64,000 nucleotides of DNA from Siderastrea siderea (taxonomy: Eukaryota > Cnidaria > Anthozoa > Scleractinia > Rhizangiidae): contig OZ034971.1 in assembly GCA_964030785.1 (NCBI GenBank), positions 39,326,804 through 39,390,803 on the forward strand, written 5' to 3'. Of this stretch, positions 1 through 64,000 are shown in pieces. Position 1 is the stretch's first letter; the number at the start of each line of letters is the position of its first letter. Below the pieces are notes generated by a model. The model ran no database searches. It was not told the origin of the DNA and saw only the letters and a list, made by a program, of their open reading frames with translations. A program made the translations under genes and the position numbers.

Positions 1-169
1 CTCGATATTGAATGTGTGCGTGCTGAAACAAGGAAAATGCGAACAATCAGTGTGGGATATTAACGTTTTATAGCTGAAGTTTGAATATGGAAGTATTTGA
101 GTATTATAAAAGTTTTGAACATAAAATATCTAAGGGAAAATACACGCGCTTCTTTCTCCGACTAGCCGG

Positions 170-384
170 CATTGCTGTTGGTTATTTTAACAGAAAGGTT
201 TAGTTGTTTAGCATGCGAAATCTGCCTCTCAAAAACAAATATTTCCGACATTTCCGACTGGGTAGAGCGCATTGTTGGATCTACTAGTAACTCTTCAGAA
301 CTAAACGACTCAGGAGATCAGGCAGCGGATAGCCAACAGCAAGAAGCTGAAGAAACGATACCTGAGTCAAGTACTTCTCCATAG
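170..384 (+). CDS. possible 3'-terminal exon, hypothetical
   Basis: I do not recognise this product. An open frame of about 70 codons follows a pyrimidine-rich stretch ending in AG near 164, which could be a splice acceptor, and ends at TAG (382-384). The C-terminal half is acidic and rich in Ser, Gln and Glu, so probably disordered. An AATAAA lies about 85 nt downstream of the stop (near 467), as expected for a last exon. No ATG starts the frame. It may equally be chance; the upstream exon would lie outside the window. Confidence 0.2.
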
Positions 385-485
385 GGACGGAAAAGGACAC
401 GAGTCCTCCGAGAAAAACTATGTGCCATGGCATAATATACATGTAAAAATGTAACCTAGTACCTATAATAAAACACCAAATTAAA

Positions 486-963
486 TCAAAGTAGGTGAAA
501 AAAAAAACTTAATCTGTAAGAAAAATGGAAAGCAACATCACAAAAATTCTCATTAAAAAATTCTGGAAAAGATGTTTGACCCTCCCTTGAATAGCTCACA
601 GGAGGTATGGCCCTCCCCTTTTGGTGCTCACTTTCACTGATGACCCTCCCCTCTGAGGCCCCAGCCCTCCCCCCCCCCAAAGAAAAAACGTACCTTCCCT
701 TACTTGCGATGATAGACCGACCAAAGTATATTACTGATGAGGAATGTGGGGACTTTGAAACAAAATGAGATGTCGTGACTTTCAAAACAAACATATAGTG
801 CAACAAAGAGTTGAGCTTGTTCTGTACACGCAATTTAGTAAAAGATACGAAAACTTAAAAGCGCACGCTACAAAGAAAACCGTTAGTAGAAGGTCCAAAA
901 CTTAAAAGCGGGCCCGCTTTTAACAGTAGCACGAAAATACCAAACCCTTAGCCTCTACGAATC
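486..963. other. intergenic, no gene recognised; 22-bp perfect palindrome
   Basis: No coding feature is supported. A perfect 22-bp palindrome centred on GCGGGCCCGC lies at 902-923, and its outer motif CTTAAAAGCG also occurs alone at about 855-864. A poly-C run lies near 667-678. Confidence 0.4.
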
Positions 964-2230
964 CTATTCGCCTTGACTGAAGAAAAAGTCACTTTCGTTG
1001 AGCCCCTGTGGCTTAATGCATCTCAACCTGTAAGCCCACTGTCTCTCTTTATCCAATAGAGCCGACTCGTCAGATACTCTGTCAATCAGTTTGATGTTCA
1101 CATCCTCAAGGCCATAGCGGTCTATAAATGAGATCATCCTTATCTTAATCATCAACAGAGCGCCTTGAGTGCACTCTAAAGTGAGATTTGAGGATGTTAA
1201 ACCTACCGTAAACTACTGTTAAAGGTACGGCGCTTATTCAAGAGCGGCGCTTATTCGAGAACGGCGCTTATTTCAACTACGGGTAAAACACTGAGGGGAA
1301 TATAGAGAGAATTAAGTGAGGCGCGTACTAGGTATGCACAATTTAATATAAAATTATTTCGAATGAAATACAAGAGGTATCATGAACGCAGTTTCTCAGT
1401 CTCTGTGAAAGTGTTGCTGTTCAAATACAAGAGGTAACATGAACACAGTTTCACAGTCTCTTTGTGAAAGTATTGCTGCTACATGAACACAGGTGGGGCG
1501 TTTATTTGTAAATACCCAAATTAGCGCCGCGGCGCTTATTCGAGAGAGGCGCTTATTAAATTATTTTCGGTAAAGGTGCGGCGCTTATTCGAGAGCGGCG
1601 CTTATTCGAGTAGCGGCGCTTAATCGATCATTTACGGTAAGCTTGAATTTTATGAAAAATTGAACTGTAACCAGGATAAGACATATTAAAAATATAAAAA
1701 GCGTTCTCTGGTTTAAAAAGTTTAAGAGAAATATAAGCTTTCGGCATTGAATTTTATTGTAGTTGAACCAAAGTATTGTACATGACATACTTTACAAGGC
1801 AAAAAGTAAACAACATGACTACTATTGCAGTCTAGTTCGAAATTATAAGTGAATACTGAGCTCTTTCCAGTGTTCTGAGATGTAAACCTGTCGCCCGGTT
1901 CAAGATACTTGCACACATGACACCGTCTGTTTCCACATCTCACGGTTCCCTTACGTTTCTGTCCTGTACGTCGGGTTGGGTTGAGTTTGGCATGCACAAG
2001 GTAGTCTCCCAGATTCTTGCATTTATCTGAAAAGAGCAGGAGCGGTTGAAGTTCTACTGAGCAGAATACCGCAATCTTCGGAAGACCAGGATGGTACGTT
2101 CCTACCATTGGCACTCTGTTATTGTTTATAATCCTGGGGCGTGGTCTGAATGTCTATTCTCTGGTTTTCAAATTAGCTCTTTGAATTTGCTGCAAAACAA
2201 ACGCTTTTCTATACTCACTTGCTACAAGAA
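964..2230 (-). pseudogene. Penelope-like element relic, linker and GIY-YIG endonuclease part
   Basis: On the minus strand the frame at 2114-1722 reads like the RT-to-endonuclease linker and endonuclease start of Penelope-like elements: VGTYHPGLP, GDYLVHAKLNP, a C-x4-C-x2-C cluster (GNRRCHVCKYL region), then SSHVVYFLPCKVCHVQYFGS, which matches the usual VVYLI-C-x2-C-x2-YVGST block opening the GIY-YIG domain. The frame is then cut, and the domain's end resumes at 1155-964 (RYGLEDVNIKLIDRV, ERQWAYRLRCIKPQGLNESD). About 540 bp separate the halves and mostly correspond to an inserted MITE. No RT core is seen here. These elements are retroelements with an RT and a GIY-YIG endonuclease; this copy is dead. 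Confidence 0.7.
1204..1639. mobile_element. MITE with TACCGTA ends and iterated 16-17-bp motif
   Basis: The segment begins TACCGTAAAC and ends TTTACGGTA (inverted termini). Near each end the motif GCGGCGCTTATTCGAGA recurs, three times on the left (about 1228-1273) and five on the right (about 1530-1625), always in the same orientation. A second internal pair of about 40 bp (near 1367-1410 and 1423-1465) is also duplicated. There is no coding capacity. It splits the Penelope-like relic. Target duplications are not clear. Confidence 0.55.
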
Positions 2231-2600
2231 ATGTGCATAGGTCTGCAACCATACGCTCAAACGCTTCTGACGTGGAACATATTCGTCGAAGTCTTGGGGG
2301 GCTGAGCGTATGGTATGCTGTCCTTGTACATCCGGGGGTGACAGGACGTATGGAACAAAAACTGGTGTTTATCTGTTGGCTTTACGTATTAGTCAGTCTC
2401 TATTCTTCCCTTGTTATTTACTACCTGGACATCCAGGTAATTTGCGCGTTCTTTATGCCAGTTCCACGTAAACTTAATCGTATCATGGGCTTATTTGACG
2501 TAAGACAAAAATTCCATCAGTTCATCCTCGAAGTTACTAAAAACGTTGAAAAAAGGAAGTCTTCTTTTTCTTTTCTTTTCTTTTGCATCTTTTTCTTTTT

Positions 2601-2648
2601 TCTCTGCGATACCGATGCAGTGCTCTAACCAGCTGAGCTATCTAGCCA
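2601..2648 (-). repeat. retroposed tRNA-like 5' half with A-rich tail
   Basis: Read on the minus strand this holds the A-box half of the same tRNA-like family that forms the array at 53.3-54.9 kb (TAGCTCAGCTGGTTAGAGC, then CTGCATCGGTATCGCAGAG). It stops just after the anticodon arm and continues into an A/G-rich tail (plus-strand T/C-rich 2539-2600). The B box is missing. Confidence 0.45.
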
Positions 2649-2649
2649 A

Positions 2650-5050
2650 CTGGTAGCTGATCATTTGAGAGTACGTATTCAGTATCACGTAGATGGAGAT
2701 TGGCCTTTTTGATACTAGAGACGGATAATCCGTCTGGGATGAACTTGTGCAAAGAAAGTTAGTTCATCTGGTTATGCGTCTCAGTATCAAGACGGGCACA
2801 AGATGGATTATGCGTCTGGACGAACTAACTTTGGTAGTTAAAACAAAGCGACCACATCCTATTAACTTAATTTAATAGTGCTGTTAAACAATATATGGCT
2901 CATGCTCATATATAATTGCTCTCTCTTGTTAGAAAACTTATCTCGAAAGCAACGTTGGTCTTGGGCTGTTTCCCGCCAAGTGCAGGTCCCGGTCTTAAAC
3001 TCGCTGGGTTTGTCATGTTTTGTTAGATATGGGGCTGCGCTTGCAGGTGAATTCGGCGCGTGGGTGCTGAGCTAAAACTTGCGAGACGGTTACCCCTTAT
3101 CACTTAATTAAGCGAAATCACCAGAAATGTAATTAATCTTTAAATTGTTTCTTATCCACATACTTTGATTGATATTCATCCCTAGTAGCTATAAAAGCGA
3201 CACTTATCTCTTATTCCATTTGGTTAAAGCTATACCACTGGCACATAGAAGAGAAAAGATAATATCTACATCTATACTACTACATATCTACCAACCCAAA
3301 CTATATCGAGGAAATTTCTTAGTGCCAGCTATTTCTGAAACGAATCAACAAGAAAAGCAACAACAAAACAACAACAACAACACCATATAGCAATCATGAC
3401 ATGTTAATAACCCATAAAATGGCGTAAGATATTAAATTGAGAAAAATAGTATAAAGATAACAACATTTGTATAAAGTCATAATTATAACTAATATTATTG
3501 TTCAAACGGCGACAGCGTAACACGTTCAATGCGGATATGGTTTTCTGTAATCGCGGGCAGGGCCGTAGCCAGACTTTTCTGATAACCGAGGCAATTGCGA
3601 AGCGCCGGAGGCACGAGCTTTTAGGGGGGTTAATTTTGAAATCTAGACGCTCGTAAATGCCATTTTTAGCATTTTCCTGGTGGTATTTTCTCCCAAACAG
3701 AATCAGAATCCAAACTAACTTTAACAGCATTTATGTTTGTTACTAGTTCTTCTCTTTAAAATTTCAACAGTTTCATTCAGAAATGAGGTTTTAGAAACTC
3801 TGAAATGTTGTTTCAGCATCCGTAACGAAAAAAAAATCAATCTCTTTCAAGTGCACCAGTGCAAGTGTACTAGTGCTGAAGTGTACTCTCTGCTTAAGGC
3901 CTTGCTTTTGTTTGGAGAAAGCTAAAGCAATTGTGATATGACCACTGTCGTCTCATTTTTGCAATATTTGCAACGACTCTGGATTGATATCGTGAACGTA
4001 TGTTGACCTGGACCGCGTCTTCAACCGGAGAAACTGGTGGGCTCGCGACCAGCACATAACTGAAGTATCACTGACTGTTATCACACTTTGAGGTACCGCT
4101 GGCGTGGTTTACTGTCACAAACATGTTATATAATTAAATAAATTAATTTTTCGATTTAGGTTTTTAACCGCAAGGAAAACGTTTTACTGAGACAACCGTC
4201 TCGGTTGCCTCAATACTGGTTACGGACCTGGTGAGAACAGATGCCCAGTAGACAAATACACAAGCAATCAGGCTTGCTTATTAGTGAAGTGAATAACCAA
4301 CATCAAAGAGCTCGGGGCATGCAGTTCCATATCATTGTCCTTCCATTTACTAATCACAGGTGACGAAGTGCTTTTTAGGGGAACCTAGTACTGTTGTCGA
4401 TCAAACACAGCAAGAGACAAAATCTTCGACTCAAAGATTTCAATGGTCTCAAACAACGTTACCCTTCATCTTTTAAGTGTTCAATCTTCTCTTCAACGAG
4501 ATGGCTCTTAGTGCTCCTTATGTTTTGCCAATCAAAACAGTTTTTTTCAGGTGTTTTTGAAGGTGTTGTACGAGACTAGTCTATGACTACCCGTTTTAGG
4601 TATTTAACCTGAACATTCGGGTTTTTTACAAAAACGCGGCGCTGGGAGCCGAAAACTGAATTTATTCTCTATTTTCCTAACTAAAAACAAACCACAACTG
4701 AAACAGGGAAAAACGCAAGGAAATATTAAATATTATTAAGGATCGCACTCAATGCCGGAGTAGGTGACATTTAATTTCCAGTTCGAGCATCTGCGAAGAA
4801 ACGAATCCGAACGATTCTCAAACGAAAGTCTGTCCAAGCTAGTAAAAGTGACATACTAGAAACTATAAAGCTTACTGGAGCCTGTAGACGTTAAAGTTCC
4901 ATAAATTACGGTTTTTATCTCGATCTTATGACAAGAAACACTTGGTCATGTTGTTCCTTCAAACACTACATGCGAACTACATGTCTTAATAATTGCAAAT
5001 AGTATTGTAGTCATTTAGTTCAGGTTGTACTTCTAGCCATACTCATTTTT
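2650..5050. other. intergenic; no gene recognised
   Basis: Open frames here are short and match no family I know. There is a short AAC-rich run (3358-3382). The motif GGGCCGTAGCCAG near 3560 resembles a DNA-transposon terminus, but I found no partner end. An imperfect hairpin-rich segment lies at 2690-2830 (repeated GGATAATCCGTCTGG / GGATTATGCGTCTGG motifs). Confidence 0.3.
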
Positions 5051-5053
5051 GCT

Positions 5054-5650
5054 ACAATGTGACAACTTGTGACGGCTTGCGCCTGTGTGTGACGGCTTGT
5101 GACTGTGTGTGACGGCTTGTGACTGTGTGTGACTGCTTGTGACTGTGTGTGACGGCTTGTGACGGGGTGTGACGGCTTGTGACGGGGTGTGGCGGCGTGT
5201 GACGGCTTGTGACTGTGTGTGACGGTTTGTGACGGCTTGTGACGTGGTGTGACGGAGTGGGGCGGCCTGTGACCATATGTGACGGCTTGTGACGAGGTGT
5301 GACTGTGTGTGACGGCTTGTGACGAGGTGTGACTGTGTGTGACGGCTTGTGACGGGGTGTGACGGAGTGTGACGGCGTTTGATGGCTTGTGACTGTGTGT
5401 AACGGCTTGTGATAGCTTGTGACGGGGTGTGACGGCTTGTGACAAGGTGTGACGGCTTGTGACGGGGTGTGACGGAGTGTGACGACTTGTGACTGTGTGT
5501 AACGGCTCGTTACTGCGTGTAACCACTTGTGACTGCGTGTAACGGCTTATGACGGCTTGTGACTGCGTGTAACGGCTCGTGACTGCGTGTAACGACGGCC
5601 TGTGACTGCGTGTAACGGCCTGTGACTGTGTGTAACGGCTTGTGGAGGTT
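5054..5650. repeat. 10-bp minisatellite, G/T-rich on the plus strand
   Basis: About 600 bp of degenerate 10-mers alternate between GTGACGGCTT and GTGACTGTGT types. The right edge shifts to a GTAACGGC variant. Because 3 x 10 = 30, any stop-free phase stays open, which creates long artefactual minus-strand frames repeating His-Thr-Pro-Ser-Gln-Ala-Val-Thr. I do not call these genes. Confidence 0.85.
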
Positions 5651-5845
5651 TGACACTGATTAGGTTGTAACTGCTTGTAACTTAACGCATGTCAACCAGA
5701 CCACCAATGCTGTACTGTGATTTGTGACGTGTGCCGGTGAGTTACGCGTCACAATTTCATTGCCGGATTCCTGTTCAAATATATCGGGCATGGCGGGAAT
5801 GCGGGATCGTGACCCCCCCCCCCCCCCCCCCTTCTTGACCCTGAG

Positions 5846-6245
5846 TAAAGTCAGTGCGTAACTGTGAAACGATATAACTTGGCAGAAAAAGTCGAAAAAG
5901 ACAAATGAAAGTAACAAAGGATTCCACAAATGAACGTTACTTGGAGCGACGCAATCTTACGTCTTACAAAAATCCAGACAAACCCGGACGCTCGAAAGGG
6001 ACTAGAGACCGATAGAGTAAAAAAAAAACATAAGGACGGTTCGTCAAAAATGTCTAGTTATGTAGCCTTGAAGGTATAAACTGAACATGTCCTAATGAGT
6101 ATGGTAAGACGGATAAGTGACACAAATGTCTAACCAGTTGAGGCGCGGTAAAAAAGGTACATCATCATCTCAACCAACCCCACTCTTCCGAATCTTATCT
6201 CCTTCAGCTTAGCAAAGTTGCTGATTTAACATCCACTCTCTCTAA
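5846..6245. repeat. dispersed repeat, copy 1 of 2
   Basis: About 400 bp here match 51640-52034 almost base for base, up to the shared CATCCACTCTCTCTAA. A poly-C run of about 20 (5813-5832) sits just upstream. The match ends abruptly where the tyrosine-recombinase retrotransposon begins, so this repeat is probably the interrupted target. No coding content is recognised. Confidence 0.75.
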
Positions 6246-6871
6246 TGTCACAAGTTGTACGCTGTGATTTCTGGCTATTGTTTTGAACTCGTTTTTTTTT
6301 TTCGGCCTCATTTTCCGCGTTGTTTTTATGCCTTTTGTGTTTATCTTGTCCATTAATTGGATTTTCTTCTTTATTTTGTTATCCTTTTAAATTTTAATTT
6401 CTGTCGGCCCTGTGTTATATCGTTCGCGGGCTTTGTAGTCCTGCTTTTGCATACCTGCTTTTCGGTCGTTGTCGTTTGACTTGGGTTGCTATTCTACGTC
6501 TATTTTTATTATTATGATTGTTCCCTTGTTTATAGTTGTAACGTTTATTTATTTATTTTATCTTTTTACTTTTTGCTCCGCTTTATTCGTCTAGTCGTTT
6601 GCTCCTTTATTTGTTTGGCTTGTTTTGTTCATTTACATATCTATCGCACTGTGCCTGCATCGTCAGTCCCGCTGGGACCATTTTGTTTTGCCTGTCTTTT
6701 TCAAAATACGTTTGCTTGCCATTTCTTTTCTAATTTTTATGATTACAGGAATACTCAGTGTTTTTCTGTTATCGCGCGTTTTCATCTTGCGTTCTCTTTT
6801 TATTCCTTGGAATCTATTATCGATGTTTGTCGCCTTTTAGCGCTCAATTTCTTTGCCCTTCTTTTTCTTAG
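6246..6871 (+). other. T-rich 5' region of the retrotransposon, probable intron
   Basis: More than 600 bp of T-rich sequence end in CTTCTTTTTCTTAG (6858-6871), a strong splice-acceptor match directly before the Gag reading frame. The upstream exon is not found, consistent with 5' truncation. Long frames in this T-rich stretch are hydrophobic artefacts. Confidence 0.45.
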
Positions 6872-7408
6872 GTCTTACAACAACGTATTAAAGCTCTCGA
6901 GAGTGCGCAAGGCACCTCCGTCAAGTCAGTGATACAGAGGATATCATATTACGGTGGCAGAAGAGTCGAGGACTTCGACAAATACGAAGCTCTTCGCTAC
7001 GCTGAAGAATTGGCTTCTGTCGCAAAATCTTCCAGTGACCCAAAGGCTGCCAGTTACGATATTATCGCTTCGACTTTGAGAGAGAAGCTGCACGTGCCGG
7101 CAGAGCAGTTCAAGGCGTATTTCCTAGCCTTGTTGGCCGACAAGGATTTCTCTCGCGTTATCGAAACGGTTTCGAAGGTTGACAAATTCTTCCGACGTTC
7201 TATGCCATATCGCACACAGACGCGTAGAGGAAGATTACCGTATCAGCAACCGTATTTTCAGCCCCATCAGCGGCCACCTCCACGTGTTATTTGCTACAGA
7301 TGTGGTGAACCAGGGCATAAGTCTCCCCAGTGTTGGAAACGTGCTCCTTCTCGTCAGCCTTCCTCTTCTGCCCCTTCTCAGCCAGGTCCTCCCCGCCCTT
7401 TGCAATAA
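6872..7408 (+). CDS. Gag-like protein with CCHC zinc knuckle (partial exon)
   Basis: The reading frame opens directly after the putative acceptor AG at 6870-6871 and stays open for about 178 codons. It has a helical N-terminal part (LQQRIKALESA, then EALRYAEELASV), an Arg/Pro-rich linker and one zinc knuckle, CYRCGEPGHKSPQC (C-x2-C-x4-H-x4-C), near the C-terminus, followed by a Ser/Pro-rich tail. In this superfamily Gag packages the element RNA. It is the first protein of the element and overlaps the open RT frame by about 80 nt in another phase. The N-terminus is missing or lies in an upstream exon. Confidence 0.65.
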   Translation, partial: VLQQRIKALESAQGTSVKSVIQRISYYGGRRVEDFDKYEALRYAEELASVAKSSSDPKAASYDIIASTLREKLHVPAEQFKAYFLALLADKDFSRVIETVSKVDKFFRRSMPYRTQTRRGRLPYQQPYFQPHQRPPPRVICYRCGEPGHKSPQCWKRAPSRQPSSSAPSQPGPPRPLQ

Positions 7409-9597
7409 ATTTGTGGTATCATCTTATGCAATTAAGAGTTTCCTTTAGGCGAACAGTGCGTTGTTTATCCTTGTCTGTTTGTTTCTTTGTTTGTTATTCC
7501 GGGGTTACACCTGCTTTCCTCTTATCCTTGTTTTTTGTCGCAATTTTGCACTTTTACCAATTTATATGTATTTTATATATTGTCCATTTTTTCTCTCGTT
7601 ACCGTTTTCGTCTTCCCTCGGGTGGCATTCTCAAAGGGAAACTTATGTTCCCTCTCGGATTACCGGGGCTGAGTTTGCCATTCCCTGGGCCTTACGCTCC
7701 GTTTCTTCTGTTTCAGTTTTCCAAGATAACTTTTCATGACTGGGAGAAGACTCCTAATTTTGATCCTACCAACGTTTCTGTTAACTGTCCACGTTGGGTG
7801 AATTGTAAGGGATCCCTCCTTACTGAGGCCCAGGAAATGGCAGACAACGCCCATATTACGCAAGAGTTCGTCTCCTCAGTTATCACAGGAGAAGCTTTTG
7901 CTGACGCTTCTTTTTTGGCGTTCCGTGACCCAAGATGCTTTAGAGCGGGTGAACTCCATCGTCATATCGATCAATGGGACAAGTTATTTCAGTACTCTGA
8001 TGACAATTTCTCTGAAGTTCAAGACTGGATTCATAATTATGTCCGTGTTGACAAGTTTTTTACTCATTATAAAGGGAGCTATAATGGGATTAATTATAAT
8101 TGCGATAGGCCGCCTGCTCGCATTTTTACTAATCATGCTTCTTGTAAGGCTTTTGCCCAGTTTATTTCTGATACTCTTATCGGGAGATTAGCTTCCGGCG
8201 CCATCTCCTTATGGGGTAGAGTAGGGGAGTGCCCCCCTCCGCACCTTGTCATGCCACTTACGGTAGAACCTACCAAACCACGCCTTTGTAATGACAATAG
8301 GTTTCTCAACCTTTGGATTCAAGATCGGCCTTTTTCATTGGACAGTGTTCAGCACTTACCAAAGTATGTTCTTCCCAACTTCTTTCAAACTGTTTGCGAC
8401 GACAAATCCGGTTACGACCATATCCAACTCTCTGTTGACAGCCGGACATTTTTTGGATTTGAGTGGGGTGGTTGGTTTTTTGTTAGTTGTTGCATCCCGT
8501 TTGGTTGGAAGTCGTCCGCCTACATTTATCACTCCACCGGCCTCGTCGCTTCTCACTATCTGCGGTCGCTTGGCATTCCTTCTTCTTTATATATCGACGA
8601 CCGTCACAGCAGTCAGCTGTCTTTCCCTAATGGCTGTCTTCCAGTTGCTTATCAGAATTTGCCCTCCCAGGATAGCATTTATTTAGCTTTGGCCAACGCA
8701 GCTATCTTTGTTACATGTTTTATCCTTTCTTCCCTCGGCTATTTCATTGGTTTGGAAAAATCCACACTGGTGCCTTGTAAGCAGGTCCCCGACTTGGGTT
8801 TCATTTCAGACTCTGAGAAACAGGCTTTCATTTTATTGCCTCACAAGAAAGAAAAGTTTCTTATACTTCTCAAACAGGCTCTTAGTTCCGAAACCATCGA
8901 CCTGGTCACTCTCCAAAGGCTAGGCGGGAAGTGTATATCAATGGCTCTGGCCGTGCCAGGAGCAAGGCTTTATACAAACGAAATTAACTTGGCTCTTGCT
9001 CGTGCTGTGCGTTCCTCACGTCCGGTCAAGCTGTCCGGGCCCTTGAGGCAGGAGTTGGAGCATTGGCTCTTTTTAGAAACTTGGAATGGCTTCCTTCACT
9101 GGCGATCGGAAAAACACTCCCATTTTCGATTGTTCTCGGATTCTTCCTCCTTTGCTTGGGGAGGTGTATTGAGTCCGGGTGCTATTAACATCAACATTTG
9201 CGACTACTGGGAACCCCGTGTTATTGGGGCTGACATCGCTACTAAGGAAACTTTCGCCCTTAACAATGTCTTACAGTCCTTTGGGGATACTGTAAGAAAC
9301 TCCTGGGTCGATGCATTTGTTGACAGTCAGGTTTTGCTTCACTCTTGGAACAGGCGTGGTTCCCGTTCCCACTCTTTGGTAGACGCTCTTAAGTGTTTGT
9401 TTGAAACCACCATAAACCTTAACGTTGACCTGCACGTCGATTTTGTTCCTAGTCCTGAAAACTCTGCGGATCCTCCCTCTCGTCGTCTTAGCTTTCAGGA
9501 CTCGAAGTTAAGTCCAGCAACGTGGGGTATGGTCCAAGACTTGTATGGCGGTCCCAAGGGTCACTCCATTGGCGCGCACTTCCAATGTCCAATCTGA
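7330..9597 (+). CDS. reverse transcriptase-RNase H of the DIRS/Ngaro-type element
   Basis: The 755-codon open frame probably codes from about 7640 on; the T-rich first 300 nt look like intron or leader. The RT shows KPRLCNDNRFLN (residues about 316-327), DKSGYDHIQL, IPFGWKSSAYIYH and the catalytic YIDD box (SLYIDDRH, residue about 420). RNase H follows with DSSSFAWGG (about 604), the Glu of KETFAL (about 641), DSQV (about 665) and ENSADPPSRR (about 711-720), the expected D-E-D-D set. RT and RNase H copy the RNA into DNA. After residue 735 the frame leaves the conserved extension, which continues in another phase downstream. The core is intact, so decay is moderate. The true start is uncertain. 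Confidence 0.85.
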   Translation: MLETCSFSSAFLFCPFSARSSPPFAINLWYHLMQLRVSFRRTVRCLSLSVCFFVCYSGVTPAFLLSLFFVAILHFYQFICILYIVHFFSRYRFRLPSGGILKGKLMFPLGLPGLSLPFPGPYAPFLLFQFSKITFHDWEKTPNFDPTNVSVNCPRWVNCKGSLLTEAQEMADNAHITQEFVSSVITGEAFADASFLAFRDPRCFRAGELHRHIDQWDKLFQYSDDNFSEVQDWIHNYVRVDKFFTHYKGSYNGINYNCDRPPARIFTNHASCKAFAQFISDTLIGRLASGAISLWGRVGECPPPHLVMPLTVEPTKPRLCNDNRFLNLWIQDRPFSLDSVQHLPKYVLPNFFQTVCDDKSGYDHIQLSVDSRTFFGFEWGGWFFVSCCIPFGWKSSAYIYHSTGLVASHYLRSLGIPSSLYIDDRHSSQLSFPNGCLPVAYQNLPSQDSIYLALANAAIFVTCFILSSLGYFIGLEKSTLVPCKQVPDLGFISDSEKQAFILLPHKKEKFLILLKQALSSETIDLVTLQRLGGKCISMALAVPGARLYTNEINLALARAVRSSRPVKLSGPLRQELEHWLFLETWNGFLHWRSEKHSHFRLFSDSSSFAWGGVLSPGAININICDYWEPRVIGADIATKETFALNNVLQSFGDTVRNSWVDAFVDSQVLLHSWNRRGSRSHSLVDALKCLFETTINLNVDLHVDFVPSPENSADPPSRRLSFQDSKLSPATWGMVQDLYGGPKGHSIGAHFQCPI

Positions 9598-9969
9598 CTT
9601 GTCTGGTAAGCCACTACCGTTTTTTTCTGAAACTCCCTTAGTAAACGCTTTGGGAGTAAATGTGTTTGCACAATCGCCCGATTTCTATGGCCCAGAGGTT
9701 TTTTCGAATCCTTAGGTTTCCCGCCCATTTGCCTCATTCCTCAGATCTTTAAATATCTTAACAGTCTGAAGTTGCCCTACACCCTTGTAGTTCCAGACGT
9801 AATTCCACGTCGTTTTTGGTGGCCTTTGCTTTTGTCTGCATGCTCTTCAAGCTGCTTGTTGGCTTCCAAAGGGGCAAGTGGCATTCTTCTCACCCCCTCC
9901 AAGGACGGATTCTTGGGCCACAGGCCGATCCCTTGGGACATTTGGGTTTTCCGTATTTCCAATATATAG
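9550..9969 (+). pseudogene. RT-RNase H C-terminal extension, frameshifted twice
   Basis: Downstream of RNase H a conserved tail typical of DIRS-type polyproteins is visible in pieces. One frame reads SNVQSDLSGKPLPFF then LGVNVFAQSPDFYGPEVFSNP and stops (TAG, near 9712). A second frame then reads FPPICLIPQIF, TLVVPDVIPRRFWWPLL, GASGILLTPSKDGFLG and PWDIWVFRIS before TAG at 9967-9969. So at least two single-base shifts break the protein. The FWWP and PWDxWxFR blocks are what I recognise; I infer, but cannot prove, that they correspond to the methyltransferase-like or linker region of related elements. Confidence 0.55.
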
Positions 9970-10175
9970 ATTAGTAGTGTCTACTCTTGTTTAAGGATAA
10001 TTGAGCTAGCAAAATCTAATGTTACTGGAACATTAATACGTTTCGTAATGCTGTATTTTCAATAAAGTCATTGAGTCTTGCACATTTCGTTCTCCTTGTT
10101 TTTTAATACCTCTTGATTTTCAACAATTGTAGTTATCCATTCTCATCCAATCTTTCTTTTATCTTCCCTCATTAG
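9970..10175 (+). other. probable intron before the recombinase exon
   Basis: This AT-rich stretch has stops in all frames, an AATAAA at about 10060, and a pyrimidine tract ending in CTTCCCTCATTAG (10163-10175), a good splice acceptor. The recombinase frame opens in phase immediately after it. No donor was pinned down. Confidence 0.4.
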
Positions 10176-11507
10176 GACCTTCCACAAGCACAGCGGATTT
10201 TTATCCCGGCTGTAGCTTGCCCTTCTTGTGCCTATGCCAACGATCATTTCTTTCGTTTTTGCCAAATGTGTGGCTACCAAAGAAAGTCAGTTCCGCGGAA
10301 ACCTGCCTCGAAAATAGCAGTAGATCTCGCAGCCATTGACGCTCGTTTGCGGCAGCTTACACAGACGGTTCAGAAGTCTTCGTATTCAAAGCAAAAATCT
10401 TCTTTGCATGTGGAATTTGAAACCTTTTCAGCCTCACTGCCTAGTGCCAGGTCTATCTTTTCAGCCACCCCCGAAGATGTATCGCGTTTTTTGGTATGGA
10501 AAGATCGTCACGGCGAAACAGTTGTCCATGTTACCGATTGTGTGAATGCCTCTAACCAGAATGCCTCTGATTGCGGGTGTCCAAAACGACTTGCGTTTAA
10601 AACTGTTGATTCCTATATTGGGAAGCTTCGCGCCATTTTCAATGAAGCGGGTCGCACTGGGGACTGGAATAGTCTGCTGGGTTTTGGTAATCCAGCTGCT
10701 TCTGTTGTAGTCCAAAGTTATCTTAAGGCTGTATCTGAGGAGCAATTACGTGCACATATCGTCCCTAAGCAGGCGGCCCCGTTTTTTCTACCGAAGCTTT
10801 TGCTCCTGGCAAGGTTGTGGGATAGAAAGATGGCGGATCCTTCAGTCAGTCCTTCCCGTCTTTTTATTCTGGCTCGAGACCAAGCGTTTTTTAAAACTCT
10901 ATTCTTCAGCGCGGATGGAGGTTCTGATTTGGGATGAGTTAAAACCGCAGAAATTCTGCGTTTTCCTAAGGACGATGGTTTTTTGTTCAACCATGTTTGG
11001 GGCAAAACTTTGCGAGACGGTGCCTCTAATGTCTTTGGAATTCGTTGCCATTCACATCCCCAGCTTTGCCCAGTGAAAGCGATTGAAACATATGTGGCTG
11101 TCGCCTCTGAACTGCGCATAACTCTCTCCAACGGCTACTTATTTCGCCCTACTAACCACCAGGGTCATATCCTCAATAAGCCCCTTACAAGTTCTTCTGC
11201 AGAAGCCCGCTTGAAAAATTATTTAAAAGACGCGAAAGTTGATGAAGGCGAGACTCTGCACAGCTTCCGCTCGGGCTCTGCTATTACTCTCGCGTTGTCT
11301 GGGTCCCAGCTGGCTGATGTGATGTCCCATGTGGGTTGGTCCAACAAGGGCACTGCCCTTTACTACATGAAGTTAGCCGAAGTTCTTCATGAAGGATCCC
11401 CTTCTGACTTATTGTCTTCAAATAATTCGGCTGCTTCCATCTCCACAAGTTTATACGCAGATCTTAATCGCTTGAAAGACTTCGTTACTGCGTTTCCTCC
11501 CTCTTAG
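10176..11507 (+). pseudogene. tyrosine recombinase of the retrotransposon, inactivated
   Basis: The frame starts after the putative acceptor with a zinc-ribbon-like CPSC-x12-CQMCG, then an N-terminal SAM-like core-binding region (residues about 60-190), then the catalytic domain. Visible catalytic motifs are HSFRSG (11259-11276), HVGW (11328-11339) and tandem tyrosines ALYYMKL (11361-11366). The first catalytic arginine, expected in a G-D-R-x-x-D-L context, is glycine here (ADGGSDLG, near 10917), and the next codon block contains TGA at 10935-10937, explicable by CGA-to-TGA decay. The frame continues unchanged after the stop. In this superfamily the recombinase inserts a circular DNA copy, without making target duplications. 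This copy should be inactive. Confidence 0.8.
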
Positions 11508-11620
11508 TCTCTGTTTTGTTAGGATGGGTTTTTAGTTTGGGGTTTTCTCTTTGAGGATGGGCATTTTTTTGTGCGGGTTTTGTGGTCTCCTCCATAGTAT
11601 TTTAGGGTTATTTTTCAACA

Positions 11621-11684
11621 CGAGACTGTTGGTGCCCCTACTCAGCAATAGGTGTGAGGGAGACAGATGAGAATAGATAACTAT
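11621..11684 (+). repeat. split direct repeat, copy B1
   Basis: 64 bp beginning CGAGACTGTTGGTGCCC and ending GAATAGATAACTAT, identical to 11894-11957 except for one base (GCCCCTAC versus GCCCATAC). The B1-A2-B2 order at the 3' end is the terminal arrangement of Ngaro-type elements. Confidence 0.85.
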
Positions 11685-11893
11685 TATCAGCGGTCTCACC
11701 TCGCACGTATAAAAGGGAGAGTAAACAAAGGAATGATGCCATTCTCTCGAAGCTGTTTAGCAGTTTAGGTTTAGCATGTCGTTTGTTCTCTTTTGTTTCC
11801 TTTTACACCTATCCTTCTACGCGGTCTCGTTTCTGTTGTTTTTCCCACCCTACCCACCCTTGTTTTCTATTAGGCTTATATAAGTCAACAGAT
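11685..11893 (+). promoter_or_regulatory. spacer repeat A2 with TATA box
   Basis: The segment between the two direct repeats contains a canonical TATAAAAG at 11708-11715 followed by purine-rich sequence and CATTCTCTCG about 35 nt downstream. In related elements this segment is shared with the 5' end and carries the promoter. The 5' counterpart is not found. Confidence 0.5.
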
Positions 11894-11957
11894 CGAGACT
11901 GTTGGTGCCCATACTCAGCAATAGGTGTGAGGGAGACAGATGAGAATAGATAACTAT
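11894..11957 (+). repeat. split direct repeat, copy B2 (element 3' end)
   Basis: Second copy of the 64-bp repeat. The sequence directly after it (AAAGAAGC) is collinear with unit 3 at 57677, which fixes the element's right boundary. Confidence 0.85.
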
Positions 11958-13020
11958 AAAGAAGCAAAAAAAAAAAAAACGATTGGAAACGGACATTCGT
12001 GGACAGGGCTTGAATCTTGTGACGAACTAATCGTCAAGGGTGGCCACTGAATGTTCAATGACATTTCAACATCTAATGACTATTTTTCTGTGATTCTGTT
12101 ACGATGCTGTTCGTTTCTCGAAAATATTAGCACAAAAGTATTGTTTTACTTCTTTCAGTCTTTACATGTAAACGAGCCTTTCATAGTTTGTGAGTATGGA
12201 CACTCTAAGGTGTGTAACATGAACATTCGCCTCAAGCACCTTCCCTTACCTGCCACCTCCCCATACTCCTTTCATCCATAAATGTCGCGTACGATCACCC
12301 TCTCTTTTTGGCAGTTTTGAAAACCACAAAAACCTTATCATCTGGTGCGTGCATGGGCAGCGTGCTATCCAGAGTTCATCGAGGTCGCATTGTGCTGAAG
12401 AAAGAAGTCTTTGGGAACAACGAGTATGTCGTCTTGTACGCCAAACTCAACAAGGGCGTGAAATATGCCGTTGGCGATGTTTGCTATCTTCATCATCAAT
12501 TTAAAGAAAGCACAGGAATGCTACCTCAAAAATCTCATCCCTTCACGACCTTTGCAAATTTATCACAGGATTCGACATGGGACATTGTTTTTTCGATATC
12601 GATCATGGAAGACGAAGAGCCATTGTTTTTCGCATGGACAAACTGGCTGGCAAATGATGACCACACTTGTAGTTTGCACACGTGGCGCCCTTATCGTTCG
12701 CCTATCAGTCAGCTGTCCAACCAACTCATAGAAGAGGCAGAGCGGATGCAGTCGCCGTCCCACTACCTTCTGTTTGCAACTGGATCAGGATTCGGCTATC
12801 TTCTAGATGTCCTAAGCTGCCTCGCCTACACACAACCATCGTTTCAGTGTGAAAGCCAAAGAAACAAGCACCGGCACTAAAATCGACATTTTCTACTCTG
12901 TCCGATGCAAGGCCAGTTTTACAACTTTTTGCATAAGCCAATCGAAGAGCTCCTGAGAAAGATCAGCGACAAGAACACTGCAACTGTAAATTTTAAATTC
13001 TACGAACAAAGCGTCTTCAG
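11958..13020 (+). pseudogene. flavoprotein oxidoreductase (NOX/ferric reductase-like), unit 1 copy
   Basis: An exon follows CCCTCTCTTTTTGGCAG (acceptor ending 12314). The coded segment looks like the FAD- and NAD(P)H-binding half of a ferric-reductase/NADPH-oxidase flavoprotein: SHPFTTFAN (FAD-binding HPFT box), then WRPYRS (GPYG-like) and HYLLFATGSGFGYLLDVLSC (glycine-rich NAD(P)-binding loop), with IFYSVRC in another frame. Such proteins pass electrons from NADPH through FAD. Compared with the unit 3 copy there is a small insertion near 12350 that shifts the frame, a further shift near 12860, and the C-terminal part is replaced by a LINE fragment. The family assignment rests on short motifs. 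Confidence 0.45.
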
Positions 13021-13275
13021 AGCGTCTTGGATTGGAACTCCTTAAGTCACGACACACGTGAAACTCCTTTTTTATCTCATTTTAAATCTAAGCTTAAACT
13101 TAAATTTTAAATTATTTTATAATTTTTGTAATTGGTGTTGTTTTTATTTTTAAACTAGCTTTCGCATCTTAATCATTTGTACTTTTTAATCTTTTGTAGT
13201 TAGTTTTTTAATTAATTTCTCTAGGTATGTGCAGGGCCCCACTGAAGAGCACCTTTTGGTGAAGTGGGCTCCCTG
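13018..13275 (+). mobile_element. 5'-truncated LINE 3' end inserted in unit 1
   Basis: The frame WNSLSHDTRETPFLSHFKSK ending in TAA is the typical C-terminus of a LINE reverse transcriptase. It is followed by an AT-rich 3' UTR and the hairpin-like GGGCCCCACTGAAGAGCACC / GGTGAAGTGGGCTCCCTGC. Unit 3 lacks the insert: there the oxidoreductase remnant runs on without a break. The insertion also removed about 150 bp of the host gene. Confidence 0.6.
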
Positions 13276-16200
13276 CTAAAATATACGCAAGAGAAAAGGA
13301 ATGAGGTTAGTGAAGGATTACACTAACGGACGGGGAAACGAAGAAGACCGCCATTTGCAGTGATAAAGTATCTTAAGATAAGCTTCTGGGTTTTATTTTT
13401 CATTATTGCCATTTGCGTTGTAGCCGGTCTGGTTATAGTTGTTAGGAGCATCAAAAAATTCGCTAAAACGCATGGCTTGAATGCGACAAAGTATTGATAG
13501 CCGAAGGACTAGCTGTACTAGAAGCTTTTAAAACACATGCATTGTCGCAAAATACGCTTACGATTTTCGCCAGGAAGTAATTGTTTTATAATTCTTTCCT
13601 GATTAAAATTCAGACTATATTTACTGCATGCTCATTTGTCTCAAGTATGCTCTGAATATCGCCTTCGAAGCAATGGATAGTCAAACAAAAAAGAAACTCA
13701 AACGTAGCTACGAAAAGTGTTTTGAAATTTTTTTCATAGAAATGTCAAACCTTCAGGGCCGTACAGGTGAAAACCAAGTTAAAGGACTTGAGCGACGTGA
13801 ATATATCTCGTAAGAGAAAACATATTCACCTTCTTAATCTTCTGAAGACTTTTATGAAAAATGTTTTGTAGATTTACCTACGTATGCGTATTCCATAATA
13901 AGGTTTGTTTAACACAGTTTATTAAATAATCGCCTTACTTTGTAGTACACGCCCAACAAGGCTGAAAGATACCAACAGGACGTCGTCGCATTTCCAATAG
14001 TATGTGAAAAAACTATAGCTATTTGTCGTTATTCTTTCTACTTCCACGACAAAAATGGGAATATTTTATAACTTTCTTAATTAAGATATCTTAATCCACC
14101 AAAGAGTAGGTGTAGCAGTTTTTTTACTTGCTCCTCTGTATTGGTATTCCTATACACTCAGGCCACAGACTCAGTCACAGTTAGTTGGGACACTTCAAGC
14201 CAACGCCGTATTTTTTTGCCTTTTCGTGCTCCCTTTCTCCCTCACAATTCAGACAGAAAAGCTTGTACACCAACATAGAGAGGACAAGGAGAGCAGGGAG
14301 ACAGAATGTGTCCCAACCTATGTGTCAGATACTGCAGTTCACCCCAGCAACTTCTTAATCACGTGTTCTTAGCGAGGCTTTTGATTCCGTTTAAGGTCAA
14401 AGCAGCTCGGCACTAAAATAGTTTTTTCGTCGTTGTTATGCTCGCTTTTCTATATTATTTTTACGGACTTTGGACGGCAAAAGGAACACGCGGCAGTGGT
14501 CACGGATAGCAAATGGAACCAAGTAAAGGAACTGCGTAAGCAAAATCAGTACGGACCATAGTACAAATGTTCTTCACTGACGTCAAGCGGCCCGCGCATC
14601 AAACGTGTACCTTTTTGGACTAAGGACGGTTCTACAGCAGCTATACTCTACAAAACATCGGCTTAATACAGTGTTTATTCTAATATATTAAACGTCGCCA
14701 TCTCAGTCCGATCCGTATCTGCATGGGTCAGTTGGTATAAGGTTTTTTTTCTCCGTATAACTTTGACTGCAAGCTCACGAACTACGAATTTAAAGAATGA
14801 AGTAACCGATTGAAAACGCTCCGAAAACGGGGATTTTGGAAACGCAGTCCAATGTATAGGGAATTTTATCGTTTATAAGTGCACGGCAGAATTTTAATTT
14901 TTTTTTAGATTCGACCGTCTATTCTCACGTTAATGATCGAAAAAACAAAGGTTTTCGAAAACGATGACGTAGAACAGTAAACAAGTCACTACAAAGTAGC
15001 TTTTTGGAATGGAAGAAAGAAAATATCCACAACGAAAAGAGGTGGACGGGCCTTTTAAGATTTAAAAATGTTGTGATTAAATTCCGAGGTGTGCCGTGCA
15101 CTGAAAGCTATTGAACAACTGAAAGCTATTTTATATTACTTTTGTCAGGATGTAGTTCGGAGTTCCTGTTTCTTGAGCTTGAACATGCACGTGCACTCCA
15201 AAGTGTGTTAGAAGACTGTTCACTTAAGGTGATTCCATCGAAATAGAAGGGATATTTAAAATTTTCTAAGACTTGGTAGAATTGGTAACTATGTTTAGAA
15301 CATTTTAAAAATGCGATAAAAAATAGGCGTCACCGAGCTTGTTTTGGCACAACATGGATAGCCATTTGTAGCAACTATACGCCCCGAAGGTTTTCCTTAG
15401 AAACCCTAGTACTCAGAAATGAGAGCTATAATTGCTTAAAAAGTGTTTGCTTGTATTGAAATGTTGGAGCAGTTCAACAAAATAGACATTTATCTTGCAC
15501 TGTACTCTATCTTAGTTGAACAGGAATTAAGGATATGCAAAAAATTAAAGAATTTACCGCGTGTTTACATACCCTGCTGTACCTAAAGACGTGTTCTTCT
15601 CGGCATTTAAATAAAAATATCCCAAAGCAGAATTTTTTAGTTTTTCTCGAAATCGCGATATATTGTACTCGAGCGTGTGCCATTTGAATTTGTGTATTAA
15701 AAAATGGGGGTCACCGAGCTCGTTTAGGAGAAAACGACCTGTTTTTCTCTGAACTGCTCAGCTTTCATAGAAAACCTACCAAATTCCGAAGGTGCGAGCG
15801 CTCGTGCGCGCGCTTATCACGCAAAAAAGACGCGCAGAAAGGATGCGCAATGCAATTAAAGGGCATCACCTTAACGCACCTTCTCCTGCATGTATTAACC
15901 CTATCCACGAGTTCTTCTCTTCTATAAATGTCGAGTGGACTCATCCTCGCTTTCATCCCCACCTTCTCCCCACCCCCAGTTGGTTTTACTCCAATCGCAT
16001 GCAACTGAATTCTGAACTAAGAATACTTTTAATAGGAAACTACTTTTCAATGTACATTTCCACTGTGATATTTAAACGCTTGCTGACATAAAATATCTAG
16101 AATATAATTAATAATATTCTAGTGTTGTACCTCTAACGTAGTAATCAGTGAATTACATCAGTATAGCAAAAGGTGCTCTAAACGATTCCAATTTGTATCT

Positions 16201-16319
16201 TGATCATGCTTTAAAATGTCAATATCTCAGAGATTTTAGCTTATTATTAAAAGGCCAAAACTGTTGAAGTGTGTTTGCCAATTTACCCTGTGAAAATGGT
16301 ATGAGTACGCTATTACACT
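13276..16319. other. non-coding unit sequence, unit 1
   Basis: This is homologous to 35670-38065 (unit 2) and 59970-63225 (unit 3). It starts with the last codons of the oxidoreductase remnant (GCAAGAGAAAAGGAATGAG, 13289-13307). No other gene is recognised. It gives empty sites for later insertions in the sister units: 13730-13740 (unit 2 MITE), 14241-14275 (unit 3 LINE) and 15088-15095 (unit 3 MITE). Confidence 0.6.
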
Positions 16320-16334
16320 CGTTTGCGATAACTT

Positions 16335-18404
16335 TTTTTTTTCTTACAATACGTAATTACATATAATACAAATACTCCACACTGTTCTAGAACGATACAG
16401 GCTTTGTAGACTACGAGACGAAATTTACAAAGAAATGCTTAACAATAACTTATAATACCTAATTACTAAAACAATAACTTATAATACTCAATTACAAAAT
16501 AATACACTAACCTACAGGGCAAAAACATAGGTAAACGAATTGTTTGGCATAGAGCATTAGCACAGCTAACAACAAACAGACGGATGCACACAGGAGTCAC
16601 ACACATACCTCTAGGTCCTCTAGCCCTATAACACAGCGGCCCAAGTTTCTGTAAATTGTTCCAGATTGTTATTTGTAGATGCTATTGTTCGCAGAATAGT
16701 AAGCTTCCTTTTCAGGCGTGAGAGAAAACCTTCAAAGTCCAGGCTGCCATTGCCTACACTTGTGGTGAAAATGTGGTATTTTGCAATAATGAGCGTTTAG
16801 TTGAGCATTAACCAGGTGTTTGATTTTTTGTGCCAGCCGTACAGAATTACGCTTTCGGGTAAATTTATTTGTTCCTGAACTGGTTCCAAAACGACGAGGA
16901 AGAATGACATGAAAACAACATGTAGCTTAAAGATTGGCTTTCAGAATTGCACAAGGGGCATATGTCACTGTATTTTATACCCAGACGGAACAAGCTAGCT
17001 AGATTGCGTGGGTAAGATGTTATGAATGATTTTAAACTGGAAAATTATTAACTTTGGCTTCTTCAAAATATGAAATGGAAGCATATAGACACTTTGGATG
17101 TTGTCTGTAGTGAAGCCATAATTTAAAATCTTGCTCTCAGCTGTTGGTAGAGAGTAGATTTTGCCAAGTATGGTCGAGTAAGCTATTTTGGTGGAGGGAA
17201 GTAAGAGAGACAGTAAGAGTTCTGATGGGGCAACTCTTGAGACATTCGTATTTTGGATGTTTTCTTTCCAACTTGCGCGCGGGGATAGCATTTAATAGGC
17301 CATAATAGACAGTGAAAGGTACTTCTAGGTCGAATTTTGTTTTAAGATCGGTTAGGGAAAGAAAATTTGAGTCTTCGTTAAATAAATTCTTGATATAAAT
17401 TCATTCCTTTTTTTGAGCCAGGATTTATACATAATTGGTTTTCCAACCACGAGAATGTTACGATTGTTCCAGATTATTTGGTTCTGTGCTGCTTTTTCAT
17501 CATTAGTTAAGAGTTTAAAATTTTGCCAGTAACTCAGAATGGTTCGGTAAAATTCAGGCAGGTTTTGAAGGACGCAAAAATGAATATCATACTGGCATTG
17601 AGTGAAAAACGCGAATCCACCGTATTGGCTCAACGCCTGTTCTGGAATTATTTTCCACGCGGCGTGGTTGTTTTCTGCAATTCTTTTAATCCAAGCTAAT
17701 TTGAGTGACCGTTCCATAATTTCAAAGTCGATCATTTCTAGTCCACCATGTTTTTTTTTGGCAATAATAGTCTTTTTCTTTATTTGGCAGGTTTGCCATC
17801 AAAAAGGAAATTAAAAATGATTTTGTTAATTCTCTCTACAGTTTGTTTCGACATTGCCAATACAGAAGCCCTGTGAATAAGTTTGGACAAGCCTAATGTT
17901 TTCACAATGTGTATTTTTCCAATAAGAGTGAGTTTTCTTTGCTTCCAGCTATTGAGAGTTTTTTCCCTGACGTGGCTATCTTATCTTCCAAATTAAGCTT
18001 CTTGGCGCGTTCAGAATCAAAAGAAAAGTACACTCCAAGGGCGATAACAGGATCATGTGACCACTTGAAACCGAAGGGTTTCTCCGTACGGCTTTTCCAT
18101 GTACCTAACCACATGGCTTCTGTTTTGCTGGTGTTAATTTCTAGGCCATTAACTTTTTTGAATTCTTCTTAAAGTTTTAATAATCTTGGCACCGAGTCGT
18201 AGTCACGTACCAGGACCGTGGTGTAATCCGCATATTGTGTGATTTTTATTTCTTTTTGGCCTACATTAATACCAGTCCTTTGATATTCGGGTCGTTTTTT
18301 AAAAGCCCTAGCCAAGAGTTCGATTCTGATAACAAAAAGGAGGCCCGACAAGTGACAACCTTGCCTACCTCCTCGCTCAAGAAGGAAGAATTCGGATGCA
18401 TGGC
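16335..18404 (-). mobile_element. L1/Tx1-like LINE fragment, unit 1
   Basis: A 2.07-kb 5'-truncated LINE lies between perfect 15-bp target duplications (CGTTTGCGATAACTT, 16320-16334 and 18405-18419). Its poly-A tail appears as the plus-strand T run at the left. Minus-strand RT pieces in order are GLLFVIRIELLARAF, the catalytic box YADY (codons 18234-18223, normally YADD), EINTSKTEAMWLG, then IALGVYFSFDSERAKKLN, and the C-terminal MERSLKLAWIKRIAENNH and KIIHNILPTQ. An in-frame TAA between the YADD region and EEFKKVNGLE is shared with the unit 2 copy, so the element was already dead before duplication. Unit 3 has the uninterrupted site at 63225-63239. Confidence 0.85.
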
Positions 18405-18419
18405 CGTTTGCGATAACTT

Positions 18420-21400
18420 GCTATCAGAACCAAGTTTAGCAGCGCTCGAGTAACAGAAAATTTTAAAAAAGAGTTATTAAAAAATGCAGCCCTGTTGAAG
18501 AATATAAAAATAAATTCTAGTTAAGCGGTAGACATAGTAGGTGATCCGGCTGGTGGCGTTTAATTCGGGGATTCCCCTAAGGCCCTCAGATGACGTAACA
18601 CAATAACAAGTGTTTCCGCTTTTCCAGGAAAAGACTTTCACGTACGTTCTGTGAAGACCGCTTGCGTAACACAAATTTTAGCAAAAAAATAATTCTAATT
18701 ATTTCCATTTCACTCCTCCTGTTTCTCCAACAGAAATAAGATAATCTTTTAAGGGAGATGCCTTAAGTTATACTTAAATTGGACAATCTTGTTGTTATTG
18801 TTGCGTGACCCGGTCGCGAGCTCATCTCCCGATGAACATTGCCAAGAGCTCTCTTGGCATTGCTAATTCCTAGAAACCATGTTTACCTTTCCGAGAATTA
18901 CCTTTGCAGTATTCAAAATAAAGTGGGAAATGAACAGTAAATTGCAGTTTCATTCGTCTCTACTCCATCTGAATTCCTCATCCGTGGCCTTATGCTTTGA
19001 TATAAAGAAAGGCTAATCGATAATTCGATATCAAATCAACGGCCCCTAACTGACTGGAGAGGGGGTACTCCCTTATATTAACTAGATATTCACACTATTT
19101 GCAGCCCCACTTTAACCTAAAGCAGGGTATATTGTAGGCTCCTGTATAGATTTTGACCATTTTGGTCTAAATTAGGGTGTGGTTTGTGATTCTGGTCTGG
19201 AACTGGGTGTTTTTAGAAGTTACTTTTTATTATTATCTTCTCTTGAGAAGTGTGTTTTGATTATTATCAGAACTTTGAAGCCCTTCTCAAATATCTACGC
19301 AAACCGAAGCAGTTCCGAAATAGGGACGTCGAAATTTGGGTCAGGTCTGAAATAGGGTAGGGAAAGTAACATATTTTAATCTAAAATATGGTAAGCTAGG
19401 GTTTCAAGGTGTCCCACACTCCCACCCAAATTTTAGGGAAGTACCTCTCCCCGGGCCCAAAACCGACGGGTCCCGCATCCCGTGTCTGATAGAATGCTCA
19501 TCCCTACTCACTTGGCTGAGTGTGAATCCCAGAGCGGGGGGGGGGGGGACACTTGCCTAATGTTTGGCTCTAGGGGTGCCACTGAGGGTTTGAAACCCTG
19601 ACCATGTTCAGGACAAAAAATGCTCTACAATACCTACTCTGTAAAGGACAACACCAGGCTGCATAATTTTTAGGTCCCTGTTTAGGGCAAATGACAACAT
19701 TCCCTTGTTTTAAAAGTGTTTCAAATAGCAGCAAATGTCCCTGTAAAGGAGACATATAGAGGATATTACACTACAGCGCGAAGATATGAAGTTTATTTTC
19801 GAGTGGTATAAACAATATTTTATGACCTGAGCGCAGCATGAGTAAAATATTGTTTCTTACCACGAGTAAATAAAATTCATATCTTCAAGCTGCCCTGTTA
19901 TTTTCTTTTTATTACATAGACAAGAGTGTTTTTGCACGAAAAAAAGTGTCATCAAAAGCGGGATTAATGGCATCAGCGATATCCTCACTAGCGAGGATGT
20001 GGAAAATACACCACTTGAGTAGCTTCGTATGAACTTTATTTATTTTCCGCTAAAACACTGTTGTCTATATAATAAAAGGGAGTGTCCCCCGGGGGGTGTG
20101 CATTGACTGAGGTCGTAATATTTACTGGTTTTTTCGCACTTTGGCCTACTTAGTGGGAGTTGACTGCGAAATTCACTGGTATAGATTTCAACATCCCCTG
20201 TCTAGCTGGGGTGCAGACATAAATCCCTGCAACTGCCGGGCACCTTTAAGGTGCATCTAGCACCCCACCCTCATAACTGTGATTTCAATTATATCAGTTT
20301 CTTAAATAACATTTTCAAAGACATCATACCATTCAATGCAGAGTTTTTGCCCTTGAATTGAAACAACCATTTTCGTTGTCTAAAATATTTCATTGTTATT
20401 TTTGTCCCTTCAGAAAGACAAGGAAAATCAAGGAGACACAATAAGGGGGAATTTTTAAGTTAAATGAAATACACTTTGACACTAAGTGAATGTAATCTAA
20501 ATCATTCCACTTTATTGATATAACATTAACTTAAGGATTATAATTACAAAACAGTCGTTTATGTTCACAATTAGCCTGAAGAAAAACACACAAAAAGGTT
20601 TGGGAGAATCAGAAAGCTCAGGTGAACCAATAAAATGGAAAAAGCAGTATACTCTGATATTCTCCATCCCAAACTGTCCTGTGTCTTAACATTAGACTAC
20701 CAAAAATAAGAACACAAATTAAGGTACGGATATGATTATGCCATAAAAGTTTTCCATACTGGCTAAATGTAAACAATAGTTAACAACAGTACATGTTTAG
20801 GACAACTTCAAGTGTTTGTATGTGAACCTTAAAAGGACATATGCTGAAATTCTCCCTGAGAACCTCTCATTGGGAGTTAATCAGGTCCCAGAGGTTGTAA
20901 ACACAGATTCGTGAAGAAAAAAATCTAACAAGTTCTCATTATGTTTAATATACACTGCTGAGTGTTTACACCTGACTTACTCAGTGTAATCTCAAACTAA
21001 CACTAACAAAGAAGGAGAATAAATTTATTGTCATAATAACAGTGTTTTGCACAGATTAGTGCATCAATGTATTGCAGTGAGTTTGAGAGAACTTGAATGA
21101 TTCTGTGACGTTTTGCTTTCATTCTCCCAAACTCTCTCCACTGCACAAATTGACAATACACTAGAAAAATAAAAATTAAAACAATTTAAAATGACAAAAT
21201 ATTACTGCAACAGTTTAAGGAGGCTTGAAAGGGTTTTTAGTTGCGCGCACCTAGCCTACACACAACATGGCTAGAATGCACAAATCATCCATGGCAACTG
21301 AATTGAAATTTCTAGTAAAAGTCGCCTGTGCAAAATACTGGAAGTGAAAATATGGCATAAATTTCGCAAACCGGAAATAGAACGTGCACGAAACATTTGT

Positions 21401-24400
21401 TTTTATTGAGAAATTTTGCTTGCCAACCCATCCAGCTTTTTCACATGCATGTAGCCTTCAGTGTGCTAAGTCAAATAGAACTGTTTGGAGAATAGTTATT
21501 CAGTGGAACTTTTTGTAATTAAAAAAAACCTTTTCAATATAACTTAAGTACTACTGAATTAAATTATAATTAACTCTTTGTCATACTGCTAGAAAAGTTA
21601 AAGAATTTAGGGCGCTTGCTAAAAATGGAATAAAAAGGGTAGGTCACCAACTTAGTTTTTTAGACACTTGGCAAAAAACTGAAATTTGGAAGGTCTTTTG
21701 TTAACCTTAAGTGTTGCCATGGTAATTATGGCTAATTGACGTTTGTTGTCACAATCAGCCTTAAAGTATGGCCCATTAAAAGAGGTATTAAGATATGCAT
21801 GGTTTGCCCACATGGTCAGAAATACTTTTTTGTAACAGCTTTCCTCTTTTCAAAAGGACTAAACAATTAAAAACCCTTTTGAGCCACCTTAAAACACTTT
21901 GCCTGATACAAATATGGCAATGAATTTGAGAGAAATTTAATGCTTGCGAAAACCGAAGCAAATACATCACACTTATTATAAAAAAAATCAATTAACCAAG
22001 AAATAATAACTGTATTTACCTAAGCTAACGTATAAACACAGGAGAGGGACTCTCATTATTTAAAAGTGACAGAGAGATCTGACAGAGATACTTGTTGGAG
22101 AATGAATACTAAGGAAAAAACAAGAAAGAAAGAAACCCCTCAATGCACCAGAACCATGTTTTGAGCATATGATACCAGTTTGTTTTTACCCAGCAAATAA
22201 TAATACAAAACATTAACTGAAAATTGTCTAATTTTTTACATCACTGGCAGTCAAATCAACTGAGTTATGTAATTTTAGCTGGCACTATTTTAGTATTTAC
22301 CTTACTTGTACCACACGGTAAAATACCATAACACACTGTATAGGTCTGACTTAGTAAATGTTGAAACTAATCAACCTTATAGTGGTACCAAAATCGTATT
22401 TTAAATCCTGAACGTACAATGTGCAATCACTACGGTCACTTTAAATAACAGACCACCCCCCCCCCCCCCCGATTGCTAATCTAGGATGTCAGTTATACAG
22501 GGTGTGTTTAGCTTAACACTCCTGTCACGTTTAAACAAATACATGTAGTTCCCCACACCCCTCCTTCCAAAAAAAGATATTATTAAACAATTATTCCACA
22601 TGGAACTACTTCATTGGATAATTAATGAAAAATACAATGTAAACAACTCCTATCAAACAGGTGCAATACAAATAATTATTGTTTTATTAAATTGTTGTTG
22701 ATTTTTTGTCTTTAAATTTTTTGGACAAATGTTTGTTTTACGGATAAGCTTTTGAATGCTGTGGCACCTGACATAGCATTCATTGAGGCAAAAAGCAAGG
22801 TTATTCACAGAATGATAAAGTGTGTGCAGCGTTCCAATGATGGACTGCTTTCAACCCTTTCAGGATAGTCGAGAGCGAGACTGTAGCGAGGAAGAAAGAC
22901 AACAAGAGACTGTTCCCCCTCAGCTCTTGGATCCAGGTTTTACTTTCTTTGCTTTTTTTTCTCACTTTCAGCTATCCAGAAAGGGACTGCTAGTAGTTTA
23001 ATCAAATGAGAAAACTAGATTCAGAGTTTTTAAACAACATATAATTTAAAAACTTGTGACTTACGGTAAATAAGCTAAGACAGTAATCTATTATTTATAA
23101 AAAAGACCGGTGTTTAAACTTCAGTAATACTATAAACTGCCTAAAATATAAGTAATGTTCACGCAAAAGTGAATTAAATGTTTGTCATGGTCTCAATGAG
23201 TTCTTTTGGCCAAAAAGCCACAGTTCACATGCATCTAATAATTCTCTTACTACAGCTATACAAACTATATAAAGTGTCAGTAACTTAAGTGATACTGTAT
23301 TGCCAACTAATTACACTGTAATTGACAAGGAAAATGAGTGATGATATTCTTTTCTGAATCATTGTTAACAAGAAGTCGAAATAGACTGGTAACAGCCAGG
23401 CCACTTTCAATCCCCTATGATGCTCCCCTTCCCCATGGCCAGTCAGCCCCCAAGGAAAAAACATAGATTATCCACATTATGTTGGACAGGTCACATATAT
23501 AACTAGTCAGCATATTTTAGGAGGAATTGTTGACACCCCTCGCTGATCTTACAAAAATATTAGAGCATGACAAAGTTCAATGTTATGTATGAATTCAAAC
23601 ATTTTTTAGCCTGGATGTCAAAAACAGACTGTAAAAGTCAATCTACGTAACGTGTATATCCAGTATTTCGAATATTTCAAATCCATTCTCCAAAATCACA
23701 TGAGAGACCGAATGAACTCTTCAAAATGACAAAGAAGAACTTGACAATTCCTGCAAGATTTTGAATTCCCACAGAAATTTATAGAAATTGAATCAGGCTA
23801 GTATTTCAAATCGATTGTAAATTTATTTTTTATTTTAGGTTTGCCACAACCAGTTGAAACCATAGTTTGTATGTTGATGTCAAAACAACATAAAAGTGAA
23901 GAGTGTACAAACCTGACTTCTTAACTTACACTGCCTCAGTCAGTGACCTGAAAGCGGAGATTTCTCACACAATTCCGCTTAGGTAGGATAAAGAGAAATT
24001 AGGAGAAATTAATTAAAACAACATATACAAGCTTTAGAGCTAAATAATACGGTATTACACCTTTATATAAATAATAAGCATGAGAAAAAAATTATCTATC
24101 ATAGAAATCTACCATGGCAAACAATTTACAAATAAACAACACAAAATTGACTGTTCTGACAAGGGTCTAATTTGTTTTGGCTCCTGCTTTCTCACTTGAA
24201 CACAAAAGCAGTTCAGGATGAAACTTTTCTTTTTGAAAAACACAGGGAGCATTTTGATTTTTAACACTCTGTGGGCAGTGAAGCATAAGAAAGAACAACA
24301 AATCTGAAACTGGAGAAGCTGAAAGTTTTAATTGACTTCATTTGAAAAGTAAATGTGTGTCATGTTTTTAACCTCTCCAAAATAGACTATTGCCAGTTAA

Positions 24401-24823
24401 AGTACAATTCAAAATGACAAATAAAGAACACAAGCTGAGGAAATCTTTTACAAATTCATTTAAAGCTTGATATCAAATTATTTTTACCCAAACAATTATA
24501 GTCTGTCAGAAGTCTGTAAGGTTATATTAAGGCTAGTTCATTATAACAACACTTGCAAAAAACATGGCAGAAGATTTTTAAAGGGTGCACTTAATTTGTT
24601 CGGTCTTTTATAATATGAGTTTTCGACACAAAACTGCAATATTTAAACTGACAAGGAAAATACTGTATGAATTTCTGTGATCTTTTTTTGTTTTTGTTTT
24701 ATAGTGTATTCCAACAGCAATGATTGTGATATGCAACTGCTGTAAAAATACATTTACTTTACTGTGATGTTATTTAACTTATTGTCTTCTTGTTCTTGCG
24801 CTATAAAAAACACATGATGAGTT
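18420..24823. other. 6.4 kb non-coding, duplicated at 40151-46945
   Basis: No gene is recognised. It includes the recurrent module with GGTAGACATAGTAGGTGATC (about 18525), a region with repeated AGGACA and AGGGCA motifs (19600-19690) resembling the MITE at 52639, and a poly-C run (22457-22470). The sister copy in unit 2 is nearly identical over the whole length, apart from the 380-bp MITE at 44992. It lies directly 3' of the NHL gene and could include 3' UTR or a downstream exon. Confidence 0.5.
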
Positions 24824-26491
24824 TTAAATAACAATTACCTTGCCATTGCGATCCTCATCTCTTACAGCTACAGCAATGTGACCCTCCATGGTCACTGTAA
24901 TCCCTCCAAACCAGTGAATCCTTTCTTCATCGAGTGCAACGGTTCGCACAAACTCGCCATCTTTAGTGTATATATCCACTCGCGGGCGGTCTGTTCCTCG
25001 TTCTTCACAAGCGATGACGACATGTTCACCTGCAGGGTGGGAAGCCATTTTATAGTAATATCCTTTGGTGTTAATGTTGAACTTGTTCAGCTGTGTTCCA
25101 TCCTCGGTGAATACGTGAACACAGTGATCACAGTCAGGCACCATCACACTGCCGTCAGGGTCTGTGGTTATGTCCCATGCATCCTTCAATATTCCTTCTC
25201 CAAAGCTACAGATATATCCTCCGTCATGGTTGAACACATCAACAACAGGTTTGCCCCTACCAGTCCCCCTCAATACCAGCACTTTGTTGCTGCTAACTGT
25301 CAGTCTGCCGCCCCAGACCCCTCTCCTCACAGGAAACTTGTTCAGCCGGTCACCACTGTTCTGGTACACATGCATTTCCAGCTCCCATCCCTCAGCCCCA
25401 GGCTTCCTCAGTCTGACCAGTACATAGATGTTACTGTTGTTCAGGTTAGTGGCGACATCAAGAATCTCTAACTTTGTATCGGCGTCATCAGTTTGAGTTT
25501 TAAAACTGTGAAGAAACTTTCCGCTGCTACTAAACACCTTGACTGTTTTATCCCCATTGTCTGCTATGATAAACTGTCCGTCGGTGTTTGTAGCGATACC
25601 GCGCGGATGTATCAGCTTGTGCTCCTCTTCACCCTCCTGACCAAATGACCATGGTACACAGCAGTGTTCCATGCCTTGTTTCTGCAGTACTTTAGCAACG
25701 CTTGCGTCACGGAGCGGGTCGACTTTCTTTACTTCAGTGTCAACACATGGCCAGTTGTTTGCAGACAGCTCTTTTTTGCCCAAATTGGTCATAAGCGTGA
25801 CATCGTAGATGACGCGATTCACGTGACAAACAGTGGAAATGATTTTCCTCCGTTCATCTTTACTAAACCGAGCCCAGAGCCCTTTCTTAAGCTCGACAGT
25901 AAAACATTCCTTAACAGCTGACAGACAGTGTAGTTCTTCAATGCACACTCTACACGCTGATAATGCATCTTCAGGATTGTCAACCGTCTCCAGTATTGTC
26001 GCCATAACTCGATATTGCATGGCTAATACGCGGTCAGACAATTCTAAAGCTTGATTAGCGAAGGCCTCTGTTGCTTTTTCACGAGCACGTTCAAACCTTT
26101 TCTTCGCGTTGGCCAGCGTTCTCGTAGCTGATTCATCCAGGTCAGTAAGATCCAACATTCTTATTCCTTGAGCAAGTGAAACTGCTTCAGCGCTATCTGT
26201 TGCAGCTGCTTGTGCTGTCGCCCCACCGCACTCGCTTCTGGGACTTGCCTTTTGAAATACTTCATACAATAACTGGATACCTTCCTTGAAAAAGCTCATG
26301 CTAGCTAACAAATCCTTTCTTGCTAATCCGTCTAACTTCGACTTGATGTCGTCGATTTCTCGCACGATCAAGCCACGGAATTTCTGATCTGTCACATCGC
26401 CTTCTTTCAGTCTTTCTGCCGCTACGTCTCTTCCTTTATTCACGAGCAGGCCGATAGTGGCTTTAAACACAGCTGTTACAATGGAAGCCAT
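24824..26491 (-). CDS. NHL-repeat six-bladed propeller protein with N-terminal helical module
   Basis: 555 aa, one uninterrupted exon, ATG in a good context (GTCATGG). Residues 1-265 are predicted helical (ATIGLLVNKGRDVAAERLKE, then FRGLIVREIDDIKSKLDGLA, and a coiled region near 125-165); I do not know this module. Residues 280-555 form six NHL-like blades, starting at GIATNTDGQFIIADNGDKTV (298), DVATN (345), RLTVSSN (396), DITTDPDGSV (440), ASHPAGEHVV (483) and GITVTMEGHI (530). No RING, B-box or signal peptide is seen, so a TRIM label is not justified. NHL propellers bind RNA or protein on their top face. The coding end AATGGCAAG-GTAATTG is also a perfect splice donor, so a further exon may exist. 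The paralogue at 46946-50604 is broken. Confidence 0.85.
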   Translation of the reverse strand: MASIVTAVFKATIGLLVNKGRDVAAERLKEGDVTDQKFRGLIVREIDDIKSKLDGLARKDLLASMSFFKEGIQLLYEVFQKASPRSECGGATAQAAATDSAEAVSLAQGIRMLDLTDLDESATRTLANAKKRFERAREKATEAFANQALELSDRVLAMQYRVMATILETVDNPEDALSACRVCIEELHCLSAVKECFTVELKKGLWARFSKDERRKIISTVCHVNRVIYDVTLMTNLGKKELSANNWPCVDTEVKKVDPLRDASVAKVLQKQGMEHCCVPWSFGQEGEEEHKLIHPRGIATNTDGQFIIADNGDKTVKVFSSSGKFLHSFKTQTDDADTKLEILDVATNLNNSNIYVLVRLRKPGAEGWELEMHVYQNSGDRLNKFPVRRGVWGGRLTVSSNKVLVLRGTGRGKPVVDVFNHDGGYICSFGEGILKDAWDITTDPDGSVMVPDCDHCVHVFTEDGTQLNKFNINTKGYYYKMASHPAGEHVVIACEERGTDRPRVDIYTKDGEFVRTVALDEERIHWFGGITVTMEGHIAVAVRDEDRNGKVIVI

Positions 26492-26568
26492 GACTTCTAG
26501 AGTGAAAACTAATCAACACTGCTGTATTTTCGAATTAACAAAGCTAATGATTAAAGTGTGGGCGTTGT

Positions 26569-26577
26569 TTTTAAATA
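26569..26577 (-). promoter_or_regulatory. TATA-like box upstream of the NHL gene
   Basis: On the minus strand TATTTAAAA lies about 80 nt upstream of the ATG at 26491, followed by an AT-rich leader. It is the only TATA-like element close to the start. The inference is positional only. Confidence 0.3.
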
Positions 26578-26657
26578 GACAGGAAAAGATTCCACAGATT
26601 ATTGCCTAAAAAGGAGACTGTAAACAAAGACCTAAATGATATAGTTCAGTGGCTCCC

Positions 26658-26739
26658 TAGCCTGCGGCGCAGACGGAATATGACCCTCGGTAATAACTCT
26701 TACTAGCCGAGGGTTAGATTACGTCTGCGACGCAGGCTA
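26658..26739. mobile_element. 82-bp palindromic MITE (TAGCCTG...CAGGCTA) with 8-bp target duplication
   Basis: Nearly the whole element is an inverted repeat: TAGCCTGCGGCGCAGACG pairs with CGTCTGCGACGCAGGCTA, and inner GACCCTCGG with CCGAGGGTT. Perfect TGGCTCCC duplications flank it at 26650-26657 and 26740-26747. An 8-bp duplication fits hAT-type transposition. Confidence 0.85.
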
Positions 26740-27135
26740 TGGCTCCCAAAAGAAAAGAAAGTGCTTTTTACTGACCAAGTGCCATCAGGATTTGGAAAAA
26801 AGGAGTGAATTAAATAAAAGCGGAAACTTTGTTGCAAGTACTAAGACAATAGTTGTCAAAAGATTGATTTATTTGTTTTCTGTATAAGGTTGAAGCCGGC
26901 CTTAAAAGGTGTGTTAATTAGCTTGTCCTATATAAAGACTGTATTAAACGTTGCATAATTCTTGAATTTTCATTCAGTTATTGAAAGATTTAGATCGAAA
27001 TTATCTTCAGTACCTAATTATTTAACTTGTTTCCGAGCAACCACTTGAAAACTAATACCCAACAACTCTGTAAAACTCTATTTAATGAAAGAGCTCGGAT
27101 TACACTGCTCTTCAACAGGATATGGCGAAACAGAC

Positions 27136-27400
27136 TATAGTGGGGGGGGACAGGGGGGTTTGAACCTCCCGCTTCCCGTACCCTTTAATCCCGGTTCCCG
27201 CCCTGTATTTTTTGGCTCCCGCCCCTTTGCATTTTTTCAATTGCGAAATATTGCACAATGTTGCATAATTTTTCCCCTTTTTCTCCCGCTTCCCGCCACC
27301 TTGGGAATCCCGCCTCCCGCCCCCTCTTCTCCCGCCTCCCGTACACCTCCCGCCCCCTTTTCTCCCGGTCTCCCGCCCCCCTGTCCCCCCCCACACTATA
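27136..27400. mobile_element. C-rich element with TATAGTG inverted termini
   Basis: It begins TATAGTGGGGGGGGACAGGG and ends in the inverse, CCCTGTCCCCCCCCACACTATA. Inside are repeated CCCGCTTCCCG and CCCGCCTCCCG motifs on the plus strand. Gly/Arg-rich frames on the minus strand are artefacts of this composition. Target duplications are not certain. Confidence 0.55.
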
Positions 27401-27409
27401 CCGCAACGC

Positions 27410-29115
27410 AAGCCTACATAGTTCCCCGCCAGTGACATCGTTCCCACAGTTTTTTTTTTCTGAGGGAAAAAGACGTAACTGCCGGAAAATACCAACATAT
27501 TTTTACCTAATGAAACTCATTCTTAACTCCCTATAACCCTGAAACAGTTTTTCAGTTGTTTCTGTGATATATATCCTGTTAATATTCGATGTGAGGTTTA
27601 ATAGGTGTAGTTGTTTCACTGTGATTTCAACCAAAACACGTCAGACACCCTTCACGTTCTTCAGCTTTAAAGGTGCCGGTCCGTTTCTCCTTGAGTGAAC
27701 GCATTGTTAGGGCATTAAAATACAACGGTTTTACTTTAGTTTCATGACATGCCAAGACAGATAATTATTGAAGCCGCTTTTTTGCCTACAGCGTTAATTA
27801 ATTCTTTTTAATTGTGGAGGGTACCATGCCAGTCAAAACACATAAAATACTCTCCGAGCCTCCAACAATCAAGAGCACCGTCAGTTTCTGCTTGAGTGAA
27901 CAAACTGCTGGAGCTTCTATACGTTGTAGCTTTTATAAATGAAAGCTACAGTATATAGAAATCAAGGCAATTGATTAGTAAGTGTTTTCTGTTTTTATAG
28001 TGCTTGTTTGAAGTCTCTTTTTACTTTATAAAGCGTTTATTAAAGTCTTTGTTTGTTTCAAAAGTAAAACGAATGACGCACGCGTAATGCTTAAAACTCC
28101 ATCAGTGACCTAACACATTAAAGTCTCCTGACCCGTAACTAGGTGTTGCGTCAAATATATTGGCTTGTTTTTCTGCAGGAAATTGTTTGGATAATCATTC
28201 TTCCATATGGTTTGTATTTTCTCAGAGATTCCTTTCGTTAGAAACAGTAATTTAATATTTATATAATCGTACGCCCAACAACATTGCCCACCGTCGACTG
28301 TGCGCAACGCTACGCTCAACATTGCGCTCAATTTTAAAATTGCATTGTATTCTCACCCCTGCAATTTTGCACGTAACAATTTTACAGAGGAATAAAATGA
28401 TAAAGAATCAGGAGAAAAATACGCTACGAGTTCAGTGGGCACAATGTTACACTGTATGTCCTTGATAAACACCAAAAAAATATACCACAACCAAACAAAC
28501 AAACGATTGACTTATGAGTACGCAAATAAGACTCGTTGGAAACATGCACAAAACAACCCCGAACGAGTCGGAGAAACCTTAGTCAATAAACGCGGTAGGT
28601 TGATTTTTAGCCCTTCATATGCTGAAGAAAAACAAGGAAAGATCAAGTTTTTTCAACATTTTTCCATTCACGACTGGGTTTCAGTTTGATTATCAACAGT
28701 CGCCCTCTCGTTCCTCATTCAGCGAAATTCCTTCAAGCAAACTCTAGCTCTGTACAAATGTTTCTCCTACCAACGGGCAACTTAGAAGCTGAGTAACAAA
28801 TGTACGGAGTTCACACAACTCTGTTGCAGCCTGTGAATAGGTTTTCAGGTGAGGTGGGGAATGGGGTAAGGGGCCGAAGAGTGATACTGGGGGGAAGGAG
28901 GCAATTCAACAGCACAGTCCGGTTCATGGCTCATAGTTGTTTGTAGGCGTATAAGTGTACCTAGTCGCTGCTATATGCCATCTGAACACTGTTTACAGAA
29001 CACACCTTTAACTATTTGGGTTGGCGAGAATGAAATTGGTTTTGTTAAACCCCGCCTGAACTTTGTTTGAATAGCCGGCCCTTAAAGGCCTTAAAGTATG
29101 ACTGGTTGCTATGTT
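27410..29115. other. intergenic; no gene recognised
   Basis: AT-rich sequence with short frames only. Two similar motifs around 27670-27700 and 27870-27900 (CCGTTTCTCCTTGAGTGAAC versus CAGTTTCTGCTTGAGTGAAC) suggest an old internal duplication of about 200 bp. Confidence 0.35.
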
Positions 29116-29118
29116 AAC

Positions 29119-29247
29119 CGTAACATAACAACATAACATAACATAACATAACATAACATAACATAACATAACATAACATAACATAACATAACATAACATA
29201 ACATAACATAACATAACATAACATAACATAACATAACATAACATAAC
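29119..29247. repeat. pentanucleotide microsatellite (ACATA)n
   Basis: About 25 uninterrupted copies of the pentamer. A second tract of the same unit lies at 29921-29972, with about 670 bp between them. The Met-Leu-Cys-Tyr-Val repeat frames on the minus strand are artefacts. Confidence 0.95.
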
Positions 29248-29920
29248 TTATTTTTTTCTCAGCGCGTGAGCGGGCAAGATGAACCAAATCCTGCAATCTG
29301 ATTGGTTCCGGGAGCGGGCGGAATTTTCCGTTCTCAACGGAACGGCAATAACAAAAAATTTGTAATGGGTTTTTAAAACCTTTAAAATCTTTAAAACGTT
29401 CTCCGAAACTTAGAATTCTGAAATTTTTTGTACATTGTCGTTAAAAACTTTCTTTCCAAAATTTCTTGTTAAAATACCGAAGGTTGTACAATGTAAATCG
29501 CCTCTTCCCTTTCGACAAACATTTGAGTAAATCGAGCAGGAGTTAGCTACATGTATCGAAATTTGGGAAAATAAAGGGGTTTCTTTTAGTTATATTGCTT
29601 CCTGTGATTTCTGAGTTTTAACAGAGTAAAAAAGCGTATTTTGTTGCTCTGGTGTCACAAACGGCTTCGTTTCATGGTTCATTTTACGCGCGCTTGTAAA
29701 ACGTTGCTTTCCGAAAACAACAAGACACGTTTAACTTTTGAAAAACAACAAGAAAAAAATAAAAATATTATTTGCCGGCCTTGGTCGGTCCGTATTGAGA
29801 AAAACTGTGCCCTCGGTCTTGAGCACGGCGCTCGGCCTGCGGCCTCGGGCCGTACTCAAGACCTCTGGCACAGTTTTTCTCAATACGGACCTCCCGGCCG
29901 GCAAATAATATATATATATA
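29248..29920. mobile_element. 670-bp insert between microsatellite tracts, with 145-bp fold-back
   Basis: The right part (about 29766-29911) is a long palindrome: ATTATTTGCCGGCC and TCCGTATTGAGAAAAACTG pair with CAGTTTTTCTCAATACGGA and GGCCGGCAAATAAT around a GC-rich centre (CGGCCTGCGGCC). It looks like a fold-back MITE. The left part (29257-29340) has no recognisable content. Confidence 0.55.
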
Positions 29921-30345
29921 TCATAACATAACATAACATAACATAACAACATAACATAACATAACATAACATAAAATCACACTTTATCATACGCTTAGCT
30001 ATATGGTTTAGTTTAAAACTGCACCAGCTACTTTACAGGTACGCCACGACAAAAACAAATACATAAAATGAGAGATAAAATATTGATCATACAAAAAGAG
30101 TCAGTTTAAAAATTTATATAGAAAACTATTTATAATTAAAAATAAAACCATCACAGAATGAAAACTATTTACAAGATGAGAGAGCAATTCATGGATACTA
30201 CGCTGTCTAAAGTACTGATTCATTTTCTAAAAGTTTTCTAAAAGTTTTAAAGTGGGATGATGCTCTAAGGACATCGGGTAAGCTATTCCAAAGCTTGGGC
30301 GCCTGATAACGCAAGGACTTAAGTCCAAACCTAGTGGTAACCGTA
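29921..30345 (-). mobile_element. 5'-truncated LINE fragment with (ATGTT)n tail
   Basis: On the minus strand a frame ending in TAG at 30207 reads APKLWNSLPDVLRASSHFKT, the C-terminal signature of many LINE reverse transcriptases. It is followed by about 230 bp of 3' UTR and a microsatellite tail (29921-29972), the usual 3' terminus for such elements. Confidence 0.6.
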
Positions 30346-30430
30346 ACATGTCGAGGATAAAACGTCTCCAGCTTTGCTAAATGTGTGTAACACTAAGTGC
30401 CTCAAATAGTTTTCGAATCGTCAGGCTTAA

Positions 30431-31184
30431 GGTGTTTCGATACAGTTTTTTGGGGACCATACCTAACTTTTTGAATCGGCTCTTAGACAATCTTCTCCTT
30501 GTCAGATCAACGTGAAATTTGCAATACTTGTTGGTTTTGGATCGAACTTTAGCGTGGTTTACATTTTGTAAAAATCGATATTTCCATGACAACGATAAAC
30601 AAAAATCCTCGAAAACAGTAAAATTGAAATTTTGCACGATCCAAATTTCGCTTCGAAAAGCAAATACCAGCATCTTAAACTGTGGTGTATGGCAAACAAA
30701 ATATACAAGAACAAAAAAATTATGTATGTTTGTTTTGAAGTAAACCGCAAAAACATTTTCAACCTTAGTTTTTGCCTAGTATTAGTAAATACAACGAAAA
30801 ATAATCAACGCTTTGATCAAATGGCTAGTAAATACTGTTAAAATGTGTCTTTTACTTACTATTTTACGCCTAGAAAGTTTTGTTGAAACTGGTGTTCGCG
30901 ATCTCGAGAACGACTTGTTTTTCTAAGATCATTCGCGTAATAATTTTGTGGTAATTTTTTAATTTGAGCGCTTTTGCGAAAATCTTAAGAACGGCTCGAT
31001 AGATTTTTCTAAAACACTAAACGTGCGTGCTTGACGATGTGACCAATTTTAGCTTGGAGTCTTATTAACATTGATTCACTGGAACACTTTTAGATTTAAC
31101 GTTAAAGAGGATGTCTGAACCGACTGTCTAAGAGCCGATTCAAAAAGCTAGGTATGGTCCCAAAAAAAACTGTATCGAAACACC
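30431..31184. mobile_element. 754-bp MITE with 62-bp inverted repeats and TTAA duplications
   Basis: The left end GGTGTTTCGATACAG (30431) is mirrored by CTGTATCGAAACACC ending at 31184. The inverted match runs inward for about 62 bp with few differences, to TCGGCTCTTAGACA and TGTCTAAGAGCCGA. TTAA lies at 30427-30430 and 31185-31188. A TTAA target is the hallmark of piggyBac-type transposition. No transposase is encoded; small frames within are not credible. Confidence 0.85.
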
Positions 31185-31214
31185 TTAATATGGCGCCGGT
31201 TGGATCAGTGAAAT

Positions 31215-31366
31215 ATCGAATCAGATGACACTGACTTTGAGAGCAAGGAAGAATGGACAAGAATCAACAACAAACTGAACCCACTCATGACACCGAGACC
31301 GAGATTAGAACCCAGGCCACATTGGTGCGAGGCCAGAGCTGTTACCACTGTACCATCCCCACCCCC
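31215..31366 (-). mobile_element. tRNA-derived SINE head
   Basis: On the minus strand GGGATGGTACAGTGGTAAC supplies an A box and CTGGGTTCTAATCTC a B box, with tRNA-like spacing. The segment runs on for about 90 bp into non-tRNA sequence. Poly-G/C at its head (31358-31366) makes the exact edge unclear. Confidence 0.5.
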
Positions 31367-31803
31367 CGCAGGACTTTACAAATGAATTCATCATCATTGT
31401 TGGCCAGCCAATAATACTGTACAATACTATGCAAAAACCTTTAATAAAACTACGATAAGGTTTAAAGTGGAGTCACTTATGGGGTCGTGTAAAAATAAAT
31501 ATTTTAAGTCTTAAAAATTGGAAGCTAATTAATGAAAGGTGAAAATAAAATTTACCTTTCTTATTCAATAACTGTTTAAAAACATCTTCAATTGCTTTTT
31601 AGTCGGTTTCGGAAAACGAGATGTCAGACATATCGATATACCTGTATCGTGTGTCAAAAAACAAATTCCAAAGATATTTTCACTTTTTATTTTTAGGAAT
31701 TCAACAAACGGATACGTTCACTAATGTTTATGGTGTTTCTACGATGAAATGCTCAAGATGTCCTCATTTATGTTTCACGTAGTGGTTCATCAAACAGTTC
31801 GAA

Positions 31804-32712
31804 TTAGTTGCTTGAACTATCCCTACTTCTATGTCTCAGAGTTCTTCTATCTGATGACGTGGCGTTTCTTTTGTGATGATGGCGATGATGACGATGATGA
31901 TGATGACGCGACTTCCGGTTCCTCTGACCATTATTGGAAGCACTTCTGTCACTATCAGTACTCCTACTGCGGCTGCCCTGTCGCAGTTCACTTTTACCAA
32001 GGGAGCTCCCCTGACGTTTCACCCCACCCTGCTTCTCAAGGGCTGCATGCTGTTCATTTTGTTCGCTGTCAGAGCTATCACTGTTAGTAGTCTGTTTATC
32101 GTCTTCGTGTTTATGCGGTGAACCCTCAGTTTTCAAATCTTTTCGTCGTACATCATATTCTTTGTTGGCCTCCCGTTCATGAGATCTGGATGTTCTATGG
32201 CCTTCTTAACACTCGTAATCACGAGTAACATTCCTTGAAGTCCGTTCATCTCCATTTGAATGTAACCATGCTTTTCTCACTGAGTCATCTTCTTCGTCAA
32301 GATAGCTGCGCTTTCTCTCTCGGTGTAAAATATTTTTACCTTCTTCTTGATCTTCGGTATCACTGCTATTGATAGTCCTTCGCCTTCTTTGTACTTTTCT
32401 TCTGTTTTTGTCAATATCATTATTACCTGCAAGCTTAACTTGTTCAAGGTTTGTTTCATTTGCTCTTAGCTTTTGGTTATCTTCAATGTCACTAAAGGAA
32501 GCATTTCTATTTTTTTCACTTTCTCTTTTAACAAAGCGCTGTTTAGTATTGGGTGGCGATTTATACTCGTTCTCCTCACTTCTGGTTCTTTTCTTTCTCC
32601 ATTTTGTTTCTGAGCTGTTGTCATCATACTGATTACTCTCTAAATTCAGGAATTGAGTCATCCAGTTGCCGTTTAAATATATTTTGTGACGATTCCTCGT
32701 CTCCCTTACCAT
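31804..32712 (-). pseudogene. Arg/Ser-rich, charged protein with one in-frame stop
   Basis: One reading frame runs from ATG (32712) to a stop at 31804, 303 codons, interrupted only by TAA at 32206-32208. The sequence on both sides is of the same kind: highly charged, RS/RE/KR-rich (KWRKKRTRSEEN; KVQRRRRTINSSDTED; RSRSTDSDRSASNNG) with a His-rich tail (RHHHHRHHRHHHKRN). This composition is typical of nuclear, splicing-associated disordered proteins, but I do not recognise a specific family. Continuity across the stop suggests a recently broken gene, a readthrough, or a sequencing error. An ATG follows an in-frame TGA, so the start is supported. No introns are evident, so a retrocopy is possible. 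Confidence 0.5.
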
Positions 32713-32762
32713 TTTACTCTTAAGATTTTTAAATCTTCAGAGTAGAACTGTCAAAACCGTTA

Positions 32763-33490
32763 ATGATCAATCATTGGACACGCGACGCAAACGTTCTACA
32801 CTTGAAGTCAAAACTTAGTTTACCGCCGGCTAGTCTTAAACAGCTGCCAAGTTTATACCACGTTAAAGGATTATGTGACCTTGAAAGGGAGGCTTTTTTG
32901 AGTTGGGCACTAACAAAGTGTCATGCAGTATTCGTGGTAGTACGGTCTCTTGTATAAATATCAAGCAGTATCACCCTCTCTTTCCTCCCCACCTCCTACC
33001 ATCCAACCCCATCCCACCCTGGTTTTATTTCCCACTTTGTCCCAGCGGCGCGTTTGAATTGACTCTGGTATGAACTGCGAATATGATTAGCATGTTTAAG
33101 TGACCATAAAGTGCCTTGAAAACATTCACATCATACTTTGATCCTGGTTAATGTTATGATCAATGGATTGTAGATTATTTTAAAACGCTAAAACGGTTAA
33201 CTCAAATGTGCTGTTTTTTAAATGCAAATCGGCGAGGTAAATTCCAGCGCGTTTTCAACAACCTGTGATCAAACTTAGTTTTAGCAGCGCTATTCGTATA
33301 TTTATCTTTCTGACAAGTAAAAGAAAATCAAAGGGCCGTAATGAAATACTGACCGATCGAAGTTTCCAGTTGAACGGTAGACATGGTAGCTGATGCGGCT
33401 GGAAGCGTTTAATTCGGGGATTCCCCTAATGCCCTCAGATGACGTAGAACAATAACAAGTGTTTCCGCTTTTCTAAGAAAGTCTATTTTT
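32763..33490. repeat. old copy of the unit module, upstream of unit 2
   Basis: From about 32990 (ATCACCCTCTCTTTCC) this resembles 58020-58690. At 33360-33480 it carries the module with GGTAGACATGGTAGCTGATG and GTTTAATTCGGGGATTCCCC also seen near 18530, 40260, 58645 and 63350. It marks a smaller, older duplication. The open frame at 32763-32957 is not recognised. Confidence 0.55.
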
Positions 33491-33640
33491 ATTACGTCCA
33501 ACAAAATAATGCAAAAAAATTAACGTAGAAGGGGCTGTCTCAGGATTATGCACTATTTTCCAACCAAAACCTGTCATGTTTTGGTTGTTGCTTAACTCTG
33601 TTTTGCGACTGTGGTTTTCAGTTTGGCTCTCTTACAATAG

Positions 33641-34190
33641 AATAGAATAGAAGAGAAGAGAAGAGAAGAGAAGAGAAGAGAAGAGAAACTTTATTAACGT
33701 GTCTAAAGTGTCTAGCAAGGGAAATCACCCTGCTGATAGGGGACACCTAACTAACAGTTAAAGGTAACTATAAGATAACTAATCTCTAACATCATAAGAA
33801 CTGAATTATTAAGTAATAACTAATGGACCGTGATTAGGTTTCTTAGAATTTTATGAAACGAAGGGCTTGGCTTATCATGGCGCTTTTGCGTGGAATATTT
33901 CGAGTCACTGATTAATCTTAGACACTTTTCTAAGGTCAGTTGTGGTTTATTGGAATGGTAGAGTGGTAGCTCAATTCCGCTGCAGAAAAGTTTGTGGAAT
34001 GAGTTATTGTTAATAGCTATACGAGCTCGTAAGTAGGATGAAAAATGGTTTCAGAAAAATGTTTCAACGCGGGCCTATCGTATTTCCCGACAGGATAGAT
34101 AGGATTCAAGGGGCCAATTGATTTTGGATTTGGTTTGAAACTGGTTACTGATGGGTTGATTGGTTGGTTGGTACATGACGTTGTTGTCAC
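33641..34190 (-). mobile_element. LINE 3' end with (AGAAG)n tail
   Basis: An AGAAG/AGAAT microsatellite (33641-33687) is followed by AAACTTTATTAACGTGTC. The same junction type (trinucleotide run, then AACTTTATTAACGTGTC) occurs at 57455-57507. The repeat-tail-then-constant-sequence arrangement fits the reverse-complemented 3' end of a LINE. No RT motif was confidently read, so the family is open. Confidence 0.45.
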
Positions 34191-35499
34191 CATACGCTTC
34201 TATTGCCGCCCTAACCCTGACCGCAGACAGCATACCTCCCCAACACAGTGGGAACAGTAACGAAAAGAAGGGGTCACGTCTTGCTTGGGGTGGAGCTTGG
34301 TGCTATTAAATAACCCTGAAATAGGGAGACTATGTCCTCCTTGCCCCCCTTTCCCCTTCCTCCATCTCCCTGATTTACTGATCTCATGTAAAAAGTAATA
34401 CAGAAACAAATCAACTCCACACTTCTGTTGAACCAATGTTCTGTTGTCAAAAAATATTTTAGCAAGTGGCCAGTCGACGATCGACTGCCGGCCGGTAATT
34501 TGTATTTCAATTTTGATTTTTTCCTTTTATTTTTCTTTTTTTTTTTCGGGGTGGGTTGGGGAGGTCAGTATTGGTTGCATGGACCCGTCTGTGAGGTGTT
34601 TCGTGGACCCCACCCCTAGAGTGGTCCATAGAGCGGGATCAGCGTTTTCTGGTCACCTTTACTGACGCCAAGATCGGGTCAGATGGTTGCAAACAACAAG
34701 AACGACAAAAGGATAACACAGTTTTTTTGACCGGAATAATCTGTTTTTGTCCAACGGAATAGTTTTTTTTCGCGACTAGAATAATGGAATAACGGAAATT
34801 TTAGAACAGTGTTAAACAATAAATAAAGTTACAAGGAAATACCAATTATGGAAATATTTTATTGTTATCGGATTCAACTTGTATTTTTGGTTTGGGTTAA
34901 ATCTAAGGCTTTTATTTCAAGTGCGCATAACCATGTAGCGATTGACTGGTGTTCAGTGGTTTACGGGGAAACACCTACGCCACTGAGCACCCGCTTCCAC
35001 CTGTTTTCTGTGCCACCTTTACATTTGTTCATTTCTAAATCGACTTTCTTTTTACCTAGATCACCTCTAAAATTCTTTCCCTTCAGTGAGTTTTTACGTC
35101 TCCGAAAACGGCTCTCCCCTCTACCTAATTAGCTATGCACCTCCTTATCCAGTGGAATTTCAGAACGCCTATTTTAAAAATTATTAGAGATTTTGCTGAA
35201 TCACATTTGACATCTGTAATTGGTTCTGCCGCACGAATTTCACACTTTGGTTTTTTTAATGAGATAAGTTATCCATGTTGTAATTAGATTAGATAATTTC
35301 CGTTCTTTTGAGCTTGTAACAGTGAGACTGTAAAAAGTTAGAGTTGAGTTGTAATTTGCACTGTTACTGTACAGAGCTGTGAACAAGAGTATTAAACGGT
35401 CAGAGAACGGGACCGTCCTTCTTGCAGTTATGTCTTTGTAAGCAAAATAATTGCTTAACAGCAGGAAAAATGGAATAATGAACTCTTCATTATTCCTCT
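34191..35499. other. intergenic; no gene recognised
   Basis: No supported coding feature. AT-rich, with T runs near 34537 and 34766 and a C/T-rich tract near 34335-34375. Confidence 0.35.
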
Positions 35500-35730
35500 T
35501 CAGCCCTCAAAGAACGAAATGATTCTGATCCCAGACACCCAATTCCAGCTCATTAGTGGTCCAATAGATTTCGATTTTTTTTTGTCATCTAAGATTTAAG
35601 TCCGCCAATAAAAATTCCCGATGTTGTTTTGTAGGGAGACCGGCGATTGCCGAAAACGTGGAAAACATATGCAAGAGAAAAGGGATCAGTGAGGTTTGTG
35701 AAGGATCACGCGAATGGACGGGAAAGCGAA
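35500..35730 (+). pseudogene. oxidoreductase C-terminal remnant, unit 2
   Basis: This matches the last part of the unit 3 pseudogene (59830-60010), including the stretch coding GRPAIAENVENICKRKG, here in frames broken by several small indels and a T run at 35575-35583. The upstream FAD/NAD half is absent: homology to the sister units begins at about 35500, the left edge of unit 2. Confidence 0.55.
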
Positions 35731-38065
35731 CAAGACTGCCGTTTGTTGATTTTAAAAGTATCTTACGATAAGCTTCTGGGTTCTATTTTTCATTACTGCC
35801 ATTCGGGTTGTAGCCGGTCTTGTTATTGATGTTAGGAGCATCAAAAACTCGTTAAAAACGCATGGCTTAAATGCGATAAAGTATTGATAGCCGAAGGACA
35901 AGCTGTATTACAAGCATTTAAAACACATTGTCGTTTAGGATTTTTACCAGGAAGTAATCTAGTAATTGTTTTAGTTTCCTTTCCTGATTAAAATTCAGAC
36001 TGTATTAAGTGCATGCTCATTTGTCTCAAAGTTTACCAGCGCTCTGAATAACGCCTTCGAAGCAATGGCCGGATAGTCGTACAAAAAAAAAAGATAACAA
36101 AAAAAAGTTTACGCAAACGAAGCTTTGAAAAATGTTTCGAAATTTTCAGGGGCGGATCCAGGGGTGTGGATTGGGTGGCTAGGCACCCCCCTCTTTGGAG
36201 TCATTTAAGCGGCTTAAAATTAAGAAAATTAGCAAAACTATCATGGAGACCACTTCGTCACCGATTGTTCCGGTGTTGTTCTGTCAGGTGAGCCACCCCG
36301 CGTTCAAAAATCCTGGATCCGCCACTGATTTTCTAATAGAAATGTCAAACCTTCCGGCTGTATCGGTATTAACTAAAGAATACGAAATCCAGGTGAAAGT
36401 TCTTCAGCGAAGTGAATATACTTTGGGGACAAAACTTATTGACTTCTTATAGTCTTCTGACGACTTTTATAAAAAAAAATGTTTTGTAGATTTACCTCCG
36501 TATGCGCATTCCATAATAAGGTTTGTTTACTTTAACTAGTTTGCCATTAAATAATCGCCTTAGCTTTCTATGCCGAGTACACACCCAACACGGTGGAAAG
36601 ATAGTGATGAGACGTCGCATTGCCAATAGTATGTGAAAAATCTGTTGGCTATTTGTCGTTATTCTTTCTCCTTCCAAGCCAAAATGGAAATATTTTATAG
36701 TTTGTTATTTAAAATATACTAATCCACCAAAGAGTAGGTGTAGCAGTTTGCTTCGTTGTCATTGTCGCTTTTCTGTATATTTTTACGGACTTTGGACGGC
36801 AAAAGGAGTACTCTCCGGCACAGTGGTTACGGATACCACATGGAACTAACTAAACATGCTAAAGGAACTACGTTTCAAACGAAATTACTGACCGTAGTGC
36901 AAATGTACTTCACACCGTCAAACAGGGAAAATATTCGCTGACGTCAAGACCCGGGCATCAAACGTGTACCTTATTGGATTAAAGACGGTTCTACAGCAGC
37001 TATACTTTGCATAACAACTGCTTTAGTTAATAGAGTGTGTATTCAATATAATTGAGGTCGCCATCTTAGACAGATCCGTGTCTGTGTGAGTTAGTAGGCA
37101 ACTTTCCTTGCTTTTGTTTCTCAGCCAGTGCGACTGCAAGCTTGTGAACTATGAAAGAAAAAAATGTAAGCAATTGAAAATGCTCCAAAAATGGGGATTT
37201 ACGAAACGCAGTCCAATGCATGGAGATTTTTTCAAAATAAAGATTTTGTCGTTTACAAGCCTGTGCGCGGCAGAATTTTTTTGTCAAGATTCGCCTTCCA
37301 TTCTCATGTAAACGATTGAAAACAAAGGTCTTGGAAAACAATGAGTTCAACAATAAACAAGTCACTCCGTTTAAAGTAGCTTTTCGAATGGAAGAAAGAA
37401 AACGATTCACAACGGAAAGAGGTGGACGGGCCTTTTAAGATTTAAAAATCTTGTGATAAAATCCCGAGGTGTGGTTGCATTGAAAGCTATTGAACAACTG
37501 TAAGATACCAGTTGCATTACCATTTCTTTTTTCATACTGCAGCTCTTTCTCCATGACTTCACAAAACACTCTTTCCTTGAACCTTTCCTGATTTTTGAGC
37601 TTGAACACACGCGGACCATTCACCTAACGCACCTGCATGTATTCATCCTCTCCACGAGTTCTTCTCTTCTATAAATGCCGACTAGACTCACCCTCGCTTT
37701 CATTCCCACCTTCGCCCCACCCCCAGTTGGTTTTACTCCAATCGCGTGCAACTGAATTCTGAACTAAGAATACTTTTAATAGGAAACCACTTTTTAATGT
37801 ACATTTCCACTGTGATACTTAAACGCTTGCTGACATAAAATATCTAGAATATAATTAATAATATTCTAGTGTTGTACCTCTAACGTAGTAATCAGTGAAT
37901 TACATCAGTATAGCAAAAGTGCTCCAAACGATTCCAATTTGTATCTTGATCATGCTTTAAAATGTCAATATCTCAGAGATTTTAGCTTATTATTAAAAGG
38001 CCAAAACTGTTGAAGTGCGTTTGCCAATTTACCTTGTGAAAATGGTATGAGTACGCTATTACACT
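35731..38065. other. non-coding unit sequence, unit 2
   Basis: Counterpart of 13330-16319. It differs mainly by the MITE at 36147-36327. Relative to unit 1 (about 15130-15870), the stretch corresponding to 37490-37625 has a deletion of roughly 600 bp. Confidence 0.5.
36147..36327. mobile_element. 181-bp MITE with CAG-GGCGGATCC termini, unit 2 only
   Basis: It begins CAGGGGCGGATCCAGG and ends CCTGGATCCGCCACTG. Units 1 (13725-13745) and 3 (60417-60440) have the uninterrupted site, so it inserted after the units split. The duplication is unclear (ATTTT on both sides). Ends of this type are common in hAT-like MITEs. Confidence 0.75.
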
Positions 38066-38080
38066 CGTTTGCGATAACTT

Positions 38081-40135
38081 TTTTTTTACAATACGTAATT
38101 ACATATAATACAAATATACTCCACACTGTTCTACAACGATACAGGCTTTGAAGGGTACAAGACGAAATTTAAAAAGAAATGCTTAACAATAACTTATAAT
38201 ACTTAATTACTAAAACAATAACTTATAATACTCAATTACAAAATAATACAATAACCTACAGGGCAAAAACATAGGTAAACGAATTGTTTGGCATAGAGCA
38301 TTAGCACAGCTAACAACAAATAGACGGACGCACACAGAAGCACACACATACCTCTAGCCCTATAAAACAGCGACCCAAGTTTGTGTAAATTGTTCCAGAT
38401 TGTTATTTGTAGATGTTATTGTTCGCAGAATAGTAAGCTTGCTTTTCAAGCGTGAGAGAAAACCTTCAAAGTCCAGGCTGCCATTGCCTACACTTGTGGT
38501 GAAAATGTGGTATTTTGCAATAATGAGCATGTAGTTGAGCACTAGCCAGGTGTTTGATTTTTTGTGCCAGCCGTACAGAATCACGCTTTCGGGTAAATTT
38601 ATTTGTTCCTGAACTGGTTCCAAAACGACGAGGAATGATGACGTGAAAACAACATGTGGCTTAAAGATTGGCTTTCAGAATTGCACAAGGGGCATATGTC
38701 ACTGTATTTTATACCCGCACGGAACAAGCTAGCTAGCTAGTTTGCATGGGTAAGATGTTATGAATGATTTTAAACCGGAAAATTATCAACTTTGGCTCCT
38801 TCAAAATTTGGAATGGAAGCATATAGACATTTTGTATGTTGTTTGTACTGAAGCCATAATTTAAAATCTTGCTCTCAGCTGTTGGTACAGAGTAGCTTTT
38901 GCCAAGTATGGTCGAGTAAGCTATTTTGGTGGAGGGAAGTAAGAGAGACGGTAAGAGTTCTGATGGGGCAACTCTTGAGACATTCGTATTTGGATGTTTT
39001 CTTTCCAACTTGAGCGCGGGGATAGCATTTAATAGGCCATAATAGACAGTGAAAGGTACTTCTAGGTCGAATTTTGTTTTAAGATCGGTTAGGGAAAGAA
39101 AATTTGAGTCTTCGTTAAATAAATTCTTGATTTGAATTCATTCCTTTTTTTGAGCCAGGATTTATACATAATTGGTTTTCCAACCACGAGAATGTTACGA
39201 TTGTTCCAGATTATTTGGTTCTGTGCTGCTTTTTCGTCATTAGTTAAGAGCTTAAACTTTTGCCAGTAACTCAGAATGACTCGGTAAAATTCAGGCAGGT
39301 TTTGAAGGACGCAAAAATGAATATCATACTGGCATTGAGTGAAAAACGCGAATCCACCGTATTGGCTCAATGCCTGTTCTGGAATTATTTTCCACGCGGC
39401 GTGGTTGTTTTCTGCAATTCTTTTAATCCAAGCTAATTTGAGTGACCGTTCCATAATTTCAAAGTCAATCAGTTTTAGTCCACCATGCTTTTTTTCGGCA
39501 ATAATAGTCTTTTTCTTTATTTTGGCAGGTTTGCCATCCCTAAGGAAATTAAATGATTTTGTTGATTCTCTCTACAGTATGTTTCGACATTGCCAATACA
39601 GAAGCGCTGTGAATAGGTACAAGCCTAATGTTTTCACAGTGTGTATTTTTCCAATAAGAGTGAGTTTTCTTCGCTTCCAGCTATTCAGATTTTTTTCCCT
39701 GACGTGGCTATCTTATCTTCCAAATTAAGCTTCTTGGCACGTTCAGAATCATAAGAAAAGTACACTCCAAGGGCGAGAACAGGATCATGTGGCCACTTGA
39801 AACCGAAGGGTTTCTCCATGCGGCTTTTCCATGTACCTAACCACATGGCTTCTGTTTTGCTGGTGTTAATTTTTAGGCCACTAACTTTTTTGAATTCTTC
39901 TTAAAGTTTTAATAATCTTGGCACTGAGTCGTAGTCACGTACCAGGACCGTGGTGTCATCCGCATATTGTGTGATTTTTATTTCCTTTTGGCCCACATTA
40001 ATACCAGTCCTTTGATATTCGGGTCGTTTTTTAAAGCCCTAGCGAAAAGTTCGATTCTGATAACAAAAAGGAGGCCCGACAAGGGACAACCTTGCCTACC
40101 TCCTCGCTCAAGAAGAAAGAATTCGGATGCATGGC
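38081..40135 (-). mobile_element. L1/Tx1-like LINE fragment, unit 2
   Basis: Sister of 16335-18404, with the same 15-bp duplication CGTTTGCGATAACTT at 38066-38080 and 40136-40150. It keeps the canonical catalytic YADD (codons 39966-39955), where unit 1 has YADY. It shares the in-frame TAA upstream of EEFKKV and the C-terminal MERSLKLAWIKRIAENNH and SRVAPSELLPSLLLPS blocks. It is inactive and 5'-truncated. Confidence 0.85.
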
Positions 40136-40150
40136 CGTTTGCGATAACTT

Positions 40151-43100
40151 GCTATCAGAACCAAGTTTAGCAGAGCTCGAGTAACAGAGAATTTTAAAAA
40201 AGAGTTATTAAAAAATACAGCCCTGTTGAAGAATATAAAAATAAATTCTACTAGAGCGGTAGACATAGTAGGTGATCCGGCTGGTGGCGTTTAATTCGGG
40301 GATTCCTCTAAGGCCCTGAGATGACGTAACACAAAACAAGTGTTTCCGCTTTTCCAGGAAAAGACTTTCACATACGTTCTGTGAAGACCGTTTGCGTAAC
40401 ACAAATTTTAGCAAAAAAATAATTCTAATTATTTCCATTTCACCCCTCCTGTTTCTCCAACAGAAATAAGATAATCTTTCAAGGGAGATGCCTTAAGTTA
40501 TACTTAAACTGGACAATCTTGTTGTTATTGTTGCGTGACCCGGTCGCGAGCTCATCTCCCGATGAACATTGCCAAGAGCTCTCTTGACATTGCTGATTCC
40601 TAGAAACCATGTTCACCTTTCCGAGAATTACCTTTGCAGTATTCAAAATAAAGTGGGAAATGAACAGTAAATTGCAGTTTCATTCGTCTCTACTCCATCT
40701 GAATTCCTCATCCGTGGCCTTATGCTTTGATATAAAAAAAGCTAATCGATAATTCGATATCAAATCAACGGCCCCTAACTGACTGGGGAGGGGGTACTCC
40801 CTTATATTAACTAGATATTCACTGTCTGCAGCCCCACTTTAACCTAAAGCAGGGTATATTGTAGGCTCCTGTATCGATTTTGACCATTTTGGTCTGAATT
40901 AGGGTGTGGTTTGTGATTCTGGTCTGGAACTGGGTGTTTTTAGAAGCTACTTTTTATTATTATCTTCTCTTGAGAAGTGTGTTTTGATTATTATCAGAGC
41001 TTTGAAGCCGTTCTCAAATATCTACGCAAACCGACGCAGTTCCGAAATAGGGACGTCGAAATTTGGGCCAGGTTTTAAAAAGGGTAGGGAAAGTAACATA
41101 TTTTAATCTAAAATATGGTAAGCTAGGGTTTCAAGGAGTGTCCCTGACACGCCAACCAAATTTTAGGGGAGTACCTCTCCCCGGGCCCAAAACCAACGGC
41201 TCCCGCATCCCGTGTCTGATAGAATGCTCATCCCTACTCGCTTGGCTGAGTGTGAATCCCAGAGCAGGGGGGGTGGGACACTTGACTAATGTTTGGCTAT
41301 AGGGGTGCCACTGAGGGTTTGAAACCCTGACCATGTTCAGGACAAAAAATGCTCTACAATACCTACCCTGTGAAGGACAACACCAGGCTGCATAATTTTT
41401 AGGTCCCTGTTTAGGGCAAATGACAACACTCCCTTGTTTTTAAAGTGTTTCAAATAGCAGAAAATGCCCCTGTAAAGGAGATATATAGAGGATATTACAC
41501 GACGGCGCGAAGATACAGTATGAAGTTTATTTTCGAGTGGTATAAATGATATTTTACGAATGAGCGCAGCATGAGTAAAATATTGTTTCTTACCACAAGT
41601 AAATAAAATTCATATCTTCAAGCTGCCGTGTTATTTTCTTTTTATTACCTAGACAAAAGTGTTTTTGCACAAAAAAAAACAGTGTCGTCAAAAGCGGGAA
41701 ATGGCATCAGCGATATCCTCACTAGCGAGGATATGGAAAATACACCACTTGAGTAGTTTCGTATGAACTTTATTTATTTTCCAATAAAACACTGTTGTCT
41801 ATATAATAAAAGGGACTGTCCCCCCGGGGGGTGGGCATTGACTGAGGTCGTAATATTTGCTGGTTTTCTCGCACTTTGGCCTATTTAGTGGGAGTTGACT
41901 GCAAAATTCACCGGTATAGATTTCAACATCCCCCGTCTAGCCGGGGTGCAGACATAAATCCCTGCAACTGCCGGGCACCTTTAAGGTCCATCTAGTACCC
42001 CACCCTCATAACTGTGATTCCAATTATATCAGTTTCTTAAATAAAATTTTCAGACATCATACCATTCAATGCAGAGTTTTTGCCCTTGAACTGAAACAAC
42101 CATTTTCGTTGTCTAAAATATTTCATTGTTATTTTTGCCCTTCAGAAAGACAAGGAAAATCAAGTAGACACAATAAGGGGGAATTTTTAAGTTAAATGAA
42201 ATACACTTTGACACTAAGTGAATGTAATCTAAATCATTCCACTTTACTGATATAACATTAACTAAAGGATTATAATTACAAAACAGTCGTTTATGTTCAC
42301 AATTAGCCTGAAGAAAAACACACAAAAAGGTTTGGGAGAATTAGAAAGCTCAGGTGAACCAATAAAATGGAAAAAGCAGTATACTCTGATATTCCCCATC
42401 CCAAAATGTCTTGTGTCTTAACATTTAGACTACCAAAAATAAGAACACAAATTAAGATACGGATATGATTATGCCATAAACGTTTCCCATACTGGCTAAA
42501 AATTATGTAAACAAAAGTTAACAACAGTACATGTTTAGGACAACTTCAAGTGTTTGTATGTGAACCTTAAAAGGACATACGCTGAAATTCTCCCAGGACC
42601 TCTCATTGGGAGTCAATCAGGTCCCAGAGGTTGTAAACACAGATTCCTGAAGAACAAAATCTAACAAGTTTTCATTATGTTCAATATACACTGCAGAGTT
42701 TACACCTGACTCACTCAGTGTAATCTCAAACTAACACTAACAAAGAAGGAGAATAAATTTATTGTCATAATAACAGTGTTTTACGCAGATTAGTGCATCA
42801 ATGTATTGCAGTGAGTTTGAGAGAACTTGAATGATTCTGTGACGTTTTGCTTTCATTCTCCCAAACTCTCTCCACTGCACAAATTGACAATACACTAGAA
42901 GAATAAAAATTGAAACAAATTATTTAAAATGACAAAATATTACTGCAACAGTTTAAGGAGGCTCGAAAGGGTTTTTAGTTGCGCGCACCTAGCCTACACA
43001 CAACATGGCTAGAATGCACACATCACCCAACTGAATTGAAATTTCAAGTAAAAGTCACCCGTGCAAAATACTGGAAGTGAAAATATGGCATAAATTTGGC

Positions 43101-46100
43101 AAACCAGAAATAAAACGTGCACGAAACAGTTGTTCTTATTGAGAAATTTTGCTTGCCAACCCATCCAGCTTTTTCACATGCATGTAGCCTTCAGTGTGCC
43201 AAGTCATTAAATAGAACGGTTTGGAGAATAGTTATTCAGTGGAACTTTTTGTAATTAAAAAAAAACTTTTTCAATATAACCCAAGTACTACTGAATTAAA
43301 TTATAATTAACTCTGTCATACTGCTAGAAAAGTTAAAGAATTTAGGGCACTTGCTAAAAATGCAATAAAAAGGGTAGGTCATCAACTTAGTTTTTTAGAC
43401 ACTTGGCAAAAAACTGAAATTTGGAGGGTCTTTTGTTAACCTTAAGTGTTGTCATGGTAATTATGGCTATGACTTTTGTCGTCACAATCAGTCTTAAAGT
43501 ATGGCCTACTAAAAGAGGTGTTAAGATATGCATGGTTTGCCCACATGGTCAGAAATACTTTTTTGTAACAGCTTTCCTCGTTTCAAAAGGACTATAACAC
43601 TTAAAAACCCTTTTGAGCCACCTTAAAACACAATGCCTGATACAAATATGGCGATGAATTTGAGAGAAATTTAATGCTTGCAAAAACCGAAGCAAATACA
43701 CCACACTTATTATAAAAAAAATCAATTAACCAAGAAATAATAACTGTATTTACCTAGGCTAATGTATAAACACAGGAGAGGGACTCTCATTATAAAAGTG
43801 ACAGAGAGATCTGACAGAGACACTTGTTGGAGAATGAATACTAAGGAAAAAACAAGAAAGAAAGAAACCCCTCAATGCACCAGAACCATGTTTTGAGCAT
43901 ATGATACCAGTTTGTTTTTACCCAGCAAATAATAATACAAAACATTAACTGAAAATTGTCCAATTTTTTACATCACTGGCAATCAAATCAACTGAGTTAT
44001 GTAATTTTAGCTGGCACTATTTTAGTATTTACCTTACTTGTACCACACAAGGTAAAATACCATAACACACTGTCTAGGTCTGACTTAGTAAATGTAGAAA
44101 CTAAACAACCTTATAGTGGTAACAAAATCGTATTTTAAATCCTGAACGTACAATGTGCAATCACTACGGTTACTTTAAATAACAGACCACCCCCCCCCCC
44201 CCCCGATTGCTAATCTAGGATGTCAGTTATACAGGGTGTGTTTAGCTTATTAATCACTCCTGTCACTTTTAAACAAATAGTTCCCCACACCCCTCCTTCC
44301 AAAAAAAAAAATTATTAAACAATTATTCTACAAGGAACTACTTCATTGGATAATTAGTGAAACATAAACAACTCCTATCAAACAGGTGCAATACAAATAA
44401 TTATTGTTTTATTAAATTGTTGTTGACTTTTTGTCTTTAAATTTTTTGGACAAATGTTTGTTTTACGGATAAGCTTTTGAATGCTGTGGCACCTGACATA
44501 GCATTCATTGAGGCAAAAAGCAAGGTTATTCACAGAATGATAAAGTGTGTGCAGCGTTCCAATGAGAGACTGCTTTCAACCCTTTCAGGATAGTCGAGAT
44601 CGAGTCTGTAGCGAGGAGGAAAGACAACAAGAGACTGATCCCCCCTCGGCTCTTGGATCCAGGTTTTACTTTCTTCGCTTTTTTTTTTCTCGCTTTCAGC
44701 TATCCAGAAAGGGACTGCTAGTAGTTTAATCAAATGAGAAAACTAGATTCAGAGTTTTTAAACAACACATAATTTAAAAACTAATGTGACTTACGGTAAA
44801 TAAGCTAAGACAGTAATCTATTATTTATAAAAAAGACCGGTGTTTAAACTTCAGTAATACTATAAATTGCCTAAAATATAAGTAATGTTCATGCAAAAGT
44901 GAATTAAATGTTTGACATGGTCTCAATGAGTTCTTTTGGCCAACAAGCCACAGTTCACATGCATCTAATAATTCTCTTACTACAGCTATACCCCGGGGGG
45001 GGGGGGGGGGGGGTCTCCCATATGAAAATGACAGGCATGCTCCTTGGAAAATTAGAATTAAACCCCTAAAGGAGACCAATCTGGGCATGGTTCAGGTGTT
45101 ATTTGACCCCTAAACGAGACCATGCTAAAACAGACAACCAAATAAGAGCTTCAGTGATTTTAAATGCGCTAAAGATTGACGCTAAAGATTGACGTCGTTT
45201 GGTTTTTTCATATAGATATTTCCTTACGCACACCCTAAGCGATACCTGAATGGGTAAAAATATTGGCTTTCCTTCCTAAAAACCCTAAGCGAGACCAAAA
45301 TCTGCAAATTACAACCCTAAGCGAGACGATGAGCATCCCCGTCACTTTGATATGGGAGTCCCTCCCCCGGGAGCTATACAAACTATATAAAGTGTCAGTA
45401 ACTTAAGTGATACTGTATTGCCAACTAATTACACTGTAATTGACAAGGAAAATGAGTGATAATATTCTTTTCTGAATCACTGTTAACAAGAAGTCAAAAT
45501 AGACTGGTAACAGCCAGGCCACTTTCAATCCCCTATGATGCTCCCCTTCCCCATGGCCAGTCAGCCCCCAAGGAAAAAACATAGATTATCCACATTATGT
45601 TAGACAGGCCACATAACTAGTTTTTCTTTAACAGCATATTTTAGGAGGAATTGTTGACACCCCTCGCTGATCTTACAAAAATATTAGAGCATGACAAAGT
45701 TTAATGTTATGCATGAATCCAAACAAGTATTAGCCTGGATGTCAAAAACAGACTGTAAAAGTCAATCTACGTAATGTGTATATCCAGTATTTCGAATATT
45801 TCAAATTCATTCTCCAAAATCACATGAGAGACCGAATGAACTCTTCAAAATGACAAAGAAGAACTTGACAATTCCTGCAAGATTTTGAATTCCCACAGAA
45901 AGTTATAGAAATTGAATCAGGCTAGTATTTCAAATTGATTGTAAATTTATTTTTTATTTTAAGTTTGCCACAACCAGTTGAAACCATAGTTTGTATGTTG
46001 ATGTCAAAGCAGCATAAAAGTGAAGACAGTACAAAAATGACTTCTTAATTTACACTGCCTCAGTCAGTGACCTGAAAGCGGAGATTTCTCACACAATTCC

Positions 46101-46945
46101 GCTTAGGCGGGATAAAGAGAAATAGGAGAAATTAATTAAAACAACATAATACAAGCTTTAGAGCTAAATAATACGGTATTACACCTTTATATAAATAATA
46201 AGCATGAGAAAAAATTATCTATCACAGAAATCTACCATGGCAAACAATTTACAAATAAACAACACAAAATTGACTGCTCTGACAAGGGTATAATTTTTTT
46301 TGGCTCCTGCTTTCTCACTTGAACACAAAAGCAGTTCAGGACGAAACTTTTCTTTTTGAAAAACACAGGGAGCATTTTGATTTTTAACACACTGTGGGCA
46401 GTGAAGCATAAGAAAGAACAACAAATCTGAAAGTGGAGAAGCTGAAAGTTTTAATTGACTTCATTTGGAAAGTAAATGTGTATCATGTTTTTCACCTCTC
46501 CAAAATAGACAATTGCCAGTTAAAGTACAATTCAAAATGACAAACAAAGAACACAAGCTGAGGAAATCTTTTACAAATTCATTTAAAGCTTGATATCAAA
46601 TTATTTTTACCCAAACAATAACAGTCTGTCAGAAGTCTGTAAGGTTATATTAAGGCTAGTTCATTATAACAACACTTGCAAAAAACATGGCAGAAGATTT
46701 TTAAAGGGTGCACTTAATTTGTTCGGTCTTTTATAATGTGAGTTTTAGACACAAAACTGCAATGTTTAAGCTGACAATGAAAGTACTGTATGAGTTTCTG
46801 TGATCTTTTTTGTTTTTGTATTATAGTGTATTCCAACAGCAATGATTGTGATATGCAACTGCTGTAAAAATACATTTACTTTACTGTGATGTTATTTAAC
46901 TTATTGTCTTCTTGTTCTTGCACTATAAAAAACACATGATGAGTT
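40151..46945. other. non-coding unit sequence, unit 2 (sister of 18420-24823)
   Basis: Base-for-base close to unit 1, with scattered small indels, a poly-C run at 44190-44204 and one large insertion (MITE at 44992). No gene is recognised. The strong similarity shows that the unit 1/2 duplication is recent. Confidence 0.6.
44992..45371. mobile_element. 380-bp MITE with CCCGGG ends and 8-bp duplication, unit 2 only
   Basis: The ends are inverted (CCCGGGGGG...CTCCCATAT and ATATGGGAG...CCCCCGGG). Perfect AGCTATAC duplications lie at 44984-44991 and 45372-45379. The empty site in unit 1 is AGCTATAC at 23254-23261. Inside, the motif ACCCCTAAAGGAGACC / ACCCTAAGCGAGACC is iterated five times. An 8-bp duplication fits hAT. 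Confidence 0.9.
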
Positions 46946-47916
46946 TTAAATAACAATTACCTTGGGATTGCCATCCTCATCTCTTACAGCTACAGCAATG
47001 TGACCCTCCATGGTCACTGAAATCCCGTAAAGCCACTCAATCCTTTCTTCATCGAGTGCAATGCCTCGCACAAACTTGCCATCTTTAGTGCATATATCCA
47101 CTCGCGGGCGGCCTGTTTCTCGTTCTTTAGAAGCGATGACGACATGTTTACCTGCAGGGTGGGAAGCCACGCGATACAATTCGAATTCTCCTTTGGTGTT
47201 AATGTTGAACTTGTTCAGCTGTGTTCCATCCTCGGTGAATACGTGAACACAGGAATCATCTCCGTCAAGCACCATCACACTGCCGTCAGGGACTGTGGTT
47301 ATGTCCCTTGCAACCTTCAATATTCCTTCTCCAAAGCTACGGACATATCCTCCGTCATGGTTGAACACATCAGCCTCATCAAACCACCACAATACCAGCA
47401 CTTTGTTGCTGCTAACTGTCAGTCTGCACCAGTACCAGTCCCCTCTCCTCACACGAAACTTGTTCAGCCGGTCGCCACTGTTCTGGTACACATGCATTTC
47501 CCACTGACATCTCACAGCCCCAAGCTTCCTCAGTTTGACCAGTACATAGATGTTACTGTTGTTCAGGTTAGTGGCGACATCAAAAATACCTAACTTTGTA
47601 TTGGCGTCATCAGTTTGAAGTTTAAAACTGTGAAGAAACTTTCCGCTGCTACTGAACACCTTGACTGTTTTATCCCCATTGTCTGCTATGATAAACTGTC
47701 CGTCGGTGTTTGTAGCGATACCGCACGGATACTTCAGCTTGTGCTCCTTTTCACCCTCCTGACCAAATGACCATGGTTTAACACAGCAGTGTTCCATGTC
47801 AACTTTCTGCAATACTTTTTTCACTCTGCTGTCACGCAGAGGGTCAATTTTGTCTTCCCCAGTATCAACAGAAGGCCAGAGCCAGACATGCACGTCTTTA
47901 TTAGCTATTTCCGCAG

Positions 47917-49879
47917 AGGCAGGTACAAAACTCGGACCGGATCAACTCGGATCGCTTGATCCGGGTCGGATCAACTCGGATCAACCCGGATCAACCCGGA
48001 TCGACTTAAATTTGAACACAATAAAAGAAAAGGGATGCTTAATAAAAGAAAAAGGATACTTTTACGCATTTATGGATTGACAGTCATGAAAATAAAGCAG
48101 TCCTTGCTCTCCTGCGCTGTTTTGTCAAGCCGCCATTTTGTTTTCCTAGTGCCAGGGCCTCGCGAATCGAGTCTCAGGTGTCCAGCGCGTTCTCGGGCAC
48201 ACGTGCTGTTGTCATCAGCCATCTTTCAATACATATCACATCTCTTTACGTATTATTTCTAGAAAAGGGTAGTTTCATTTGTCCTTTACGTATAGCTTTG
48301 CTTATTTTTGAACTTTATAGAGAAAACTCAAAGGTCGAAAAAGACACAATGCTTGTGTCCATGGACGTTGCTAGCCACAGGAGGAGGGAATCACTATTGT
48401 GTGTAAAACATACGAAACATTCCACCTAAACAAACCTCCTATACCTACACTCCACCTCAGAGATATGCTGAGGTTTATTTTAAAAGAAAACTCTTTCCAT
48501 TTTAATTACTGAAATTTTTCTTCAAACACATAGTACCGCAATGGGCACAAAAATGGCAGTATCTTTTGCCAACATTTTCATGGCCGCGGTCGAAACAGAA
48601 ATTATTGAGCGCAGTTCTAAAAAGCCGCTCATTTGGAAAATATACATCGATGACGTCTTTTCTCTATGCAACTTAAACAAAGAGGAAATAACCGCGTTCA
48701 CAGAGCTAGCAAATAACCATCACCCGACCATAAAATTTATGGCTGAAATTTCAGATACAGAAATAACTTTCCTGGATATATGCGTATACAAGGGCGAAAG
48801 AAAGAATCTATTCTCGACGTTCGCACGCACTTCAAACCGACAGAAACTTTCCAATACACGCACTTTACATCCTGCCACCCTCCAGGCGTCAGGAAAGGCT
48901 TTATCAAAGGCGAAGCATTGCGTCTTCTGAGAACCAATTCCTCAAAAGATACTTCTAAAGAAAACATTACACAATTCAAGAGTAGATTACGCGACAGAGG
49001 TTACCCAGATAACCTCGTAGACAAGACTCTCTCAGAGGATAAATTTAGCGAAAGAATATCGGCGCTACAGAATAAACAAAAAGCGGGCAAAAGAGTTTCA
49101 CCGTTTGTAACAGAGAACCGCCCTTCTGTGCCTAATCTTAAAAACAAAGCAAATGGCATTTAATAGCAAATCAGCCATTGCTAAGAAATATCTTTAAAGA
49201 CCCTCCCCTACTTTCATACAGAAAAGGGAGATCATTGAAAGACGTACTCGATAGAGCAAAGCTTTGAAGGTCTGTTTTATCGATCTTAAAATAGGAGTCG
49301 TGTTTGGCCTGTCAAGTTTTTGTAACATCATGGCGATAAAGGCCTCTGCTGAAGAGAGAGTCTAAATGTTAACGGGCCAAAATGATCTAAGGTTTCCCTT
49401 TTATTTATTTTATTTTATTTAATTTTTTTTTGAACTGCAAGGTTCAAACACATACACTTGCCCAAATAAATATTTACCGCTACGGCAATATGTTCAATTG
49501 GCAGTTTTGAAGTTCACTTGGCTTGAAGTTAAAGGAATGAATATCTCGTCTGGAGCAACATCATCTGCCATAAAAATAAGCAATGCTATATAATACGTTG
49601 GGGACCACTGTGCCCGAGAACGCGACTTGAGACTGGACACTATTTTCGTAGTCCGCGATGCCCTGGGACTACGAAAGCAAAATGGCGGCTCGGCAAAACG
49701 GCGCAGGAGAGCGAGGACAGCTATATTTTCATGATAAATGCGTAATAGTATCCCTTTTCTTTTATTGTATTATAATTTAAGTCGATCCAGGTTGATCCGG
49801 GTCGATCCGGGTTGATCCGAGTTGATCCGACCCGGATCAAGCGATCCGAGTTGATCCGGTCCGAGTTTTGTACCTGCCT
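47917..49879. mobile_element. 1.96-kb Mutator-like (MULE-type) element with ~290-bp inverted repeats
   Basis: The ends AGGCAGGTACAAAACTCGG and CCGAGTTTTGTACCTGCCT are inverted and flanked by 10-bp duplications ATTTCCGCAG (47907-47916, 49880-49889). The inverted repeats continue inward for about 290-300 bp, to CGTTCTCGGGCAC (48188-48200) and GTGCCCGAGAACG (49610-49622). The outermost 100 bp hold repeated GGATCAACCCGGATC-type motifs rich in GATC. Long terminal repeats with 9-11-bp duplications are characteristic of Mutator-like transposons. No transposase is visible; the interior carries a Penelope-like fragment. Confidence 0.75.
48425..49257 (+). pseudogene. Penelope-like RT fragment inside the MULE-type element
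   Basis: Pieces of a Penelope-like reverse transcriptase and linker appear in order across three frames: PTLHLRDMLRFILKENSFHF (48440s), MGTKMAVSFANIFMAA (48541), the catalytic KIYIDDVFSLC (about 48640-48672), then after a frameshift FKPTETFQYTHFTSCHPPG (48805-48862) and ALRLLRTNSS, and after another shift LLRNIFKDPPLLSYRKGRSL (49165-49225). The N-terminal RT blocks and the GIY-YIG endonuclease are missing. It is either an insertion into the transposon or captured host/retroelement sequence. Confidence 0.75.
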
Positions 49880-50604
49880 ATTTCCGCAGCATCATAGATG
49901 GCGCGATTTACCTGACAGACGGTGGAAATTATTTCTCTCCGTTCGTCTTTGCCAAAGCGGCCCTTGATATTGAGGACGCTTTTCTCGAGCTCGACTTTAA
50001 AGTTATTCCGAACATCTGGCAGAGAGTGGAGTTTCTGAAGGCATTGTTCGCACTCTGGTAATGCAGTTTCCCTTGCGCTCTTCACAGACAAAGACGACAA
50101 GTCGCCCGCGGTGAGCATAGTACCTACAGCTGACTCTAACATTGACGCCATGACACGATATCGAACGGCAGTGATGCGGTCAAACGTGCTTAGAGCTTCG
50201 TTGTTGGTGGCTTCTGTTGCTTTTTCACGAGCCATTTTGAATCTTTCTTTTGCTTCAGAAAGAGCCCTCTTACTCAGTCAGTTCCATGTTTGCCATTCCC
50301 GCGGTGAGAGCAACTGTCTTCATAGCAGCTGTGGGTGAAGGTGAGCTAAGCTCCTTAAAGCTTTCTTGTTTGATTTTTTCTCTTGTCCCATCTCTTCCCG
50401 GTTCAGCTTCCGTGTCTATTGCCTGATACAGATATCTGAGGCCTGCTTCGAAAAAGTCTACAGCTGCCAGAAGATCTTTCCTTGCTAATCCGTCCAACTT
50501 CGACTTAATATCATCGATTTCACGCACAATCAGGGCACGGAATTTCTGATCTGTCACATCACCATCTTTCAGCTTTTCTGCTGCTTTATCCTGAAATTTT
50601 TAAA

Positions 50605-50840
50605 AAATGAATGTATCAAAGCTTCCTGATCTTTTATGTTCTGTCTTGCTATGGTGCAATTTTACAGATTGAATTTCAGATCACAAGACCAGGGCTTGTG
50701 TACGTGATGCAATCCGGATGTGTATTGAAGTAGGTCGCTAATTGAAACCAAAAAGGTCGCGATAAATTAACATCCTCCTACGGGAGGCCATCATCGGAGA
50801 TCATCTTCGTAAACAATCTTCGAGTCGAGAAAAGGTAACA
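50605..50840. other. intron or intergenic upstream of the unit 2 NHL pseudogene
   Basis: No exon recognised; the minus-strand acceptor at 50591-50606 implies that intron sequence begins here. Confidence 0.3.
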
Positions 50841-51590
50841 TACCGTAAAGTTCCGAAAGTAACGACCCTCCGGAGGTAGCGACCCTCCGAAAGTAGAGAT
50901 AAATTATCACAGGTGTTAGCAAATCCCGAAAGTAGCGATCCCCCGAATTTAACGACCCTCCGAAAGTAGCGACCTCAAAAGTAATTTCCCTTTTTAGCAA
51001 GAAATAACGAGGTCTGTACCGTTTCTTGTGAACCTACCAATACACATTCCAGTGACGTCAAAATGGAAACAGCGGGCAAAAACAAACAGTGGGTCACACG
51101 CCGGATAGATTGGTAGAAGTCCTCTACAAACCTTTAATGGATAACAACGTCTTGGTGTCATGTCGGGTAACTGGACAGAGTAGGAGTGCCCCGGAAGGTG
51201 TTTGGGTGCAAGGCGGTGGAATAGAAATTCCATGTGCATATGAAGTGAAGGTCAAAACAGGATTTACGACAGCTGAGGAAAGATTTGAAGGAAATCCTGC
51301 AACGACTAACTCCAACAGCTCTCCAACATAATGTTACCGGTATTAATGGCAAATGACTGCTGCTAATGAGGATTATTCACAGACTGATTCGTTCGAATTG
51401 TTAATAATGTAATAAGTTTCTCCAAATAAAAAGTGTGCATGTTTTGACATTTGCCGCGATTTTATTAACTTCGAACGGCCCATGTACGGTACGCGTTTTA
51501 GCTACCCGAAAGTAGCGACCCTCCGAAAGTAGCGATAGGAAAAGGCTGCTAAATCCGAAAGTAAAGACCGAACTTACTTTCGGAACGGTA
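50841..51590. mobile_element. 750-bp MITE with TACCGT ends and iterated CCGAAAGTAGCGACCCT
   Basis: It begins TACCGTAAAGTTCCGAAAGT and ends ACTTTCGGAACGGTA. The motif CCGAAAGTAGCGACCCTC recurs near both ends in the same orientation (50855-50975 and 51508-51570). The interior (51089-51330) has an open frame with GHTPDRLVEVLYKPL and GVWVQGGGIEIPCAY that looks like real coding sequence, possibly a transposase remnant; I do not recognise it with confidence. The architecture parallels the element at 1204-1639. Confidence 0.65.
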
Positions 51591-51639
51591 AAACATAACA
51601 TGACATGACGTGACATTTTTTTTCCTCTTTGACAAAGTA

Positions 51640-52034
51640 ATAAAGTCAGTGCGTAAATGTGAAACGATATAACTTGGCAGAAAAAGTCGAAAAAGACAAA
51701 TGAAAATAACAAAGGATTCCACAAATGAACGTTACTTGACGCGACGCAATCTTACGTCTTACAAAAATCCAGACAAAACTGGACGCTCGAAAGGGACTAG
51801 AGACCGACAGAGTTAAAAAAAACACAAGAACGGCTCGTCAAAAATGTCTAGTTATGTAGCCTTGAACGTATAAATTGAAACAGTCCTAATGAGTATGGTT
51901 ATAAGTGACACAAATGTCTAATCAGTTGAGGCGCGGTAAAAAAGGTACATCTTCATCTCAACCAACCCCACTCTTCCGAATCTCCTCTCCATCAGCTCAG
52001 CAAAAATGCTGATTTAACATCCACTCTCTCTAAA
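51640..52034. repeat. dispersed repeat, copy 2 of 2
   Basis: Close match to 5846-6245 (for example GAAACGATATAACTTGGCAG and TTGAGGCGCGGTAAAAAAGG). Here the sequence continues into the inverted-repeat element at 52026, whereas at 6246 it meets the retrotransposon. Confidence 0.75.
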
Positions 52035-52211
52035 GCGGACACCCTCGGGACCAGCTCTAGGTGTCCGCCTTATATTAGAGAGGTGCCCGCCTTACTTTTT
52101 GAGAGAGTTAGTTACAGACAAACCAAAGAAATTCGGCAGGGACCATGCAGCCAGATATGTCCGTCCGCTTAGACAGGTGTCCACCTTGCAGTGGTGTCCG
52201 CTTACAGAGAG
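52026..52211. mobile_element. 186-bp MITE with CTCTCTNNAAGCGGACACC termini
   Basis: The left CTCTCTAAAGCGGACACC and right GTGTCCGCTTACAGAGAG are inverted. GTGTCCGC/GTGCCCGCC motifs recur internally (52067, 52085, 52188). No coding content. Confidence 0.6.
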
Positions 52212-52214
52212 TTC

Positions 52215-52638
52215 AGACTGTAGTTGACCTTTTACACACTTGATATATCTAATATACAACCAGCTATGGTTACTTTCTCAATGGGTATCAAACTGCATGC
52301 ACGGAAATCTCTCTTTCAGATGTTCAATGTTTGTTTTTTGTTTGTGAACCAGGGTTGTAAACTATTTGTTTGTCATCACCAGGATCAGGAAAAATGTTGG
52401 AGAGAAAGAAACGGGTATAGGCCAGTGGTTTATACGTGCTTTCTGTGAGTTTTTGCATTTCATGCGTGGTTTCACGTTCGCGAAAGCTTATTTCTCTCGC
52501 AGGTCAGCAAGTGCTTGATTGACGTCAGATTTAAAAGGTTAACCGTTGTTGCTCCTCAACAGGAAGGGGTTGGCGGATGGGGTCTTGAGGTATGCTATAA
52601 GATACCACAGAAATGTTCCGCAAGAAAGCACTTCTAGG
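52215..52638. other. intergenic; no gene recognised
   Basis: Short frames only; nothing supported. Confidence 0.35.
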
Positions 52639-52947
52639 CCCGGGAGGGGTACTCCATTCATATTTGGGTATAGGTGAGCCGCTGATGGTTTGAAACCCTG
52701 ACCCTGTCTAGGACAAAAAAATCCTAAAATACATACCCCGTTTAGGACAACAAGCTCAATTTTATTACCCTGTTTAGGACATGCAACACCCTGTATATAA
52801 TTAGGACAGACTTCCGCGAAATTATATACCCTGTTTAGGACAGACTCGCACGAAATCACGGCCCTGTTTAGGACAGAGAGGCCAAAAACCATACCCTGTC
52901 CAGCGGCACATCTCTGTATAGGCCATATAAGGGAGTACCCCCCCGGG
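52639..52947. mobile_element. 309-bp MITE with CCCGGG ends and iterated CTGTTTAGGACA
   Basis: It starts CCCGGGAGGGGTACTCC and ends GGAGTACCCCCCCGGG. Inside, CCCTGTTTAGGACA-type 14-mers recur about six times. The flanking 8-mers are similar but imperfect (CTTCTAGG, TTTCAAGG). Related motifs occur in the duplicated region at 19590-19690 and 41310-41410. Confidence 0.65.
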
Positions 52948-53050
52948 TTTCAAGGTAACTATTAAAAGTTCAAGCAAGCAAACCGTCTACGATCTCCTAC
53001 CGGTATACGTTGGATCAACTGAGTGATCTAATCGGTTTGACACATAGAAA

Positions 53051-53103
53051 ACTGAAATTGAAAAGCAGAGACCGATACAACGTAGAATAAGAGAATTAGT
53101 TTT
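53051..53103. repeat. left inverted arm, displaced by the tRNA-like array
   Basis: 53 bp (starting ACTGAAATTGAAAAGCAGAG, ending AGAATTAGTTTT) are the inverse of 55500-55552 with one mismatch. They originally adjoined the inner arm now at 55029-55088. The last 12 bases are one copy of the array's target duplication. Confidence 0.85.
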
Positions 53104-53173
53104 AAATGTAAAGAAGATCCTCGCAGTTATTAACGCAGCTTATGCAGTTGCGAAAAGAAAGCCTGAAAAAATC

Positions 53174-53223
53174 AGGCTTGCCGGGACTCGAACCCTGACC
53201 TCTGCGATACCGGTGCAGCGCTC
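53174..53223 (-). pseudogene. inverted, 5'-truncated tRNA-like copy
   Basis: The 3' two-thirds of the tRNA-like core (from GAGCGCTGC to AAGCCT) on the minus strand, fused head-on to the plus-strand array at TCTTCTTTACATTT (53223). The A box is missing, so it should not be transcribed on its own. Confidence 0.75.
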
Positions 53224-53340
53224 TTCTTTACATTTATTTCTTCATTCCGCAGTTCAAATATATGAACTTCATATATTCATAATTTCATCTTCATCTTTCC
53301 CGGGTATATTACGAACCAATTTAATGACCAGCTCCCAGTT

Positions 53341-53412
53341 GGCTTGTTAGCTCAATTGGTTAGAGCGCTGCACCGGTATCGCAGAGGTCAGGGTTCGAGT
53401 CCCGGCAAGCCT
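53341..53412 (+). tRNA. tRNA-like gene, copy 1 of 7 (positional anticodon GGT)
   Basis: 72 nt with paired acceptor ends (GGCTTGT / GCAAGCC), a D arm GCTC...GAGC, an A box TTAGCTCAATTGG and a B box GGTTCGAGTCC, all good matches to the polymerase III consensus. T6 at 53415-53420 is a terminator, inside a small hairpin (AGCCTGA / TCAGGCT). By position the anticodon would be GGT (Thr), but the loop has C instead of T at position 33, the anticodon stem closes with A-C, and the T stem has a mismatch. A working decoding tRNA is therefore doubtful; a tRNA-derived, polymerase III-transcribed repeat is more likely. Translations of this unit are often misannotated as small proteins. Confidence 0.5.
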
Positions 53413-53587
53413 GATTTTTTCAGGCTTTCTTTTCGCAACTGCATAAGCTGCGTTAATAACTGCGAGGATCTTCTTTACATTTATTTCTTCATTCCGCAGT
53501 TCAAATATATGAACTTCATATATTCATAATTTCATCTTCATCTTTCCCGGGTATATTACGAACCAATTTAATGACCAGCTCCCAGTT

Positions 53588-53659
53588 GGCTTGTTAGCTC
53601 AATTGGTTAGAGCGCTGCACCGGTATCGCAGAGGTCAGGGTTCGAGTCCCGGCAAGCCT
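53588..53659 (+). tRNA. tRNA-like gene, copy 2 of 7
   Basis: Identical core to copy 1 (D-loop GGTTAGAG), same A and B boxes and T6 terminator. Confidence 0.5.
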
Positions 53660-53834
53660 GATTTTTTCAGGCTTTCTTTTCGCAACTGCATAAGCTGCGT
53701 TAATAACTGCGAGGATCTTCTTTACATTTATTTCTTCATTCCGCAGTTCAAATATATGAACTTCATATATTCATAATTTCATCTTCATCTTTCCCGGGTA
53801 TATTACGAACCAATTTAATGACCAGCTCCCAGTT

Positions 53835-53906
53835 GGCTTGTTAGCTCAATTGGTCAGAGCGCTGCACCGGTATCGCAGAGGTCAGGGTTCGAGTCCCGGC
53901 AAGCCT
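53835..53906 (+). tRNA. tRNA-like gene, copy 3 of 7
   Basis: As copy 1, with D-loop variant GGTCAGAG. Confidence 0.5.
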
Positions 53907-54081
53907 GATTTTTTCAGGCTTTCTTTTCGCAACTGCATAAGCTGCGTTAATAACTGCGAGGATCTTCTTTACATTTATTTCTTCATTCCGCAGTTCAAAT
54001 ATATGAACTTCATATATTCATAATTTCATCTTCATCTTTCCCGGGTATATTACGAACCAATTTAATGACCAGCTCCCAGTT

Positions 54082-54153
54082 GGCTTGTTAGCTCAATTGG
54101 TCAGAGCGCTGCACCGGTATCGCAGAGGTCAGGGTTCGAGTCCCGGCAAGCCT
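54082..54153 (+). tRNA. tRNA-like gene, copy 4 of 7
   Basis: D-loop GGTCAGAG; its spacer has a unique A-to-T change (CCGCTGTTC at 54236-54244). Confidence 0.5.
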
Positions 54154-54328
54154 GATTTTTTCAGGCTTTCTTTTCGCAACTGCATAAGCTGCGTTAATAA
54201 CTGCGAGGATCTTCTTTACATTTATTTCTTCATTCCGCTGTTCAAATATATGAACTTCATATATTCATAATTTCATCTTCATCTTTCCCGGGTATATTAC
54301 GAACCAATTTAATGACCAGCTCCCAGTT

Positions 54329-54400
54329 GGCTTGTTAGCTCAATTGGTCAGAGCGCTGCACCGGTATCGCAGAGGTCAGGGTTCGAGTCCCGGCAAGCCT
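54329..54400 (+). tRNA. tRNA-like gene, copy 5 of 7
   Basis: D-loop GGTCAGAG; otherwise as copy 1. Confidence 0.5.
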
Positions 54401-54575
54401 GATTTTTTCAGGCTTTCTTTTCGCAACTGCATAAGCTGCGTTAATAACTGCGAGGATCTTCTTTACATTTATTTCTTCATTCCGCAGTTCAAATATATGA
54501 ACTTCATATATTCATAATTTCATCTTCATCTTTCCCGGGTATATTACGAACCAATTTAATGACCAGCTCCCAGTT

Positions 54576-54647
54576 GGCTTGTTAGCTCAATTGGTCAGAG
54601 CGCTGCACCGGTATCGCAGAGGTCAGGGTTCGAGTCCCGGCAAGCCT
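54576..54647 (+). tRNA. tRNA-like gene, copy 6 of 7
   Basis: D-loop GGTCAGAG; the terminator has T7 rather than T6, which makes this unit 248 bp. Confidence 0.5.
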
Positions 54648-54823
54648 GATTTTTTTCAGGCTTTCTTTTCGCAACTGCATAAGCTGCGTTAATAACTGCG
54701 AGGATCTTCTTTACATTTATTTCTTCATTCCGCAGTTCAAATATATGAACTTCATATATTCATAATTTCATCTTCATCTTTCCCGGGTATATTACGAACC
54801 AATTTAATGACCAGCTCCCAGTT

Positions 54824-54895
54824 GGCTTGTTAGCTCAATTGGTTAGAGCGCTGCACCGGTATCGCAGAGGTCAGGGTTCGAGTCCCGGCAAGCCT
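54824..54895 (+). tRNA. tRNA-like gene, copy 7 of 7
   Basis: D-loop GGTTAGAG as in copies 1 and 2. Its spacer ends at 55016, where the target duplication begins. Confidence 0.5.
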
Positions 54896-55093
54896 GATTT
54901 TTTCAGGCTTTCTTTTCGCAACTGCATAAGCTGCGTTAATAACTGCGAGGATCTTCTTTACATTTATTTCTTCATTCCGCAGTTCAAATATATGAACTTC
55001 ATATATTCATAATTTCAGAATTAGTTTTGTACGTACTATATTTCGGCTGGCCAAACCAGCCTTCTTCAGGTACAATGGAGTTTACATAACAGT

Positions 55094-55288
55094 AAATCTA
55101 AACCCACTACAGCCGCACAACATTTCATTTCCTCGCCTAACCACACTGCTAATGACATACAATTAATCCCCATTGAAAAAGTCTTCTCCAACCGAGACTC
55201 AATCCATAAGGCCAGGGAAGCTTTTTTAATTTTAAAATTCAGAACACTTGTTCCCGATGGCCTTAACATACGCGAAGAAACCTATTAG
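55094..55288 (+). pseudogene. Penelope-like GIY-YIG endonuclease C-terminus
   Basis: About 64 codons ending in TAG. The sequence HFISSPNHTANDIQLIPIEK, then NRDSIHKAREAFLI and TLVPDGLNIREE, matches the conserved C-terminal part of Penelope-like endonucleases (H-F, N-H, D-I, R-x2-E, G-L-N). The RT and the GIY-YIG catalytic start are absent. Confidence 0.75.
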
Positions 55289-55453
55289 TTTTTCTACTTT
55301 TACTATTTTATTGTCATTTTTAAGTTTAGCATATTTTAAATTTTTTATTTTACACTGTTTACATATTTCCTGTATTTAGTTTTACGTATTTCCGGTATTT
55401 CGTAAGATTCCATTATCACCATATAAATTTAAACATAGCCAATGTAAACTCCA

Positions 55454-55502
55454 TTGTACCTGAAGAAGGCTGGTTTGGCCAGCCGAAATATAGTACGTAC
55501 AA
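55454..55502 (+). ncRNA. hammerhead-ribozyme-like motif in the terminal repeat
   Basis: TTGTAC (stem I) - CTGAAGA (core box; position 7 is free) - A - GGCTGG TTTGG CCAGCC (stem II) - GAAA - TATA - GTA - C - GTACAA (stem I closing). Hammerheads with a tiny stem III are known in Penelope-like terminal repeats. Two departures from a clean motif, an extra A before stem II and an unpaired C after GTA, suggest a degenerate or inactive copy. The inverse motif lies in the left arm (55027-55075, minus strand). Confidence 0.4.
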
Positions 55503-55559
55503 AACTAATTCTCTTATTCTACGTGGTATCGGTCTCTGCTTTTCAATTTCAGTCTTCAA

Positions 55560-55900
55560 GGTAACGCTGACTACCTAAAATACTACAAAATCGGACGCTT
55601 ATACTTATCCACAAAAATAAAAAAATCCAACAAAAGTCAAACAAGACGATTACTGTGATTACTAGTCACTAAAGCGATGACAACTCTCATAGGAAGAACC
55701 AGCTATATTACTTGTGATAGAAAAGCCGTGGAAAAGCGCATTACTCCCATATCAGCAATTGTGGCCCTAAAAAATTAGCCATATTTCATTTTGGATGTGG
55801 TTTCCATTTATAATAGCTCAATGTAAGGGAGCAAAACAGAATGAATAAACGTTAACGTATTTTTATTGTAAACTACTTATGGAAAACGGTGCTACATCTG
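55560..55900. other. intergenic; no gene recognised
   Basis: AT-rich with no supported feature. Confidence 0.35.
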
Positions 55901-55902
55901 CT

Positions 55903-56170
55903 AAGGGGCGCGTTGGTGTAGTGGTTAGCGCGTTGGACTTCAGATCTGAAATTCCGTGGTTCGACAAGAAACCTTACCCCCCATTTTATACACTCAGGTG
56001 TATAAATGGGTACCAGCAACATCTGCACTGCTGGGGGTAACCCTGCGATGGACTACCATCCCATCCAGGAGGGAGAAGCAATACTCTCAGTTGCTTCATG
56101 CTACAGAAACCGGGAAAAGCTCCGGCTGTGTAGGGCTCCTTGGCTCGTGTGCTATTTTACCTTACCTTTA
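55903..56170 (+). mobile_element. tRNA-derived SINE
   Basis: The head GCGTTGGTGTAGTGGTTAGC (A box) and TCCGTGGTTCGAC (B box) is followed by the body CACTCAGGTGTATAAATGGG, GGGGGTAACCCTGCGATGGA, CCATCCCATCCAGG and TTCATGCTACAGAAACCGGG, a body I associate with coral SINEs. It ends near TTTTACCTTACC. The overlapping small frames are artefacts. Confidence 0.75.
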
Positions 56171-56880
56171 CCAATGCTGCAAAGCTAGCTTTTGGTGGAA
56201 AGCTACAATTACTGGCACAAGTCGTTGAAACGCCCTCCACTCCTACCCCTATTCAATGTTGCATAATGTTGACAGAGAGCGCTTGTCTTCATCAATTTGG
56301 TTGAAACTTTTTTACAACATTGCCATGTGGGAGAGGGAGAGAGACACAATTGTACCGACAGTGTTTCAACAAAGTGACACTGATTGTAGCTAGCCAACGA
56401 TGACAACACTTTTACTTCGCAATCATTCTTTAAGAGACATTTCCGAAGACTTATGGTAGTAAATTCGAGGGACGAGGGGTGTAGGAAGGCTCTGACACCC
56501 GCAATAGTAACAGTAGTGGATGTCAGAAACTTTAGAAAGGAACCTATACTTGCCTCAAGTCGACTTCTTAAGCCAAGACGTAGAACATAACCAACGAATC
56601 ATAGTTGAAAAAAAATGCGATGGCAATGTCGCATTGTCAAGTCACAGAAGAGTCGTCGCTATCCTCTCAACTTCTATAAAATTCCCCCCCCCCCCACCCT
56701 CCTTCCTTCATCTGTTACGTTCTATAAACATTCTCAAAGAAAATGCTGCAAAGAGGTGATGACTGTAAAACAGACTGTAAGTGAGTTGCTCTTCTTTGAA
56801 TGTTAGCCTCCGACCATAAACAATTTGATATTTCAGGGAAAACAAAGATCACTTTGCACACGAGGGGACCTTATTGTTTG
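56171..56880. other. intergenic; no gene recognised
   Basis: A poly-C tract lies at 56684-56696; frames are short. Possibly an eroded upstream part of the oxidoreductase copy that follows. Confidence 0.3.
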
Positions 56881-57090
56881 CTTGTCCAGTACAATTATCC
56901 ATTCAAAAGTCAGACGAGTTGCAGTCGTCGTCCCACTACCACTGTTCGCAACAGGGTCTGGGTGCGACTATCTCCTGGATGTCCTAAACTCAGCCTCGCT
57001 AACTGAGAGTAATAGGATTTATATTTTCTACTCGGTCACAATGAACCCTTGCACTCGACCTCCCCGTCAAACAGCTTGTTTAAGTTAGCA
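56881..57090 (+). pseudogene. oxidoreductase NAD(P)-binding remnant
   Basis: A short frame reads LFATGSGCDYLLDVLNSASL then RIYIFYSVT, the same NAD(P)-loop block as in the unit 1 and unit 3 pseudogenes (FATGSGFGYLLDVLSC; IDIFYSVRC). Everything around it is eroded. It documents an additional old copy of the gene. Confidence 0.5.
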
Positions 57091-57453
57091 AGATTCTGAC
57101 ATAACTGACGGGCCCTTAAAAGATCTTAAACGACCTTAAACGATGAAAAGGTCCCATCTATGCCCATCGTTTTCAATCGTTTATTTTAACATCGCGGATT
57201 TTTTTTCCTGCTAAACATTGTCCACCAGTGCCTGTGAACAAAAGCGATTGAACACGAAAAATGGCCAAAGATTTTCAAAAGCGCATTACAAAGATATTAC
57301 TGCTATCGCCGCGGTACCGAGTATATCCTTTACGTGAGGACGGCAATAGCACGCGAAAACTAGATATTTTCATGTGGTTTGGTCTCCTGTTCACACGCAG
57401 AAGATAAAAAACTCAGGTTTTCGAAAACGATGACGTCACATCAGTGAAGACAA

Positions 57454-57454
<1 letters not shown>
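57091..57454. other. intergenic; no gene recognised
   Basis: Contains AGGTTTTCGAAAACGATGACG (near 57414), also present at 14950 and 62390, so it is an old partial unit copy. Confidence 0.35.
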
Positions 57455-57492
<38 letters not shown>

Positions 57493-57670
57493 TTTATTAA
57501 CGTGTCAAAAACTGTAGTAGCTGAGGGGAAAAGTCCCCTCTACTAATTGTGGACACCTAACCTGCCTAACTAAAAACGTAATTAATATATATAAAATGGA
57601 AAAATATTTATATACATTTAAAGAGCCTAATTACAAAAAACTGTAAAAATATATTAAAATTCTATTAAAT
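57455..57670 (-). mobile_element. LINE 3' end with (AAT)n tail
   Basis: (AAT)n at 57455-57490 is followed by AACTTTATTAACGTGTC and GGGACACC-like sequence comparable to 33688-33750. This is the reverse-complemented 3' terminus of the same or a related LINE family. Unit 3 proper starts directly after it. Confidence 0.5.
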
Positions 57671-59129
57671 CATTACAAAGAAGCAAAAAAAGAAAAACGA
57701 TTGGAACCGGTACTCGTGGACATTGCTTGAATCTTGTGATGAACTAATCGTCAAGGGTGGCCATTCAATGTTCAATGTTCAATGACTATTCAATGTTCAA
57801 TGACTAATGACTATTTTGCTGTGCTTCTGTTGCGATGCTGTTCGTTTCTCGAAAAATATTAGCACAAAAGTATTGTTTTACTTCTTTCAGTCTTTACATG
57901 TAAAAGAGCCTTTCATAGTTTGTGAGTATGGACACTCTAAGGTGTGTAACACGAAACATTCACCTCAAGCACCTTCCCTTACCTCCCACCTCCCCATACC
58001 TCTTTCATCCATAAATATCGCGTACTATCACCCTCACCCCCCCCCCCTTACCCACCCCAATCCCTTCCACTCCTACGCCCCTACTTTTATTTCCCATTTT
58101 ATTCCAAGCCGGTTCACGCCAAGGAGCGTTACAATTGACTGTATTCTGAATTTAGAGAAAATATCACTCAGTTGTCTCAATAAAATGCGCTGCCATTTTT
58201 ATTGGAGAGCATGACCCCTCGTAGAGGTTTTTGGCCGTTTTGGTTTGAAAATTCGCAAAAATAGGTATGGTTGTAACCATTTTGATTTCAAAGTGAAAGT
58301 GAGTACGGATTTTACAGGCCAGGTTTGAAATAAGTATGGATTTTAAAGGCCAGACCTGAAAACGGATCTTGGAAAATTACATACCATAACCATGGTCTGT
58401 AATAAGGAAAATTGGTATGGAGAACCGGGCGGCACTCCACCACCAAACATTGAGAGTTGTACCCACCTTCCTCGGTCATTTTCGAAGCAAAAATAGCATG
58501 GATTCCATTCTGCTTGGGCGCCGATGTGGGACAACCTGCCATGAAGCCAACATAACTGACTAAATTAGTTTTAGCAGCGCTAACGAGTAAAAGAAAATAG
58601 AAAGGTCCCGATAAAGTTTTGATCGATCGAAGTTTCCAGTTAAGCTGTTTACATAGTAGGTGATCTGACGCCATTTAATTCGAGGCTTCAACTCGCCTCC
58701 ATTTTAACCCTTTCGCTCCCAGAGTCAATTATGAAAACTTCTAATGTATAGTTTTACCTTTTGAGTCTGTGAACGAAACCCTATAAGGTGACCACTCAAA
58801 TGAAGCCTCTTCAGCCGCGCTTTTACCATACACTATTTCTTTTTCAATATTTTGCAAAGTGAAATTTGGTATTTTTCTCTTCTTTGGGTTTGGACTCTCT
58901 TGGGAGTTAAAGGGTTTATAAGCCCCAACTTGCTCCCCACCAAACCACTGTTTGACCCTCGTAACTGTGATTTCAATTTGAAAATATATCGATTTTTACA
59001 AAATTTGCTTTCACAGTTTCCGACTGTCTTTGCACCGGACGTATAGCACACTTGACCTATGCATATCAAATAAACGTTTAAACAATTGCTCACTACAACA
59101 TATTCACGTTATGCACTGAACTTATGACG
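57671..59129. repeat. unit 3 leader: module copy before the oxidoreductase pseudogene
   Basis: 57678-57990 match 11962-12270 of unit 1. 58010-58690 match the older module at 32990-33490. GAATGTTCAATG-type short repeats lie at 57767-57800. No gene is recognised. Confidence 0.55.
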
Positions 59130-60019
59130 CACGCTTTTCGCCATTATCGAAAATCACAAACACCTTATCATCTGGTGCGTGGACCGCGTGCTGTCCAAAG
59201 TTCATAAGGTCGCATTGTTCCAAACGTCCAAACATTGTTCCAAGTACGTCGTCTTGTACGTCAAACTCAACAAGGCCATAAAATATGCTGTTGGCGATGT
59301 TTAGTGTCTTCATCATTAAGTCAAAGAAAGCGCAGGAATGCTACCTCAACGATCCCTTCACGACCTTTGCAAATTTATCACAGGATTCGACATGGGACAT
59401 TGGTTTTGTGATATCGATCATGGAAGACGAAGAGCCAATGTTTTCCCCATAGACAAACTGGTTGGCAAATGATGACCACACTTGTTCTTTGCACACGTGG
59501 CGCCCTTATCGTTCTTCTGTCAGTCAGCTGTCCAACCAACTCATAGAAGAGGCAGAGGGGATGCAGTCGCTGTCCCACTACCTTCTGTTCGCAACTGAAT
59601 CAGGATGCGGCTATCTTCTAGATGGCCTAAGCTGCCTCGCCTACAGAACACAACCTTCGTTTCACTGTAAAAGCCAAAGAAAGAAGCACATTAAAATCGA
59701 CATTTTCTACTCTGTCCGATGCAAGGCATTTTACAACTTTTTGCGTAAGCCAATCGACGATTTCCTGAGAAAGATCATTAAAAGTTACAGTGACTGTAAC
59801 TTTTAATTTCTACTTCACCAGTCCAGAGGAAGAACAAGATGATTCCGATGCACCAGACACCCAAATCCAGCTCATTATTAGTCGAATATATTTCGAAGAA
59901 GTTCTCAAGTCCGCCAATGAAAATCCTCGATGTTATTTTGTAGGGAGACCGGCGATTGCCGAAAACGTGGAAAACATATGCAAGAGAAAAGGAGTGAGGT
60001 TAGTGAAGGATTACCGCTA
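59130..60019 (+). pseudogene. flavoprotein oxidoreductase (NOX/ferric reductase-like), unit 3 copy
   Basis: This is the longest copy. In broken frames: NHKHLIIWCVDRVLSKVHK, KYVVLYVKLNKAIKYAVGDV, the NAD(P) loop SHYLLFATESGCGYLLDGLS, then HIKIDIFYSVRCKAFYNFLR, and after a frameshift an acidic insert and NPRCYFVGRPAIAENVENIC, which resembles the GRP-then-V pattern before the terminal CGP motif of NADPH oxidases. The CGP itself is absent and the frame stops at 60017-60019. Stops at about 59300 and 59318 and several shifts show that it is not functional. The family call is tentative. Confidence 0.5.
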
Positions 60020-60918
60020 ACGGACGGGGAAGCGACTGAGAAGACCGCCGTTTGTTGATAAAGTGTCTTAAGATAAGCTTCTGGGTTTTTTTTTCATTAT
60101 TGCCATTTGCGTTGTAGCCGGTCTTGTTATAGATGTTAGGAGCATCAGATCAAAAATTCGCTAAAACGCATGGCTTGAATGCGACATAGTATTGATAGCC
60201 GAAGGACTAAGCTGTATTAGAAGCTTTGAAACACATTGTCGTAGAATACGCTTAGGAATTTCGCCAGGAAGTAATTGTTTTATGATTCTTTCCTGATTAA
60301 AATTCAGACTATATTTACTGCATGCTCATTTGTCTCAAGTTTGCTCTGAATGACGCCTTCGAAGCAATGGAAAGTCGAACAAAAAAACGCACAAACTTAG
60401 CTACGAAAAATGTTTCGAAATTTCTTTAATAGAAATGTCAAACCTTCGGGGCTGTACATGTGTGAACCAAGTGAAAGGACTTGAGCGACGTGAATATATC
60501 TTGTGAGAGGAAACATATTCACCCTCTTAGTCGTCTGAAGACTTTTTAGATTTACCTACGTATGATTATTCCATAATAAGGTTTGTTTAACATAGTTTCG
60601 TGATAAATAATCGCCTTTCTATGTAGCTCTATGCAGTACACGCTCAACACGGCTGAAAGATAGCGATGAGACGGCGTCGCATTTCCAATAGTAGGTGAAA
60701 AATCTGTAGCTATTCGCCGTTAGTCTTTCTACTTCCACAACAAAATGGAAATATTTTATAGTTTGTTATTTAAGATATACTAATCCACCCAGCAAAGAGT
60801 AGGTGTCGCAGTTTTCTACTTGTTCCTATACACTCAGGCCACAGACTCAGTCACAATCAGTGAGGACACAAGCCAACGCTGTTTTTTTTCCCCTTTCGCG
60901 CTCCTCTTGTCCCTCACA

Positions 60919-60919
<1 letters not shown>
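60020..60919. other. non-coding unit sequence, unit 3
   Basis: Counterpart of 13330-14245 and 35720-36750. It carries the empty site for the unit 2 MITE (60417-60440). No gene. Confidence 0.5.
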
Positions 60920-60962
<43 letters not shown>

Positions 60963-61727
60963 ATTTGTAGAGCGCTATTTCTAGTGCTATCCAATAGCGC
61001 TTTACAATAATTTTAAAAATGTCACCAATAAAATTGATAAAAACGTAAAAATATCTGAAACATGAGAAAAATAAACTAACTAATAAAATAACTAAGCTGT
61101 AAAAATGAAAAAAACTAAGAATCATTAAAACCTTTAAATGAAACTATTGGTGTAACTAATTAACTAACTAACGGTTAACTAATTAACTAAGTAACTAACT
61201 AACTGACTAGCTAAACTATCTGAATAGCTAATCAACTGACTAACCAATAGTCTAATTATAAAATTTGTTAAAATGGTATGTCTTTATACAAGTCTTAAAA
61301 TCTGATAGCGACGCTCTCTCTTATATTATTCGGAAGGGAGTTCCATAGGCTAGGTGCTACTAAAGAGAAGCACCTATGACCATAACTTACCGTAACTTGA
61401 CAGATGGTACTTTCAGTAGGTTTTTGGAGGAGGATCGCAGATTCCTGGTTGGTACATAAGGCTCTAGCAGTTCAGTAATGTAACTAGGGGCCTGGCCGTT
61501 GAGCGCTTTGTAGGTCAAAAATAATATCTTGTAATTTATGTGCTGGCTAACTGGGAGCCAGTGTAGCTGCTTTAAGACAGGCTTGATGTGATCATACTTC
61601 CTTGTACGAGTAACAACACGAGCCGCAGCATTCTGTACATTTTGTAGGCGATCTATCAGAAATTTAGGTAGTCCATATAATAGCAAGTTGGCGTTATCTA
61701 GCTTAGATGTAATGACAGACATTCTTG
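60920..61727 (-). mobile_element. 5'-truncated LINE, unit 3 only
   Basis: The (AAT)n tail (60920-60961) and 3' UTR precede a minus-strand frame (61722-61387) with LLLYGLPKFLIDRLQNVQNA, KYDHIKPVLKQLHWLPVSQ and ILFLTYKALNGQAPSYITEL, the C-terminal RT domain of CR1/L2/Jockey-type LINEs. Past LKVPSVKLR the frame breaks (LWNSLPNNIR is in another phase). Units 1 and 2 lack it: unit 1 is uninterrupted at 14241-14275 (CCTCACAATT...CTTGTACACCAAC). Confidence 0.8.
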
Positions 61728-64000
61728 TAAACCAACATTGAAAGGACAGGGAGACAGATTGTGTCCACCTAATGCGTCTAATACTGCAGTTTATGCCCCA
61801 GCAACGTTTTAATCACGGGTCAACGTAGCTCGGCGCTTAAATAGTTTTTGCTTCGTTGTCTCTGTCGCTTTTCTGTGCACTTTTTACGGACTTTAGACGG
61901 CAAAAGGAACGCTCTACGACGCAGCGGTTAATCTGCGGATAACACATGGAACTAACCAAAGCAACTGCGTAAACGACATTACCGACTGTGCTGCAAATGT
62001 ACTTCACGCTGCAAACAGGGAAAATATTTGCTGACGTCATGCATCAAACGTGTACCTTACTGGATTAAAGACGGTTCTACAGCAGCTATACTTTGCATAA
62101 CAACTGCTTTAGTTAACAGAGTGTGTATTCTATAAAATAAACGTCTGCCATCATAACCCAATCCGTATCTGTGTGAGTTGGTCGGCAAGTTTCCTTGCTT
62201 TGCATGGGCCAGTCAGTCCGACTATAAGCTCAAGAACTATGAAAGAAGGTAAGCGATTGAAAACGCTCCGAAAATGGGGATTTTGGAAACGCAGTCCAAA
62301 ATAAAGATTTCGTCGTTTATAAGTGCCCAGCAGAATTTAAAGATTTGTTGAGATTCAACCTTCCATTCTCGGGTTAACGATCGAAAACAAAGGTTTTGGA
62401 AAACGATGACATTGAACAGTAAACAAGTCAGTACAAAGTAGTCAAAGTAGCTTTTTTGAATGGAAGAAAAAAAAAGCGATTCACAAAGGAAAGAGGTGGA
62501 TGGGCCTTCATTTGTGATAAAATCCCAGGGTGTGCCTAGCCTGATTCTCAGACGGTCCGAGGTCCGCCTGAGAATCAGGCTAAAGGTGTGCCATGTATTG
62601 AACTGAACTGAAAGCTATCAGTTTTAATTACCTAACCATTTAGTTTTTTCATACTGCAGCTCGTTTCCATGACTTCAAAAAATAATGTTTCCTTGAACCT
62701 TTGCTAATTTTTTAGCTTAAACACTCCAACGTGTGTTAGCGGACCGTTTACCTAACGCACCTCCTCCTGCATGTATTCACCCTATCCACAAGTTCTTCTC
62801 TTCTAATGTCGAGTGGACTCATCCTCGCTTTCCTTTCCACCTTCTCCCCACCCCCAGTTGGTTTTACTTCCCACTTCCAATCGCGTGCAACTGAATTCTG
62901 AACTAAGAATACGTTATTAAAATACGAGTCCACTGTTACATGTGATACTTAAACGCTTACTGACATAAGATATCTAGAATACATTTGATATTCTAGTGTT
63001 GTATCTCTCGCGTAGTAATCAGTGAACTAAATCAGTATATAATATAGTTAAAGGTACCTTAAATTTTCCAGTAGTCAAAGGTGGTCTAAACGATTCCAAC
63101 TTGTATCTTGATCATGCTTAGCGTCAATATCTCAGAGATTTTAGTTTATTATTAAAAGGCCAAAACTGTTGAAGTGCGTTTGCCAATTTACCTTGTGAAA
63201 ATGGTATGAGTACGCTATTACACCCGTCTGCGATAACTTGCGATCAGAACCAAGTTTAGCAGTGGTCGAGTAACAGAAAATAAAAAAAAGCCATTAAAAA
63301 ATTCCGTCCGGTTGAAGATTGTAAAAAATAAATTCCAGTTGAGCGGTAGACATAGTAGGTGATCCGGCTGGTGGCGTTTAATTCGGGGTTTCCCCCAAAG
63401 CCCTCAGATGACGTAACACAATAACAAGTGTTTCCGCTTTTCTAGGAAAAGACTTTTACATACGTTCTGCGAAGACCGCTTGGGTAACAAAAATCTTAGC
63501 AAGAAATTAATTCCAATTATTTCCATTCACCCATCATGTTTCCCCAAAAGAAATACGATTGTCTTTCAAGGGAGATGCCTTAAGTTGTATTTAAAATGGA
63601 CAATCTTGTTGTTGTTGTTTTTACGTGATCTAGTCGCGAACTCATCTCCCGATGAACATTGCTGATTCCTAGAAACCAGGTTCACCTTTCCGAGAATTAG
63701 TTTTGCAGTATTGAAAATAAAGTTGTGGGAAATGAATAGTAAATTGCGGTTTCATTCGTCTCACTCCATCTGAATTCCTCATCAGTGGCCTCATGCTTTG
63801 GTATAAAAAAGGCTAATCGACAATTCGGCATCAAATCAAAGGCCCCTCAAACCGGTTGGGGGCGTGGATACTTCCTTATATTAACTAGATACTCACACTA
63901 TTTGCGGCCCCACTCTAACCTGACGTAGGGTACATTATGCATAGGCTCCTGTATAGATTTTGGCCATTTTGGTCTGAAATAGGGTGTGGTTTGTGATTCT
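61728..64000. other. non-coding unit sequence, unit 3, running off the window
   Basis: Counterpart of 14270-19230 without the L1-like LINE; the empty LINE site CGTCTGCGATAACTT is at 63225-63239. The module with GGTAGACATAGTAGGTGATC is at about 63343. Homology to the units continues to the last base, so a third NHL paralogue may follow beyond the window. Confidence 0.6.
62537..62584. mobile_element. 48-bp palindromic MITE (TAGCCTG...CAGGCTA), unit 3 only
   Basis: TAGCCTGATTCTCAGACGG pairs with CCGCCTGAGAATCAGGCTA. Flanking GGTGTGCC copies lie at 62529-62536 and 62585-62592. Unit 1 has the single GGTGTGCC at 15088-15095. It shares its ends and 8-bp duplication with the element at 26658. Confidence 0.85.

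Follow-up and report, generated by a model that had tools for sequence, protein, structure and literature searches.

The 64-kb window (the whole stretch of DNA analysed here; C6 39326804-39390803, 39.7% GC) contains two copies of a gene for a β-propeller protein. A preliminary description had proposed that the copies differ almost only on one propeller face, in the manner of immune or allorecognition receptors. This raises the question of what the gene encodes, whether selection has acted on that face, and how its variants are generated and passed on.

A stony coral family of NHL propeller proteins

Unit 1 was read, like all gene models here, as an open frame only. Its features are as follows.

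24824-26491, minus strand: unit 1 gene, 555 aa in a single open frame, with a helical N-terminal half and a six-bladed NHL propeller
25754-26491, minus strand: N-terminal half (residues 1-246), conserved and all-helical, Ka/Ks 0.37 in the cluster
24827-25657, minus strand: NHL propeller (residues 279-555)
25598-25630, minus strand: variable cassette, blade 1 D-A (residues 288-298)
25544-25561, minus strand: variable cassette, blade 1 B-C (residues 311-316)
25457-25483, minus strand: variable cassette, blade 2 D-A (residues 337-345)
25376-25417, minus strand: variable cassette, blade 2 B-C (residues 359-372)
25304-25330, minus strand: variable cassette, blade 3 D-A (residues 388-396)
25241-25273, minus strand: variable cassette, blade 3 B-C (residues 407-417)
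25172-25189, minus strand: variable cassette, blade 4 D-A (residues 435-440)
25118-25141, minus strand: variable cassette, blade 4 B-C (residues 451-458)
25043-25066, minus strand: variable cassette, blade 5 D-A (residues 476-483)
24974-25009, minus strand: variable cassette, blade 5 B-C (residues 495-506)
24899-24943, minus strand: variable cassette, blade 6 D-A (residues 517-531)
24836-24868, minus strand: variable cassette, blade 6 B-C (residues 542-552)

Pfam and a structure model both identified a six-bladed NHL fold in unit 1. Fold comparison of the model gave matches to RNA-binding NHL domains that span the propeller. The N-terminal half was modelled as all helical, with pLDDT below 50 at residues 18-35 and 84-113, and had no credible sequence match in Pfam or the PDB (best PDB E-value 2.3). 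Neither RING nor B-box, and neither NACHT nor NB-ARC, appeared in the Pfam listing of unit 1 (four families, to E 1) or among the 25 of 30 Pfam families listed for 29 N-terminal halves. Unit 1 is therefore distinct from the TRIM-NHL proteins (TRIM71/LIN-41, Brat, Thin, Mei-P26), in which RING, B-box and coiled coil precede the propeller, and from the NLR/STAND proteins with their NACHT or NB-ARC NTPase. The coral family also differs from TRIM-NHL proteins in having another helical N-terminal half and a large, fast-changing repertoire. The Kyte-Doolittle mean over 19 residues peaks at 1.34, at residue 1, so that hydropathy alone reveals no membrane-like stretch. Since membrane spans usually reach a level of ~1.6, the protein is probably intracellular and would act inside the cell. 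Its first 18 residues are mildly hydrophobic and may, we presume, resemble the N-terminal helices of pore-forming cell-death domains.

Unit 1 belongs to a large family. In a search with its protein, at least 2542 of the 8000 proteins scored reached E 0.001 or better, a count that may mix family members with other propeller proteins. Among the 360 records of three listings (one of them the best 120 of the 2542), all named relatives were stony corals: Porites lobata, Porites lutea, Porites harrisoni and Oculina patagonica. Virus contigs contained no relatives, and bacterial and archaeal contigs gave three weak matches to part of the propeller. The coral's own genome (831 Mb assembly, 402 contigs) held at least 79 matches, some of them non-intact with internal stops. 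A group of 27 matches, all minus-strand, occupies C6 39.02-40.33 Mb; 20 of the 27 are intact and full-length, each a single frame of 555-587 aa, and they fall into two N-terminal types (L004-L008 versus the remainder). None of the 360 protein records listed bears a functional name, and the coral literature that was searched does not describe the family as a receptor. In its available text, that literature discusses expansions of TLRs, NLRs and lectins. Its single mention of an NHL expansion in corals concerns NHL repeat orthogroups OG141 and OG236, perhaps of the present family, which are reported as expanded in merulinids (PMC11639872), and the available text of a paper on coral tandem duplication does not use the term 'propeller' (PMC10236652).

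Diversifying selection on the top face

The two copies named in the preliminary description were both recovered at their positions. The second copy and the duplication around it are laid out as follows.

46946-47893, minus strand: unit 2 propeller, an open frame separated from its own N-terminal half
49807-50599, minus strand: unit 2 N-terminal half, of the second N-terminal type; its first 18-20 residues were not detected, and its frame shifts near 50273
47918-49806: DNA of ~1.9 kb between the unit 2 halves; ORF at 48541-48930 without Pfam match
15885-25754: segmental duplication block of unit 1, pieces of which pair with 37632-47879 at 93-95% identity
37632-47879: segmental duplication block of unit 2

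Unit 2 was thus correctly placed as a propeller paralogue, but it is not a simple duplicate of unit 1. Read unspliced, it looks disrupted: its start is gone, its frame has changed and ~1.9 kb lies between N-terminal half and propeller.

The replacements between units 1 and 2 cluster on one face, as had been proposed. Changed residues numbered 18/53 in D-A loops, 17/39 in B-C, 1/19 in A-B, 1/19 in C-D and 15/147 in strands, or 35/92 in the top loops (D-A and B-C) and 2/38 in the bottom loops (A-B and C-D); these counts come from a hand-transcribed residue list with indels left out, and the blades and loops were delimited by eye from the sequence before the structure model existed. From residue 274 on, the pair shows 64.8 nonsynonymous differences over 647.4 sites and 8.2 synonymous differences over 186.6 sites (Ka/Ks 2.38). 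The multi-base and whole-codon changes described earlier were also found: 22 of 71 changed codons in residues 247-555 differ at two or three bases, and nine codons were gained or lost between the units, every one in frame. The downstream non-coding DNA is nearly identical (95.8%; 48 mismatches and 18 gap positions in 1581), and its divergence is close to the synonymous rate of the two units.

We then calculated Ka/Ks for the 20 intact genes of the C6 cluster as 10 independent nearest pairs; unit 2, L043, L047, L027 (out of frame beyond residue 494) and the remaining non-intact matches lay outside this set. A ratio below 1 at the loop sites had been named in advance as speaking against diversifying selection. 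The pooled top-loop ratio was 3.06 (bootstrap 2.03-4.59), rising to 3.85 (2.94-5.08) at 18 positions equivalent to ligand contacts, and top-loop Ka exceeded Ks in 189 of the 190 pairs of these genes. Adding three non-intact copies gave 3.15. Elsewhere the ratios were 0.37 (0.30-0.43) in the N-terminal half, 0.40 in the linker, 0.37 (0.21-0.76) in the bottom loops and 1.01 (0.71-1.59) in the strands, which as a whole are not under purifying selection. When the loop mask was slid to 307 other offsets, none matched the observed 365 of 537 nonsynonymous differences (next best 349). Relaxed constraint or gene decay could also yield many replacement changes, and some copies are indeed non-intact (unit 2 and the matches with internal stops). 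Yet the same 20 intact genes give 0.37 in N-terminal half and bottom loops and 3.06 on the top face, and the codon gains and losses of the window pair are all in frame; we give this explanation hardly any credence.

A FUBAR-type site model on 21 sequences (L043 and L006 left out, unit 2 and L047 kept) identified 55 of 274 sites as selected at posterior >0.9. Forty-five lie in the D-A (22/50) or B-C loops (23/39); by element the others are B 5, D 3, A-B 1 (the one site in the bottom loops), A 1, C 0 and C-D 0. A single tree stands for each region in this model, even though recombination disrupts trees; the pairwise counts, which need no tree, are in agreement, and propeller thirds, each with its own tree, returned 15, 10 and 21 sites, chiefly in the same loops. 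Null simulations without recombination (five settings, five runs each) produced one false site over all 25. In the structure model, 50 of the 55 selected sites fall in the top half, three in the bottom half and two midway, where the halves (135, 123 and 16 residues, respectively) were assigned by strand ends rather than spatial distance. Together, the pairwise ratios and the site model support the proposal of diversifying selection on one face.

We compared these sites with the RNA contacts of human LIN41/TRIM71, given in the available text as R608, R625, R655, K672, D673, Y702, R720, R751, R796 and R814 (PMC5908797). In hand-counted alignments to TRIM71 chain 8j72_A, the contacts fall at four repeated blade positions: directly before and directly after a conserved proline, and one and two residues past the VAD-like end of strand B. 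In blade 1 the first three are residues 295, 297 and 312, their equivalents in the other blades being assigned by hand. For these three positions, split from the fourth after the selected sites were known, 16 of 17 testable equivalents were selected, compared to 39 of the 257 sites elsewhere (Fisher p = 1.4e-11); the fourth position is selected in no blade, and its inclusion changes the counts to 16/23 and 39/251 (p = 8e-8). Net charge at the selected sites ranges from -9 to +5 among 19 copies (contact and charge counts left out L043, L047, L006 and L007), and such mixed charges do not point to a single kind of ligand. The contact equivalents and the modelled fold would suit a family that binds RNA like TRIM71 or Brat, with a top face that tracks varied RNA targets such as those of viruses or transposons. 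The charge range contrasts with the basic patch that the text available attributes to RNA-binding NHL domains (PMC9070667, PMC5908797), and we consider RNA binding of this kind improbable.

The pattern extends to further family members, whose variation remains concentrated on the top face rather than spread evenly. In 38 independent protein pairs chosen for close N-terminal halves, differences were fewest in the N-terminal half (2.7%, 246/9256), intermediate in strands (9.7%) and bottom loops (9.2%) and most frequent in top loops (25.9%, 829/3196). P0082 and P0091, identical over 243 aligned N-terminal residues, differ at 22/85 top-loop, 18/147 strand and 8/38 bottom-loop residues. A wide alignment, A1 (121 of 122 rows, the fused P0003 being omitted), had its highest mean entropy in the D-A and B-C loops (1.78 bits), followed by the remaining loops (1.13) and the strands (0.87); 10 of its 45 most variable positions precede the propeller, which counts against a strictly one-sided reading. 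In three protein clusters (51, 38 and 8 proteins), the share of comparisons with a difference is 67%, 75% and 69% at contact positions and 6-13% in bottom loops. Five more distant clusters (69, 11, 10, 6 and 4 proteins), compared for family proteins longer than 540 residues, gave 38-69% versus 8-24%. The remaining cluster, P0039/P0051/P0059/P0067 (4 proteins), differs at only 9% of contact positions, so that contact positions are far more variable than bottom loops in eight of the nine clusters of at least four proteins. In other branches of the same genome, top-face Ka/Ks was 0.33 at C6 40.8-41.1 Mb (5 pairs), 0.91 and 0.45 in the C14 groups (four changes in all and one informative pair, respectively) and 0.74 in a C12 pair near saturation. 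These comparisons indicate that top-face variability is widespread, with some branches lacking the pattern.

Propellers and N-terminal halves with different histories

The preliminary description had offered gene conversion as a mechanism, and exchange between paralogues is supported by mismatched divergence of propeller and N-terminal half and by shared propellers. In L004 and L013, synonymous differences number 98.5 over 170 sites of the N-terminal half, compared to 4 over 187 of the propeller. Between units 1 and 2, synonymous divergence falls from 0.94 for residues 247-273 (18 sites only) to 0.045 in the propeller, from which propeller and downstream DNA have apparently been exchanged between two N-terminal types. 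Protein P0001 joins the N-terminal half of L004 (6/246 differences) to a propeller nearest that of L014 (23 differences), and its N-terminal half differs from that of L014 at 147 of 273 aligned columns. Conversely, P0062 has the same N-terminal half as L014 (0/268 differences), and even its nearest propeller differs at 59 of 119 top-loop columns.

Across 23 copies, each of the twelve cassettes has between 10 and 20 different protein versions. Neighbouring cassettes show a mean rank correlation of 0.04, within the shuffled range, and no clear correlation with the N-terminal half (L043, L047, L006 and L007 left out). This absence of linkage fits free exchange and also fits saturation. Two further observations concern non-intact copies. 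L043, which matches from residue 245 on, has a propeller without difference from that of full-length L025, and the upstream DNA of the two is unalignable; partial copies of this kind may be donors or recipients in exchange. L047 is 97-99% identical to L023 upstream of the propeller and bears the L025/L043 cassettes with one residue changed.

The propellers of P0057/P0058 and P0060, on other contigs, are identical to those of L019 and L011. Such recurrence makes an assembly artefact less likely; although the contigs may be of the same individual, the cassettes are probably inherited through the germline and not produced somatically. Change concentrated in cassettes is also what targeted hypermutation or somatic diversification, in place of selection, would give, and L014 and L018 differ at 39/840 propeller positions and 2/1496 downstream, but also at 13/894 in the N-terminal half and 23/1248 upstream. 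We had taken this pair as a candidate island of change inside near-identical DNA and rejected it, as the full count shows the upstream side to be less clean. Some of its alleles (e.g. GAG at 295 of L018) are unmatched in 21 other copies, so there is no donor among the copies compared. Top-loop synonymous change is not much above that of strands (35.1/576 versus 47.7/1077), all four bases occur at every position of the selected codons, and propellers recur unchanged in other contigs, perhaps of the same individual. On these grounds hypermutation or somatic diversification appears very unlikely.

A possible recognition repertoire and its counterparts

Taking selection and exchange together, we think it probable that the family is a germline-encoded repertoire of coral recognition proteins, each with a constant helical half and an NHL propeller whose top face is diversified by both processes. 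In such a repertoire the constant half would carry the six-bladed propeller, and the D-A and B-C loops would form the face that binds ligand in TRIM71, LIN-41 and Brat. Positive selection would diversify this face gene by gene; non-allelic exchange in the cluster would keep the framework alike and shuttle propellers between N-terminal types. The top face would meet varied ligands, either non-self or self-marker, and the helical half would report, perhaps passing the signal on through membrane action or oligomerisation. An immune or allorecognition role is what this arrangement suggests. If so, the family offers a molecular handle on how corals distinguish pathogens, symbionts and one another.

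The closest parallel is the HNWD/NWD genes of the fungus Podospora anserina (HET-D, HET-E). According to the available text, selection there falls on codons 7 and 9 of the d-a loop and on 25 and 27 of the b-c turn, at the propeller top, and the genes evolve in concert; the residue that separates the two selected d-a positions is conserved, and pseudogenes keep preserved repeats (PMC1805685). Paired d-a and b-c selection of this type, together with exchange between paralogues, is found in the coral family, with selected pairs at 295/297, 342/344, 437/439 and 479/481 (D-A) and 360/362, 454/456, 496/498 and 544/546 (B-C). The coral proteins differ in having NHL rather than WD40 repeats and no NACHT, and the middle D-A residue, conserved in the Podospora text seen, is also selected in blades 2, 4 and 5 (343, 438 and 480). 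Whereas the repeats of HET-D/HET-E are near-identical, coral blades share 13-39% identity (mean 25%; 10 pairs, blades 1-5 of L004), so exchange would act between genes and not between blades. Since placement and pairing are alike, but on diverged blades of another propeller family, the coral family resembles HET-D/HET-E in working and is not a member. On balance, and with less assurance than for the repertoire itself, we favour the view that stony corals hold an animal counterpart of HET-D/HET-E: a large inherited set of constant-body, variable-face NHL receptors without NTPase, convergent with the fungal proteins in blade positions and in the mode of exchange plus selection, and serving immune or self/non-self recognition. 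Fungi and animals would then have independently reached one solution, varying the propeller top face and fixing the remainder.

The variants might instead mark self within the species, as in Podospora HET-D/HET-E, rather than sense pathogens. Comparable selected blade positions, inter-gene exchange and non-intact copies with open propellers, as described in the Podospora text available (PMC1805685), are consistent with such allorecognition, as are the single dense cluster and identical N-terminal halves with differing propellers, such as those of P0062 and L014. Colony contact, however, is extracellular, whereas hydropathy reveals no membrane-like stretch; a purely within-species role is a possibility that we regard as doubtful. 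Two other known systems invite comparison. Invertebrate TRADD-N/DED proteins with WD40 propellers (Branchiostoma, oyster) share lineage-specific expansion, a constant N-terminal part and variable propellers; the available text of that account contains no site-level selection on propellers and does not use the term 'NHL' (PMC8195603). Coral tachylectin-2 (Oculina) is likewise a coral propeller protein under positive selection, but, in the text seen, it is a five-unit lectin propeller with unclustered selected sites and conserved sugar-contact residues (PMC2880987).

Further observations concern the DNA around the two units. The unit 2 N-terminal remnant (50593-49807) is 99% identical to L020 over residues 21-127 and 82% over residues 132-287, a drop that may mark the edge of an exchange close to the frame change. 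Some 28 codons of the unit 2 gene occur on either side of the 47918-49806 DNA, for which we would guess a retroelement origin. Adjacent ORFs at 6929-11507 encode a zinc knuckle, a weak reverse transcriptase match (below cut-off), an ALOG domain (E 3e-23) and a phage-integrase-type recombinase, a set that suggests to us a DIRS-like retroelement. Pieces of a third, partial copy of the ~22 kb unit (~72-88% identity) extend from 57666 to the window end at 64000. A tandem array with a ~247-base unit (copies at least 99% identical, with inverted partial copies of ~122 bases) occupies 53103-55017, and a short-period tandem repeat array of ~600 bases lies at 5057-5658.
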